Source: Gracilariopsis chorda
Lineage: Eukaryota; Rhodophyta; Florideophyceae; Gracilariales; Gracilariaceae
NCBI GenBank assembly: GCA_003194525.1
Contig: NBIV01000066.1
Span: 62,001 to 126,000, forward strand
Reading direction: 5' to 3'
DNA: 64,000 nt
In this document: positions 1 to 64,000 of the stretch, one piece after another
Layout: every line of letters begins with the position of its first letter
Numbering within the stretch: position 1 is the first letter of the stretch
Made by a program: the position numbers and the translations under genes
The notes under the pieces: model-generated
Databases searched by the model: none
Told to the model about the DNA's origin: nothing
The model's input: only the letters and a program-made list of their open reading frames with translations

Positions 1-628
1 TGTTGACACGCGTTAGCTTGCTCATGAACCACTGCACTCAGAGCGCCGTGCAATGATAATTAGACTGACAACACGGTGGTTGCATTAAGTTAGTACGTGG
101 CGAGAGGCGCAAACGTGCAACGTAATACGCAACAGGAGTACTTAAGCCCCGAGCTCGCGGACTACCGTAGTGAGAACCAGAGGCAAGCACCGCCCTACTT
201 GTCCGATCAATAAACAAGTACAGCTAACCGAACTTAGGTGCTTCACTGAACGCCAGTACAACCCCAATTTATTAAAATACGCTCCGTTTTTGATGTGGAC
301 TATGCGGAACACAATTCATTACTCTATATTCGATTTCACACTGGCTTGTGCTTTCTCTATACGTAGTATGAAGGGTGTTAATACTCCTTTGCCTAGAACG
401 ATTCAATCACTTCGGTTTGATATCTGGACTCCCCAGAAGATATAGCTTTCACACCATTGTTCAGCTCGCCCCGGAGAAATGCGCCACTAGACTCGCCGTA
501 GACCTCCTCACTACTTCAGTTGACAGCGGAAGTAATGAACAGACGACTGATTGGGATGATTCTGCTATTCAACGTGCTCTAATGAGCAAGCTCCACAATT
601 CGTAAACAATCAAATGAATTTCCTTTCT
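1..628. other. no supported gene; possible integrase scrap
   Basis: I see no complete gene here. A 91-codon plus-strand frame at 170-445 contains the short string RNTIHYSI, which resembles the region after the integrase core of Ty3/Gypsy elements (RNTxHxSTGxTP). There is no catalytic residue or second domain to support it. The following 200 nt in the same frame holds several stops. It may be an old retroelement scrap or chance. Confidence 0.25.
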
Positions 629-1570
629 TTAGTCGCATCCATAGAGGCGTTTGTGCTTTGAAGCAAAGGAATAGTACGAATGAATCTTTCCGCGATTTCG
701 GCGAAGCACCTCCCACATATTGTGGTCGCTAGTTCTGCACCTAGTCTGCAAACTTCTCAGCGCAGCTGCCACGTTTCCTTCCACCTTCTTGGACCCGGAT
801 GCAGTTCCACAATAATCTCTTGCCCAGTATTCGGCCCAACCCTCGTTGAACGCAAATCCTAGATTTGTGGACTGCAAGCAGTGATGATTGCGAGTGTACA
901 CATACTTAATCACATCCTTCAAGAAATGAGCCAAGCTTCCGTCGTATCTGTGTCTTACGGCGTGTGCCAATTCATGTTGCGCTGTCTGGAAAGAAACGGT
1001 CTTTCCCTTTGGAATCCTAATTTTATCATATAATGCGAATGGAGCCCCACCGTGAATAATGGCCTGCGCTTTGATTTTAAGATCGAAAGGCACGCGGTAC
1101 CCAACGCGATTGTAAAAGTCATGAATGGCGTCATAGAATCTTTGATAGATCCGGCACATCTCCGTGTTGAAGTGAAGCGTTCCAAAGTCGACATTACCCT
1201 TCCTGTTTTTCTTAGTATGCGATTCTTCCTTTCCTCCACGCAACACAGGGCGGTCAACCTCGAACTTTGCCTTTGACGAGGAATGGCGGTATTGTAGACG
1301 AACGTAAACATCTGGACGGCGTTTCTTCTTACGGATTGCGATGTCTCTGGCCGATCCTCTGACGCGGAAGTAGCCGTTTGCATCAGTGGTAGTCGAACCC
1401 ATGAAATCATCGATAATAGGGTCATTGTCCATGAGTGAGATGCGTGAGTACTTCAAGGGAGCTCCATGACACAAGATTCGGCCTGTGGCTGTCACTGTAT
1501 ATGCGGTTGCCAATCCCATGAAGGAAAGGCTAAAGAAGAGGCAGAGCTTGAGACAAGTGGAGATATTCAT
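629..1570 (-). CDS. secreted transthyretin-like domain / zinc metallopeptidase fusion
   Basis: This is a 313-residue single-exon gene starting at the first ATG after a TATA box. Residues 1-23 are a hydrophobic signal peptide ending in ATA. Residues 24-~130 read like a transthyretin-like (TTL) beta-sandwich: VTATGRILCHG, then DANGYFRVRGSA, then PDVYVRLQY, which is the arrangement best known from nematode TTL proteins. The second half carries HELAH at 199-203, a gluzincin-type HExxH zinc site, and NEGWAEYWA at 242-250, whose Glu would be the third zinc ligand. Several Cys in the C-terminal third (231, 254 and later) suggest disulfides outside the cell. The likely role is a secreted zinc protease in which the N-terminal module binds a ligand or positions the enzyme. 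Domain naming comes from motif recognition; substrate and physiology are unknown. Confidence 0.75.
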   Translation of the reverse strand: MNISTCLKLCLFFSLSFMGLATAYTVTATGRILCHGAPLKYSRISLMDNDPIIDDFMGSTTTDANGYFRVRGSARDIAIRKKKRRPDVYVRLQYRHSSSKAKFEVDRPVLRGGKEESHTKKNRKGNVDFGTLHFNTEMCRIYQRFYDAIHDFYNRVGYRVPFDLKIKAQAIIHGGAPFALYDKIRIPKGKTVSFQTAQHELAHAVRHRYDGSLAHFLKDVIKYVYTRNHHCLQSTNLGFAFNEGWAEYWARDYCGTASGSKKVEGNVAAALRSLQTRCRTSDHNMWEVLRRNRGKIHSYYSFASKHKRLYGCD

Positions 1571-1654
1571 GGTTTGAGTCGTGTGGTTTCTTCCACAAAC
1601 GATTAGGCTAATTGGATGGTTCGCCCTGCGAGGGTCGTGATCATGGGCCGCGCT

Positions 1655-1662
1655 GTTTTATA
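1655..1662 (-). promoter_or_regulatory. TATA box of the TTL-metallopeptidase gene
   Basis: On the minus strand the sequence reads TATAAAAC about 92 nt before the ATG at 1570. The same box at nearly the same distance precedes the other two secreted-protein genes in this window. Confidence 0.55.
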
Positions 1663-3143
1663 GTAGTCATGGCCGCATAATAACTTGTGCGGTATACGTT
1701 CTGTGTAAGCATACCAATTCAGTGAGGCTCACTGTATCAGTTTGGTTCGAACTTGTTGTTAGGTACCGTTGGTGGCAGTGTTTGCTAACTGGGGTTATTG
1801 TTGCTATATGGAAGCATCAATGGTGTTGCTCAGAGTTCATGGATCGCTTGTACTACAGAGGGCCCTCCTTGGATTTCCCGAGGTGTAGCTTGGTTTTGTG
1901 AATGCGTTCAGAACTTACTGTTGGCAACGATACATGGTCACTTGCCTTGATGGAAGGCACATGTGCTAGGACGTAACATAAAACCTAACTCAGATTCCAG
2001 CGGAATCGCAATGATGCAACAAAGAGCTCTCGCATTGAATACGGGTGCAATTGCGGCACTTGCTAACTGACTCGTTCAATATATCAGATGGGCCCTTTGA
2101 ATTTGTACATGGCATGAAACTTCAAGGAGCGCAGAAGATAAGGATCTATACAGTAGAGTTAGTCCTGTTAGCAATCTCTCTCTCACTGTGTCTGCCGGCG
2201 ACACTGCTGGCGTTTCTCTACCGTCGCCAGAGCTGGCGGCCATTTCAGAGCGCTGATATTTCCATGTGATGATTGGAACCTCTCCGCTCCCGTACCCCAC
2301 GTGCTACAATCTACAAATTCTACCACCTGTGTCCTTGAAAGGTAAATCGGCTTGTTTCCGAAGTATATGCGTCTACCATCTTTTTGTGTCCTGTTCCATG
2401 GGGTTATAAAGCGCTCAATACCCACCCTACGAGGGTACCGCTAGGACTAGCTTAACGTGCAAGGTGCTGTGTAACGGTATAGCAGAGCGATATAGCATCT
2501 GTTAGCTCTGTGTCTCCTTCAAACTCGAAACAGAAAGACATCTCTCAGCTGCGATTACGAAAGAAAGAAAGAGGTAATTATGTCCCTTGTGTCTTAGATG
2601 ACGCAAAACAATGGAGAACACCCCCATGTTGTTCCTTGAAATAATAGTCTATTCAGCAAGAAGGGTAGCGTTGCCCTCTGCAAAGCTTTCTATATATATT
2701 ATGTTTTGTAAAGCAGAGAATAGGTCCTGGATAAAAATGTCGTCAGTTCGTGGACAGAATGTGTCTTATGAATTAACCTACCCTACGTCTGCAATACTAC
2801 CCTGTTGAACAGGAGGCGACATGCATTTCTGGAACCCAGAACTGCGGAAAGGATTCAATTTTGTGTATCGCCTTTGTGTGCTAAGAGGGGAGAGAGGCCT
2901 TTGAATGATATCAAGATGGGTTTCCTCCAACAAGCTCAGGTACGTGCTTGTGCTACGCAGATTATTTTTCCAAAAGAACGTAGGAGGCAGTCTTGTATTT
3001 ACAACACTGCTTTGCTGTGGTCAATGTACTTCCTGCTTGAAGCGTTGTTCTAGAGGGAACCAAGTGTAGTGTCAGCGAGCTGCATATCAAAGACCCTACC
3101 AGTACTTCAACACTTCCAGTCATGCGCCTAAGGCAAACAAATG

Positions 3144-3222
3144 AGCTGCCACAGCTCAGCTGGAAACCACCGTGAGTACTTTTTTCCAGAAGACCTCGGG
3201 TTCGAGTCCTGTCGCGGCCACT
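3144..3222 (+). other. tRNA-like segment (pseudogene or SINE head)
   Basis: An A-box-like string CAGCTCAGCTGG (3152-3163) is followed 36 nt later by a perfect pol III B box GGTTCGAGTCC (3200-3210). Part of a T arm can form, but the would-be acceptor strands do not pair, so this is not a functional tRNA. A tRNA pseudogene or the head of a tRNA-derived SINE fits better. Confidence 0.35.
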
Positions 3223-4822
3223 CCCTTCTGTTTACTACACTAATACAGACCTGGCTGCTGCTTCTGCTTTATAGCAGGGCTCAATTTCAGCGCTGGGAAC
3301 TGGTGACATCTGATCCGATATGAGTAGATATTCGTACAGCAGGCGGGTGGAAACCTTCAAAAGCCATGTAGGCCACTGCCGCTGACCAGTAATTAGCTTC
3401 ACTGATAAGTATGCATTTGCTGGACGTCTTGCTGGTAAAATGACGAAGAAAGATATGGGAGAAGACAGAACCTGAACCTGTGTTCCATCGCTTTATCAGC
3501 AAAGAGGAGCATGTTGGGCCAAAAAGCGTAGAGGCTTCCGATGTCATCGCCGTGCCTGATATTCTTCTGGATTTTATTACATTGTTTCTGTTAACGCCTG
3601 AAGTAGATCGGTAATTTTGGGTAACCCTTTACTGCAGGAGACACAGAGCGGCAGAACCACATGCTCCGTCACACCGAATGGCAGAACCTATCGCGTTCAG
3701 TGAGTCGCAGGAGGTTCTCTCTGCTCCTTCGCGAGGGGCTGGGTGGGAAAAGTTTGGAAAGAAAACGGTGAAGTCGGAGTTGGTAACCAAGTTGCATTCG
3801 GAGCGAAAGTCCTGAGAAAGGAAAAGCCTTATCTCCTATCCTGATGCTGACGGCGGCGCCTAATCTGCCAATTCATCAGCGGCACTGAGATTAACCACCC
3901 AGCAACCTACATTACAGCAATAAATAATGTTCTGCGTTCCTAGAAACACCATATAAAGCCCTCGATCATACACCGATCTTGGATTCGCATATGATTCATA
4001 CTACATGGCCCCGGGTTTTTGTATTGGGTTTGGCCGTCTGAGACAATCCATACAAATCGTGTGTCGTGGCAACCTTAGTTAGCAGAGAAATGTGTTTATC
4101 TCGTGATAACTAAGTGGACATAGAAGACAGCGAGTTACTGATACCACGGACACCAGTGTCAGTTGACAAAACTGACAATATCACAGTACAACGTAAGTCG
4201 ACCTAAGTCCTATTTCTAGTTGATGTGACAATAGCAAACAGGAGACAAGGATCGCGGTGTGAAGAAGTACGCGTTTTCAGTAGAATGCAAGACGCTGATA
4301 TGCCACTTGATTTTGTCAAGGAACTCTATATCGGCATGCTGACCTGAACGCACCGCTGGTTTGTTCAGAATGATTTAGCACTCGGGGTACTCGCCATAGA
4401 GCATGTTCCTACAACTCTGTTTTTTCAGGGGTAGTGATAACCCGGAGTAGTCAGCAGCGCAGACGGCACCTTCCTCCATTTATTCAGAAAGCAAAAGATC
4501 GGAGTACTTGGCAGGTTGGCCTTGCTCCCCACTACATTATTTCAGGGCACGCAACCACCCTGAGAACTCGCCGAAGTGTAACACAGACGTACCTGTAGGC
4601 CACGGAACTCAGTCGAAGACAGACTACAAGCTCTGTTTCCGACGTGAGTGTCCCGTAGTGTAGTGTAAGGATCTTCTAGATGTAACGATCGTAGCCACTA
4701 GACTCTACTAAACGGGATGAAGGGTACAGGCCGGTCCGTCGTCTTCCTTCCGCCAACGAAGGAAGCGAAATGGACAGGCGATTGGGTCTCTCACGGAGAC
4801 CAACAACTTTTCAAAGCTGTTG

Positions 4823-4925
4823 GTTTATCTAGAGAGAGAGGGGTTTTTCCCAATGTAACCCCTACCGTAGTCTTGGAATTAGAGACACGAGCTCATATAA
4901 ACACACACACAAACACAATACCGAG
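4823..4925 (-). repeat. dispersed repeat, copy 1 (partner at 56905-57015)
   Basis: Read on the minus strand this segment aligns by eye, with few gaps, to 56905-57015 on the plus strand. Both share TATATGAGCTCGTGT, then TAATTCC, then CTCTCTCTC and AAACC at the same spacing. It includes a CA/TG-rich stretch. No coding sequence lies in it. The other copy has a fold-back arm, so a MITE-like element is possible. Confidence 0.5.
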
Positions 4926-5849
4926 CTCGCATGGGGGCATGCTACAGTGCTAACTCGATTATACTGTCTAACTTGTAACGAGTCAACGTACATCCAGCAC
5001 AATTTTACTATTGAATGCTTCATTCTCATCTGAAACTTGCATGTGGTTTTTAATCTATAGAACACATCTTTAAGAAGGGAATTCCTATAAGATGCTTTTC
5101 CAACAATATTCATGCAACAAGGTCATGAAAGCGGTCCATCTACAAGTATTGCGAGTGTGGCATATGAATAAAGCGAAATACCTTTTTAGAAACACTTGAT
5201 TGATTCCATTCTCTAATGAAAAGCAAGAAGTTATGTTGCAAGAAAGAGACAAAACACAGAACTCCAGGTTTCAAGTTTTAACCCAAGTTGTAGGCACTCG
5301 CCGCTCTCATAAAAATTACGAAGCGGGAAGAAGTGGAACAACTTTTTTACACGCGAAAGTGCCTACCGCGACCAATCCCGTCCCTGTATTCTGATAGGTC
5401 ACGGCTTACAGATTTTGAAAACAAGTGAAAGCCACGTTGAGCAAATGCATTGTATCAAGGGAAACAACTCTCGCGATCGGATAGTTCTGAAACCAGCATT
5501 TCGTTTTAGCAAGGCTGCGCTCTTGTTCCAAACTTTTCCCTGAACGTTCGGAATAGTTTCCGTTCCAAATAGTACCGCACTTATGAAGCTACTCTCCGTG
5601 ATGACGCAGACACTGACGTAGGCAAGACGTGGCTATGACAGAAAAGCGCGAGTCTTTCGAAAGAGTGATAATCTGATTAACTTTGGACTCTCGGAGCTAG
5701 GGCTGCCGTAAACTAACGTTTAGGCAAACGAAATTGGTGAGAATTGGTAGTCATTTCCATACACTCAGGACAATACGTAGAAGTACAACTACTTTTTCTT
5801 CTTCAAAGTTTGGCGTTGAGTGCTAAAACTGGCGCGCTGGTACGAACGG

Positions 5850-5857
5850 TATAAATA
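5850..5857 (+). promoter_or_regulatory. TATA box of the four-repeat secreted protein gene
   Basis: TATAAATA lies 93 nt upstream of the ATG at 5943, matching the spacing in the two other secreted-protein genes here. Confidence 0.6.
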
Positions 5858-5942
5858 CGGCAGACAACCTCGCGATCCGACCCTGGGCTCCACCATCTCA
5901 TCATCACTTCAATAACCCAAGCCCTGAAGACACTAATCAACT

Positions 5943-7345
5943 ATGGTTTCTCTTCGCCACTTCTTCCTCGTTCTGGCTCTTGCACTGGCTGCAGTGCAGG
6001 CCGCAGTTCTGTCCCCAGTATCTCGCTCGTCTTCTTCACACTCAGACAAGCTTGTGGACTCCATTGTCGGTTACTATGAGAATATCAAGTACTCCGGGTC
6101 CGGTAAGAACAACTGGCACTATGTCGACATCGAGAAGGTAGATCAGTCTACTCTCCGCTGGGTCAACCGTGCAGGGCGACAGTGGACACTCTCGGTCATA
6201 AGCGATGCAGGCGTTGTCGATACTGACAAGCTCCAGGTCGGAACCGATTGCCCGTACTACTCATCCGGATACACGGAGGCTGCGATTGTTCGCGACGCCA
6301 ACACTGGAGAAATCAGTGCCATTGTGGGTCCAGGGGACGAAGCGTACTTGCGCTTCCCCGGCGCGCGTCCCAGCTCGTAGATTCCTTGATTGGTCACTAC
6401 GAGAATCTTAAATACACGGGCTCCGGAAAGAACAACTGGCACTACGTCGACGTCGAGAAAGTGGACCACTCCACTCTGCGCTGGACGAACCGCGCGGGAG
6501 TGTCATGGACGCTGTACATCCAAGACGCCGGCAATGGTGTGAATATTGATAGTCTGATTGTTGGCAGCGACTGCCCGTACTACAAGAGCGGTTACACGGC
6601 GGCTGGCATTGTGAGAGACGAGGAGACTGGCTTGGTGTCGGCCATTTTGGGTCCTGGAGGTGAGGCGTACAATCGCTTCCCGGGAACGGGCTCGGAGGTT
6701 GTGGCGTCGGTTGTGGGATCGTACGAGAACCTGTTGTACAGTGGGTCTGGAAAGAACAACTGGCACTTCGTGCAAATCGAGAAGGTGAACAACTCCACCC
6801 TTCGTTGGACGAACAGCGCCGGGGTGAAATGGACACTGTACGTGCGAAGCGTGGGCGGTAAGGTCGACACGGAGAACTTGGTGGTTGGCGCGGACAGTCC
6901 GTACCACAGCCGAGGCCATACCATCGCCAAGATTGAGAGAGACAGCAAGTCTGGTATGGTGACGGCGATCCGAGGACCCGGGAACGAGGCGTACACTCGC
7001 GATGCTACGTCGTCAGCTGAGATTGTGGCGTCCGTCGTCGGCACCTTCGAGAACCTTCTGTACACGGGTTCTGGGAAAAACAACTGGCATTACGTTGAGA
7101 TTGAGAAGGTTGACGAGTCTACTGTACGGTGGAAGAACCGCGCCGGGCGGTCGTGGACGCTCTCGGTCATCACTTCGGACGGCAAAGTCGACACGACCAA
7201 GCTTTCTGTGGGCACGGACTGTCCGTATTACTCCAGGGGCTACACACAAGCTGAGTTGGTGAGAGATGCTGATACCGATGCTATTAGAAAGGTGATCGGC
7301 CCGGGAAGTGAACCGTATACCCGTCAATACCGAGGTCTGAACTAA
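5943..7345 (+). pseudogene. secreted protein of four ~105-residue repeats, frame broken after repeat 1
   Basis: The first frame (5943-6380) starts with a signal peptide (about residues 1-20, ending VQA), a Ser-rich linker and repeat 1. The coding sequence then continues in another frame from about 6362 to 7345 with repeats 2-4 (about 6374-6690, 6697-7005, 7018-7330). Each repeat follows the same plan: VG-YEN, then GSGKNNWHYV-IEKV, STLRW-NRAG--WTL, DCPYYS-GYT and GPG-EAY. The frame change sits in a short GC run at 6361-6367. Removing one GC pair would join repeats 1 and 2 with the same RFPG linker seen between repeats 2 and 3. So this is either a young pseudogene, a 2-nt assembly or sequencing slip, or an allele ending after one repeat. 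The family is not one I can name. Conserved Trp, Tyr and Cys suggest a small extracellular beta-rich domain. Confidence 0.7.
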
Positions 7346-8530
7346 CTCTGTAGTTCTATTACGAACAAGTTGAATACCCAAATTTCTAACGAGATGAAAC
7401 TTCTCCATTACTATATTCGGAAACATTTTTAAATGATACATTCCGTTTGCTATGCATTTCCATAAACAGAAACGCCTTTTTCGCGAACAGACACTCTTGT
7501 GTTCATTAATACTGTTGCGATAGCTTTTGGAGGAATATAGTATTATAAACTGAACCACAGATTGAGTTTGTGAAAACGTATATTTGCCGACATGTTGATG
7601 AAAACATGTCAGCTCGAAGCTTTTCGTTGCGTAAAGCTTGAGCGATTGGACAATATGCTGCGTTTGAATTGCATTAGTCGTGGATTGAAGATGAAAATAT
7701 CCAAAAAAAGTCACACGTGGATCACGTACACGATTTATTTTAGGTTGTGTGATTCCATCTGGTTAGCTATTGGATTCTTGGCAACACTAGCTAGCGACAT
7801 TGCTGTATTGGGTTTCTTGCGTGCGAGTCTTCTCATGTGATTAGCGAAATGCTCGAATTCGTCTTTCTTTGCAGAGGCTACGAAAGATAGTCTGTGCAGT
7901 CCTGAAACTATGGAAAAATATCATTACTTCTATCTGACTGCGAATCTTCCACTCTCTTATTTTGAGGCCCTCGGAATGTCGTGTACCGATCATCATAATA
8001 TCTAGCCTCAACCACTAACATCAGCCTCCACAATGTCAGTCGTACTGTTGGCTTCAGCAACATGAAGAAACGCAGTGATATTTGACCTTATTGCATCTAA
8101 GTATGAGAGGTTTGTCAAAGGCATCAGTACAACGTCTCATCCCGGTGTCAGTGAGCTAAAGCATTCGTATACGGATGGGTTCCAAAATTTCCAGAGAGGT
8201 CTAAGGTTACAGAGACCCACACATTCTTTCGTTCCCCTTATTCGCTTTGCTGCCAGCACCACGAAACGCTACTGAAGTTAACAATCTTGTGGTGGTGAAA
8301 CGCTCAACTCGCACGAGATTCATGTTCCCGCGAGACTCTAAGCATCGCTGATCTTCCACTTTTATTTGCACACCCATCCAGTGAGCCATTCAACTGGGCC
8401 AATATGAGCAGAGAAGCTTAGAAGTGTTGCATCTTACGTGGAGGAAACGAGGCCTTGAAACACTTGCGGAATAATAACTTGAGAATCAAGGATCTGTCCG
8501 CTGCTCTAAGGTAGGCACCATTATGCTTTC
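7346..8530. other. intergenic region, nothing supported
   Basis: About 1.2 kb between two secreted-protein genes. The frames present are short, lack domains and overlap AT-rich sequence. I see no RNA gene or repeat here. Confidence 0.5.
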
Positions 8531-8538
8531 TTCTCTTG

Positions 8539-8546
8539 TATAAAAG
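8539..8546 (+). promoter_or_regulatory. TATA box of the 12-cysteine secreted protein gene
   Basis: TATAAAAG lies 99 nt before the ATG at 8638. The frame is open upstream to this box, but the TATA position and the signal peptide place the start at 8638. Confidence 0.6.
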
Positions 8547-8637
8547 CAGTGTGCCATTCCATTCACGACCAAGCCCGCCCGCCACACTTGAGCACCAAAT
8601 ATCAGTTAATCCAACTCATCTTAAGATCAAACTTAAA

Positions 8638-8985
8638 ATGCGTTTCTTCTTCCTCTTGTCCGTATTCGCGCTCTCTAACCTTGCCGCTCTCGTATCTTCT
8701 GCTGCCAGACCTCTATGTTCCAATACGGGGACTGAGTGTAAGCCTTGTGGTGTGTTTTGTGTTTGCCTTACCGGAAAATGTTGGGGTGGGAAATGTGTGT
8801 ATGATAATATGGCCTCAATGCAAAAATGTTTCCCAAAGCAACCATATGGAGAGCCTTGCATCGAAGACTGGCAATGCATCTCGAATCGATGTGAGGGATC
8901 AGTTTGTAAGGCTTCCGAAAGTGTTGTAGGAGTATTTGATCGTCCGACTTCATTCACCATTGAAACGAGAAATCATCGTATCTAA
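8638..8985 (+). CDS. small secreted 12-cysteine protein
   Basis: This is a 115-residue single-exon gene. Residues 1-21 form a clear signal peptide (MRFFFLLSVF, ending VSSA). The mature part has twelve cysteines in two clusters. The first is dense (PLC, TEC, KPC, VFCVC, GKC, GKC). The second has the spacing GEPC-x5-C-x4-C-x4-C, with four to five residues between cysteines, similar to small disulfide-rich modules of the EB or colipase/Dickkopf type. The last ~22 residues are Cys-free. An AATAAA follows at 9107-9112. An extracellular disulfide-locked protein such as a matrix, defence or effector protein is a reasonable reading, but the family is not recognised. An even number of cysteines fits six disulfides. 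Confidence 0.7.
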   Translation: MRFFFLLSVFALSNLAALVSSAARPLCSNTGTECKPCGVFCVCLTGKCWGGKCVYDNMASMQKCFPKQPYGEPCIEDWQCISNRCEGSVCKASESVVGVFDRPTSFTIETRNHRI

Positions 8986-9106
8986 TATCATTCACGCGCT
9001 TTCTTTACGAAGAGATCGAAAGGGAATGGCACACGGCCGTCAATGTTAAAGCAGTTTAAGGTGTTATGTTTGCTTTCTGTTAGCATAAATCAATGAGTTT
9101 GTCATG

Positions 9107-9112
9107 AATAAA
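9107..9112 (+). terminator. polyadenylation signal
   Basis: AATAAA lies 122 nt after the stop of the 12-cysteine gene. Confidence 0.45.
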
Positions 9113-9650
9113 CATTGATCATGCTTACAACCTGCGACAATGTGTTATGGGAATTTGCCTCGAGTTTAAGTGTTTGTGAGCGATTTCGTTTATTTTGAAC
9201 TGAGAAACAAGAACATAATTAGCGACAAGACTGTTCTTGAATTGGTCGTAGTGCATCGATAAAGCTGACGGAATGAAGATTCAGGTAGGGGGCCTTATAA
9301 AAGGGTTATTGATAAGCAAAAGAACGCTGATACAAGAAGAGAAAAGGGCTCTCGCTAGACAACGGAGAGGCAAGGACGAAGAAAGGGGGAGAATCTGAGC
9401 ATTCAGTGCTTGTTATAGTGATCTCTAGTATCAACGTTAATCAGCTGTAATTGTCATGGATCCAGCTCAAAGGAGAGTGCTACGTAGTGGCTAAGAGTAA
9501 AAACCAGTGTGTAGTAAACAGGGCGGAGTGGCCGCAACAGGACTCCAACCCGGTGCCACGGTCTTCTGGAGAAAGTACTCACGTAGGTTACCAGCTGGTA
9601 GCATCTAAGGGAATTCTTTTTCACAAGAATTGTTCAGTACGCACAGAAGT

Positions 9651-9950
9651 ATGCCTCGTGCGACATGCAGCATGGAGTCAGGAAATCAGAACTCTGCAGA
9701 TGACAGTTCGACGTTGAATGCTTTGCAAGATGAAGTGCAAAGCTTGAAAAGTACCTTGAAGAACCAGAACGAGCTCATTGGAAAGTTACAAGCACGTCTG
9801 GAAGGTACGAACGAAGTTACGGTACAATCTCAGAAGACGTCCGTAGGCAGAAGTTCTATCAAAGCACCTCTTATTTCGATGTTTACAGGAAAAGTGGAAG
9901 ACAACAACTCGGAGAAGGTGAAAAGCTTCTTCTATTCGAATCCGGAATCT
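9651..9950 (+). pseudogene. G1 gag, N-terminal part
   Basis: The frame from the ATG at 9651 shows a short coiled coil (LQDEVQSLKSTLKNQNEL) followed by APLISMFTGKVEDN and VKSFFYS. This is the usual start of a Ty3/Gypsy capsid, where a F-x-G motif precedes the first capsid helices. It is cut exactly at 9950 by the Helentron array and resumes in the same frame at 19001. Confidence 0.65.
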
Positions 9951-10432
9951 CAACACCCCCCACTCTTAATAATTTACACATCTCTCCATTATAAGAGGGG
10001 GGTGTTCTTGATTGAATGGAGGCGTTGCGCCACAAAATCCTCTTGCACGCCCCCGTTTGCCCATGCAAATCGCCCATTTTGGCGCAACGCCTCCCTACCA
10101 TTTAAAAACTTCAGCAGCAGCAGCAGCAGCAAAGCTTCTTGCTTACTGGCTCGCACTCCCATAATGACTGCAGTGCCACCCAGTTACACAAAGCAACGTG
10201 TCTCGCTTTCTCATCATTGGCTCGCACTGCAGTCAATTTAGGCACCTAAACAAAAACCCTAATGGCTCCACATACTCTCCGCGCCGCGGCGTCCCGTGGT
10301 TCTACGAGCGCTATTGCGAGCGCAAGCGAGCAAAGTTCTCGGAGAGCCTCCGAACGCTACTAAATACACAAAGCTACAAAACCAACGCAGCGCGCAGCGC
10401 CGCCCACGGCCGAAGGCCGTTTTCACTTGTCT
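9951..10432 (+). mobile_element. non-autonomous Helentron unit U1 (HINE-like)
   Basis: First of five ~470-bp head-to-tail units. Each begins CAACACCCC, pairing with GGGGTGTTG about 30 nt later. Each carries an (AGC)n run near position 150 and ends with a hairpin ACGGCC-GAA-GGCCGT followed by TTCCACTT. The first ~160 and last ~35 nt are shared with the 6.7-kb autonomous element at 11375, the relation expected of a non-autonomous derivative. U1 is the most diverged at its 5' end. Confidence 0.7.
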
Positions 10433-10904
10433 CAACACCCTTCACTCTTAATGATTTACACATGTATGAGGGGGGTGTTGTTGATTGATGGGAGGCGGTG
10501 CGCCAATAAACCGCTCTGTATGCCCCTCTACGAGCATGCAAAACTGCCATTTGGCGCAACGCGTCCCTACCACTTAAAAAATTCAGCAGCAGCAGCAGCA
10601 GCAAAGCTTGCTGCTTACTGGCTGGCACTCCCATAATGACTGCAGTGCCACCCAGTTACAAAAAGCAACGTGTCGCACTTTCTCATCATTGGCTGGCACT
10701 GCAGTCCATTTAGGCACCTAAACACAAACCCCTATCGCTCTACCTACTCTCGGCGCCGCGGCGCCCCGTGGTTCTACGAGCGTTATTGCGAGCGCAAGCG
10801 AGCAAAGTGCTCGGAGAGCCTCCGAACGCTACTAAAAACACAAAGCTACAAAAACAATGCGGCGCGCAGCGTCGCCCACGGGCGAAGGCCGTTTCCACTT
10901 GTCT
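10433..10904 (+). mobile_element. non-autonomous Helentron unit U2
   Basis: 472-bp unit joined directly to U1, with the same terminal hairpins. The middle has GCAGTGCCACCCAGTTAC and a CGCCGCGGCG palindrome and no believable coding sequence. The junction reads ACTTGTCTCAACACC. Confidence 0.7.
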
Positions 10905-11374
10905 CAACACCCCACTCTTAATTATTTACATATGTATGAGGGGGGTGTTGTTGATTGATGGGAGGCGGTGCGCCAATAAACCGCTCTGTATGCCCCTCTA
11001 CGAGCATGCAAAACTGCCATTTGGCGCAACGCCTCCCTACCACTTAAAAACTTCAGCAGCAGCAGCAGCAGTAAAGCTTGCTGCTTACTGGCTGGCACTC
11101 CCATAATGACTGCAGTGCCACCCAGTTACACAAAGCAACGTGTGGCGCTTTCTCATCATTGGCTGGCACTGCAGTCAATTGTACCACCTAAACACAAACC
11201 TCTACGCCTCCACATACTCTCGCCGCCGCGGCGCCCCGTGGTTGTACGAGCGCTTTTGCGAGTGCAAGCGAGAAAAGTGCTCGGAGAGCCTCCGAACGCT
11301 ACTAAAATCACAAAGCTACAAAACCAATGCGGCGCGCAGCACCGCCTACGGCCGAAGGCCGTTTCCACTTGTCT
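10905..11374 (+). mobile_element. non-autonomous Helentron unit U3
   Basis: 470-bp unit with the same plan as U2 and very similar sequence. Its 3' hairpin ends at 11370, immediately before the 5' end of the autonomous element. Confidence 0.7.
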
Positions 11375-11660
11375 CAACACCCCACTCTTAATGATTTACA
11401 CATGTATGAGGGGGGTGTTGTTGATTGATGGGAGGCGTTGCGCCACAAATTCGCTTTGCACGCCCCCGTTTGCGCATGCAAATCGCCCATTTGGAGCAAC
11501 GCCTCCCCACCATTTAAAAAATTCAGCAGCAGCAGCAGCAGCAAAGCGTTCAGTTAATTTGCTGCTGCTGCTGCAATTTGACTGTGCAATGGCTGCTGAA
11601 TGGCTTGCAATACAATCAAATTGTTGTGCCAGCCACTCAGCAGCAAAACCCCGCCTGTTC

Positions 11661-11780
11661 ATTCCGACACGTGGCAAACTGCACTGCGCCAGTGCAGTGC
11701 ATTCCGACACGTGGCAAATTGCACTGCGCCAGTGCAGTGCATTCCGACACGTGGCAAATTGCACTGCGCCAGTGCAGTGT
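11661..11780 (+). repeat. three 40-bp tandem repeats with internal hairpin
   Basis: ATTCCGACACGTGGCAAA starts at 11661, 11701 and 11741. Each unit contains GCACTG-CGC-CAGTGC, a perfect 6-bp stem, and a CACGTG core. A related half lies at 11828-11842. They sit in the H1 leader before ORF1. Confidence 0.85.
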
Positions 11781-12504
11781 ATACTGAAGTTTCATTGCAG
11801 ACTTGCCTGCAACAGACGTATATACTGCACTGGCGCAGCGCCAAATGCATCTCGCTTGCTGACCCTAACCACTATTTTCCATCTTATTCAGGCTTGGCCA
11901 ATAGCGCAGTGTCGTAACCTTTTGCTACTTTGGGCACTGTTTGCTGGCCTGGGACCTAGGCAAGGCCGAGCTCGTGTGCAGGTCGCCACAAGAGTAACCC
12001 ACTAAGTATCACGGATCTGGGACAGGTCAGGTGCTCCTCTGTGGTATACTGGTCGTTTGAAGGCGATCAGGAAGTCTGAGGGTTTACCGGACCTAATACC
12101 AGCTTGCTGTGCAGGGTCCGGGGCGGCCGCCGTGTCGTACCTCTTGGGGCCGGAAAGCACACTTCGGTGTGTGAGTAAAGGCAGACCAATCCTTACAACC
12201 GGACGCGGGTTAAACATCAAACGGCTTGAAAACTGGCTGGGCACACTCCGCCCGTCATAATCCAACAGGAGTGTGTCGAGAGTCCCTGTGCTGCGCACGA
12301 CTGCATCGGGTAAATATAAGCCTTGCAGCAATTTGTTTTTAATTGCTGCATGCGACTAGGCCCGGTGGGTGCAACGCAACAAACTGCAACCAGTTTTTTC
12401 ACTTTCAACTTTGTGTTTTATTCTGAATTATTCTGGAACTCTGGCAAATTTTTTAACGGTTTAAAAACATAGAATTGTTTTTTTCTTTTCTTTGGTAAAT
12501 TGAA

Positions 12505-13482
12505 ATGACGAGAGGAGGGCGACGTCTGAACTCTGGTGGCATCCGATCTAATTCTGGAGGTGCCAGAGACAATTCTGGAGGTGCCAGGTTGAACGCAGGC
12601 GGTTCAAGGCAAAACGCTGGTGGTCGTCGCGTCGGCAGTGGTGGAGCACGGGCAGGAGCTGGAAGACCCCGAAGAGAACCAGCTCCTCCAGCTCCAGATG
12701 AGTTGGGAGTAAATGAGAGCGGAGCACACGTTCAGGGACCTATTGTTCCAGCGGTTGAAGAAGACGAAATTACTCCTGCACCTACTTCGGTTGCAGCAGC
12801 AGTTAGCACAAGCGCCGCTGGAGCCAGTGGGTCCGCTGCCACAGATCTACCAACATCGTGCCCACGTCCTGGATTTCTGGAGTTTGTGAGAGGCCTTCCA
12901 AGTCACATTCCACCGCCTCCGATGCCTCACCCTCTCCCACCGATGCCTGCAGAACAGATGCCTATTGCGATGGAAGTGGAAGAGGATGAGATCATCCCTG
13001 CTCCCTCACAGCCACCGCCATCAAAGCAGCCTGCTCTGCCACAAGCTGAACAAGAGGAAGAACAGATGCCAGACCCGATGGAAGTGGAAGACGATGAGAT
13101 CACCCCGGCTCCCTCACACCCGCCGCCGCAGCCTGCGTTGCCACAAGCTGAACAGGAAGAACAACAGATGTCCATTCCGATGGAGTTGGAAGCGGATGAG
13201 ATCAGACTGGCTCCCTCACACCAGCCGCAGCATCAGCCACAGCAACAGCTTGATATGACGGTCATGCACTGTGCTGGGCGTCCTGATCGAAAACTCTATC
13301 GCGTGTACTATGCGTGGGATTCCGTGGCAGCTCAGGCGAGGAATGATCCGGCCATCCGTGCAAGCGTGCAGGAGTTTGAGACGCATCCCACTGCATGTGA
13401 AAGGCGATGCGGAAGATGCGGCGAACACTCACACACGCTCTCCTCCTGCCCGTACGCGGACTGGACATTTGAAAATTCATAG
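12505..13482 (+). CDS. Helentron H1 ORF1: Arg/Gly-rich, acidic-repeat, zinc-knuckle protein
   Basis: 325 residues. Residues 1-60 are repeats of (N/S)-(S/A)-GG-x-R, a nucleic-acid-binding style tail. Residues 70-250 are Pro/Glu-rich with about four copies of a DEIxPAP(S/T) motif, three of them following a M-E-(V/L)-E segment. Near the C-terminus there is a CCHC knuckle C-x2-C-x4-H-x4-C (CGRCGEHSHTLSSC). It overlaps the start of the Rep/helicase frame by a +1 offset, so the two could be joined by frameshifting, splicing or an ancestral fusion. Degenerate copies of this ORF are recognisable in H4 (about 32860-33352 and 34008-34206). The role is probably nucleic-acid binding during transposition. 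ORF1 proteins of this composition are not something I can match to a named family. Confidence 0.7.
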   Translation: MTRGGRRLNSGGIRSNSGGARDNSGGARLNAGGSRQNAGGRRVGSGGARAGAGRPRREPAPPAPDELGVNESGAHVQGPIVPAVEEDEITPAPTSVAAAVSTSAAGASGSAATDLPTSCPRPGFLEFVRGLPSHIPPPPMPHPLPPMPAEQMPIAMEVEEDEIIPAPSQPPPSKQPALPQAEQEEEQMPDPMEVEDDEITPAPSHPPPQPALPQAEQEEQQMSIPMELEADEIRLAPSHQPQHQPQQQLDMTVMHCAGRPDRKLYRVYYAWDSVAAQARNDPAIRASVQEFETHPTACERRCGRCGEHSHTLSSCPYADWTFENS

Positions 13483-14440
13483 CTGCAAGTATTGCGGTTG
13501 TGTTTTGCTTGGCATAGAGGTTACTGGAGTGTGCTGTGGAATGAAAAGAATGTCAGGATGGGGCGTCACGTTCCGCAGAAGGCATAGCAGTGAGTTGGTT
13601 CGCAGTCTTTATAGCCTGAGAGCCTTCCACAGCCATTTCTTCAACTTGAATACGCTCTTCACGACGACGCAAGCGCTCATGGACATGTCGTATGTGACGG
13701 GAGGCGGTCCCTCCTTTCTCAGACTTGAGGGCAACGCAGCTCTCGCTCTGCCCGCGCAGAACCAGAACAACACGCGCTACAGCTTTCTGTGGGGTACTGA
13801 TCCGCCTTCCTTGGATCCCTCTCACTATGCGTGTGCCAATTTGCGTGCGTTCATTCAAGACATCAACGTACGAGACATCGTGCCCAAGTTGTACGATGTG
13901 ATCCAGCCCAAGCCAAACGTGGTGCGTGAGCGGTACCGATCCATGCTTAGCACGCAACAACAACAACAAAATGCAGATACCGCCGTCGATATCAGCATGC
14001 AGGCAGCAGAAGAGGGAGTAGTCGTACGTGGTTACGAAGGAACCCGAAGTGCCACAGTCAATGCTCCTCACGCAGGTGCTGGGCCTCTCTCTGAAGATGC
14101 TCCTGTTGGCGGGCCTGCCATGGTGAGAACGCTCGTCGTGGATCCAACTGGCCTGTATCGAGTGGAGTCTCAAGTACTGCGCTTGGTAGAAGGAACCGTA
14201 ACCGAAGAGCACGCTGCAGTGACGAGTGCTGCTGCTGCTGGAGCAGGGGCGACTGCGAATGCCGCAAACAATGCGCAAGTGCGGTACTGACTTCTAAAAC
14301 CGGCATCCAAACTTGCAGAGAAGGGCACTTTCCCTCTTCTCTACCCGTACGGTGATCAGCACGAACCATTTGACATCGGCCTGTTCTTGGAGGCAAGTAA
14401 ATCCACACAGCAAAGCTCAGATCTCAGCGTCAACTAATAG
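13462..14440 (+). pseudogene. H1 Helitron N-terminal domain, cut off by stops
   Basis: In the same frame as the Rep/helicase ORF, residues from about 13470 give CKYCG, then VCCGM, RSLYSLRAFHSHFF and TRYSFLWG. This is the Cys-containing Helitron-like N-terminal region that precedes Rep. A TGA at 14288 ends it. The decayed copy H2 has CGA at the equivalent place (30451 region), so H1 probably lost it by a C-to-T change at CpG. Two further stops, TAA TAG, occur at 14435-14440. H1 as seen is therefore not able to make the full-length protein unless spliced. Confidence 0.65.
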
Positions 14441-17400
14441 AAGCTCCGAAAGCTCACCTGGGCTCAGAACGCGAAGCGACGTTTGTACTCAGACAACATT
14501 CTCCTCAACAGTGGACCGTTGATGCAGATGTGGATGCTCCGCACGCACACAAACATTGAGGACATGCGACTACGTTTCCTGGAGAGAGAACAACAGGCAC
14601 CTATTGTACAAGAGCAAGAGATCCAGCAAGCACAGCTGCAAACAGGTCATGTGTCACCATCCCAGTTCGCGCAAATGGGACGCATATTTCTGCCCTATGA
14701 CTCGGTCAACTCAGCAGCGCACTGGAAGAACAAGAGCATGGATGTACAGGCGATCGTAGCGCGGAGAGGACCGCCTTCTGTGTTCATTACAATCACCATG
14801 AACATCTGGAGAGAGGACATCCAGCGCCTTGGTATGGATACCAGCAATCGGAGCGCATTTACGGCACAGAGTAACCGCCCTCGACCGTTTGACCGACCTG
14901 ATCTGATTGAAAGGGTGTACAACCAGTACGAAAAAGACTTCATGAAGGACTTGGAGAAGAACTCGGAGCACATCCTCGGATTGAAGTGCCTGGGGCTTGC
15001 ATCAAAGCTCGAGTTTCAGGAGCTCAATGTGCCTCATCACCACATGCTCGTGTGGCTCGAAGGAGGTGTGATTGAAGACGTTGATGTGATCGACGAGCTG
15101 ATTCGTGCAGAACTTCCTCTTCCCGGTGAAGACGACGCGTTGCATGCCCTCATTCGTTCCATGCACAGGCACCGCCACTCCACCTATTGCCGGAATCGCG
15201 CTGGGCGTTGCAAGTTTGGATACGACCGCAACATGATTGTGCCGGAGACGTACATTGAAGAAGGCACGAATCGCGTGGTCTATCGCAGAAGAAGGCAAAA
15301 TGACCTCAAGATAGTGCCGTACAATCCAACTCTGACCGAGAAGTACCGCTCTCATATCAACGTAGAGCGCACGCAAGGAGGGGGCGCAGTGGCTTATCTG
15401 ATGAAGTACGCGTTTAAGCAGCGCAAAGCTCAGGAGGTGGTGCTCAACGTGAGTGGTGCTAATGAGACAGGCACACACAACGAGCAGCAACAAGAGCCGC
15501 AGGTGCAGAACGACATTCGTGCATACATGCGAGCACGTGTGGTGGGCGCTGTCAATGCAGCTTGGAGACTTTTCGAGTTTCGACATGTTCACATCGTACC
15601 AAAAGTAGAGCGACTGGCCATTCACTTGGAAGGAGAGCGCACATTTCTGTTGAGAGGTCCCAACCAGCTCCTTTCTGCATCACAGCCGTCTACACTGGAG
15701 AGATACTTTGCAAGGCCCGACGCATACGCAAACCTCGACTACCTTTCGTACTTTGAAAAAGTTCGATTGTATCACACGCTTCCAGCCCGCGTGCTTAACC
15801 AATACGACGGGGACAGCACCCAGGTGCCCACAGACGACTGCGATCCGCCCATGTACGTGGTAGAGCGCACGGAAGACGAGCAGTGTGTTGCAAGGATCAG
15901 AGGTGTTTCACCGTCCGACATTGAGATATTTGCTCTGCGCTTGCTGCTCATGAATCACGGCTCGAGCTCTTATGATGACGCAAGAACTTTCAACAGACAG
16001 CAGTATGGAACGTATCGTGAAACTGCGATTGTAAGCGGACTGCTCGCGGACGGATCTGAGTTTGATATTGCATTCCAAGAAGCAGTGCAGATATACAGCA
16101 CGCCCTCCGAGCTACGACGTCTGGTTGTCACACTATACCAACAAGGCGCAGACCCAGAAAAAATGGCCGTCGAAAACTGGGAGGCATTATGTAGTGACAT
16201 ACATACAGGAGATGAGCAGCAACGAAAGCAAGAAATGTATCGACGTGTGGTGGAGATCTCAGACCGGCACGGAGGACGACTGCTTCGCGATCACAGCTTC
16301 TTCTCCCAACACCTACAGCAGGATCATACAGCATTGACTGAGGCGAATCGAGCTACAACAACTCGAGACGCACGAGTGGTGCGAAATTCGTCAACTTTGC
16401 AGTCAAGGTACGCCACCTTAAAACCTCGCCAAAGACAAGTCATTGACACCGTGATTGCCGCATTGCAACAACGACAGGCGCTGCAGGAGCGAACAAGCAC
16501 TCCTGGAAACGTGTTCTTTGTGCAAGGATCCGCAGGAACCGGAAAGACATACGTGCTCAACCTCCTTCGTGATATCGTTGAGTCGGAAGAAATGCTCGCT
16601 GAAATGACTGCTACAACAGGCATTGCAGCTTCTTTGTACGAAGGTGGCCGCACTTTGCATAGCCTTCTCGGACTAGGTGTAGCTGATAGGGACAGCACAA
16701 GCAGCACTACAGCCACTTTGTCAAAGTACGGTCCCCGATCCCAACGTGCAGAACTGCTACGCGAAATACAACTGCTCGTCTTGGATGAGGCGTCCATGCT
16801 CTCACGAAAGCTCTTCCAACTCATGGATGCGTTGCTCAAAGATCTTCGCTGCAGTGGAATGGAAAACCCGCCTCCGTTTGTGGGCTTGACCATCATTCTA
16901 TCCGGCGACTACTCCCAGCTGCTTCCAGTGGTGCCGCAGGTGTACATGGAGGCCGAGCCAAGTGGTAATGTGAGACGAGTTTACACAAACATTCTCAACG
17001 AATTGCCGTGGAAGAGTGATCTGTGGACATTGTGCTCGGTTCAAGTGCTGTACCTCACGGAACAAGTACGCCAAGCCGATGATCCTGCATTTGCGTCGCT
17101 GTTACGTTCCATTGCACGACACACAATATCCAACAACGCTCCGCTACCACTCAGATCTACCGGTGGCATGCAAACCGCCTACCAATTCCTGTGGAAGTGG
17201 CTCACAACACGACGCAAGGAGGATGTGGATCTCAGCAAAATGCTCATTGCCTCCACAAATCAGTTGGTCGATGAACACAATGCGGCAGCGCTGGATCTGT
17301 TTCCTGGTGAACGCTTCACTCTTCCGTCAGCTACGACGGTACAACCTGACGGTGTACCAAACTCAGAGCCCGACGTCACCAATACCTTTGTTCCGGAGTT

Positions 17401-17923
17401 TGCGTATCAGTATGCACCTACTGGTGTACCTCCTCATAACTTGGATTTGAAGATTGGTGTGCCAGTTATGGTCATTCGGAACGTGTTGCATCCGGCTGTG
17501 GTCAACGGAAAGCTGTTCGTAGTCGTGCGTGTCGATCACTTTACGATGCAGGTGGCTCGATTCGACGAGAACGGACAGGTGCTCGAACTACAGCTCCTGC
17601 ATCGTATCGACTTCGAGTTTTCTTTCGCAGACATTCGCATGATTCGAAGGCAGTTCCCTATTCGTCTTGCTTTTGCAGCTACAGCTCACAAAGGACAGGG
17701 AAAAACCTTGGATGGCTTGGTTGTGGATCTACGATCCAACTTCTTCTGCGCAGGTCAGTTGTATGTCGCATTGTCGCGCGTTCGAAGGAACGACCATGTG
17801 CTGCTCCTGCATGATCCGCAGCTTACACCCTCGAATGCGCACACAATTCATCCCATGCATGTTCCCATCGCCAACCCAGTGCTGCCTGAAGCCATTCAGT
17901 TCTGCATCCCTCCACAACCGTAA
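14441..17923 (+). CDS. Helentron Rep endonuclease / Pif1-family helicase
   Basis: The frame is open from 14441. Counting residues from 14483 (the first codon after which about 1146 residues follow), the Rep part has motif 1 FITITMN (101-107), the HUH metal site PHHHMLVWL (184-192) and the two catalytic tyrosines of YLMKYAFK (Y305, Y309). The helicase part has Walker A GSAGTGKT (about 682-689), TATTGIAA, the DEAS Walker B, LSGDYSQLLPV, and near the end AATAHKGQGKTL and YVALSRVR, the SF1B/Pif1 motifs. This protein nicks and unwinds DNA for rolling-circle transposition. All catalytic residues look intact, but upstream stops remove the Helitron N-terminal domain. Confidence 0.9.
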   Translation, partial: KLRKLTWAQNAKRRLYSDNILLNSGPLMQMWMLRTHTNIEDMRLRFLEREQQAPIVQEQEIQQAQLQTGHVSPSQFAQMGRIFLPYDSVNSAAHWKNKSMDVQAIVARRGPPSVFITITMNIWREDIQRLGMDTSNRSAFTAQSNRPRPFDRPDLIERVYNQYEKDFMKDLEKNSEHILGLKCLGLASKLEFQELNVPHHHMLVWLEGGVIEDVDVIDELIRAELPLPGEDDALHALIRSMHRHRHSTYCRNRAGRCKFGYDRNMIVPETYIEEGTNRVVYRRRRQNDLKIVPYNPTLTEKYRSHINVERTQGGGAVAYLMKYAFKQRKAQEVVLNVSGANETGTHNEQQQEPQVQNDIRAYMRARVVGAVNAAWRLFEFRHVHIVPKVERLAIHLEGERTFLLRGPNQLLSASQPSTLERYFARPDAYANLDYLSYFEKVRLYHTLPARVLNQYDGDSTQVPTDDCDPPMYVVERTEDEQCVARIRGVSPSDIEIFALRLLLMNHGSSSYDDARTFNRQQYGTYRETAIVSGLLADGSEFDIAFQEAVQIYSTPSELRRLVVTLYQQGADPEKMAVENWEALCSDIHTGDEQQRKQEMYRRVVEISDRHGGRLLRDHSFFSQHLQQDHTALTEANRATTTRDARVVRNSSTLQSRYATLKPRQRQVIDTVIAALQQRQALQERTSTPGNVFFVQGSAGTGKTYVLNLLRDIVESEEMLAEMTATTGIAASLYEGGRTLHSLLGLGVADRDSTSSTTATLSKYGPRSQRAELLREIQLLVLDEASMLSRKLFQLMDALLKDLRCSGMENPPPFVGLTIILSGDYSQLLPVVPQVYMEAEPSGNVRRVYTNILNELPWKSDLWTLCSVQVLYLTEQVRQADDPAFASLLRSIARHTISNNAPLPLRSTGGMQTAYQFLWKWLTTRRKEDVDLSKMLIASTNQLVDEHNAAALDLFPGERFTLPSATTVQPDGVPNSEPDVTNTFVPEFAYQYAPTGVPPHNLDLKIGVPVMVIRNVLHPAVVNGKLFVVVRVDHFTMQVARFDENGQVLELQLLHRIDFEFSFADIRMIRRQFPIRLAFAATAHKGQGKTLDGLVVDLRSNFFCAGQLYVALSRVRRNDHVLLLHDPQLTPSNAHTIHPMHVPIANPVLPEAIQFCIPPQP

Positions 17924-18066
17924 TCATATCTCTTGCATTCTTCTTTCATTGAACTAAACTACTTGCTTTTCTGCTTTTGCTTTCTCCACCCTCTTTTTTC
18001 CTCACCGCTGTTTATCACTCCTCCACCGCAACGCCGCCCGCAGCCAAAGGCCACTTCCTCTTGTCT

Positions 18067-18534
18067 CAACACCCCACTCTTAATGATTTACACATGTATG
18101 AGGGGGGTGTTTGATTGATAGGAGGCGGTGCGCCAATAAACCGCTCTGTATGCTCCTCTACGCCCATGCAAATCGCCCATTTGGCGCAACGCCTCCCTAC
18201 CATTTAAAACATTCAGCAGCAGCAGCAGCAACAAAGCTTCCTGCTTACTGGCTGGCACTCCCGTAATGACTGCAGTGCCACCCAGTTACACAAAGCAACG
18301 TGTCTCGCTTTCTCATCATGGGCTGGCACTGCAGTCAATTTAGGCACCTAAACAAAAACCCTAATGGCTCCACATACTCTCCGCGCCGCGGCGCCCCGTG
18401 GTTCTACGAGCGCTATTGCGAGCGCAAGCGAGAAAAGTGCTCGGAGAGCCTCCAAACGCTACTAAATACACAAAGCTACAAAACCAACGCGGCGCGCAGC
18501 ACCGCCTACGGCCGAAGGCCGTTTCCACTTGTCT
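18067..18534 (+). mobile_element. non-autonomous Helentron unit U4
   Basis: 468-bp unit directly following the autonomous element, with the same CAACACCCC 5' hairpin, AGC run and 3' hairpin. One GTT of the TGTTG arm is missing, giving TGTTTG. Confidence 0.7.
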
Positions 18535-19000
18535 CAACACCCCACTCTTATAGATTTACACATGTATGAGGGGGGTGTTGTTGATTGACAGGAGACGTTG
18601 CGCCACAAATTCGCTTTGCACGCCCCCGTTTGCCCATGCAAATCGCCCATTTGGCGCAGCGCCTCCCTACCATTTAAAACGTTCAGCAGCAGCAGCAGCA
18701 GCAAAGCTTGGCGCTTACTGGCTGGCACTCTCATAATGACTGCAGTGCCATCCAGTTACACAAAGCAACGTGTCTCGCTTTCTCATCATTGGCTGGCACT
18801 GCAGTCAATTTAGGCACCTAAACACAAATCCCTACGGCTCCACATACTCTAGGGGCCGCGGCGTCCCGTGGTTCTACGAGTGCTATTGCAAGCGCAAGCG
18901 AGCAAAGTGCTCGGAGAGCCTCCGAACGCTACGAAATACACAAAGCTACAAAAACAACGCGGTGCGCAGCGCCGCCCACGGCCGAAGGCCGTTTCCACTT
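18535..19000 (+). mobile_element. non-autonomous Helentron unit U5
   Basis: Last unit of the array. It ends TTTCCACTT at 19000, where G1 gag resumes with TTATGGC. Taking the array out between the two T residues restores GAATCT-TATGGC, a continuous gag frame. Confidence 0.7.
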
Positions 19001-19720
19001 TTATGGCAAGCTCTGTAATTATTCCACGGAAAACAGGGTTGACCTTGCAGAATGTTACTTGCAAGACAGGGTGGCTTCTTTGAAGATGCGTCTTGAGGAA
19101 GAGGAGCGCAAGCCAAAGTCCTTGGAGGAGCAGCAAAATGCAATGATTCATTAATTCGTACCGGCCAACGAGAAGGCTGCGGCTCGAGTTAAGCTCGTGG
19201 ACTTACGTATGAAAGATTCTACATGCCTGAATGACCATATTAGAAACTTCGAAGACTTGATATCTATCTGTGGCACTGGAAGCAACGAAACATACATTTA
19301 CTTCTTCAACGGCCTGCCAAGAACTTTCAAGGCGAAGTTTGCAGAGAAGTTTCCCACGTTGCAGCCAATCAATCAGTCAGGTTCGCCTTCCATTCAACCT
19401 GCTCACGAATAGGCCAGAACTTTAGAGTTGTCTCTATAGCTGTCCGGAGAGGGTCGGAAGGAGCAGAGTTACGCTGGAAAGATAAAGGAGAAGAACAAAT
19501 ATTCCAAAGAATTAAACCAGCACAGCATATCAGTCAAGCGAAATACAGAACGGAAGGTGAGGAGGACCCAGACTCCGTTTCATGGGTAAATGCTAAACGT
19601 GGAGAACATGGCCTCTACAGGAAACATGATAGATGCTTCAAATGCGTTGTGAAAGGATGGAGAGATCCAAATCATGGTTGTAGGAAGGATAAGGGACTGG
19701 ATTCTCGTCCTTCAAAAAAC
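19001..19720 (+). pseudogene. G1 gag, C-terminal part
   Basis: The frame resumes with YGKLCNYSTENRVDL, then a charged segment. After a TAA near 19151 it continues with LRMKDSTCLNDHIRNFEDL and YFFNGLPRTFKAKF, typical of the second half of a Gypsy capsid. Further stops follow. A basic stretch and a few Cys near 19640-19690 may be a ruined zinc knuckle. Confidence 0.6.
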
Positions 19721-19829
19721 TAAGTATGCCGCTCAGAAGGGCGGCATCTACCGGCGTAACATATGAAATTGCGCCATACTTGTCTGCAATCGTTTTTGAA
19801 GATGATGAGAACTGGAAGGGTATGACGCA

Positions 19830-20090
19830 CTAATCAACGGAAAACCAGTTCAAACAGTGATCGATTCTTTTGTCTCTCATAACTTTATCTCCACCGAGGA
19901 GGTAAAGAAGCTTAGATTAGAAATCAAGGACGTGAAGGACCTGCAAGTGCAACTTGGAGACCCTTCTAAGACAGAAGTAGGAGGCATAGCAGCAGGCTTC
20001 CTGAACATCAATGGCCACGTCACTGACGAAGAATGTATCTCATTGACGTTAAAGAACCAGATTCGTACCCCCTATTAGTTTTGGGACGCG
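19830..20090 (+). pseudogene. G1 aspartic protease remnant
   Basis: The frame 19857-20078 gives TVIDSFVSHNFIS, the retropepsin active-site neighbourhood in which the usual DSG is changed to DSF. VQLGDPSKTEVGG follows. After a stop, the frame LLVLGRGWLEKHNP-like continues to about 20115. Confidence 0.6.
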
Positions 20091-20206
20091 GATGGTTAGA
20101 AAAGCATAATCCAAATATCGATTGGGAAACAAGATCTTTCACACTCTGAAGATCCGATGGGTCCGTCGTCCGAGTTCACCGGAGAAGGTCGAGGAGTAAT
20201 GACTAC

Positions 20207-21700
20207 ATGAAGATACAGTTCCAAAAGATTTCGTTGAAGCAGATGTCCAAAGAAGTCAAGAAGAAAAACTGTGAATTGTACTCCGTCCGATTAAGTCCAG
20301 AGAAGAGCGACAAAGAAGACGTTCAAAATTCTAAGTGCACTCCAGAGTACAAAGAACTTTTGATGGAGTTTAGTGGCATTTTCAAAGAAGAGCTACCAGA
20401 AGACTTACCACTGCCACGCGGTATGGAATTTGAAATCAAGCTTGTTCTTGGTTCAAAGCACCCCGTCAGACCAGTCATCAGACTCTCACCTCAAGAGCTA
20501 AAGGATTTGAAACCTCAGCTACAAAAGCATCTGGATAAAGGCTTACCACGTCCTTTGTCTTCCCCATTTGGAGCCCCTGTATTTTATATCGAGGAGAAGA
20601 GTGGTGAACTTCGAATGGTATGTAATTACAGGGACCTGACCAAGATCACAATACCTGATGTGAGCCCTATTCAACTCATTATTGAGATAATAGATGAAGT
20701 TGCGGGAAGGAGCAAAGGTTTTCTCACAAATCGATCTTATTTGGGAATACCATCAAATGCGATTTTAGGACGACGACTGTCACAAGACTGCTATTTGCAC
20801 ACGATATGGGTCTTTTGAATGGCGAGTCCTTTGTTTTGGACTCAAAAATGCCCTGCAGCTTTTTCGCGTCTACATGCACATGTGTTGAGAGACCTACACG
20901 GCGAGTGCATTGTGCTGTACTTGGATGACATTGTGATCTACAGAAAATCAGTAGACAATCACAAGAAGCATTTGAGGAAATTATTCAAGCTTTTGAAAGA
21001 GAATAAGCTTTACATCATACCAAGCAAGTCCAATTTTGGTGCTGTTGAAGTCGACTATCTTGGATATAAGATGAAGTCGAAGGGAATTCACACACAACAA
21101 CGCTTAGTTGACGCGGTAGTTAATTGGCCAACGCCGTCTTCGGTCAAGGATGTTCAGAGATTCTCGGGACTCTCCAATTTTTACAGAAGTTTTGTGAAGA
21201 ATTATGCAGCAGTGGCATGCCCAATTACAGATATACTGCAAAAGAAACGTTTCGAATGGAATGAGGAGCAAGAAGAAGCATTCGAAGCTCTGAAGAAGCT
21301 TCTCACGACAGCCCCAGTATTACGACATCTATCATCGGAACACAAATTTGTGTTAACGACAGATGCTTCTAAGTACACAGTTGGAGCTACATTGGAGCAC
21401 AATAGACATCCAGTAGCATATCTTTCTCATCGACTGTCAGACACCGAGTCGAGATGGGACACCGGGGATCAAGAACTTCTGGCCATAATAATTGCCTTGC
21501 GCGAATGGGCCGTGTACCTACGCGACAGACCGTTTCTAATCAGAACTGATCATGAAACAATTAAGTACCTCCAGTCCAAGAGTAAGTTGTCAGAAAGACA
21601 ATAAAGATGGTTGGATGAACTGCAGTGTTACAGTTTCGAGGTCGAACAGTTCTCTGGTTCTAAGAACACCGCCGCTGACGCCTTGAGTAGACAATGCAGT
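20207..21700 (+). pseudogene. G1 reverse transcriptase and RNase H remnant
   Basis: The first frame (20207-20818) covers the RT fingers: PVRPVIRLSP, then SSPFGAPVFYIEEKSGELRM. The frame shifts near 20810 and continues 20819-21604 with the catalytic YLDD (CIVLYLDDIVIY), the thumb (FSGLSNFYRSFV), and RNase H (TTDASKYTVGA, HPVAYLSHRL, RTDHETIKYL), ending about 21690 with the usual ADALSR. A TAA at 21602 and the shift make it non-functional. Confidence 0.8.
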
Positions 21701-21862
21701 TTAGTGGTCTTCGTCTCCGTAATCCAGGACTTCTTTCGGAAGTTGCAGAGTTGTATTCTGAAGACTTGTGGGCACAAAATGTATTACATGTGCTAAGAGA
21801 CAAACAAATGCTACAAAATAAGAAGATAGCCATGTATTCGCAACTATTCTTTTCAAGATGGC

Positions 21863-22536
21863 GTGATACACTGGAAAGTGAGCAATGACAAACGAATTTA
21901 TGTCCCAAAGAACGAAGAACTACTTCAAAGAATAATAAAAGAGTCACCTATGTCAGGACATGTAGGCTCAGAGAAGACGTACTACATTTGTTCAAGACAT
22001 TTTTGCTGGAAGAGAATGTATGACGACGTACAGATGTTTGTACTACCATGTCAAGAGTGTCAAACTGACCAAGAGGAAAGAGCATCGATAAAGAGAAAGC
22101 TTCAACCTCATAATATTCCCGAACAATGTTGGGATACAATATGTATGAACTTCCTTACAGAACTTCCACCTACAGATAGCAAGAAAGATGCTATTCTGTT
22201 AGTAGTGGAAAAGCTCTCGAAATGAGCGCTGTTCATTGCGACAATCAAATCAATCACTTCAAAAGAGGTTGTGCAACTGTTGTTTGGTTACGTTTTCTCG
22301 AAGCACGGAATGCCGCAGACCATTGTTCTTGACAGAGACAAGTTATTCAAATCTAACTACTTCAAAGAAGTTTGTAGTTTGCTAAAAGTGGACTTGAACA
22401 TGGCTACAAAGGATCATCCGGAAATGTATGGGTAGACTGAGAAGACTATCCCGACGCTGCCATCAATGATCAAAATTACAGTTCAGAAGGATCCGAAGCA
22501 TTGGGATACCGTACTGTGTGAAATAGAATATACTTT
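21863..22536 (+). pseudogene. G1 integrase, first part
   Basis: The frame 21863-22225 shows the zinc-binding region (SGHVGSEKTYY, then LPCQECQ) and the start of the core (WDTICMNFLTELPPT). After a TGA near 22223 it continues with a second Asp region (TIVLDRDKLFKS). It is cut after EIEYTF by the left end of the pogo-like element. Confidence 0.7.
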
Positions 22537-24768
22537 CAGCCCCTAATTCGACAAAAAACCCAAAACTGACAACGGCGTTCTTTCTCAATTTGCAAGGATT
22601 CTTTCCTCATGATGCAAAATGTTCCAAGCGGCAAGCAATGCATCTCGTTTGCTGTCCGAACCAGTCGTCCATCCGCAAACCTGAGTTAGTATTCGAAAAG
22701 CGCGCGCTTTCCTTGATCCGAGAGCAAGTATTTAGGCGATATTTGCGTTCTAGTAGTCACGAGACATGAGCAACCCTGCTCTACCAGCATCACCATGGCC
22801 GCACAACATGTGGCTATACGTTCTGCAGTATACGAACTTTTTACTACCAAGCAATCTTGGAAAGTCATTTCTAATACGCACAACATCCCCGTAGGGCCGA
22901 TACGTTGCGCCTTTGCCTCATGGATGTCTCAAAATCCGAACGCACAGCCTACTCATGAATCAGATATACACATTAGCCGTACTTCGTGCGGTCTTCCTCC
23001 TGTATTATCTGCTGACGAAGAAAGAACTATTGCAAAAGCAATACAGTATTATGCTGAGAACAATACATCACTCTCTAAGCAAGGTGTTCGAAATCTTGTT
23101 CAACAGTATGTATTCATGTTACTAGTACAACGCCAATCACAAATTCTATTTTTTAACCACAAACCGTCAAAGAATTGGGTTGCTCGCTTCACTCAACCCA
23201 ACAATCTTGCAGTGCTGCCGGTTAATCTCATGGAGGACAAACGAGTCAATGCAAAGACTCCACATAACCTGGCACAACATATCGCTCGCCTCTCTGCCGC
23301 CATGAATCGGTTCAACATTCATGAGCCGAATTGCATCTTCAACACCGAACAGTCTGGTGCATCGTTTGAAAAAATGAAGGGCCGAAGTTTGCGTAAAGGT
23401 TTCGGAGGGGCTGGTTCGCGCCTTCTACAGAAATCGTTGACCACAAACGGAAACCTGGACCGCTTTACAGTCATGTCTGTTGTGAGCGCCTGCGGAAAGG
23501 CTTACAAACCCGTGATAGTCTTTTCCGGCATACTTGCGCACTATCGAACCATTCGTGGCAAAACACAAACATTGCACTCCGTCTTACCACACTGTTACAT
23601 CTTTCAGCGTAACCCTCCCAGCGTTTATACCAATATTGTGTTCCAATGGGCACAGCTGTTCGTTGAAGAAACCAAGTATCTCCGTGTCAACAACCAAAAG
23701 TTGATGCTTCTCCTCGATGGATATGGATCCCACATTCAGTACAAAACTTTGAAGTTTTTCAAATACAACAACGTTGTTGTAATTTCTCTGCCTGCCCACA
23801 CTTCCCATGCCACCCAACCCTTGGACGTATCGTTTTTCAGCTCCTACAAGTCATTTCTGCAAAGTGAGCTCCACAAAGCAGCACGACAGAAAACACTCCT
23901 GAATGCGTTTGATGTTGGACAGTGCATTCATAACGCCTATTGTAGCTCACATACATCAACAAACATCCCATCCGGGTTCCAAAAAACCGGAATATGGGAC
24001 CAGGAACTTCTTGGTCCAAACATTGAACCCTTAGAGAGACACCTGACAATGGCAAGGAAAGCAGAAAACTCAAAGGTTAGCATGCATGAACTCTTGACGC
24101 ACTTTGAAAGACAGCATCTTACTCTGCTTCGCGATGCAGTGGTGCAGAAAAGCGGGCATGTTCGAATTGATACAAGTGCGGGGTCTCATGTTACTTCATC
24201 AGCTCTTATTGAAGCTCTTCATAGGGGTTCGGAAAACCTTAAGAAGAAGCAGCGAGAAGAAAGGGCAAGAAGACAAGCAGCCGCTTACAAGGAGCCGAAG
24301 AAAGACATGGAACGTCTCATCGAGCTTGCTGCACAGCGCAGCATACGACGCAATCGTTTGGCAGAGACCCGTAGGCGAAGGCTACACATCCGCCGAGAAT
24401 TGGCTAGAGCGCAGGGCGCCGAAGCGCGCACTGCGCTTTTGGTTTGCTTCGGCGGTGTCGCAGCCCCAGATAGCAACAAAGAGTCAGACGCGGGTTTGAT
24501 TTGAACGGTCAGTTGCACCAACGGGCGCATATTTGTTGCTGCTATTTGGTACTCTTGGTTTTTGGGCTGTGAGAGCCTGTTTGTTAGTTGCTTTGTTTTC
24601 TTGAGTGGTAACGCTTTGTTTCTATCGTAACGCAACTGCTTGAATGTTGATTGTGTTGCGAATCAAACGCTGGTATGAGAACCGAGATAGCCCTATTGGT
24701 GCCGGAGATGTTTACGTTTTGATGGAGGTGCGTCGCCAAAATTACGGCAGTTGTCGAATTAAAGGCTG
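22537..24768 (+). mobile_element. pogo-like DNA transposon with 18-bp inverted ends
   Basis: The left end CAGCCCCTAATTCGACAA (22537-22554) and the reverse complement of the right end, CAGCCTTTAATTCGACAA (24751-24768), match at 16 of 18 positions and bracket one transposase gene. Element length is 2232 bp. It sits inside G1 integrase: EIEYTF before it and NSMRNASTGLSPF after it belong together. I do not see the TA duplication expected for pogo elements. Confidence 0.8.
22795..24504 (+). CDS. pogo/Tigger-type DDE transposase
   Basis: 569 residues, uninterrupted. An N-terminal helix-turn-helix (about 1-50) is followed by a CENP-B-like second DNA-binding part ending HKPSKNWVARF (121-131). The DDE_1 catalytic core follows, with first acidic residue in FNTEQSG (E185), second in LLLDGYGSH (D308) and third in QPLDVSFF (D344). 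GFQKTGIWD follows at about 390, and a long basic Arg/Lys-rich tail closes the protein. In pogo proteins the first catalytic position is normally Asp (D-E-T-G or D-Q-S-G). Here it is Glu, so activity may be reduced or lost although the frame is intact. Alternatives such as a domesticated CENP-B-like gene are less likely because inverted ends flank it. Confidence 0.88.
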   Translation: MAAQHVAIRSAVYELFTTKQSWKVISNTHNIPVGPIRCAFASWMSQNPNAQPTHESDIHISRTSCGLPPVLSADEERTIAKAIQYYAENNTSLSKQGVRNLVQQYVFMLLVQRQSQILFFNHKPSKNWVARFTQPNNLAVLPVNLMEDKRVNAKTPHNLAQHIARLSAAMNRFNIHEPNCIFNTEQSGASFEKMKGRSLRKGFGGAGSRLLQKSLTTNGNLDRFTVMSVVSACGKAYKPVIVFSGILAHYRTIRGKTQTLHSVLPHCYIFQRNPPSVYTNIVFQWAQLFVEETKYLRVNNQKLMLLLDGYGSHIQYKTLKFFKYNNVVVISLPAHTSHATQPLDVSFFSSYKSFLQSELHKAARQKTLLNAFDVGQCIHNAYCSSHTSTNIPSGFQKTGIWDQELLGPNIEPLERHLTMARKAENSKVSMHELLTHFERQHLTLLRDAVVQKSGHVRIDTSAGSHVTSSALIEALHRGSENLKKKQREERARRQAAAYKEPKKDMERLIELAAQRSIRRNRLAETRRRRLHIRRELARAQGAEARTALLVCFGGVAAPDSNKESDAGLI

Positions 24769-25083
24769 AACGTCTACCAACACAACTCTATGCGTAATGC
24801 AAGCACCGGTCTCTCCCCCTTCGACGTCGACATGGGAAGAATACCTCACTTGGAACTCACACGGAGTATCAAGATGGAGCATGTTAAGTGTCAAGCTGCT
24901 GGAGATATGTTGGACCAAAGAAGAGCGTTCCGAAAACTGGCAAAAGATAGACTCGTCAATGCAGTAGCAAGACAAACCTTTAATGCAAATAAAAGGAAAA
25001 CCAGCCTTCGGCCGCAAGCGGGGCTTCGCGCCGTGGCCAAAAGTTTGGATAAGATATCCGGACAAATTTTGATGTACGCATAA
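24769..25083 (+). pseudogene. G1 integrase, C-terminal part
   Basis: The frame 24790-25083 reads NASTGLSPFDVDMGRIPHL, the conserved stretch downstream of the integrase core, followed by a charged helix and stop. It is the continuation of the fragment ending at 22536. Confidence 0.7.
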
Positions 25084-25099
25084 ACTAAACTATGTCAAA

Positions 25100-27119
25100 T
25101 TAATGAGGCCCCTTTACAAAGTTTACAGCTTTTTGTAGAGCAAGGTTTCTGATGCTCACTGGCATTGTATGGAAATCATGCGCGTTTTGGGGCGTCTCGT
25201 CTTTATTATGCAGCAGTAACACATCATCAGATGTTCTCACAGGCGAAAGTCCAACATAGACATGACCCGGCGAATAACATTGTGTTCGAAAGTCAATTAT
25301 CATTTTCTTCAGCGTTTGTCCTTGCGCTTTATGCACAGTTGCTGCAAATGCCAATCTGATGGGAAACTGTCGACGTTTGATTCTCACATCTGCAAAATCA
25401 AGAACAAAGTCAATGCAGTGCAGTAAAAAGCTTTGCTGAATTCCCCATGTTCATCAATACCCGAAAGTCGAATCACTCTGCAAGAATTGCTGGTAACGAT
25501 AAACATCTTTCCATTCAGCAAGTGCGGATGAAGTAAATTTCGAATCACCATAAGAGGAACACCCAATTTCAGTTTCAAGTGGTGGTGCGGGACTCCAGTT
25601 GGAGCGTAGTTATACGTCGGTTCAGGTCCAATGATACTATTTGTTTGAACATTTTCACCGGTTGGCACTCGATTGGGAACGATCGTCGTTGCAGGCTTCA
25701 AGTCAAACATCCTTCCTGGGAAATACTCCAATGCGTTCGGGTTATGTTCCTCCACCAATTGACTTGTTGACGCAACAATCAATCGGTTGAGCTTGACATC
25801 TTCTTTCTTCCGTGTTGTAAACCATGTCCAAAGCAACGTGTATGCTTCTTGTACATCCGACGTAGACATGAGTGGAAGCCTTGCATATGCTGGAAACGTC
25901 TCGCGGCCAAGACTGAGCAATCCTTTGCAAAAAATGGATCATCTTGTTGACAACCCTGTTCTGAAAGGCAAAGAACTTTGACTCTTCTGTCCCAAAGCTC
26001 GCAAGAGTACTATGGAAGCTCCCGTAGGAGACTCCCTCGAATAACACGAATTGTTCCATCCCTTTTGGGTACTGTTCTCGTTCTTGGAACCACTGGAAGC
26101 ATTTGCATATATTCGCCTGCCATAACTACCCCCATGCATCCAAAGTCTTTCGTAAAGTTTCTTAAGTACTTCAGTCCGGTGTTCACAATCTCGAAGAGCA
26201 TTTTCGGGTACATTGAAGCTTCATCAATTACCAGCAAAACAGTCTTCCATATTAGTTCTGCTCTCTGTGATCGTGGTCCATACTTGGAAAATGTCCGACG
26301 CTCTCTACTTTGCGAATCGTTGTTTTTATCAACTCCTTATCCCAGCAAACTATGCACAGTTCTTCCGCCTTCATATACGGCAGCAGAAATACCTGTCGTG
26401 GCAGTCATATGCACAAATACGCCTTCGTGCTCAACAATATCTCTCAGCAAAGATAGAAGATAGTTTTTCCCTGTCCCCGCTCTTCTTTGTAATAATACAA
26501 CGCTTCCGTGTGTATGGAATCTTTCAGACTCTCCCATGGTCTCCCGGTATTGTATTTCTCTCATTATTTTGTCAAAATCGTGGTTCTGGCCTTCTTTCAG
26601 ATCATCATATCGCTCTTTTAACCTTCGCCTAGACCTCGAGGAAGAGCTGCCACGTACTTCAGCTTGTTCCTCTGCTAGTTGCAGTTCGCTCTCTCTGAGA
26701 TGAAGTTTTGATACAGGATGATGAAAGAAAGGATCATTTATGATAAACCGACCGCCATGTCTGTCCGAAATCTCAATGATTCTTCGAAGCAGTTCTTCTC
26801 TTCTTTTTGCTCTGTTTTCCTCGGTTATATCCGTAGTTAGAGCTCGTTCGTGCTTTTCAATCACAGTTTTAGGATGTGGAAAGGAATTGAAGAACAATTA
26901 ACGCAGCTCAGCAGGATTAGAATGGTATAGTTCACGGGCTACTGCCGCTTCTCTATAAGTTGAGTAGGAATCGCTCCCAACACGTTTCGGATCATCAAAG
27001 GAGCTGAATCCAGAGTTCATGGCCAATATTCGAAGAGCGAATAGTTCGGGATTTGCGGGAGAAGCAAATCTAATTCGAGTCACAGTTCGATCAGTTTTGG
27101 ATCGCTGCACGACGTACAT
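25100..27119 (-). pseudogene. H3 helicase remnants
   Basis: Pieces in order on the minus strand: 26898-27119 (linker), 26337-26897 (MTATTGISAAVYEGG, with Walker A changed to RAGTGKN), 26010-26237 (LVIDEASMYPK and GEYMQMLPV), 25384-25920 (GVPLMVIRNLLHP) and 25100-25387 (AATVHKAQGQTL, YVGLSPVR). The Thr of GKT is lost and frames are broken, so it is inactive. Confidence 0.8.
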
Positions 27120-27298
27120 TCTTGGACTTCCTCCATCCCAAGTAGAGTCAGACTCTGGTACAGAGCGGTGTAGCTTATCGTATACATTTACAGTATCGCA
27201 TTATGTCATGTAGTCTAATTCCATGTACCGATATGGTCGTTTGGAATATCTTTCCAGCAGGGAAGCCTTCAGAAGTCTAGGCAATCTTACGTTTCGAA

Positions 27299-28431
27299 TC
27301 AAAACCAGTCGCTCTCCATGGAGATGTATCTAAGCGCCTGTACAATTAGATTAATGCGAACATGCCTGAACTCAAAGAGGTTCCATGCAGCTTCAACCGC
27401 GCCCACCACTCTCGCTGTCATGTACGCCCTGATCTCATTCTGAAGCATGTCGCTCTGTGCAATTGATTGGCTTTTCGTTCGACTTGATACAACCAAATCC
27501 TGTTCTTTAGCACTCTTGAAAGCATACTTCATCAGGTATGCTACAGCGCTGCCACTGTGGGTTCTTTCAACATTGATGTGAGCCTTGTACTTCATTGTGA
27601 GATCTGGATTGTAGGGAACCACTTTCAAATCTTCTGTCCTTCTTCTTCGGTAGGTCACTCGGTTTGTGTACTCATTTATCGTTGTTTGAGCCACAATTTC
27701 ATGTTGATCATACCCAAATCTGCACCTCCCGTCAGAGGTACGACCACGGCAATATGGAGAGTGTCTGTGCATATTGAATTTTTTCACCAATTTTCGGAGT
27801 TCCTGGTCTTCAGTCGAGTCACCCCGAGGCAGTTCGGCTTTGATAAAAGTGTCAATGATCTCAGGATCTTCAATTATGCCCCCCTCCAACCAAAGAAGAA
27901 TGTGATGATGTGGAGTATTTATCTCCTGGAACTCAAGTTTGGCGGCAATCTCAATGCATTTCAAGATAAAGAGCTCTTCTGAAGTATTCTGTAGATCCTT
28001 CATGATTGAATTCGCATACTGGTTGTACACTCTTGCAATAAGATCTGGCTTGTCAAAAGGACGGCTTATATCTCCCTGTGGAGAAAAGGCTCCGGTATTT
28101 TCTTTGTCCATACTAAGCCTTTTCATCTCTTCCTGCCATAAGTTCATAGTGACTGTGATGAAAAGCGTGCGAGAGCCCAGTCGAGCGACCATTGCTTGCA
28201 CATCCAGTCGTTTTTGTCTCCAGTACGGCGGGGAGTTTTGTGATTACCTGGAAGGAAGGGTTTATTGGGAGGGCCAAGTTCATCTGTTCTGGTATGGGTT
28301 CCAGCCTGCAGCTCACGTTCTCCAACTATTCTCATTTGTTCTGTTTCTAAGTAACGAATTCTGAAGTCTTCAATGTTTGTGTTAGTACAAAGCAACCATT
28401 GCTGAAGAAACGTACTGGCGTTCAGCAGCAC
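27299..28431 (-). pseudogene. H3 Rep domain
   Basis: Two overlapping frames, 28144-28431 and 27299-28201, together give NTNIEDFRIRYLE, LFITVTMNLWQ, the HUH site PHHHILLWLEGG and YLMKYAFKSAKEQ. These align end to end with H1 residues about 20-340. A frame change lies near 28190, and the frame ends early at 27299. Confidence 0.8.
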
Positions 28432-28499
28432 ATTATCGGTGTACAGTCTTCGGTTCGAGTGTTCTGCTCATGGTAGGCTCCTTTCGTCTCGGTTTCTCG

Positions 28500-28784
28500 C
28501 ATTCTTTGATAAAATATATGTTGCTGTATCGTACGATGCATGAATCTCACCGAATCGGGATCCGAGAAATGAACCGAACGTGGGAATTATCTCCACCATT
28601 GCGGGAGCGGCTGCGCGTAATTGCAGGCTCCGCAGAGGAAGGCTTCCTCGACATGAGGGCGATCCGTTATGACGCGAAAACAACGGAACTTCCGGAAAAC
28701 AAACAAAAGAAACAAAACCTCGAAAGAGGGAACCAAACACAAACCGATTCTAGGTTCTAGGTCTTCAAGGTCGGGAGACGACTT
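28500..28784 (-). mobile_element. leader of a G2-family Gypsy copy
   Basis: The segment from about 28565 aligns with 46220-46451, the region between the 5' LTR and gag of G2: both contain GGAACTTCCGG, GAGGG and AACCGATTCTA in the same order. It is truncated at its far side against Helentron H3. Confidence 0.65.
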
Positions 28785-29580
28785 TGTAGTGCAATGCCCG
28801 GACGCGGGAGTGCACCGAAAGATGTTCGGGATCTTTCCTCGTTAGAGGTCAGCCCAATTGGGTGGAGCCCTCCCATGGGTGGCACGACTATGTCGGGTTG
28901 TAAGGCCGAGGCCGCACGTCGCGACTTGCGCAGGGAGGTCGAAACAATAATCAGGTATCCGCGGGAGCGGTGTGTGGGGTGGGTCATCCTTTGGATAGTG
29001 AGGTTTCCACGTTAGTGGCATGCGCGAACACGAGCCGTGGGTAGCGGGAAAGCCACCCTGTAAACTGAAAACGAAAGGGGAAGCTGAGTTACGAGTTTCG
29101 TGACGAAGACTAATGGCAGTGCCGGTAAATAAACCTTATACAAGGCGAAAACCAAGACAGTTGGAATAAAAATCCGAATACTCGGGTCTTTTAGATAGGC
29201 AAGGGGGGTTAGGCTTTCCGTATGCTACCGTGCTTCCCTCCAAGGAGAAGTAGAGATCACAAGAAGACGGTGAGGTCTAGAGCCAATTCCAGAGGTTGTA
29301 GTCCCTTGTTGGGGAAGATTTACTGGTGCGACGGCAACTCGCCGGCGCACTAAGACTAACCATCCCAGAAAAGGGTGTGAAAATAGTAAATAAAATTAAC
29401 TAAATTACTCTACTTTCGTGGTTCATGCGCACTACTGTGGCCAACCGCCAATATACTCTTCCGTGTGCAATGTGTAAAATCCACCATTAGTGGTCGTATT
29501 TCATGCAATGACTACATTACCGAAACATTCGGGAAATCAACCAAGTAACAAGGATTTTTCCCTGAGGGCATTGCACTTCA
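28785..29580 (-). repeat. 5' LTR of a truncated G2-family element (copy C)
   Basis: 796 bp, from TGTAGTGCAATGCCC to GGGCATTGCACTTCA in plus orientation, the same ends as the G2 LTRs. Clearly the most diverged of the four copies in the window. The leader joins its left side. Helentron H2 sequence (CCTCCTGCCC) begins at its right side. Confidence 0.8.
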
Positions 29581-31984
29581 TCCTCCTGCCCTTTCCCGAC
29601 TGGACATTGAGAATTCATAGCTGCAAGTACTGCAGATGCGTTTTTGCTTGGCAAAGAGACCACCGGAGCGTGCTGTGGAATGAGAAGAATGTCAGGTTGG
29701 GGCGTCTCTTTCCACGGAAGGCATAGCAAGCAGTTGGTTCGAAGTCTCTATACCCTGCCGCCGTTTCAATCCCATTTCCTCAACTTGAATGCCCTCTTCG
29801 TGACGACGCAAGCGTTTATGGACATTTCGTTTGTGAGGAAAGGCGGTCCTTACTTTCTCAGACTTGAGGGCAACGCAGCTCAAGCTCTCCCCAATCAGAA
29901 CCAGAACAACACAAGCTACAGCTGTCTCTGGGGTACCAATCGGCCTGCCTTGGATCCATCTCATCATGAGCACGCCAAACTGCATGCATTCATTCAGAAC
30001 ATCAAATAAAGAGAAATCCTACCCAAGTTGTACGATGTGCTCCAGCCGAAGCCAGACGTGGTGCACAAACGGTAACGATCCATGCATAGCACGCCACAGC
30101 AACAACAACAATAAAATGTGGAGACTGCCGTGGATATCAGCGAGAAAACAGCAGAGTAAAGAGTAGTCGTATCTTACGTGGATACGAAGGAACCCGATGT
30201 GCGACAGTCAGTGCTCCTCATGCAGGTGCAGGCCCCCTCCCTGGAGATGTTCCTGGTGGGGGGCCAACCATGATGAGAACGCTCGTGGTTGATCCGACTG
30301 GCCTGTACCGAGTGGAGTCTCAGGTACCGCGCTTGGTAGAAGGAACCGTAACCAAAGAGCACGGTGCATTGACGAGTGCTGCTGATGCTCTAGCAGGGGC
30401 GACTGCCAATGTTCCAAGCAATGCGCAAGTGCGGTACCGACTTTTAAAACCGGCATCCAAACTTGCAGAAGAAGGCACTTTCCCTCTTCTCTACCCGTAC
30501 CGTGATCAGCACGAACCGTTTGACATCGGCCTGTTTCTGTATGAAAGGAAATCCACAGAGCAAAGGTCAGGACTCAGTGTCAACGACTGAAAGCTCAGAG
30601 AGCTCACCTGGGCTGAGAAAGCGAAGCGTCGTCTGTAATCAGACAACTTCCTCCTAAACAGTGGACTGTTGATGGAGATGTGAATACTCGTCACGCACAA
30701 AAACATTGAGGACATGCCACTACGTTCCCTGGAGAGAGAAAAACAGGCACGTACTATACAAGAGCAAGAGATACAGCAAGCACAACAGCAAACTGGCCAA
30801 GAGTCACCATCCCAGTTCGCGCAAATGGGGCTTATTTTTCTGCCCGATGACTCGATCAACTCAGCAGCGTACTGGAAGAACAAACGCATGGATGTAAAGG
30901 CAATCGTGGCACAGAGAGGACATCGCACTCTTTTCATTACAATAACCATGAACATCTGGCGAGAGAACATCCAGCGCCTTGGGATTGACACCAGAAATCG
31001 TAACGCATTTACGGCACAGAGTACCCGCCCTCGACCGTTTGACCAAACCGCACCTAATTGCAAGGGTGTACAACCAGAACGCCAATAATTTCATGAAGAA
31101 CTCGGAGAGGAAATCGGAGCACATCTTTGCAATAAAATGCTTGGGGTTTGCATCAAAGCTTGAGTTTCAAGAACGCAATGTGCCTCATCATCACATGCTC
31201 GTTTGGGTCGAAGGAGGCGTGATTGAAGACACTGAAGCGATCAACGAACTGATTCGTGAAGAAGTTCCCCTTTCCGGTGAAGACGACGTGTTGCGTGGCC
31301 TTATTTGGTCCATGCAGAGGCATCGCCAAACCCCTTATTGCCGCAATCGCGCTGGGTGGTGCGCGTTTGGATACGACAGCAACATGGTTGTGCCAGAGAC
31401 GTACATTGATGAAGGCAATAATCGCGTGATCTACCGCAGAAGAACGCAAGAAGACCTCAAGATTGCGCTGTACAACCGAACTCCGCCCAGGAAGAACTGC
31501 TCCCATATCAACGTAGAACGCACGCAAGGAGGGATCCCAGTGGCCTATCTGATGAGGTACGCCTTTTAGCCGCCCAAAGCTCAGGAGGTGGAGCTCAATG
31601 TAAGTGGTGCTAATGAAACAGGCACACAAGACGAGCAGCAACAAGAGCGGCAGGCGAGGAATGACATTCGTGCATACATGCGAGCGCGTGTGTTGGGCGC
31701 CGTCAATGCAGCTTGGAGAATTTTTGAGTTTCGCCATGTTTACATCGTACCTAAAGTAGAGTGACTAGCCATTCACTTGGAAGGAGAGCGATCGTTTCTG
31801 CTGAGAAGATAAAACCAGCTTCTTTCTGCATCGCAGCCCTCCACGCTGGAGAGATACTTTTCCAAGGCCCGAAGCATATGCAAACCTCGACTACCTTTCT
31901 TTTTTTGAAAAGGTGCGTTTGTATCGCACGGTTCCTGCACGTTTGCTTAATCAACAAGACGGAAACAGCACTCAGATGCCCATA
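29581..31984 (+). pseudogene. decayed Helentron copy H2
   Basis: It aligns with H1 from about 13438 to 15830. The N-terminal Cys region (CKYCRCVF), TFPLLYPYRDQHEPFD, the MNIWRENIQR Rep motif 1, the HUH site PHHHMLVW and AYLMRYAF are recognisable in frames 29644-30009, 30270-30590, 30714-31088 and 30979-31569, with stops and shifts between. It ends where the 5' part of copy H4 begins. It keeps CGA where H1 has the TGA at 14288, which helps reconstruct what happened to H1. Confidence 0.8.
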
Positions 31985-33357
31985 GAAGCAGCAGCAAAGC
32001 ATTCAGTTTATTAGCTTCTGCTGCTGCATGTTGACTGTGCACTGCCTGCTAAATCGTTGGCAGTACAATCAAATTGTAGTGTCTGCCATTCAGCAGCAAA
32101 ACCCGGCTATGTATTGTGACAAATTTCAGGTTGCGAGGGGTCAGTGCAGTTTATGTAGGGCTTACAATGCAGAAATGAATGCAACAGACGTATATAATGC
32201 ACTGGCACAGTGCCAAAAACATCTCGCGTGCTGACCCCACCCACTACTTTGACCTCCCATTCATACTTGGCCAAAAGAGTATTGCCGTAGCCTTTTAATA
32301 CTTTGGGCACCGTTGCGGGCCTGGGACCTAGGCAAAGTCGAGCTCGTGTGCATATCTCCACAATAGTAACCGACTGAGTATCACGGATCTGGAAACCTGG
32401 TGCTCCTCTGTAGTATACTGATGGTTTGACGGCGATCCAGGAGGTCTGAGGGTTTGTTGGACCTAGAGCCAGCTTGTTTTGCAGGGTCTGGGACGCCCGA
32501 AATGTCGTAACTCTTGGGGCTGGAAAGCATACTTCAGGGTGTGAGTGAAGGCAGACCAATCCCTTCAACCGGACGAGGTTTAGACATCAAACTGCCCACT
32601 GCGCCTATCAGAGTCATAACAGTAGTGTGTCGAGAATCCCTCTGCTGCGCACGACTGCATCGAGTAATTAGAGGTATTGCGGCAAGTTTTTAATTTTCTC
32701 ATGCCACTAGGCTCGGTGGGGGCAAAGCAACAAACTGCAACCACTCTTTTCCCTTTTAATTCTTTTTGTATTGGAAATTATTCGGGAACTCTTTCAAATG
32801 TTGTAGGGGTTTAGAAAAATAGAATTGTTGTTTCATATTTTTTCTAACTAATATAACAAAAGGGGTCAACACAGAAGCTCTGGTGGACCTCGACCGAACC
32901 CAGGAGTGCCATAGACAATTCTGGAAGTTCGAGAAGGAACGGAGGCGGTCCGGGGCAAAACGCTGGTGGCCGTTGCGTTGAAAGTGGTGGAGCACGGGCA
33001 GGAGCTAGGAGACCTCGACGAGTACCAGCTCTTCTACCTCCAGATCAGATGGAGGTACATGAGAGCGGAGTGCATGTTCAAAGACACATTTTTCCAGCTG
33101 TGGAAGGAGACAAAACTACTCCTGCACCTACGTCGGTTGGAGCGGTAGATAGCACAAGTGCCGCTGGGGCCAGTGGGTCTGTTGCCACAGTTCTTCGACC
33201 GTCGTGCCCAATAACTAGATTTGTAAAGTCCTTGAGAGGCCTTCTGAGTCACATTCCACCGCTTCGGATGCCTCCCCCTCTCCCACCAATGCCTGCAGAA
33301 CCGATGCCTGTTGCGATGGATTTGGAAGAGGATGAGATCACCTCCGCTCCCTCACAG

Positions 33358-34007
33358 TGTGGGGAAGCGACCGTCTGGGCTGGATAGGCCAGAGGTGCCT
33401 GGGTGTCGCGATGACACCTTGCGTGTGGTGAGTTGGCGAGGTGGCTCGGGAGGGGGGGTTGTACACACGTGGACTACTGGGGGTCACAACATGACAGGCC
33501 CTGGCCTCAATAGAGATACCAAGCCAGTACCCCAGAATTTTAATTAAATTTATTTGTGCCTTAGTTAGAGCCCACAGACGGATAGTAGCAGCACACCTGG
33601 GAGGCGTTTACAGCGCATCTCAGGCTTATTTCACCTCCCCCCCTCCCGGGCTGGCCGGCGAACATGTCTGGAGCGTTTGGCGGCGTCCACCACCAAAAAA
33701 ATGCAAGCGTCACTCTACCAAACCGTCCAGCATCTAGTTTTAGTTCTCAATGCAGACTGCATGCTAACTCTTATACCCATTCCCGCACGGTCAGCTTTCA
33801 AGGTGTCTGGCTACCACCACTCACAGCGTACACTCTCATTAAGCCCGCCTGGTCCTACCGCAGCGGTCGACGTCTCCTCAAAACCACCCATCCTGATCCT
33901 TGAGCCGGTTCCCAGCTCCAGCCTTTCTTGGAAACCGCAGGCACCAGCTGCAGAGGTCAGTGGCGACCGACTGGCACTGCACGCGTAAGGCAATACCTAT
34001 TAATACA
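33358..34007. repeat. solo LTR of an unidentified retrotransposon
   Basis: A 650-bp segment TGTGGGGAAG...TATTAATACA interrupts H4 ORF1 and is flanked by a perfect 5-bp duplication CACAG (33353-33357 and 34008-34012). Helentron ORF1 reads through if it is removed. TG...CA ends with TGT/ACA symmetry, size and target duplication are what a solo LTR shows. No sister copy is in the window. Confidence 0.8.
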
Positions 34008-34206
34008 CACAGCCACCACCACCACAGCAGCCTGCTTTGCCACAACCTGAACAATAACAAGAACAAATGCCGTTCCGATTGAAGTGAAAGAGGATGAGAT
34101 CACTCCTGCGCCCTCACAGCCGCCGCAGCAGCCTGGTCTGCGCAGGCTTAACAAGAAGAAGAGCAGATGCCTGTTCCCATGGAATTTGAAGAAGATGAGA
34201 TAACTC

Positions 34207-35269
34207 TGTATCGCAATGGGCCACTCAGAAGACCAGCCAGCATCAGCAGAGGTAGCCGCAGGCAGACCCTGGCAGGAGGAGCCTAGCAGGCACAAAATAG
34301 TTCGAATCCCGAGTTCTGTTCTAAGCTGCCAACGGACGTATGCTACAGGACCGGGCCCACAACTCCCAAAGGAACCAGCGTATAATAGACGTACTACCAA
34401 CGTGTTGGACTCGAAACAAGACCTTTCGGTCAACCCGGAACGTCACATGGCGGCGGAAAACGTAGGCTCAGCCACGAGATTGGCTGAGCGCCCAGACGAA
34501 GGCCTACGCTTGCGTCATGTAAGACGCTTCAACCGAACAACCTACGGCTGGCAACAGGTGAGCATAGTGTCCCTGAGAATGCGCCAGAGCCCAGACGTGT
34601 AAGTCTGCTATGGCTGTGCCGTCTGGCACTCGAAGTAAGCGATGCTCACTAACCGCGGCTCTCGTGCGCACCCAAGTGTCGTGGTCGACACAATAATTCG
34701 GCTGTTGACTCAGATCGCAGTGGTGCCAGTAGCCTAACGGGCTATGTGATAGCGCAACACGCACTAACAGCGGTCCAAAGCTCATAGTGACAAGGACTGA
34801 ACGAGTAATACCCTGCTAGTGTGGGACACGAGATGGACCTCGACTATAGTTGTGCAGGTTATAGCCTGTATTGTCGGCGTCGACACGGCAGTAGGTACAG
34901 GAAGAATTGTGTTGCCATACCAGAACTGAAGTCCTGAACCCACCAAGAGTCCAGTTGTATTTCAGTAGAAGCTGGAGCCTGAGCTCGGCACACTAAAATG
35001 GCCAGCCGCTACGACAGCTGTTCTAAAGTTAGTTTAATCTATTAAGTAAGGTACATAATTGTACAAGTGTACACGCACCCACGCGCTGCAGTCAGCCAAC
35101 GGCCAGTGCTACACGTGGACACGCCACGCCCGATAAGCGCCTAGTGCAGGGGGGCAGTGCCGCCAAAACTAAGAATTTCAGGGCACCGCGCTCTAAAATA
35201 ACAGTGCGGCTACACCGTCACTGCCAGGCCTTTAGCCTCTTTATAAAGATAAGGCCCAGTGCTATATTC
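34207..35269. mobile_element. ~1.06-kb insertion of unknown type in H4
   Basis: H4 ORF1 homology stops after GATGAGATAACTC and resumes with ACTCCTGTTCC. The repeated ACTC may be a 4-bp target duplication. The insert starts TGTATCGC and ends GCTATATTC. It has no believable coding sequence. A B-box-like GTTCGAATCCC lies at about 34302. A short solo LTR or a non-coding element is possible. Confidence 0.5.
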
Positions 35270-35857
35270 ACTCCTGTTCCCTTACAGTGGCCACAAAAGC
35301 AGCCACAGAAGCCACAGCAGCCACAGCAGCAGCTGAATACGACGATCATGCAGTCTGCTGAGTGTCCTGATCGAAGAATGTATCGCTTGTAGTATGCATA
35401 AGATCCCACGGCAGCTTAGGCCTGGAATGATGCAAAGATCCTTGCACGCGTGCCAGGCTTTGAGACGCTTCCAACTGCGGGTCAAAGGCGATGCGTAATA
35501 TGCGGCGAGCACTCACGAACGCTCTCCTCTTGCTCATACCCGGAATGAACAATGAAAATCTAATGGTGCAAGTACTGCGGTTGCGTTTTGCTTGAAAAAC
35601 AGAGCACCAAAATGTGCTGTAGAATGAGAAGAGTGTCAGTATGGGGCGTCACGTTTCGCGGAAGGCATGGAAACGAGTTGATTTGCAGTCTGTAAAGCCT
35701 GAGAACGTTTTCTTCTCATTTCCTCAACTTGAATATACTCTTCGCGATCACACAGGCCTTCAAAGACATGTCGTAGGTGACTGGAAGCGCTCCCTTCTTT
35801 TGAGAATTGAAGGCCACGCAGCTCTTGCTCTTCCCACGCAGAACCGGAGCAACATGT

Positions 35858-36685
35858 TGCGGTGCAATGCCCCAAAGGGGAAAAACACCGAAAGACGTTC
35901 GGGATCTTCCTCTCACGAGGTGAACCCAGTTGGGTACAGCCCTCCCAGAGGTGTCACGGCGAAGGCGGTTTGTAGGACCAGGGACACCTGTCGCAACTTG
36001 CGCAGGGAGGTGAAGGCGAAGAATCGGTATCCGTGTGAGCGGGGGTGTGATCCTCAGTAGAGGTATGTTTCCACGTAAGTGGGGGTGTGTGAGCGGATGC
36101 GCACACGAGGGCCGCGGATAGCGGGAGGTGCTACCCTAAAAAGGGGAAAAAGGAAGGGCGAAGAGGAGGAAGGAAAGACGAAGTGGGTCGCGAGAGCGAC
36201 GAACAGATACGGCAATGCCGGTGGACAGGACTCCCTATACAGGGCGAAACACCAATATGATTGGAACAATTATACTCCCAAGGATGGGCTTCTTTCGATG
36301 TGCAAGGGGGTTAGATGTCCCGTGGTTTACGGCGTTTCCCTCCAAGGAGGAGTAGAGCACGCGCGCAAGCGGCAACAACTAGAGCCAATTCCCCAGGTTG
36401 GGGTCCCTTGTTGGGGAAGGTTTACTGGTGCGACGGCAGTGCGCCGTCGCACTAAGTACTAGCTTCCCAGAAATGGGTGTGAAAATAATAAATATTATTA
36501 ACTAAAATACTCCACATTTCGTGGCAACATCCACTACTGTGGCCAACCGCCAATTGACCCAAAACCGTGTCCCAAGTGTCCATACCCACCATTGTGGGGC
36601 GTAGTTCATATACACACTACACAACCGATAATATCGGGAAAACGATCAAGTACCTAGAATCCCTCCCTGAGGGCGTTGCACTTCA
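35858..36685 (-). repeat. G2 3' LTR (copy A)
   Basis: 828 bp, beginning TGCGGTGCAATGCCCC and ending GGGCGTTGCACTTCA (plus orientation). A 10-bp-stem hairpin GTGCGACGGC / GCCGTCGCAC (36428-36452) and many 4-5 bp micro-hairpins are inside. Confidence 0.9.
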
Positions 36686-36700
36686 TATCCCCCCCTAAGA
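36686..36700 (-). other. G2 polypurine tract
   Basis: On the minus strand the 15 nt immediately before the 3' LTR read TCTTAGGGGGGGATA, a purine-rich plus-strand primer site for an element transcribed on the minus strand. Confidence 0.65.
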
Positions 36701-36848
36701 CGGGAAAACGACCGCGGACGCGGAGGATTCCCAGACGAAAACGGGTGATAAAAGCGCGTGCTCTGTTTCCGGTTCTCCGGTAAATCCCTCTGCATCACAG
36801 TCACCAATCGTAGAAACGACAACAACAGCCACCCTTGACAAGGGAGAA

Positions 36849-38529
36849 ATGAACGACGACAACAATATCAACAACCACAACCAACCTCCGAGGTTTCTCG
36901 GACGATACACCACCTGTTTCCGGTCAGTTCCCCTGTCTCAGGGCGATCGACATCCGGTACAACCGGGGAATATGGTTGCTGCAGCCGACCATCCCTTCGC
37001 ACTACCACCTTCGGTGGTGTCCTCCGGAACCACTCTGGTGTCCAACTGGACAACCTACAACACCCTGGTGGGGCTCAACCCGATGAATCGGAATCACGCG
37101 TCGCGCCTGCGCCTTACCCCGTGGTTTCACCCGGTCGCTGTCCTCAATGAGGGCTTGGTCACCGCTTATGCGGATGGCTCAGACACCCTTCCGGGGGATA
37201 TGCCCAGAGCAGTCACCACATCGTGGGATTGGCGTCACCGGATTGCCATTCCGCGTCACCTCCTCCGAACAAATTCGGGCGAGACCGTCGCTGCGGCGCA
37301 GACCGCGTTGACGCGCATGGCGTACCAACGGCAGAGACGGGCTCCATTCGATTTACCGGTTCCACCGGAGTTTGGCTTCGACGTTAGCTACTTCCGCACT
37401 CGCGGGGAGATTGGGTACGGCGAGAACCTGTTCCGCCTCGAGACCCTCGCTTGGATGAATTTCCCCGCAGCGCGGCAAGAAGCCCTTTGTTGGGAGCGAC
37501 CGATTATTTGGGCGGAGTTCAGGTACCCTTCCCCGGCAGTACCGGTCCAAATTTTTCCAAAACTTCATCCGCTACGAGCGGCGTTGGCGATCCCGATTCG
37601 GGTATTTCATCCCGTATCAGAACGTGGAGATAGAGCGGATTGCGCCGCCTCACCGACTAGGTCGGTATGTAGCACTCCCCGAGTGGTGGCGCTTCCATGA
37701 AGCCTGCCGGGGGTGCTACATAGAACTCCCGCCGGTACTTACGTACCTCGGTTCGCTGCTCATGCAGGATCCCCAGTCGGGGTTGTGGTCCGTAGCGGTT
37801 ACGGAGTGGGCGGCCCGCACTGCGGCTTATATCCTCAACGAGTCGTACGACCAGTATCGTCTCTGGTTCCTTCAACCGCGTGTGTGGGCAGCCATCCGAA
37901 ACCTGGATCTTCGCATCCCCCTTGGGGGCCAGGCCAACAATGAAGAGGTCCTCCAATTACTTGGGTACATCGACAGCTTTAGCTGGAGTGAGGTCCCACT
38001 GGAGCAAAGCAGTCGTCTGGATGGCGGCAGCGGTAACACCGGTGGTCCGGGACTCGGTAGAAACACCGCCCTTGCGGGGGATTTTATCTACTTCGACCCC
38101 TGGGAGTTCCGGGAAATTTCCTCCGAGGAGGCGCGCGAGCTTCGCGATGCGCCCCGGCATGTGCCGGAAGACCACTCGGTGGGGTACTTCGATTCTGACG
38201 ACTACTACCGCGCATACGGTGGGGATGACCCAATGGTCGATAACGAACCGGAAGAACCCAGGGAGATGGACGTAGAGGAAACCGGCGCTAGCGCGGAAGC
38301 TTTCCCAGAGGGGGTATCTCCGGCCGAGCCGGCTGCTGACCCTTCGGCGGCGAGTGCCGGACCGTCTATCCCCAGCGGGGTGACAGCGTATGAAAACGAG
38401 ATCATCGCACGTTTTCTCCGGGGTGCCGGTCTGAGCGCTGCCGAGGTATCGGGGGATGTCACCACCATGGCGGACGCGTTGGCCTACCGCCTCGCTAGTG
38501 GTTACGCCCCGGACGATGGGGGTGAGTGA
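36849..38529 (+). CDS. antisense accessory gene of G2 (frame broken once)
   Basis: It lies on the strand opposite to gag-pol, between the 3' LTR and the chromodomain gene. The first frame runs 36849-~37540, the second ~37540-38529, joined by a single-nucleotide shift near 37530. Together they encode about 560 residues. The N-terminus is Asn/Asp-rich, the middle is Trp/Arg/Tyr-rich (WAEFRYPS, RYERRWRSRFGYF, PEWWRFHEACRGCY), then a Leu-rich helical part. The tail is acidic (DDPMVDNEPEEPREMDVEE) followed by an Ala/Ser/Pro-rich linker and a final helical segment. AATAAA follows at 38617. I recognise no family. Antisense extra ORFs at this place are known in some plant Ty3/Gypsy lineages, but I see no sequence link. 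Being uninterrupted over ~1.7 kb except for one slip argues that it is a real coding region. Confidence 0.65.
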
Positions 38530-38616
38530 AACCTCTAGTCCAGTTTCCTTGTTCTTCTTTCCCTGGCTATGCCAGTTAGTGTAGTGTAGTATTGTGGGGA
38601 GCTAGCTGCTCCCTTG

Positions 38617-38622
38617 AATAAA
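38617..38622 (+). terminator. polyadenylation signal of the antisense accessory gene
   Basis: AATAAA lies 88 nt after the plus-strand stop, in the gap before the convergent chromodomain frame (stop at 38721 on the minus strand). Confidence 0.5.
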
Positions 38623-38720
38623 CTTTCCCGTTTAGAACGGTGCTTCTCGGTTCAGTTCCCCGTCTTCGACGGACCTTGCCTTGTTATCCTTTGCTATCGC
38701 TCTCCGCTCGCGCGGCAACG

Positions 38721-39836
38721 TTACCCAACTTGGTTATTAACCAGCGTGGCTGAGGCTGCAGTTCCGGTTTGACGGTGGTATCGCAGGACCTGCGACCGTG
38801 GGAGGTGTTCAATTGGCTCCCATGTATCCCCACTGGGGTCGTACCCGTACCAGCGGACGCGGTATTGTAGAATACCATTCTGGTCCCAGGTGTGTCCGAC
38901 AAGTCGGTCTACTACGAACTCTCGTTCGTAGACCTGCCGGCCGTGGCGGGTGGTGGTTGTACTCCCTTGCGGGGGCTGCCCGCTGTGCGGTATAATGTCC
39001 CTTAGCAGGGTGTTCGGCGATAACTCCGGCGTTGCCGTGCGCTGTGATAGCGGCCGCTGCTCATGCGGGAAGATATCCCTCAAGAGGGTGTGTGGTGCAA
39101 CGGTTTTCATCGGTAAGTCATTCCCCATTGGGGCAGGTTCATTTCCGCTTTCGCGATATTGCGGGCGAACCGCCAGTTGGCGGGGGACTTGGGCTCCGCC
39201 TTCGCGGTTCAGCTCACGAACCACGAGTTGGCGGGAAGATGACCGCTCCTGCGGAATCGGCATTTCCACAATCCCCTGGGGGGTCCCGTGCGACACGGTG
39301 ATTGGGTGGCAAACCGCCTCCCTGCCAGGCGCACGAGCGCTCTGCACCATACGTTCCGGCGTTGCCATGGTGTCCCCGGCTACTGACGGGTTGCCTGGGG
39401 CTAACTCCGGTACCCCGGTATTTTGGTCAAAATTCCCCTTTGGGGGGTGCCGGGCAGGTGCCGATGACACCCTTTTCAGGGGCTTGGACGCTAAGTGCGG
39501 TGCACCGTCTCCACGCGGAGGAGCAGCGTCCGGTATGACCGGTTTCGAGCGTGCGATGGCGTGCGCTTTTTCAGAGTTCCTCGGTTCTTCCCCGCAGCGT
39601 TGCGGGAGGTGGCGCAAATTATTCCCCGGAACGAGGGCTTCAATTCCGTCGACGACGGGAGGTGTTTCCGGCGCTTGCGGGTCAGGGCCTGAAGCTTCGG
39701 CTGCGGCTTGGCTGCCATGTTCCCCAGGTTGGGTGTGGGGATTTCCCAGCGGCGCTGGTGTATCTGGGCGCCTCTTCTCCGCAAGGCGCGGGTCTGATCG
39801 ACCTGATTGAACCGCTTCCGCGGGGACTTCCGCCAA
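38721..39836 (-). CDS. G2 C-terminal Pro-rich region with chromodomain
   Basis: 371 codons on the minus strand. The first ~290 residues are Pro/Arg/Glu-rich and low in order, with two copies of an HTLLRDIFPH/NTLLRDIIPH motif. Residues ~302-360 are a chromodomain: VYEREFVVDRLVGHTW, then YRVRWYGYDPSGDTWEP and HLPRSQVLRYHR, with the aromatic residues of the methyl-lysine cage visible. In chromoviruses this domain ends the integrase and steers integration to marked chromatin. Here it is in another frame than the integrase that stops at 40229, so a shift or a separate product is implied. Confidence 0.8.
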   Translation of the reverse strand: MAEVPAEAVQSGRSDPRLAEKRRPDTPAPLGNPHTQPGEHGSQAAAEASGPDPQAPETPPVVDGIEALVPGNNLRHLPQRCGEEPRNSEKAHAIARSKPVIPDAAPPRGDGAPHLASKPLKRVSSAPARHPPKGNFDQNTGVPELAPGNPSVAGDTMATPERMVQSARAPGREAVCHPITVSHGTPQGIVEMPIPQERSSSRQLVVRELNREGGAQVPRQLAVRPQYRESGNEPAPMGNDLPMKTVAPHTLLRDIFPHEQRPLSQRTATPELSPNTLLRDIIPHSGQPPQGSTTTTRHGRQVYEREFVVDRLVGHTWDQNGILQYRVRWYGYDPSGDTWEPIEHLPRSQVLRYHRQTGTAASATLVNNQVG

Positions 39837-40228
39837 CGGGGGCTTCGAGGCATCGCCCTGCTCAGGGGATTGAGGGCAATCGTCGCCGTACTCCCGTAAC
39901 GGGGATCCCTCCCTGACAGGGGTGTGCGGTAGCTGCGTTTCAACTTCCCGTTACGAGGGCGATATCGTTCCTCGAAAACGAGTGTTCTCCTCCCCCTTCT
40001 TAGACGGAGCGGCGGGATGAGGGATAACATTCCCCGCCTGGCGGGTGTAAATTCGCGCCAAGGGGGCGGGCACTGAGAGGCCCGAATTAGCCGGCTGAGC
40101 CGGTGAGTCCGACAGGGTCAGTTGGTCTGAGAGTCCCCGGCTGGGGTGTGGTAGTACCCTAGGCCTAGTACTCCCAGAGGATTCCGGTGTTGCAGAGTCC
40201 GTAGAAGCGGGATGTTCTGAATCCAGGA

Positions 40229-41652
40229 TTACCTCTGAGGAGGGAGGGGGGCGAGTACGACACGATCGCGGGAGATCGGCTCGTGTGCTCCACCTATCTC
40301 TACAACGGCAGTGTCGGCATTAACAGAGATGACCTTGAAGGGTCCGTCCGCCACAGGCGAGAGTTTGTGACAGTTCTCGCCTTCCGGGTTGTAGTACTCG
40401 TTCCTGATGAACACGTAGTTTTTCGCCCGAATCGGGGACGGTTTCCCTCGCAAGCAAGCATCAAAATCCCGCTTGTAAGCAGCTTGGGCCCGTGCCATAG
40501 ACTTCCGCGCAGCGGGGACCAGCTTGGAAAGCCATTGCTTCCATTGCTGCCGGTAGATACCCACTGATGGGAAATTGTCCAAGGTAGCTTGGGGTTCCAG
40601 CGCCACAGGCGGGGGTGTTCTAGATAGAACCAACTTGAATGGCGAAACTCCGGTAGTCCGGTGTACCTGCGTATTGTACGCGTAGGTTACCGCATCAGCG
40701 TACATGTCCCAGTTCTTTGGGTGGTCTGCGATGTAGGAACGTAACGCCGCGAGTAACGTCCGGTTAAACCGTTCAACTTGCCCATTACACTGGGGGGGTG
40801 GTAGGTAGTCGTGAACAAGTTCTTGACATCCAGGATGCGACAAACATCCTGGAAGAACTTGCTCGCGAACTGTTTCCCGTTATCGGAGAGCACCTCCACA
40901 GGGGGACCGTAGACGAATATCCAGTGCGTCACCAGAGCCTGGGCCACCGTGAGAGCGGTTATCCTCCGAAGAGGGACAGTCCGTACCAGCTTAGAAAAGC
41001 GGTCGGTAATGACAAGTAGAAACTTGTTTCCACGTTTCGTGGTGACTAATGGTCCGAGAATATCGATCGCGATAAACTCGAGTGGCGCCCTTGCGGGGAA
41101 TAGTTTCATCTTCTTCGCATTTTTGCGGAGCTTGACGCAATTCTTCGCGCATTCGCGACAGAACCGCACAGTTGCGTAGCAATCCACCGCCATGGCGGGC
41201 CAATAGAAATCCCTTCGCAGGGTTAGGTAGAGTTTCCTCCCACCTGGGTGACCTCCAATGGGGGCGTAGTGTGATAGATGTAACACCCGCGACTGCAGGG
41301 AATGAGGTACCACAATCTGTGGGCGGGCTTCGACCTTCCTTACGAGGTAGCCTATGTCGTTTACGCCGAAAGGGAGATCTTCACCACCGTTGATACGGGC
41401 ACGAATCCGCGTACAGAATGGGTCACCGAATTGTTCTCGGATCATTTCTTTCGGTGATACCGGTACAAAGTTTCCCAGTAACGGGTTCTCAGATTCATCT
41501 CGCGATGCGAGTAGTTCGTCAAAGTCAGCATCCTCGTCCCAGTTTTCTGGCCCAGCCTTGACGGCACATTCCGGATTATCCGGGTCTATGGCCATGAAAC
41601 ATGGGACTTCATCATCCTCCGTTGGGAGTGCTTCCCCACTTGTGGGTAACCG
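40229..41652 (-). pseudogene. G2 integrase
   Basis: Minus-strand frames 40687-41595 (open from the TAG at 41653) and 40229-40843. The HHCC zinc region is present (HLSHYAPIGGHPGGRK, then FCRECAKNC). First catalytic Asp is in FIAIDILGPL, second in EVLSDNGKQF, and the Glu in NGQVERFNRTL. A frame change lies in a run of seven G (plus strand) near 40793-40799, just before the Glu. After it the C-terminal part includes PFKLVLSRTPPP and GPFKVISV. All catalytic residues exist, so one homopolymer error would make the difference. Confidence 0.85.
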
Positions 41653-43296
41653 CTACAAGGCGTCGGCTTGGGTGTTCTGCGCGCTCTTTTTTATAAATGA
41701 CTTGAAAGTCATATTCCGCGAGGCGGAGTCTCCAGTGAGGCGTCCCGACGGGTCGGAGATATTCATCAACCACCTCAATGAGGAATGATCCGTGTACACG
41801 GTGAAGTGAGTTCCCATAAGGTAGGGGCGCAGAGTGGTCATCGCCCATACGACGGCGAGGCACTCTTTCTCCGATACGGAGTAGTTCCGCTCATGAACAT
41901 TGAGCGAACGTGACCAATAACCAATTGGATGTCGTTCCCCCTCGGGGGTGGTTTAAAAAAGAGCACACCCGACTTGGTATTCGCTCGAGTCCGTATCTAC
42001 GGAGTATGGCAACCCAAGTTTTGGGAGATGTAGGATTGGTGCTGATGTGACAGCCTCCTTCAAGGATTTAAAAGCTTCCGATTGCTCGGGCGTAAATGTT
42101 CCCAGTTTTGGGGAGTTCCCCTTTCGCAACAACGCGTTTAGGGGCGCCGCAGTATCCGAAAAGTTCGGGATAAACCGTCCATAGACGTTGACCAGCCCCA
42201 AAAAGGAGCGCAGTTCCGTTTGAGTACGGGGTTCTTTCGCCTCAACGAGGGATTTGACTCGAGCTTTCTCGATCGCTAACCGTCCAGGACGGATAATGTG
42301 ACCCAGATACTTCACAGTATCTGTGAAGAACTCGCATTTCCTCAACTTGAGGGTAGTTCCCACATCGCGGAGTACGGTCAGCACGTCTCGGACGTGAGTG
42401 AGATGATCGTCCAACGAGTTGGAGAAGATGGTAATATCATCAAGGTAGACCAGACAGCTCCGTCACTTAAAGCGGTTGAGTAGAATATCTACTGCACGCT
42501 GAAAGGTGGCGGGGGCGTTGGTTAACCCAAATTGCATCTGCTTGAAGCGGTACGTTCCCGCGTGGCAGGTGAATGCGGTTCTGTCGCGATCCTCCTGTCT
42601 GACAGGTACTTGCCAATATCCCCAGTTGGCATCGAAGGCCGTGAACACGGTGGCGTCTCCAAGGGAGTCAATGCACTCGTCCATACGAGGGATAGAGTAC
42701 GTGTCCCTAACGGTCACGGCATTGAGCCGGCGGTAGTCGACACAGAACCTCCAGGTTCCGTCGGCCTTTAAAGCCAGTACAACTGGGGATGCCCAGGGTG
42801 ATTGAGCGGGCTCAATCACACCTGCGCGGAGCATCTTGTCTGCTTGGGACTGCTCCTCTTCCCGAGCTTTCGGACCTGCCCTGTAAGGGGGTTGTGCAAC
42901 CGGTCGCGCACCGGGGATTAAATCGATCCGGTGTTCCGTTGCGTTAATCTCTCCAAGCGAGCCATCCCACAATGTGGTGAATTGCCGTAACATGGTACGG
43001 AGTTTTTCGCAGTGCGACTCTGGCACGTGGCTAAAGTCCAGCGCTTCAAGTGCCTTTTCCGGATCAATCCGGTCGTTGCTCGATGGAGCATTGTCCTGTG
43101 GAACAGGTGTGGTTCGCAATTCCGAGTTATTTGGTATGTTCGACGCTGAAGTAGCGGTTTCCTCCCCCTCCTTAGACTTGACGTCTTCGGAAGGCGGGGC
43201 GAACTCCTCAGAAGAGGTGGTTACTCCGGGTACATCGGCGTCTGTCATCTTTGTTGGCAGCATTCCCATAGGATGGGGGGTTACACTCCCAATTAC
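41653..43296 (-). pseudogene. G2 reverse transcriptase and RNase H
   Basis: One frame from 43296 down to 41653, broken by TGA (42463-42465) and TAA (41953-41955) and closed by TAG at 41653. RT motifs: SPWASPVVLALKADGTWRF, FTAFDANWGYWQV, FGLTNAPATFQR, and the catalytic YLDD just after the TGA. RNase H shows VDTDSSEYQVG, then ECLAVVWA and YTDHSSLRWL. The TGA sits where a Trp or Arg is expected, the TAA where Gln fits, and the TAG where the Ser of ADALSR is usual. Every domain is otherwise well kept. Confidence 0.85.
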
Positions 43297-44163
43297 TTAG
43301 TGTTTTACCAGATACTGGGGTTGTTTGCCAAGGTTGGCAACCAATATCCGGAAAGGAACATCCGGGGAAATGGAGAAAATTCCATTAGCCAGCGCCAGCT
43401 GGGATTTCTCGTACGACGAGGCGAGGGGTTGTATAACCCGAAGACCGTGTTGACGGGAATTTACATGCACCCAGACTTGGGACTCAGCCGGTATAGAAAC
43501 CGAGGCAGCGACGCCGAGCTTGGTGGACTCGCGGGACGCGGGCGGTGGTTCCTGCGCAGCAGGGAGCGGAACTTGTTTCCGAGAGGACCGCTTTAGCGGG
43601 CGGCGAACAATGGGAACCGACGATCCGTCGTCCAGTTCTACACGCCTGAGGCGGGGCCTGATTGCATCGACAAATCTGTCGCAGTAATCACATCCCAGTC
43701 TGACTGGTGCTGCCAATGAACGGCAAACGATGAAGTCCAACTTCACCACAGAGGTACCAAGTCTCACGACGAGGTCCACTGTGCCCACCGTTTGTAACGA
43801 ATTTTTGTTCGCATCCGAAATGTCGGGGACCGCGTCAGAGCGGATACGCGACCGCAAAAGCGGGGGTAACAATGATTCCACAAAAAAGTGGGGGCCTGCA
43901 CCTGTATCCAGGACGGTGCGAAACCTCACCATAAACTGGGGATCAAGGCCAAGGTCGGCATAGACCTTATAATTGCGTTTGGCCAAGACCAAGACTCTAC
44001 CGGGAATCCGGGGATTTTTACTCCGTATCCACGGGCGACGCAACACAACGAGGTGCACAGAGTCCGCGTCAGCGGTGTCTTTCCTCGAGAGGACTTTCAC
44101 CGGGGAGCGAAGCGAGGACGCCTCGGGCGCCAACAGCCTCGTTCTTGAAGACGCCTCTCCCAA
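43297..44163 (-). CDS. G2 aspartic protease region of pol
   Basis: 288 codons. The retropepsin motif is VLDTGAGPHFF (about residue 86 onward), followed by VDLVVRLGTSVVKLDFIVC and VRLGCDYCDRF. The frame is -1 relative to gag and is already open upstream of its first start codon across the gag stop. A TAA at 43297 separates it from RT in the same frame. Confidence 0.8.
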   Translation of the reverse strand: MGEASSRTRLLAPEASSLRSPVKVLSRKDTADADSVHLVVLRRPWIRSKNPRIPGRVLVLAKRNYKVYADLGLDPQFMVRFRTVLDTGAGPHFFVESLLPPLLRSRIRSDAVPDISDANKNSLQTVGTVDLVVRLGTSVVKLDFIVCRSLAAPVRLGCDYCDRFVDAIRPRLRRVELDDGSSVPIVRRPLKRSSRKQVPLPAAQEPPPASRESTKLGVAASVSIPAESQVWVHVNSRQHGLRVIQPLASSYEKSQLALANGIFSISPDVPFRILVANLGKQPQYLVKH

Positions 44164-44180
44164 AGGGGAGACTCCCTCAG

Positions 44181-45660
44181 TTAGTTTTCCGCCTTCGGCG
44201 GTGGGTTGGTTTCCTCGACAACGAGTGCTTCATCCCGTTGACGGGGGTTTCTATCCGCATAAGCGGGGGTTGCAACGGATGGTTGCGTGATCTCCCGAAT
44301 CGGGGTGTATGAAGCTTGCCGCGCACGCGGGGTCTGTGGTAGGGCATGGGAAAAGTCCGTTTTAGCACGGAGGTAGGAAGCCGTCGGGACGGAGCGTTTC
44401 TCCTCTGGAGTGAGGGCCTCATAATTTGCCACCACCTTGGCCATATCCTTCAGTGAACAAATACAATGAGGGGAGGTATGGCCATGGGCATAGCACAGGT
44501 GGCAAATGAGAGCCAATACCGCAACACGCGGATTATTATTCCGAGTATCGGAGAAGCAAACCGCAGGGCGGGTGTCAGTCCATCCAGGCCGTTGATAACG
44601 GGATTGACCTTTTGAAAACGGGAGTCGTTGGGGTTGAACCCGACTATTACCACCGTACAAAACGGGGTCTTCCGTTCCCGTATCACGGGTCATCTCCGTC
44701 GTTGACGGTAAATCACTGGTGGGTATCGACAAACCATCCTCCTGCACTAAATGCACGGTATCAAATCCCTGTCCAGGGTTCCCATCCGCAGTGAGCGGGA
44801 GTGAGGAAGCTTCGCTTTCTAGCAACAATGCCTTGGCGGATTTAGACCGATTGTTCGGAGTTCTTGCACGAAGTGCATCCCCTTCCGCTCGGGCGTGTTG
44901 GACCAGCTCGAGATAGGTGATCCTCGGCTTTCCCTCCCGATAACGGGTAACTAAACTCCGGATTGCCGGGTCAAGACCATCGATGAACATGGTACTGCGC
45001 TCCCCAGCGGGGTATACGTTACCACATCTGTGGAAAGCCTTGTTAAGGCGAACCGAGTAATCGGTCTCGGTCTCTCCAGCGCGCTGGCGTGTATCTCGCA
45101 AAGCGAGGATAGCCTGCTGAATAGCGGTGTTGGTGGCGTAGGAGCGCAGAAGATACTGCACAGCCTCCGGCCAGCAAGTAACTCCTCCCTCGGAGGCGCG
45201 AGAAGATCCTCTGACAGAGGTGTATTGGTCCTCCGCCACTCCCCGTAAGAAATACGGTAAAGCCAAATAGGCTTGTCCCTCATTCATACCGAGGATATCG
45301 GCCTCCGCTACAAAGCGGGATAGGAAATCCAGTACTAGGACTGGGTCCTCTCCAGTAAAATACTGGTTGCGGAGCGAGAGCTGCATTCGCTTAATGCATT
45401 CTCGCACCTTTCCCGTACCACGGGGCGTGCGTCCAAGTGACGAGTCTTCGAGCCGGTAGTACCGGTATGATAAAAGCTTCCGGTAATCCGGGTTTGTCGG
45501 TTTCAATTCCCGCAGACCGGGGTGTCTTCTCCCCTTCTGGCGGGTTCGAACCACACCTTCAGTGGCCGATGACCGCTTCGAGCGGGAGGAGTAGCCTCGC
45601 TTCTCGTCCTCCGAGTCGGAGTCCGAGGAGCTCGAGCTAACCGAATGGTTTCGGGATGAG
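44181..45660 (-). CDS. G2 gag with CCHC zinc knuckle
   Basis: The frame is 457 codons from a GTG at 45554 and stays open upstream to about 45770, through a Ser/Arg/Asp-rich stretch (SSSSDSDSEDEKRGYSS). The capsid-like part has FTGEDPVLVLDFLSRF, QAYLALPYFLRGVAEDQY and TEDYSVRL-like helices. A zinc knuckle C-x2-C-x4-H-x4-C (CHLCYAHGHTSPHC) is followed by the spacer. Further upstream (45770-46347, minus) other frames hold a coiled coil (ELRILRSEVNSVLESL) that seems to be the original gag N-terminus, displaced by two or more shifts. The stop at 44181 overlaps the protease frame. Confidence 0.75.
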
Positions 45661-46200
45661 TCCGACGATGTCGAAGAATCGGAGTCCGAATATTTTCGGT
45701 GGTGTTTCCGTCGATGACGGCGTTTCTTCTTCCAGCAAGCTGGTCGTTGTGCGATGCCTCGTTTACCGGATCATCCGGGATGGTTTTTCCATGAGGAAGA
45801 ACTGCTCCAGCGTCTCCAGGCGGGCACCAATCCGATCAAATCGGGCTTCAACTCCTTCGATGAAGGTGGCGGGTTGTCCCAAACTCTCCAACACGGAGTT
45901 GACTTCAGACCGTAAAATACGGAGTTCCTCGGCGACCTCCTTTACGGGGTTGCCAGACCACCTCTTGGAGGGATTTTAGTTCCCCTACAAGGTTGTCATG
46001 GGCGGTCCACAGAGCGCGGACCTGGGATTCCAGGGAAATCCCGTGGGGGTGTTATCGCCCGTTCCACGGGGGCTTGAAGCCGCGACAGCGGAGCGGGCCG
46101 GGGTGCCTGGGGCACTGCAGCAACAGCCGGAGTCGATGCTGCATTCCCCTGCGGGGGTGATAACGAGGGCAAAAGGAGGTTCCGGGGTTCCCGGTCGGGG

Positions 46201-46451
46201 TATCATTCCGCGATGAAGCGGCGCCAGTACGGCTGGAACTTGTCCGTATAGGGATACGGGTACGAACCGAACTTCGGAAGTGTCCGCGTTGTCGCGGGAG
46301 CGACTACGCGTAACCACTGGCTCCGCGTCGGAGGGATTTCTCGACATGAGAAAATACCGTTACGACGGGAACGATCACGGAACTTCCGGTGAATAAAAAC
46401 AAACCTCGTAAGAGGGAAAACAAAAACCGATTCTAAGTCAGGAGACCACTT
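46201..46451 (-). other. G2 leader and candidate primer-binding site
   Basis: Between the gag region and the 5' LTR. On the minus strand the LTR end ...TTGCACCACA is followed by AAGTGGTCTCCTGAC. A TGG three nucleotides inside is where a tRNA primer 3' CCA could pair. The equivalent segment of copy C reads AAGTCGTCTCCCGAC. The tRNA cannot be named from this. Confidence 0.4.
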
Positions 46452-47267
46452 TGTGGTGCAATGCCCCAAAGGGAAAAAACACCGAAAGACGTCGGGATCT
46501 TCCTCTCACGAGGTGAACCCAGTTGGGTAGAGCCCTCCCAGAGGTGTCACGGCGAAGCCGGTTTGTAAGACCAGGGACACCTGTCGCGACTCGCGCAGGG
46601 AGGTGAAGGCGAAGAATCGGTATCCGCGTGAGCGGGGTGTGATCCTCAGTAGAGGTATGTTTCCACGTAAGTGGGGGTGTGTGAGCGGATGCGCACACGA
46701 GGGCCGCGGATAGCGGGAGGTGCTACCCTAAAAAGGGGAAAGAAGCGAAGAGAAGAAGGACGAAGTGGGTCGCGAGAGCGACGAGTAGATACGGCAATGC
46801 CGGTGGACAGGACTCCCTATACAGGGCGAAACACCAATATGATTGGAACAATTAGTACTCACAATGATGGGTCTCCTTTAGATGTGCAAGGGGGTTAGAC
46901 TTCCGTACACTACGGTGCTTCCCTCCAAGGAGGAGTTGAGAACACGCGGAGCGGTAAGCTCAGAGCCAATTCCCCAGGTTGGGGTCCCTTGTTGGGGAAG
47001 GTTTACTGGTGCGACGGCAGTGCGCCGTCGCACTAAGTACTAGCTTCCCAGAAATGGGTGTGAAAATAATAAATATTATTAACTAAAATACTCCACATTT
47101 CGTGGCAACATCCACTACTGTGGCCAACCGCCAATTGACCCAAAACCGTGTCCCACGTGTCCATATCCACCATTAGTGGGGCGTAGTTCATATACACACT
47201 ACACAACCGATAATATCGGGAAAGCGTTCAAGCACCAAGAATCCCTCCCTGAGGGCGTTGCACTTCA
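46452..47267 (-). repeat. G2 5' LTR (copy B)
   Basis: 816 bp, TGTGGTGCAATGCCCC to GGGCGTTGCACTTCA in plus orientation. It is near-identical to copies A and D over most of its length. By eye it holds about two dozen perfect micro-hairpins such as CCTC-TCAC-GAGG, CCGC-GTGA-GCGG, CCACTACTGTGG and CCTCCAAGGAGG. Confidence 0.9.
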
Positions 47268-47297
47268 TACAAGACGTTTATATACAAGCAGAATGTG

Positions 47298-47795
47298 ATG
47301 GTGGATGCGAGAGAAAAACAACTGAATGGAGCCACAGTCACCTCTAGAGTTCCAGCAGTTCGCAAGCGCCACTCAGACCAAGCCGTTTTCAACCAAATGA
47401 TGAACATAATAGAAGACAAAGAAGGTGTGTCAACGAAACTTCAGAACATTCAAACAATACTGAAGAAAGAGGAAACGGTTAACAGCATCTTAATGGAGAA
47501 GATAATGAGAAGAAGTAAAATCCAAAACAGCGACAACAGCGAGAAGCGTGAGCAATATCTGTATGATGCTGGAGCCCCAGCAGAGTGGGTAGCACACGAG
47601 GAACAATTACGTCGAAGAAAAGCCGCAGATCAGGAGGAAGCAAGAGCAGGCAAAGAGCCATTGGCGGAAAAGTGGGCGAAACGAAGGAGCGAGTTGCTGC
47701 GCGTGAAAGTAGCGGAAACATCTGCCGAAAAAATGGGTGCCCGAACGAGAAAAAACAAATACAAAAACTGGCAGACCGAGAGCAACGTCGTGTAA
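47298..47795 (+). CDS. unrecognised charged, coiled-coil-like ORF beside G2
   Basis: It starts at an ATG 31 nt after the 5' LTR of G2 and gives about 165 residues rich in Lys, Glu, Arg and Ala. Helical heptad-like stretches (MMNIIEDKEGVSTKLQNIQ and QLRRRKAADQEEARAGKE) are present, and there is no signal peptide. Overlapping open frames at 47585-48097 and 47737-48057 may be a frame-shifted continuation. It could be the end of a host gene cut by G2 or a piece of another element. No function is claimed. Confidence 0.35.
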   Translation: MVDAREKQLNGATVTSRVPAVRKRHSDQAVFNQMMNIIEDKEGVSTKLQNIQTILKKEETVNSILMEKIMRRSKIQNSDNSEKREQYLYDAGAPAEWVAHEEQLRRRKAADQEEARAGKEPLAEKWAKRRSELLRVKVAETSAEKMGARTRKNKYKNWQTESNVV

Positions 47796-48561
47796 AGTTC
47801 TGCAAAGAAAGAAAAATGCAATTCAAAGAGAGCATATTAAAAAGGTTCGTCGGTGCACACGTCAGTTTGGTCAGAAGTTGGCAAAGGGGATGCGTTCAAA
47901 CAGTATTAATTCGCATCAGCACAGCGGAAAGCCAAAGCACATACCTGTATCTTCGTTTCTGTATGCCGCCCAGCTTGTTTTTGAGGTTGTTGGAGACGCT
48001 GCAGACGTTGGGAGCGAGGGTTTTGCCGTGTTTCAAATTACCCCCGCCCCGCTTTGATGGAGGTTCTGGGTGCATGGGAGAGATATTGAGGTTCTAGCCG
48101 TCATCATGAAGCTTGTGCGACGTTCTTCACACCGTTGTAATGAGCTCTCTAAGCTGCATTATTTGTGAGCCGTTTGGAAATGAACGGCTCAATAGAAAGT
48201 AATTTGTCATTTAAATTACCGTTAGCTGTGCCAAATTTAGCCTCTGAGAAGGGTATGGATTAGAGGGTTGAAGGTTTCGCACTGCGGACTTCGCACGTAC
48301 ATTCTGGCATCTATGCCATGGACTATCAGGATAGCCGTATCCTTGGTAATATCATGCGGAGTTCCAACATACCCCAGATAAAATCAGTCCAGGGGCAGGC
48401 CGTAGATGCTACTGTATGGTAAATTCGCCACGCACATCGCTCCCCTGATCCGACGCCATGCAGAATTATGTTGAATCGGAGTCATGTATGAAGCGAAGAG
48501 AGCGTCTTTATTGGTTTCAAAGGTGGCAAGTTTGTTTGCGAATATAGGATTCAGGCGATGC

Positions 48562-49452
48562 TTAGTTGAATACTTCGCAATCCGTAACATTGGCGAGACC
48601 GTCGAAAGCCTGGATAACTTGACGCAAATACGGCATGCATGCGGTTTCTATTCCGGGGATGTTTCCTTCTGTAAAACCGAGTCTTGTCATAATGTGTGCG
48701 ACATATGGACGTCGCTGATATTCGGTGAGCAAGAACTGGTACGTTGTCTCGTAGCGCTCTACCAGCTTCTCTGGAGGAAGCTTGTCTCTACCGCTACCAT
48801 CGCCAAAATAGATCTTATCTGCATTACCCTTGGGAAGCGTTCGGGAGATCTCCACACCATATAACAGTTTTGGTACAAGACACGGTTCGTCGTATCTGCC
48901 TGGCTTAGAGGGAATTTGAGGTTCAGGAAGGCCTAGAACTCGATGCGTGTAAACTCTTTCCTGCTCTTTTCCCCCTTGTTCTTGATTTCTCCGAGATGCC
49001 ACTTTGTCTTGAGTTATCGCTGTAGGTTCGTCTTTAGCACTCCGCGGATCCCTTCTTATGGCAGCAAGAGAAATCAGAGGATGATCAGATATCGAATCGA
49101 TTCCAATGGCATTGTGAAACACACCCCTTGCCAAGACTTCATATCGTAATCTTTCGAACTGCCCCGTTTCTATGCCCCCATCGCCCAGTTTTGCGCGCAG
49201 TATTATACCTCCAGAGACAACCTTCACCCGATGTCGTCCCCACTGACTCGCTGGATCACTCTTATAGACAACAAACAGCCACGCCCATCCGTGCAAATCA
49301 GCACACCTCATGGCTTCAACAAGACAGCCGTTTGCACGCCATGGTTCACCTCCGCAAAGGATTGGTTGAAAGTTATAGAACGGACGTTCGTCCAGGAGCA
49401 TGGCCAACTCGAGGTCTTCTGTCTGGCCAAATTTTTGTAACATCAACAACAT
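48562..49452 (-). CDS. unrecognised protein, 296 residues
   Basis: Starts at ATG 49452. Features seen: GEPWRANGCLVEAMRCADLH, GWAWLFVVYKSDPASQWG, a charged linker with RNQEQGGKEQER, then PEKLVERYETTYQFLLTEYQ and GLANVTDCEVFN at the end. There is no signal peptide or membrane span. A second minus frame (48384-48590) overlaps the last codons and could be the true C-terminus if a short intron or shift is present near 48570. It lies head-to-head with the NSE2-like gene. I do not recognise the family. Confidence 0.5.
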   Translation of the reverse strand: MLLMLQKFGQTEDLELAMLLDERPFYNFQPILCGGEPWRANGCLVEAMRCADLHGWAWLFVVYKSDPASQWGRHRVKVVSGGIILRAKLGDGGIETGQFERLRYEVLARGVFHNAIGIDSISDHPLISLAAIRRDPRSAKDEPTAITQDKVASRRNQEQGGKEQERVYTHRVLGLPEPQIPSKPGRYDEPCLVPKLLYGVEISRTLPKGNADKIYFGDGSGRDKLPPEKLVERYETTYQFLLTEYQRRPYVAHIMTRLGFTEGNIPGIETACMPYLRQVIQAFDGLANVTDCEVFN

Positions 49453-50098
49453 TCTAAGCCTTTACGCCGTCGCCCAGATTGGGATTCAAGAGGTAGCTCT
49501 GCAATACTGTATCCGGAGTCTGTATGTTTCTACCAAATACCTGCGTTGAGTCTCTTCATATAAGTTACGTTCATATTCTTCACACGTCTATCTCAGCCGT
49601 TTAGTATCCCAAAGTTATGCATCAGTGAAGCACGCTGCAGCTAAGAAGTCTTGGGGTAAACCGTTCTCGTTCCAGGAATCGTGAAATGCCAGTCTGACGA
49701 TCGTATGAACTTCAACGGATCATGCACGGCCTTGCGTGAACGGCAACGCAGACCCGGAGTATCTACTACCGAACGTAACTTTACACGTCATGCCTTCACG
49801 CCTCAACGTTATCCTGTCATGCTGTTTGCGGGGAAGGCTGCCGAACTGTGATCTGGACGAAGATACGCCTGCAGGATACCAAATTTTGGTCTACCATTAT
49901 CAATACCCCTGTACCCTTCTGGGTAGCCTGTCACTCGCCATAGATACGTTTCCAGACGAAAATAATACCGAATTCGCGCCAAAACATCTGAAGGGCAACT
50001 CCGGTTTCCCATCAATTTGTACGAAGCTCGAGTATCGTAACGATGCCTTTCCACGACCGCGACGGGTCGGGGGGTCTGTACATCTGCTGGCTGCAACG

Positions 50099-50929
50099 AT
50101 GGACCAGAGTAAACTATTCAACAATTGCAGAAACCGATGGGCGAATGTGGAAGACTACTTTGGCTTTGCGAGTGCTGCTCTGATGCAAGCCGCAAAGAGT
50201 ATTGCTGCAAGTGAAGATAAGTCGAAAGAAGAGATAACTCAAAAGGTTTGTTATACTTACACTCCCCTATTAGCGCTTGACCATAACTCGCACTTCACCA
50301 CTGACGAAAATCGCCAAATGATGTTGCGGCATTAGCTCGAATTGCTAAAGCAATATGCCGACCGGATAGCAAAGCTTGATGTCATGTGTAAGAGCAGGGC
50401 ACGGGTTTCGAAGGAACTTTTCAACAAGTCAAAAGACGCACCCTTAGAACCTGGTCAGATCAAAGAGATTTACGAGCAAGGTTTAGAGAACACTCAACAA
50501 ACCGTAGACCAAACATCGACTTCAAATCATCCCGAACTGATAAACATCGAAAGGATATTACAAAAGGTCTCTGATGGCATGACTGATAATGATATTGAGG
50601 AAGACCTAACAACTCAACAAGCACCGACGCTTTGCCCAATTCTCAGGTGTGCGCTGGATAACCCCATGAAGAACACAGAATGCGGCCACATATACTCGCT
50701 AAAAGGTGTAATTCAGCTACTGATGCACGACAATGCACCGAAAGGTAGAGATGTTCCAGAAACAATTGCAGAAGTGCCTAACCACTTTTCGGCAAGATGC
50801 CCTCAGTTTGGATGTAACAAGCTTCTCAGACCATCCAGTCTCAAACGGGATTTTGCAACGGAGCTAACACAGCGGCAACAACAGGGCTCAGCCCAAGAAC
50901 CAGAGTCTGTGGAAATAGAAGACTTCTGA
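50099..50929 (+). CDS. NSE2: NSE2/MMS21-like SUMO E3 ligase of the SMC5/6 complex
   Basis: Two exons: 50099-50245 and 50336-50929, with a 90-nt GT-AG intron (50246-50335, phase 0) that contains CTGAC as a possible branch site. The spliced product is 246 residues, the usual size of NSE2. The N-terminal half is helical (NRWANVEDYFGFASAALMQ, then KQYADRIAKLD), as needed to bind the SMC5 coiled coil. The C-terminal half is an SP-RING: CPILRC, then KNTECGHIYS, then ARCPQFGCNKLL, with the Cys, Cys-x-His and Cys-x4-Cys zinc ligands and the CPQxGC signature of NSE2. It transfers SUMO in DNA repair in the nucleus. The start is set by the ATG at 50099 in phase with exon 2. Upstream in-frame codons have no ATG-led support. 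Confidence 0.7.
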
Positions 50930-51036
50930 AACTTGCGGAACGGATTTCTTAACCAGTGCGAATAAGAGCTGCAACCGGAGGCGATTCTGACAGAGGCAAT
51001 GCGCAAACGAAAAGAACAGAAGATAATCCTTCTTTG

Positions 51037-51635
51037 CTACGGTTTCGTCAGTCCGATGCGATCAGTCCAGGTAACCTGTGGCTGTTGACGATCTTTGCGT
51101 CTTGAACGAGAAGGGGGTGGTGGTGGGATTTCGTTAGCACCACTACCAGGATTGTCCGGATCTGGGAGAGGGGCGTGGGGTTCTTGACCGGATGTGTCAT
51201 AATCACTCGGTAATCTTGTCTTCCAGTCATTGATGACAGTGCGTAGATCATCTGCCAAACGTGAGTTCGGTACGGATAAAATTCGCTCGACATACAAGGG
51301 GCCGGCGGAAACGCCGCCTAAGTAGGCACCTATCAATGAGAAGATAGACACACTTCCAAAACGGATGTAACCAGGTAATGGAGGCTTCCTCCTTCGAGCT
51401 AAATCGGCAATAATTAGGCAAGTGCAGGCTATGTTAGAGTTCGAAAGTCTGATTCCGGATAATCAGTATGTGACTACATACCGCTCGACATTAGGGCTGC
51501 TGTACTCAGTACAATACCCACTCCAACAGCTGCCCGCGTTGAAGCTATGCCTACAACATCAGAGAGGGCTTCTTTCTCCGCTTCTGTTAGATCGTCCCAT
51601 TTGTAACCCCTTAGAAAAGCATTCCGGGGCGCCAT
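51037..51635 (-). CDS. small membrane protein resembling OCIA-domain proteins
   Basis: Two exons on the minus strand: 51635-51482 and 51428-51037, with a 53-nt intron (51481-51429) having GTATGT at its start and CTAAC shortly before CATAG. The product is 181 residues. It has two short hydrophobic segments (AAVGVGIVLSTAALMSSAC and VSIFSLIGAYLGGVSAG), then LYVERILSVPNSRLADDLR, and a Pro-rich basic tail (PPPPPSRSRRKDR). The order G-Y-I-R-F-G, GAYLGG, and NSRLADDLR recalls the OCIA domain (GxxPK, GYFxGK, NSPLxxxLR) of mitochondrial/endosomal OCIAD proteins. This is a resemblance only. It ends 107 bp from the end of the convergent NSE2-like gene. Confidence 0.5.
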
Positions 51636-51639
51636 GAGA

Positions 51640-53460
51640 CACGCAGTTGTGTTTACTCTCGCGGTTAAGGGATACCGCTACCAGTGCCAGGAATATCCTT
51701 TTCTGTTTCTATCCCGCACACCTTAGCGCTGCTTTAGTCTTTCTTCTGAGGAATTAGGGTACCGATATCCCCACTCGTTGAAATAAAGCCTAAAGAAAAT
51801 CCACACGTGTAGGAATCTGGCTGGACGTCTAAACGCGCAAAACCTCGTCGTTGTACCAGACCAGTAGGACTGCAATGTTAAAGGGTTTAGCGGGCGGAAG
51901 GGCTAAAGTTGCGACAAGAACTGGGCTAGAGAAAACTGGATGTCTAGGCTACGTTAGTGGAAAACATCTTATCACACAGAGCCAAGACAAACTGCATCCA
52001 GACTCCGGGTTTCACTTGAGAAAATGCTCTTGCGAGGACCATCACACCAATTTGGCTCTTATCAAAGTACACGCAAACCATGCAAGGCTTCTGAGACTTT
52101 CAATTTCATCCGCCTTCCAGTGAATACTTTCTCAAATCTACATTTGATTCACAATACCTAACTTAATTGATCAAAACAACATCATCATTATCATTTTCTA
52201 TGCAACACAATAGCAAAATATGTTACTGCCCAGAGCGCTGTTGCACCAGTTTCTAGGTGCTTTGTCTCATTTTTTGACAATTCGCAGTTTCTAGTGTCTA
52301 TCGGACCGCTGACCTCATATGAGGTCAAAACAATCAACTCAACGTTTAATTTTAGTTATTTTGATCGGAGTTTTTCGCTTTTCGTAGTCCGTACAAGTTA
52401 TGCAACCTGTTTTTGTATACCAAAACTTCTAAGCCTATGTTGTTTATGCTCGGTGAGAAGCAGAAATATAAGACAACCAGATGGTTTCATAGAGATGTCC
52501 TTGAAAAATAGTTCGAGTTTAAAACGGAGCTTTAAAAAAAACCCTTTCTTGATACCAAAAACGTACTTTTGATTCAAAACACCGTTTCTGACGCGTGTAT
52601 GAAAGTTTCAAAACCTTCAAAAAATAATCATTTGGCAACATTACATCCGGGCGGATAGACACTACATACATTTTGTGAGCGTCATGTTGCACGATTATAC
52701 GACACCGAGCGACAACAGCCCTTTTTGTACCGTTCTTCGCTGGAGAGTGGATTGAAAATAGATTTGTATCTCGAGAGTATCAACACATGCGTGTAATGCA
52801 AATAAATGGTAGACCGAAAATATTAATAGCAATATGAGCAATGCAGTGACAGGTGCAAGAAATGCAAAGCCCCAACTAGAGCAAAGCAGAAATAGATGAT
52901 CTGGAACCGTATATAATAATGCGTCCCACTAGTTGCGGTAAAATACCACGGTAACCGATGCGCAAACAAAACCTTAGGCTTAGCGAAATATAGATAGGAA
53001 TTTATTCACCCAGCGCGCAAGGCCACGATCTTTGGTGTAGTGCATGGTTTAGGCCAAACCTGGTAACGTGCCCAAAACCACTTCAGGTCCGGCGGATGCT
53101 ACGTAATTATGATACATATGCCGGCTGGTCTCGTAAGAAACCGAAGCAGTGGATTCTTCGACAATTTCGCAGGACAACGAGCTGCACATTTATGGAGACG
53201 ATGTGGAATACAGTAGTGTTGGAGGCAAGGAGAAGTAGACAGCTTTAAGAGAAGGTGCAGGTCGCCAAAACAAAAAGCAGTAGTTTGGTCCGGGTTGACT
53301 TGGAGGCTGCCGACCCCGGGCTTTTATAGACAATTATGCTAGGCGCACAATCTTTAGTTCTTCATACATTTTCTAAGTAAGAACTCATGACAACCCGTTA
53401 AGAGGCACATCCTTGCCATGTAAAGGAAGCCTGGCAAAGTTATAGTCCATGTTTGGGTGT
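51640..53460. other. intergenic region, no supported gene
   Basis: About 1.8 kb, AT-rich between 52100 and 53000. Short frames (51851-52123, 52294-52572) have no domain or gene signal. I see no repeat shared with the rest of the window. Confidence 0.5.
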
Positions 53461-53465
53461 CTTCT

Positions 53466-54272
53466 TGAAGTGCAACGCCCTCAGGGAGGGATTCTGGGTA
53501 CTTGAACGCTTTCCCGATATTATCGGTTGTGTAGTGTGTATATGAACTACGCCCCAATATGGTGGATATGGACACGTGGGACACGGTTTTGGGTCAATTG
53601 GCGGTTGGCCACAGTAGTGGATGTTGCCACGAAATGTGGAGTATTTTAGTTAATATTATTTATTATTTTAACACCCATTTCTGGGAAGCTAGTACTTAGT
53701 GCGACGGCGCACTGCCGTCGCACCAGTAAACCTTCCCCAACAAGGGACCCCAACCTGGGGAATTGGCTCTAGTTGTTACCGCTTGCGCGCGTACTCTACT
53801 CCTCCTTGGAAGGAAACGCCGTAAACCACGGGACATCTAACCCCCTTGCACATCTAAAGAAACCAATCACTGGGAGTATAATTGTTCCAATCATATTGGT
53901 GTTTCGCCCTGTATAGGGAGTCCTGTCCACCGGCATTGCCGTATCTGCTCGTCGCTCTCGCGACCCACTTCGTCCTTCTTCTTTCCCCTTTTTAGGGTAG
54001 CACCTCCCGCTATCCGCGGCCCTCGTGCGCGCATCCGCTCACACACCCCCACTTACGTGGAAACATACCTCTACTGAGGATCACACCCCGCTCACGCGGA
54101 TACCGATTCTTCGCCTTCACCTCCCTGCGCGAGTCGCGACAGGTGTCCCTGGTCTTACAAACCGGCTTCGCCGTGACACCTCTGGGAGGGCTCTAACCAA
54201 CTGGGTTCACCTCGTGAGAGGAAGATCCCGAACGTCTTTCGGTGTTTTTCCCCTTTGGGGCATTGCACCACA
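53466..54272 (+). repeat. solo LTR of the G2 family (copy D) with target duplication
   Basis: 807 bp running TGAAGTGCAACGCCC to GGGGCATTGCACCACA, i.e. in opposite orientation to copies A-C. It is flanked by CTTCT on both sides (53461-53465 and 54273-54277). The perfect 5-bp duplication fixes the LTR ends of the family (TGAAG...CCACA in coding sense) and shows this copy is a recombined solo LTR. Confidence 0.9.
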
Positions 54273-54279
54273 CTTCTTA

Positions 54280-55500
54280 ATACCATTCGACTTCACTGAT
54301 CTGCTTCAGTACTTCTGTTCCAAGCACAAGAAGATGACCCAGCCAGTTGCGACTTCCATCATTCGCGACATGTCTGACAACTCCAGCAAATCACGTCATT
54401 CCATTCCATAGTATGCTCTTATCGAAACGGAGGCGGAGGAATACGACGAAACCCATATCCTGGCGCCAGGAACTACTGAACAGCACGCTACCGATGGATT
54501 CCCTTCCCGCATCAAAGGCTTGTGTTGGTCTAAGGAGTTACTATTGCAATTGGAGGAGATATTATGTCGTATTTCTGAAAAGGAAACGACGATGGAGTGC
54601 AAGAATACCGAGGTCAATGGTTTAATTGCTCAGGCGCCCACTCTGTATGTATGCGGGCTATTGCATGGTATGGTATTCCCTTGGACCTGTTATAGTTTGA
54701 CCAACGTTGCTTCAGTTCATCCGTTATGTCCTTCATTGATACTCGCTTGGACAAATAGACATTTTCTTTTTTTGTGTTGCGCCAGAGTAGCCTTCTCTGC
54801 AGCGGTGTGGGTTGTGGCGAGAGATATGTTAGGAACAGAGGTGCAGTGGTTGAATTGGTTGGAAGTCGATGGTGATGATTCGAGTTAGAAGTTCGTAACA
54901 TCCATCGGGGTTTATATAGAGTTTCTAGTCTAGTTCTATCAGTGCCACTAGTCGATGAGAATTCGTCAGAGTTAAACGGTATGATGCTTGGTGTTCATGC
55001 TGGCCTCCGTACGTGACTGGTTTACCGGGTTCAGTGCCAGATCTAGTCGTTTGATGACTTGGCAAATTCCATCAATGCTGATGACTTATCATCAGACGAG
55101 GTCTTGATGATCTGGCATGAACCCAGGGTGCCAGTGATGACTTGGCACGACTCCCTCGAGAATTTTCCATGACCGTTCGATCCCTACTGTACCGTGTGAA
55201 GTGTCTGTCAACGTTGTGAGTAGTAGACAACGTGTACTTTATAGCCAATATGTCCACGTGGTCAACCAAGACTTCTTTGACATGAACACGTTATCATGTC
55301 ATATTGACAGGGTGTCACGAAGATGTCAACTCGGCTTTGAGGCCAGTGTGGTATGGCAAATGGGTAACCCATTTCTTCAGCAGATCGAGTAGAATAAAAC
55401 TAGCTGGTTTGTGCACGTTTGAACTGATGCTAGAGCAAATTATACTCAATGAAAGGTAAGTAATAACTAATTCTAACAAGATATAGACGCGGGACCCATA
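54280..55500. other. sequence before the hAT remnant, no firm gene
   Basis: Frames of 90-120 codons occur on both strands (54520-54888 plus, 54614-54901 minus) without recognisable domains. It may be the eroded N-terminal part of the hAT element that follows. At 55455-55490 there is GTAAGT...CTAAC..AG, which could be a short intron. Confidence 0.3.
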
Positions 55501-56140
55501 GGGGAGACGGTATGGACGCAGAAAACTTAGGAGATGTCAGGATACATACAGTGGCCGTTGAGAGCGAGATTGACAGGAACCACACGAATTCATTAGCCTT
55601 CAAGCTGGACGATGGCATTGCGTTTTGACTAGGAGCTCTTTGGGAACGTGTTGACTAGGAGGCAGTTCATTGGCGTCTGAACAATGATGCAGAGTCCGAA
55701 CCGGATAATGACTTGCATGAAGCACGTCGTGAACTTCTCTTTCACGTCGCTACAATTATAGACGTGAATGAATGTTTTCTATACTCTCTGGACTTCTCAG
55801 AGAATGATCGAAAAGCCTACAAAAAGGTTCTATTCTCAGCTGTTGTTCGGGAGGATCTTGAGCTTGAAACTTCCTTGGCTCCTAGAACAGAGAGTCTCGA
55901 GGTCGTCTTTGGTCTTTTGCAACACAAAATGTGCAATGCCTTAGAGGAGAAATGTAGAAGCGATTCCAGTGCTGCCCTATTATTCTGGGAAGAAGCGAAT
56001 CAAACGTCTACAATGATTAGCCTTGTGACTTTCAACACCATTGCACGAGCTGCGCTGTCCTCTCAAGCATGCTCTGCCCCTACTGAGAGACGTTTTAGCG
56101 ATCTAGGCATAAGGGAAGGCAATCAAATATATTAGTTTCT
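55500..56140 (+). pseudogene. hAT transposase C-terminal remnant
   Basis: The frame 55713-56135 ends with LFWEEANQTSTMISLVTFN followed by ARAALSSQACSAPTERRFSDLG. This is the hAT dimerisation region, in which a W/F-rich part precedes a SSAPxERxFS motif. Upstream (55500-55710) related sequence carries stops. No catalytic block is visible in the rest, so only the tail is certain. Confidence 0.65.
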
Positions 56141-56838
56141 GTCCAGTACTCTGGAAATGTCCGAAATGATACGGGTTTTTGTTTGCAACGAGCTCAAGAA
56201 CGCCTCTCTTCATCAAAATGTGCTCATGAACCCAAAAGTTGATATTTGTAGACGTCTAGTGCGTGTCGTTTCGCATGAGATAGTAAACAAAGAAGAACTG
56301 TTGTAAGAGTGACTAAATTTGACTAACTTGCACTCGAGCAGCAGTGACTATAACTTTCTGGATCCCAGAAACCTTAGTCACAAATATGCACCTGCCATTT
56401 ACTCTTCTTGGTACCGTTTTAGTTAGAGTTTATGTACAATTGCTAGAATTAGAAAAGTACGACGCCATTCATAAGGCCGTAAGAGGATACGTTGCTGTGT
56501 TTCATGTAAACGTGGAACATTTTGTAACATGCTTGTCAACCTACAAACGTACTTCACTTTCCTGCTGGGGTTCGCAACTGCACTTTCCATATTAAGGGCC
56601 AATATGTACATGAAATGCCCAAGTATCTCCTTCAGTGTACAGAGCCGGTACACGCTTCGTTGACGTAGTTTCTATCGAACTCATGCAAAACGAAAATACA
56701 CTCCAGTTGAAACAACAAAAGCAGTATTGCAACGCCAAATGGAGATGCAATTGGGTCTATTCAGAGAGCTGCTCCGTCTAGCACATTCGACTTCTGCACT
56801 CTAGAAGTTATTACCCTGTGCTGGAATCAAAGACAATT

Positions 56839-57015
56839 CCATATAAACATAAGCACAAATACACACACAAGACGAAACCCATATTCATTTGGAAGTATAT
56901 GTCTATGTAGATTTGCATGTGTGCTTGTGCTTTATATGAGCTCGTGTTCCTAATTCCCATGCAACTGTAGAAGTTCATGTGAAAAGAACCACTCTCTCTC
57001 TCGAGGCAAACCAGA
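56839..57015 (+). repeat. fold-back dispersed repeat, copy 2
   Basis: CATATAAACATAAGCACAAAT (split here as two halves of an arm) at 56839-56859 is nearly complementary to TGTGCTTGTGCTTTATATG at 56920-56938, forming a hairpin with a ~60-nt loop. The stretch 56905-57015 is the inverted partner of 4823-4925. Confidence 0.45.
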
Positions 57016-57699
57016 AAATTTCTTGTTTAGTAAGAAATTACTATGGATTCGACGTCAACGCCTTGCTCATTTCGGCACAAAGGTTCTCTTTGTCGAGATA
57101 CAGCTCTTCAGTGACATGCTAGAAAGAAATATGTGTTTCAAGGCAGATGTGTATGTGTGTGGTTACAGGCACGTGCCTCTAATTTCAAGGCAGCGATATT
57201 CGCTTTGTTCAAGTAGAATGCTAATTATCTATTCGACGGCTAAATTACCCTAGCAAACCCAATCGCATCTCCAATCGGCTTCCTCAACCGGAGTTACTTT
57301 AGTGTTTTATACCCTTTTAGGAAGGTCCGCACACCTCGACGGGTGGAGCATTATGTGCCCTGAGCGGGACTCGTTAGTACCTTTCAGTTGTCCCTCACCA
57401 TGACAATATCCAGCACAGAGCGATTTAGCATCGTTACTCCAGATGGGCTACGACAACTTTGACGCCCCTCGAGGTAGATGGTAAGAATGATCCTCGCCAC
57501 TGTATGACCTGCTTTCACAAACGGGGGTCGCCCAGTTGGCTATGGCTTCTGTAGTTTACATAAATGAGAGGATAGACATAGATGGTACTTTCCCTTAGTG
57601 AGCGGAGAAGTTGTTTACCTTTTCGTGAAGAAATAAATGTTTCGACAGGTAAGGTTGTATGTATTTCTACGGGTGCACGCCACTACTTCCGACAGCATG

Positions 57700-59112
57700 G
57701 TAGGTACTCTTGTTGATTAATGACTCTCTCCACAAGAATTCCAGCAAGCTTTCTGGCCATTTCTTCACTATTTCCGATACTCATACTCCTTGTCTTTTTT
57801 GTGCAGACGGGAACGTGTCTCGCCTGGACTGGGAGGGTTTTGAACACCTCATGACAAATTGATCAACGGTATTTTCAACTCCATGCCTTAGCTCTAGGGG
57901 GCAGTAGCTCTTTCTACGAACGTAGAAAGAGGGTGTAACCCTGTCGCGTGTCCCATGAAAACCTGTGATAGAGACGTCTGCGCAGCCCTAAGAGTGACGT
58001 CTTCTTCGAGCGATTCCGGGACCTTCTGAACCGGCGGTTGAGTAACAAGTTGGAGCGTAAGCCTCTGCTGAACTTCAAAGCCGTCCGAAGGAACCTTGTC
58101 TTGGTCTGCCAGTGGTATCCATGAACTACTCTTGGCCATCTTGTCTGCAGTCTCGTTTCGATCAATTCCACAATGTTCAGGGACCCAGAGCACTTGGACT
58201 GGGCACAAATTACCAATCATTGTTAGGAACTCTGTTACATCTTGCAAGTGTCTGGTTAGGCGCCTTGCTGATTTCTGGAGTGCATATACTGCCCTTTTTG
58301 AGTCTGTTACTAACCTCACCAACCCTCTCCAGCCAAGGCAAGTCCTAATAGAAACCTCAGAAAGAGCTCTTCTTATTGCCGCTATTTCTGCGGTATAAGA
58401 ACAAACTGCCACTCCCGCAGGAACGGTTCCAGTCTGGGGTTGGTTTCTGTCATTCCAGAATATGGCAAATCCTCCAGCAACAGCTTTGTCGGTCTTCAAG
58501 AACTTTGCTTTCAGAGTGTGCGCGTCGCTGTCGGTAATAGTTTCGTCACTATTGACTGTGTAGCACATGTTGTATCCATCGTCATATTCTATAAGGAAGT
58601 CGGTCGCGTCGTCCTGTCGAGCCAGAAATGTGTCATACGGTCCGGCACTTTGGATCTGCGCCCCTTGCCTAGCTGTACCTGTAAACCAGCCATCATCTCA
58701 CTTCAGTGCGACTCGCCATGTTTGCCGTTGAGCAGGTTGCTCTTGTGGCTCTCCTACCCAGCCGTCACTCCAAACTTCGCAGTCAGCATTTCCTAAACTT
58801 CTCAGGAGGTGTATTGCTGCTGCATTTTGTTCTGGTATCATGCAACCATCCTCATCTTGGACCGTCTGTTCCTGATTCGGGGGGTCGGTAGGCGTTGTAT
58901 GTTTCTCCTTAGCGTCATGGTTTTCTCCCTTTTCATGGCTTTTTCGTAGGCTTTTGCTGCCTGACATGCGGCAGCCTCTTTCATGTCAGGGAGATTGGCA
59001 ATCGTGCGACGCTTCACCACTGGAGATGATCGTAAGCATCCGGTCTGGATACGTAAGGCTTCATTTCTCACAGTTTCCAGCTTTTCAAGCCCCAACTTTG
59101 CCACATTAGGGA
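57700..59112 (-). mobile_element. 5'-truncated non-LTR retrotransposon
   Basis: Minus strand. The part nearest 59112 is the end of an RT domain (GLEKLETVRNEALRIQTGC, frame 58838-59104). It is followed by a linker and an RNase H domain (57894-58568): SYTAEIAAIRRAL, then LVTDSKRAVYAL and VLWVPEHCGIDRNETADKMA. Catalytic Glu, Asp and the His/Asp region are recognisable. Past 57894 another frame has a few Cys/His. Its upstream portion is missing where the LTR of G3 starts. RNase H of this type belongs to Jockey/Ingi-like clades. Confidence 0.75.
57894..58568 (-). pseudogene. RNase H domain of the non-LTR element
   Basis: 224 codons. The domain order AGGFAIFWN, AEIAAIRRALSEV, VTDSKRAVYALQ and GIDRNETADKMAKSS fits retrotransposon RNase H1. 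The upstream frame (58698-58967 and 58838-59104) is the RT tail in other frames, so the ORF is broken. Confidence 0.75.
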
Positions 59113-59590
59113 TGTGGTACCGTCACTGTACGTGCGGTACCATCGGCGTAGATATTTTCTACGCCGCCGCCCAACAGTGTACAACCTCTCGAGAGAGAGG
59201 CCGTTGGCGTTTAATCTCCGCCGCGCGCCAGTCTGCTTCAGGCTTTAGTTTTATACCTCGACCGTCGGCCCCTCGATGCCTCCCGTCCCCCGGGGCATCG
59301 ATCTCACCCGATCACTCACAACAGGCCGACTCACCCAGCCTTTTGTAGATTTCACACAACCACCGCCGTTTTCCTTTCGTCTCGCTCTGCCCAAAGTCCA
59401 GACGCGCACCCTTCCAAACCTGGGCGACCACAGTGATCACTACTCTCCACCCGAGTGGTTGAAACAAGCAAGACCTGTAAGGACATTCCAAACCGTCGGA
59501 GCCCTCAAAGGTCACAATGGAAGGCACGTTGTCATCCTCCACATCGATGCGCACAAGCCAAAGCATCACCGGAACGGCCAAAGTGGACAA
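59113..59590 (+). repeat. 5' LTR and leader of Gypsy element G3
   Basis: The non-LTR sequence stops at 59112 and a TG-start follows (TGTGGTACCG). Within 200 nt are strong hairpins: GGTACC at 59116 and 59136, CGGCGTAG-ATATTTT-CTACGCCG (59144-59166) and CCTCTCGAGAGAG. The right edge of the LTR cannot be set because the second LTR lies outside the window. The gag-pol ATG follows at 59598. Confidence 0.5.
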
Positions 59591-59597
59591 AGTCAAC

Positions 59598-62500
59598 ATG
59601 GCTACACCGCAGCCCTTCCTCGCCCTTCTCGAAGCTGAGTCTATCCGCCTATTCTTGCGCGCATATGATGCGTACTGCCGCGAGCTCAAGTCGTGTGCAG
59701 TACAGCTGCTTCAAGAAGCCTCCATGAGTCTTGAGCCCATCCGCTCCGTGGGTCTCGTCTACTGTGTAGAAGCCAAGCAACTCGAGTCCGCCGTGGACCT
59801 CGGGATGATCGACGACTGTGTGGATGTCAAAGACCTTTCGGACCACAAGCTACGCGCCTTCTTTGACAAGGAGGCCGTCGACTCGGCAACTGTCGTGACC
59901 GAGTCGGACCTTAGCATGGTTCTCAAACATGCGCGCATGGACATGAGTGTCAAGTTCGCTACCGGTCTAATGAAGTTGCTCTTCATCGACTACAAGTCAC
60001 TACTGCGTCAACACGGAATGGCGTGGGTTGCCAAAAAGAACCAGAAGGCAGCCGTGCGTCATGTACTGTCGTTCGTCAAGCCGGCACAACTCAAGAACAG
60101 ACTTGAGCAAGACATCTCGTTCTCGAAGAGGCATCTGAAGGAGGACTTAAGGGCTTTCCTCAAGCATGCCCTGGACCTGTCAGAGGCCTTCGAGAAACTC
60201 GACAACGAGAATCCCCGTGGCCGTCAGTCCCAATCGGGTGGCGGCAGCAAAAACACCGGCTCAAAGACAAAGCCGGAGGACAAGCCCGCATCGAAGACCT
60301 CAAAGGACCGTGGCAACAAGAGGCCCGCATCAAAGACCTCAAAGAACCGTGGCAACAAGAGGCCCCCGCCTTCTCCATGTCCGATGAAGGCCTGTGAGGG
60401 CAAGAACCGAATGCATTGGGTTGATGACTGCGAGCATGCATCCGCACAAGAGAAGAAAGACTTCGAAGACAAACTGGCCGCAGCCAGGGCATGCGATGGT
60501 CCGGCACGGTCGACAAGAAGTCAAGTCTCCTCGGGCGTCAAGGCAGCCTCATCCGCATCCAAGAGCGTCGGTCACCTTTGCCAAGACAAGGCAAAGACCA
60601 ACATGGGCGACGAATCACCGTCGTACATCATGACCGTATCGGACACCAAGGTCAGCCTCAACGTAACCGGCCGTTGCGACGACGGCAGCGACGAGAACAT
60701 TGCGTCCACAACCTTGGCCGAACGGGCGGTCCTTAAATGCATCGGCAAGATCGAGGTCGTCAACAATGTCAGCCTCGAAATCGCCTTGACCAAGAAGGAC
60801 GAGAAGCCGAGACTGTACACGTTCTCACGAGCGTGGTGCGTGCCCGCAACGGTCCTGCACCTCAACTCTGGTGGCCTCGCGCTCAAGAATATACGCTCTC
60901 TTGTCGCGAACGACGTAGTGGCCTGCGAGGACTTGCTGATCGGCCGTCCAGTCTTGCTCCAACTCCGTGTGGACACACGCACCCTGCTCGAGGACCGCCT
61001 GGCGACACTCGACGGGACTGACTGCAGCCCCGAACCTCTCCCAGCGATCAAGGGTGGACGCGTCAGCTGCATTATGGTCGCACGACTCAACGGAGTCAGC
61101 AACGACCAAGAGGACAGCCCGCCCACGGTCAACCCAGACCGCCAAAAGGTCAACTACTTCCGCGCACACGCGGAGAAAGATCCGTTACCGGACCCATCCC
61201 TGCTGGATCCCATCGACTTGGACCAGCATGAGGACATCAAGGCCGCCGTGGACCACTTACAAAAAGCCGCCTTCGAAAATGGCCTTGCGGAGGACAAGCC
61301 TCCGTGCCTCGCCAAACTGTTGGCAGGCCATGTGGACATCTTCCGCATTTCATTCTCATCGGGACCGCCCGCGTGCCTCCCGCCGCTCAAGAGTGAGCTC
61401 ACCCCCGACGCCAAGCCCGTTAAGGTCCGTCTTCGGAAGTACTCCAAGGAGCAACGAGACTTCCTAGCCACGTTTGTAAAGGATCTCGTCCGTCACGGCC
61501 TTGCGTATCCGAACCCGACATCCAAGTGGGCTTGCGCACCCCTTCTCGTGCCCAAACCTGGCGCACAGTTCAGGTTCGAGTCCGATATTCGGCCGGTGAA
61601 TTTATACACCATCAAGCACCACTACCCGATGCCGAACCTCGAACACGAGCTGACCAAAGTGGGCCGGTCGAAGTACTTCGCAAACGTCGACTTCTCACAC
61701 AGGTACTGGCAGCTGGAAGCGGCCAAAGAGTCTCAAGGGAGTCAGTCGTTCATAACGCCGGATGGGATCATCACTCCGACGCGTGTCCTACACGGAACTA
61801 CGAACGCCGTCACCCACGTGCAGTCATCAATCGCCGGCATCATCCTCGACGACTTGAAGCCATACAGTCTGTTTTGGCTCGATGACGTACTCCTGCATGC
61901 GCCGACATTCGACGAACTTCTCAATTCTATTGAGTCGTTCTTCGCCCTCTGCGTGGAGTACAACGTCAAACTGCACCCCGGCAAGTGCACGCTCTTTGCC
62001 ACGGAAGTCCGTTGGTGCGGTCGCCTTGTGTCCTTTGAGGGCATTCGCTACGATCCACGACGACTGGAAGGCCTGCTTACGATGGAGCCGCCGACCTCCG
62101 GGGCGCAACTTCAACAGTTCGTCTGTGCCCTGCAGTGGGTCAAGCAGGGCATCCCGAACTTCACCGACCTCGTGGCCCCACTGCACGAGTTCATGGAACG
62201 TGTCTACGACCATGTGGACAAGCGCATGAAGCGCGCAGTCAGCCGAGTCAGTCTCTTCAATCTGGGCTGGGTTCAGACCGAACTGGACGCCTTCGAAGCC
62301 TGTAAGCACGCCCTTGCCCATCAGGTCACACTCGCACATCGCGATGTCAACCAACACTTGTGCGTGTACACCGATGCTTCCGACACGGCCTGGTCCGGGA
62401 TTGTTACACAATTCCCACTCATCGATGTCCACAAGGCCCACGCCGAGCAGCGCCACTCGCCGCTTGCATTCCTCTCCGGTCACTTCAACGCGACTCAACT

Positions 62501-62687
62501 TGGCTGGTCAGTCTTAGAGAAAGAAGCCTACGCTGTGTTGACCACTTTGGACCGTATGCACTGGATCGTTGCCACTCCCGAAGGCTTCGACCTTTACACG
62601 GACCATAAAAACCTCATCTTCCTCTTCGACCCTCTGTACGTCGTGCCTGACTTATCAGCCACCTCCATGCGCAAAGTCCTACGATAG
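59598..62687 (+). CDS. G3 Gag-Pol polyprotein (to RNase H)
   Basis: Open from at least 59517; the ATG at 59598 (MATPQPFLALLEAE) starts the capsid-like part. Order: capsid (FLRAYDAYCRELK), a basic repeated linker (NKRPASKTSK), a Cys/His region (CPMKACEGKNRMHWVDDC), and a protease-like domain with GRCDDGSDENIAS (DDG in place of DTG/DSG). RT has LLVPKPGAQFRF, FANVDFSHRYWQL and FWLDDVLLHA as catalytic box, and RNase H has VYTDASDTAWSG and LYTDHKNLIFLF. The frame closes at TAG 62685-62687 within RNase H where, by comparison with oomycete elements I remember, a Trp is usual. The following sequence stays in the same frame. Confidence 0.85.
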   Translation: MATPQPFLALLEAESIRLFLRAYDAYCRELKSCAVQLLQEASMSLEPIRSVGLVYCVEAKQLESAVDLGMIDDCVDVKDLSDHKLRAFFDKEAVDSATVVTESDLSMVLKHARMDMSVKFATGLMKLLFIDYKSLLRQHGMAWVAKKNQKAAVRHVLSFVKPAQLKNRLEQDISFSKRHLKEDLRAFLKHALDLSEAFEKLDNENPRGRQSQSGGGSKNTGSKTKPEDKPASKTSKDRGNKRPASKTSKNRGNKRPPPSPCPMKACEGKNRMHWVDDCEHASAQEKKDFEDKLAAARACDGPARSTRSQVSSGVKAASSASKSVGHLCQDKAKTNMGDESPSYIMTVSDTKVSLNVTGRCDDGSDENIASTTLAERAVLKCIGKIEVVNNVSLEIALTKKDEKPRLYTFSRAWCVPATVLHLNSGGLALKNIRSLVANDVVACEDLLIGRPVLLQLRVDTRTLLEDRLATLDGTDCSPEPLPAIKGGRVSCIMVARLNGVSNDQEDSPPTVNPDRQKVNYFRAHAEKDPLPDPSLLDPIDLDQHEDIKAAVDHLQKAAFENGLAEDKPPCLAKLLAGHVDIFRISFSSGPPACLPPLKSELTPDAKPVKVRLRKYSKEQRDFLATFVKDLVRHGLAYPNPTSKWACAPLLVPKPGAQFRFESDIRPVNLYTIKHHYPMPNLEHELTKVGRSKYFANVDFSHRYWQLEAAKESQGSQSFITPDGIITPTRVLHGTTNAVTHVQSSIAGIILDDLKPYSLFWLDDVLLHAPTFDELLNSIESFFALCVEYNVKLHPGKCTLFATEVRWCGRLVSFEGIRYDPRRLEGLLTMEPPTSGAQLQQFVCALQWVKQGIPNFTDLVAPLHEFMERVYDHVDKRMKRAVSRVSLFNLGWVQTELDAFEACKHALAHQVTLAHRDVNQHLCVYTDASDTAWSGIVTQFPLIDVHKAHAEQRHSPLAFLSGHFNATQLGWSVLEKEAYAVLTTLDRMHWIVATPEGFDLYTDHKNLIFLFDPLYVVPDLSATSMRKVLR

Positions 62688-64000
62688 GCCGTGCGTTTCA
62701 GCATGTACCGCTACACATGCTTCCTTATCAAAGGCAACGAAAACGTCTGGGCCGACCTCTTGTCCCGCTGGACGATTCAGCCAAACACTGTACGCCGAAT
62801 CGTGCACGTGCCTGAGATCCAATCGTCGTTCGCCGCGGACTTTGAGTGGCCGTCCCGGTCTGTCATCTCCAAGGACCAGCAGGACCATGCCTTCACTTGT
62901 CCTGAAGGCCTTAAACTCTCCGACCGTGTCTGGACTTACAAAGATACCAATGCTGTTTGGATCTCCGACGACGCTGCCGATCTGCAGCTCCATCTGTGTG
63001 TCATCGCCCATACTGGTCCTTCCGGTCATCGCGGACGTGACGCCACCGAAGCGTTACTGTCTGAGTCCTTTCACTGGTCAACCCTGCAAGCCGACGTCCG
63101 CACCTTCGTCCGTGCCTGCATCCACTGTCTATCGACAGTTAGAGGGGAGAGGATACCATGTCCGTTGGTTGCGGCCGTCCATGGAATCAAGCCCAATTAT
63201 CTCCTTCAGTTCGACTACATCGAACTTGGACTTGGTAAGACTGGGGACAAGTACGTCCTCGTGCTACGCGACGACCATTCGGACTACAAGTGGTTCTTCG
63301 CCTACAAAAACACCAATGCCGAAAACGCAGCTTCGGCGATCATCGATTGGTGCGCCGCCTTCGGTGTCCCCAATGGCCTAATGTCAGACGGTCCCACAAA
63401 CTTCAAGAACGAAGTCGTCCGTCTGGTCTTCAAGGGCCTCAAGGTGCCGCACCATTTCACCCCGCCCTACTGCCCCTGGAGCAACAGAACAGTTGACCGA
63501 CTCGGAAAGGAGTTAGTCCGCGTGGCCCGAGGGCTCCTGTCGGAACTGAAAATGCGAACCAACGAATGGCCCGACCTCCTTCCGATCTTTGCTTCGGTCT
63601 TGAACAATTCCCAGTTTCCGTCGCGCGGGAATGTTTGTCAGATCACGGCCTTTATGGGACGCGAAGCGACACCACCGATCAAGACCTTCCTCCGCTCCTC
63701 TACTGCCAAGTCAGTCACTCTTACCGACGCGCAGATGGAGCGCAAGTTAAATGTTGAAGACCTCATCAAGGTCTCCGCTGAGTTTCACCCGCTCATACAG
63801 TCCAGTCTGGTCAAAAGTCGCGAGCAATCTCGAGCTTCTGCCTCACATGGCAAGCTCCCTAACTTCGAACAGGGAGATTTCGTCCTCGTTGCACGTGACG
63901 AGTACGGCGCTGGCGATAAGCTACTGCTTCGCTGGCGTGGTCCCCGTTGGGTCATCAAGTCACTCAACGACTTCGTGTACCAAGTCGAAGACTTGCGCAC
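62688..64000 (+). CDS. G3 RNase H tail and integrase, continuing past the window
   Basis: Same frame as the preceding ORF, open from the TAG to the window end (first ATG 62703). ENVWADLLSRW ends RNase H. Then comes an integrase with the zinc region HTGPSGHRGRDAT and FVRACIHCL, the core with FDYIELGLG and a second Asp in GLMSDGPTNF. The PPYCPWSNRTVDRLGKEL region has Asp where the catalytic Glu is normally found (V-E-R becomes V-D-R). The C-terminus has FVLVARDEYGAGDKL and LLRWRGPRWVI, a chromodomain-like or GPY/F-like start, cut by the window. The reading is partial. Confidence 0.85.

Follow-up and report, generated by a model that had tools for sequence, protein, structure and literature searches.

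Why should a retrotransposon be filled from end to end with minute perfect hairpins, and on which form of its genome would they act? The question is raised by an element, here called G2, in a 64,000-nucleotide stretch of the genome of the red alga Gracilariopsis chorda (contig NBIV01000066.1), the whole of which is referred to below as the window.

Parts of the element and abundance of its hairpins

Domain content places G2, which lies on the minus strand of the window, among the Ty3/Gypsy chromoviruses: it has reverse transcriptase, RNase H and integrase in Gypsy order together with a chromodomain and LTRs. Its parts are the following:

35858..47267, minus strand: G2, whole element (Pfam RVT_1, RT_RNaseH_2, Integrase_H2C2, rve, Chromo), with about 190 CC..GG micro-hairpins end to end
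35858..36685, minus strand: low-coordinate LTR, the 3' one in the sense of the element, rich in hairpins, from TG..CA ends and alignments
36686..36698, minus strand: candidate polypurine tract, sense TTAGGGGGGGATA
36699..38529, plus strand: antisense accessory gene, hairpin-rich, two overlapping open reading frames in the G2 copy
38721..39950, minus strand: chromodomain C-terminal frame (PF00385)
40229..41652, minus strand: integrase region, two frames (PF17921 and PF00665, both in the 40687-41652 frame)
41953..43296, minus strand: reverse transcriptase and RNase H, two frames in the G2 copy (PF00078, PF17919)
44181..45770, minus strand: gag-like open reading frame, serine/arginine-rich N terminus, 28 hairpins
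46429..46448, minus strand: candidate primer binding site, sense TGGTCTCCTGACTTAGAATC, suggested by its position and TGG start
46452..47267, minus strand: high-coordinate LTR, the 5' one in the sense of the element, rich in hairpins, from sequence and alignments

The gag-like frame contains a CX2CX4HX4C knuckle, read by eye, and gave nothing against Pfam at 1e-3 (weak matches of 0.043 and 0.78 only). The antisense gene is a single open frame of 609 aa in many of the 114 copies scored; its product matched no Pfam family in a profile search and its AlphaFold model was unusable (pLDDT 39.8). Few named homologues of the G2 proteins were found, proteins of Agarophyton chilense among them. The G2 copy is probably a recombinant, since its flanking 5-mers are unequal (CATGT and TACAA by eye, hence no target-site duplication) and its two LTRs have diverged (45 of 813 aligned bases, plus gaps).

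Counted as CC-start hairpins with a stem of 4 and a loop of 2-6, positions 35858-47267 hold 248 against 27.8 ± 6.0 in 30 dinucleotide shuffles (about 9-fold, z 36), which bears out the excess over such a control that the initial annotation had expected. Its count of 24 in the LTR, one per 34 bp, was reproduced over 35858-36673 with its own definition (stem 4-5, loop 2-6, CC start), all seven of the hairpins it quoted exist within 3 bp of the positions given, and their spread through LTRs, leader, gag, pol, chromodomain region and antisense gene is confirmed; its chance rate, one per 800 bp, is an underestimate (the shuffles give about one per 410 bp), and the LTR that it ended at 36673 runs to 36685. 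G2 thus holds many degenerate stem-loops throughout, above shuffled expectation. Synonymous-codon shuffling gives 6.0 hairpins in pol against the 53 observed (about 9-fold) and 5.5 against 33 in the antisense gene of copy L084, which excludes protein-coding constraint as their source. GG..CC hairpins, taken as a control, stay near the shuffled level, and genome-wide the pattern CCGTCNNNGACGG matches 3017 times against 105 for its reversed form. An artefact of chance or composition is thereby vanishingly improbable, both kinds of shuffle falling far below the observed counts; nothing was found in its favour.

With the stricter types of hairpin (stem + loop of 4+3, 4+4 or 5+3), 192 starts fall inside G2, about one in every 60 bp, and 46 outside it in the window; 22% of the G2 sequence lies within hairpins. 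The pattern had been said to be confined to G2; it does end with the element, but 24 of the 46 outside starts form one cluster of 16 at 53478-54250 and another of 8 at 28718-29520, both of which, judging by alignment, are remains of G2-type families:

53466..54272, plus strand: solo LTR of the G2 family, inverted relative to G2, with about 94% identity and its hairpins retained
28550..29581, minus strand: old LTR and leader relic of a related family, about 71% identical, 8-9 hairpins left

Hairpins number 9 in the old relic against 19-21 in young LTRs, and three compensatory changes were seen by eye in the hairpins of the relic's non-coding LTR. Five of six other stretches of the window reach 0.4-2.8 times their own shuffles and 47268-57000 reaches 3.7 times; the pattern is absent from the remaining repeats that were examined there.

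The shape of the hairpins is exact: a stem of 4-5 bp on a 5'-CC/GG-3' base and a loop of 3-4 nt, 11-13 nt in total. A Watson-Crick pair directly outside the stem is avoided, in G2 (9 of 162, 38 expected) and in the related families A-C (10 of 109, 27 expected). The inner pairs are free, 15 of the 16 inner dinucleotides occurring with 7- to 30-fold enrichment each. No loop motif is shared; loop composition is near random (GNRA 8 and TNCG 1 among 125 tetraloops).

Clade distribution and selection on the structure

The hairpin array is specific to one chromovirus clade of the G. chorda genome. All 34 in-clade reverse transcriptase pieces (68-84% identical to that of G2, many being near-identical copies of a few families) carry 3-8 hairpins per 901 bp, whereas all six pieces of other Gypsy clades carry 0-1; of four further pieces, two in-clade ones have 8 and 4 and two Copia ones 1 and 0. 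Viral contigs were searched twice for related DNA; the first search gave no match to the pattern and the second gave two, neither related. The genome holds over a hundred copies of the element in scattered places: 34 contigs carry the first 100 among 282 listed matches of one family hairpin.

Hairpins are retained at the same place between families, 12 of 51 between G2 and family A against 0.41 by shift. Third-position identity between families is higher in stems, modestly and unevenly. One site shows compensatory change across three families (CCGCT-TCA-AGCGG in G2, CCGAT-TCA-ATCGG in A, CCGTT-TCA-AACGG in C). Where families or subfamilies differ in their hairpins they align without gaps, the differences being substitutions. 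This excludes the mobile mini-hairpins suggested earlier, which keep next to no probability: double-hairpin elements and mitochondrial GC clusters are precedents, and scattered GC-clamped palindromes look superficially alike, but the alignments are ungapped and the inner sequences vary from hairpin to hairpin.

Against five reference copies, singletons occur at 0.078-0.091 per stem site and 0.061-0.077 outside stems, whereas variants common to at least three copies are 3-5 times rarer in stems (0.013-0.024 vs 0.065-0.069; Fisher p 1e-4 to 4e-7), hairpins being defined in one reference copy since a definition by ≥60% of copies is biased. In the LTR, shared variants fall on none of 120-136 stem sites and on 22-25 of 679-695 others; chance inverted repeats with loops of 8-24 show no such depletion (0.055-0.085). 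The normal singleton rate excludes mutation cold spots in stems. Because singletons are normal in stems yet shared variants are depleted, the hairpins of G2 are protected during replication of the element and apparently not after its insertion. The data support selection acting on the structure of the hairpins, which appears to maintain them both where the element codes for protein and where it does not; they prevail over the choice among synonymous codons, and one observed case goes together with changes of amino acid.

A mutational process that keeps making palindromes had also been suggested. It would take the form of a habit of the clade's reverse transcriptase, fold-back template switching that makes or heals short perfect palindromes with no benefit to the element, and template switching can create and maintain hairpins according to the cited part of PMC8794818. 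In agreement with it, one hairpin is replaced by its own reverse complement between subfamilies (CCCTGCGAAGGG vs CCCTTCGCAGGG), both arms are changed together in one copy (CCCT-TTC-AGGG vs CCCC-TTC-GGGG), and restriction to one clade fits a cause encoded by the element. However, healing predicts changes of both arms about as often as reversions, and in the stems kept between families 177 pairs are identical and 10 compensatory (six comparisons, 64-72% nucleotide identity). The three sites where a minority of copies has a hairpin (columns 110, 360 and 1190) lie one substitution from the majority, and the CC/GG clamp, the 11-13 nt ruler and the avoided outer pair are left unexplained. With normal singletons and depleted shared variants as well, this process is disfavoured and quite doubtful.

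Selection on the integrated double-stranded DNA, for instance because non-B dyads attract factors of chromatin or centromeres or because they help to escape silencing by small RNAs, is decidedly improbable. Short dyad symmetries are reported at several centromeres in the cited part of PMC9070824, G2 encodes a chromodomain, and distances of 19-24 nt between hairpin centres are common. None of 400 sets with random placement matches the periodicity of 20-21 nt; once gaps are shuffled it loses significance past nearest neighbours (p 0.075 at 20.5, 0.15 for the best period), and it was discarded. The dispersal of the copies, the lack of the pattern in other repeats of the window, and the normal singleton rate in stems together with hairpin loss in the relic, by which insertions seem unprotected, argue against such selection.

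Folding, strand and the proposed signal

In RNA folding of the element, which the initial annotation had called for, the hairpins do form (mean probability 0.35 for G2 sense), but less than with shuffled spacers (0.40). RNA values lie below shuffled spacers in seven of eight family-strand sets, only family B sense lying above (0.41 vs 0.37); under DNA parameters the two strands of G2 come out a little higher than shuffled (0.63 vs 0.59 and 0.62 vs 0.58) and the remaining six sets lower. Folding predictions, whether for RNA or for DNA, thus do not consistently support tuned spacers. Sense G-U pairs do not clearly enjoy extra tolerance: G-U defects number 48 against 27.8 in the control (1.7 times), transversion mismatches 205 against 115 (1.8 times), and in G2 alone the ratios are 2.2 and 1.8. 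Two results speak against a simple fold of the sense RNA, namely predicted folding that the real spacers do not favour and G-U defects that, relative to control, are overall no commoner than other mismatches; of the structural role suggested earlier, selection on hairpin structure is supported, and packaging would be a possible reason for it.

The mismatches can also be read on the other strand. Minus-strand G-T wobbles (sense C-A/A-C) number 86 against 31.9 (2.7 times), which tops the 1.8-fold transversion excess in the summed counts; near-hairpins overlapping perfect ones are left out of these counts, as they overstate C-A defects. Mutational strand bias does not explain this excess, with shared A/G and C/T columns at 65 and 74 and singletons at 64 G>A and 59 C>T. 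Loops of 3-4 nt suit DNA hairpins, and those of G2 match that geometry; subfamily mosaics are present among the copies. These points favour hairpins that work as DNA on the minus-strand cDNA, in pausing, recombination, protection or plus-strand priming and not in RNA packaging. We regard this as unlikely, if less so than the template-switching habit, for the wobble excess is strong in G2 only (3.7 vs 1.8 times) and slight in families A-C (2.1 vs 1.7), the families have a common ancestry, and in A-C the outermost pair shows more C-T defects than the control for no evident reason (28 vs 6.1). Moreover, loop composition has no significant strand asymmetry (p 0.09-0.65), predicted DNA folding favours neither strand, and 240-nt RNA windows favour sense (0.42, 76 hairpins) over antisense (0.29, 79 hairpins); in 200-nt pieces the two are nearly equal (0.35 vs 0.33).

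We tentatively prefer, at somewhat less than an even chance, a dispersed cis signal defined by geometry, carried on genome RNA or minus-strand cDNA and bound by a protein of the element for packaging or condensation. Since complementarity matters only on single strands, the hairpins would work either on genome RNA once packaged or on the minus-strand cDNA copied from it while that is single-stranded. For a nucleic-acid-binding protein of the element, either Gag with its zinc knuckle or the product of the antisense gene, the CC/GG-clamped hairpins would be numerous weak binding sites spread along the genome, and their occupation would assist its selection, folding and compaction in the particle. 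The presence of hairpins over the whole length of G2 fits a signal on full-length genome RNA or cDNA; the absence of a shared loop motif, unlike known packaging signals, and RNA folds that the real spacers do not favour weaken the proposal. The hairpin signal itself is well supported; its reader and purpose we infer.

Comparison with known systems

LTR retrotransposons are thought to need few local cis signals, namely a primer site, a polypurine tract and a packaging region. In G2 about a fifth of the sequence is taken up by uniform hairpins. It is possible, and put forward a shade more cautiously than the cis signal above, that a second, geometry-based code runs over the whole element and that a protein of the element itself reads it on single-stranded minus-strand cDNA (or on genome RNA); if true, such a distributed structural signal would be without a described counterpart among retrotransposons in the literature found. 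With about 190 replicate sites per element and more than a hundred copies within one genome, nature supplies a system that separates selection, seen in shared variants, from neutral decay, seen in singletons; the possibility of dispersed assembly or cDNA-handling codes in retroelements becomes directly testable with short oligonucleotides.

G2 shares reverse transcriptase, RNase H, integrase, chromodomain and LTRs with Ty3/Gypsy chromoviruses (Metaviridae) and differs in its roughly 190 micro-hairpins and in an antisense gene without a Pfam family. To our knowledge no such array is known in these chromoviruses, and no comparable arrays appeared among the matches listed in the retrotransposon literature. 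Genome-scale ordered RNA structure likewise involves selection on structure across coding and non-coding parts; G2 differs in having only local units of 11-13 nt, with spacers untuned for folding.

Single-stranded RNA viruses of the MS2 type have many degenerate, dispersed packaging stem-loops along the genome, as has G2, and their spacing is said to matter; according to the cited part of PMC6281560 these signals share a motif in loop and bulge, whereas the G2 loops are motif-free, the constant part being the CC/GG base and the length, and the G2 reader is putative. Hairpins made by template switching, as the cited part of PMC8794818 presents them, resemble those of G2 in their perfect short stems and occasional compensatory pairs; those of the G2 clade differ in being mostly kept identical, with few shared variants and a fixed base and length. 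Centromeric dyads, so far as the cited part of PMC9070824 describes them, are similarly dense inverted repeats of less than 10 bp, while the hairpins of G2 belong to one retrotransposon clade, are dispersed and apparently go unprotected after insertion.

Hairpin density in G2 and its clade

The initial annotation described a retrotransposon, G2, as studded with tiny hairpins (4-5 bp stem, short loop, CC/GG base; hereafter CC..GG), and the seven examples that it quoted are all present in the sequence. The parts of the element are as follows.

35858-47267, minus strand: Ty3/Gypsy chromovirus G2
46452-47267 and 35858-36685: LTRs of G2
45770-44181, minus strand: gag-like ORF
43296-41953, minus strand: RT and RNase H frames
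41652-40229, minus strand: integrase region
39950-38721, minus strand: chromodomain frame
36699-38529, plus strand: antisense gene; in many of the 114 copies scored its frame is open over 609 aa

Scanning G2 for CC-start hairpins (stem 4, loop 2-6) gave 248, against 27.8 ± 6.0 in shuffled sequence, which rules out composition as the cause. Coding constraint is ruled out by synonymous-codon shuffling, after which the G2 pol piece had 6.0 ± 2.5 hairpins against a real 53, the antisense gene 5.5 against 33, and pieces of three further chromovirus families of the same clade (A, B and C) 4.5 against 41, 4.1 against 23 and 4.6 against 28, respectively. Reversed hairpins (GG..CC) stayed near the shuffled level, the widest gaps being 8 against 3.9 ± 2.1 (B) and 6 against 3.7 ± 2.0 (G2). 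A Helentron ORF and another Gypsy ORF of the window hold 0-2 CC..GG hairpins, as do two RT pieces from other clades. Genome-wide, CCGTCNNNGACGG has 3017 matches and its reversed control 105.

The claim that the pattern is confined to the element was borne out, the two further clusters in the window being the family's solo LTR (53466-54272) and an old relic of LTR plus leader (28550-29581); a hairpin scan by itself thus detects family remains. The LTRs carry 14-19 hairpins per copy (28 LTR copies, with copies L001 and L025 left out). Their flanks (56 x 1500 bp) hold 0-3 hairpins in 32 cases and 20-30 in 20, as if the former were host DNA and the latter element, with four intermediate (5, 7, 13 and 14). 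Among the 40 pieces taken from the RT matches listed, all 34 of the clade have 3-8 hairpins per 901 bp and all 6 of other Gypsy clades 0-1, the 34 being many near-identical copies of few families, so that the independent number is small. Two extra in-clade RT pieces showed 8 and 4 hairpins, and two Copia pieces 1 and 0.

In the genome searched (91.3 Mb, 1081 contigs), G2-type RT has, not counting the copy in the window, at least 139 matches with an amino-acid identity of 92-95%, and the copy number is well above a hundred. Named homologues of G2 pol include Agarophyton chilense. Homologues of the antisense protein number 5: one each from Gracilariopsis chorda and Gracilaria domingensis, the rest being metagenome proteins. 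Going by these names, and with G. chorda a florideophyte (Gracilariales), the host is probably such a red alga. The antisense protein had no match in PDB and nothing over the cut-off in Pfam (DUF6220 at 0.093). The window copy itself looks recombinant, since its flanks (CATGT at 35853-35857, TACAA at 47268-47272) form no target-site duplication and its LTRs show 45 mismatches over 813 aligned bases in addition to gaps. Between genomic copies L032 and L042, divergence jumps inside pol from mostly 0-8% to 14-29% (alignment columns 3200-3848); judging from the alignment, these are mosaic elements, probably made by recombination. Elsewhere in the window, a host-like ORF of 342 aa at 629-1657 (minus strand) may encode a secreted protein.

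Geometry of the hairpins

Of the maximal stems (4 bp or longer, loops of 2-6 nt), 191 have CC as their outermost dinucleotide, and each other dinucleotide takes that place in 7-37. Total length peaks at 11-13 nt. At CC/GG-ended stems of G2 and the three family pieces, the commonest types are 4 bp + 4 nt (120), 5 bp + 3 nt (79) and 4 bp + 3 nt (59), followed by 4 bp + 5 nt (35), 5 bp + 2 nt (31) and 5 bp + 4 nt (22); 6-bp stems are rare (6, 3 and 2 with loops of 2, 3 and 4 nt). A Watson-Crick pair one step outward of the stem occurs in 9 of 162 hairpins (38 expected), and in 10 of 109 in families A-C (27 expected). Inside the base, 15 of 16 dinucleotides are present, every one enriched 7-30 times, and the loops show neither a motif nor significant strand asymmetry. 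With inner pairs free, loops motif-free and stem and loop size fixed, the shape of the hairpins is constant and their sequence variable. Five hairpin types together cover 22% of G2. Hairpin centres at 35858-46451 and in the A-C pieces (L085-L087) are commonly spaced 19-24 nt apart and scarcely 25-33.

Evolution and selection

The pol pieces of A, B, C and G2 share 64-72% DNA and 67-77% protein identity. The suggestion of mobile mini-hairpins fails here, the alignment being gap-free wherever the families' hairpins differ. Co-located hairpins far exceed the numbers expected by shifting: 12/51 for G2-A (0.41 expected), 6/53 for G2-B (0.22), 13/51 for G2-C (0.12), and 5/39, 6/38 and 2/22 for A-B, A-C and B-C (0.09 each). 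Summed over these six comparisons, their stem pairs were identical in 177 cases and compensatory in 10. At the YRFKR site, G2 has CCGCT-TCA-AGCGG, A has CCGAT-TCA-ATCGG and C has CCGTT-TCA-AACGG; B has TCGCT-TTA-AGCGA, still paired with the CC/GG base gone. In the non-coding relic LTR, three further double changes were read by eye (CCC..GGG to CCT..AGG, CCGAT..ATCGG to CCGAA..TTCGG, CCCA..TGGG to CCGA..TCGG), and identity to the relic is 0.77 in stems, only slightly above 0.73 outside and 0.64 in loops.

The main non-adaptive alternative, maintenance of the hairpins by template switching (PMC8794818), is disfavoured by the few co-varying stem pairs and the exact hairpin ends; the scarcity of such pairs also speaks against the palindrome-making mutational process proposed by the initial annotation. 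In the alignment of copies L031-L060, one hairpin (columns 3592-3604) is present in two forms that are reverse complements of each other, CCCTGCGAAGGG and CCCTTCGCAGGG, each in 13 copies.

Variants were counted in 30 copies over a 3.8-kb pol region with five different reference copies. Once-seen variants are equally frequent in stems and elsewhere, and those in at least three copies fall to 0.013-0.024 per stem site against 0.065-0.069, a roughly three- to five-fold depletion (p 1e-4 to 4e-7 across the five references, which is optimistic because the copies are related). Chance inverted repeats with long loops showed no such depletion (0.055-0.085), and other-start hairpins of equal size little with three references (0.052-0.062) and some with L042 and L032 (0.031, 0.037); the small GG..CC set holds 1-3 shared variants. 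In the LTRs, shared variants are absent from stems (0 of 120-136 sites) and present at 22-25 of the 679-695 remaining sites (p 0.016-0.028, with few control repeats and related copies). The two LTRs of G2 agree at 158/160 stem and 542/580 outside positions. At third positions of conserved amino acids, stems are modestly and unevenly more alike between families (0.67 against 0.40 for A hairpins compared with G2, 0.45 against 0.40 for G2 compared with B). In the L042 integrase region, the hairpin CCCGAAACTCGGG accompanies a change from HYAPIGG to HYPKLGG near the zinc-binding region (translated by eye), as if its gain had cost amino-acid changes. The simplest reading is that inserted copies take mutations in their hairpins at the usual rate, and that an element whose hairpins are broken has fewer descendants.

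Acting molecule and likeness to known systems

Complementarity kept while the sequence is free points to action in single-stranded nucleic acid. Defects amounting to G-U in the sense strand show no relative excess (48 against 27.8 in controls; transversion mismatches 205 against 115), and those giving G-T on the minus strand do (86 against 31.9), both as raw sums. This G-T excess is pronounced in G2, at 3.7 times control where transversions reach 1.8; in A-C, with 2.1 and 1.7, it is small. A matching strand bias was not found in the mutation spectrum. Predicted RNA folding gains nothing from the real spacers in 7 of 8 family-strand sets, although 240-nt windows are stabler than their shuffled counterparts (mean z of -1.85 for sense and -1.65 for antisense). 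Predicted hairpin formation in such windows is 0.42 in sense and 0.29 in antisense RNA. With DNA parameters, the real spacers are slightly helpful on both strands in G2, not in A-C. Given these mixed wobble and folding results, the hairpins may act on genome RNA or on minus-strand cDNA. The family C piece L087 has an excess of C-T mismatches in the outer two pairs of its hairpins, 28 against 6.7 with overlaps still included.

Overall, the hairpins are most likely a dispersed signal read by a protein. They appear to work most like the dispersed packaging signals of ssRNA viruses (PMC6281560), but what stays constant in G2 is the base of the stem and its length rather than a loop motif; as a loop motif is lacking and the binder is putative, they are not classed with those signals. 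Centromeric dyads (PMC9070824) are similar to the G2 hairpins in density and different in distribution.
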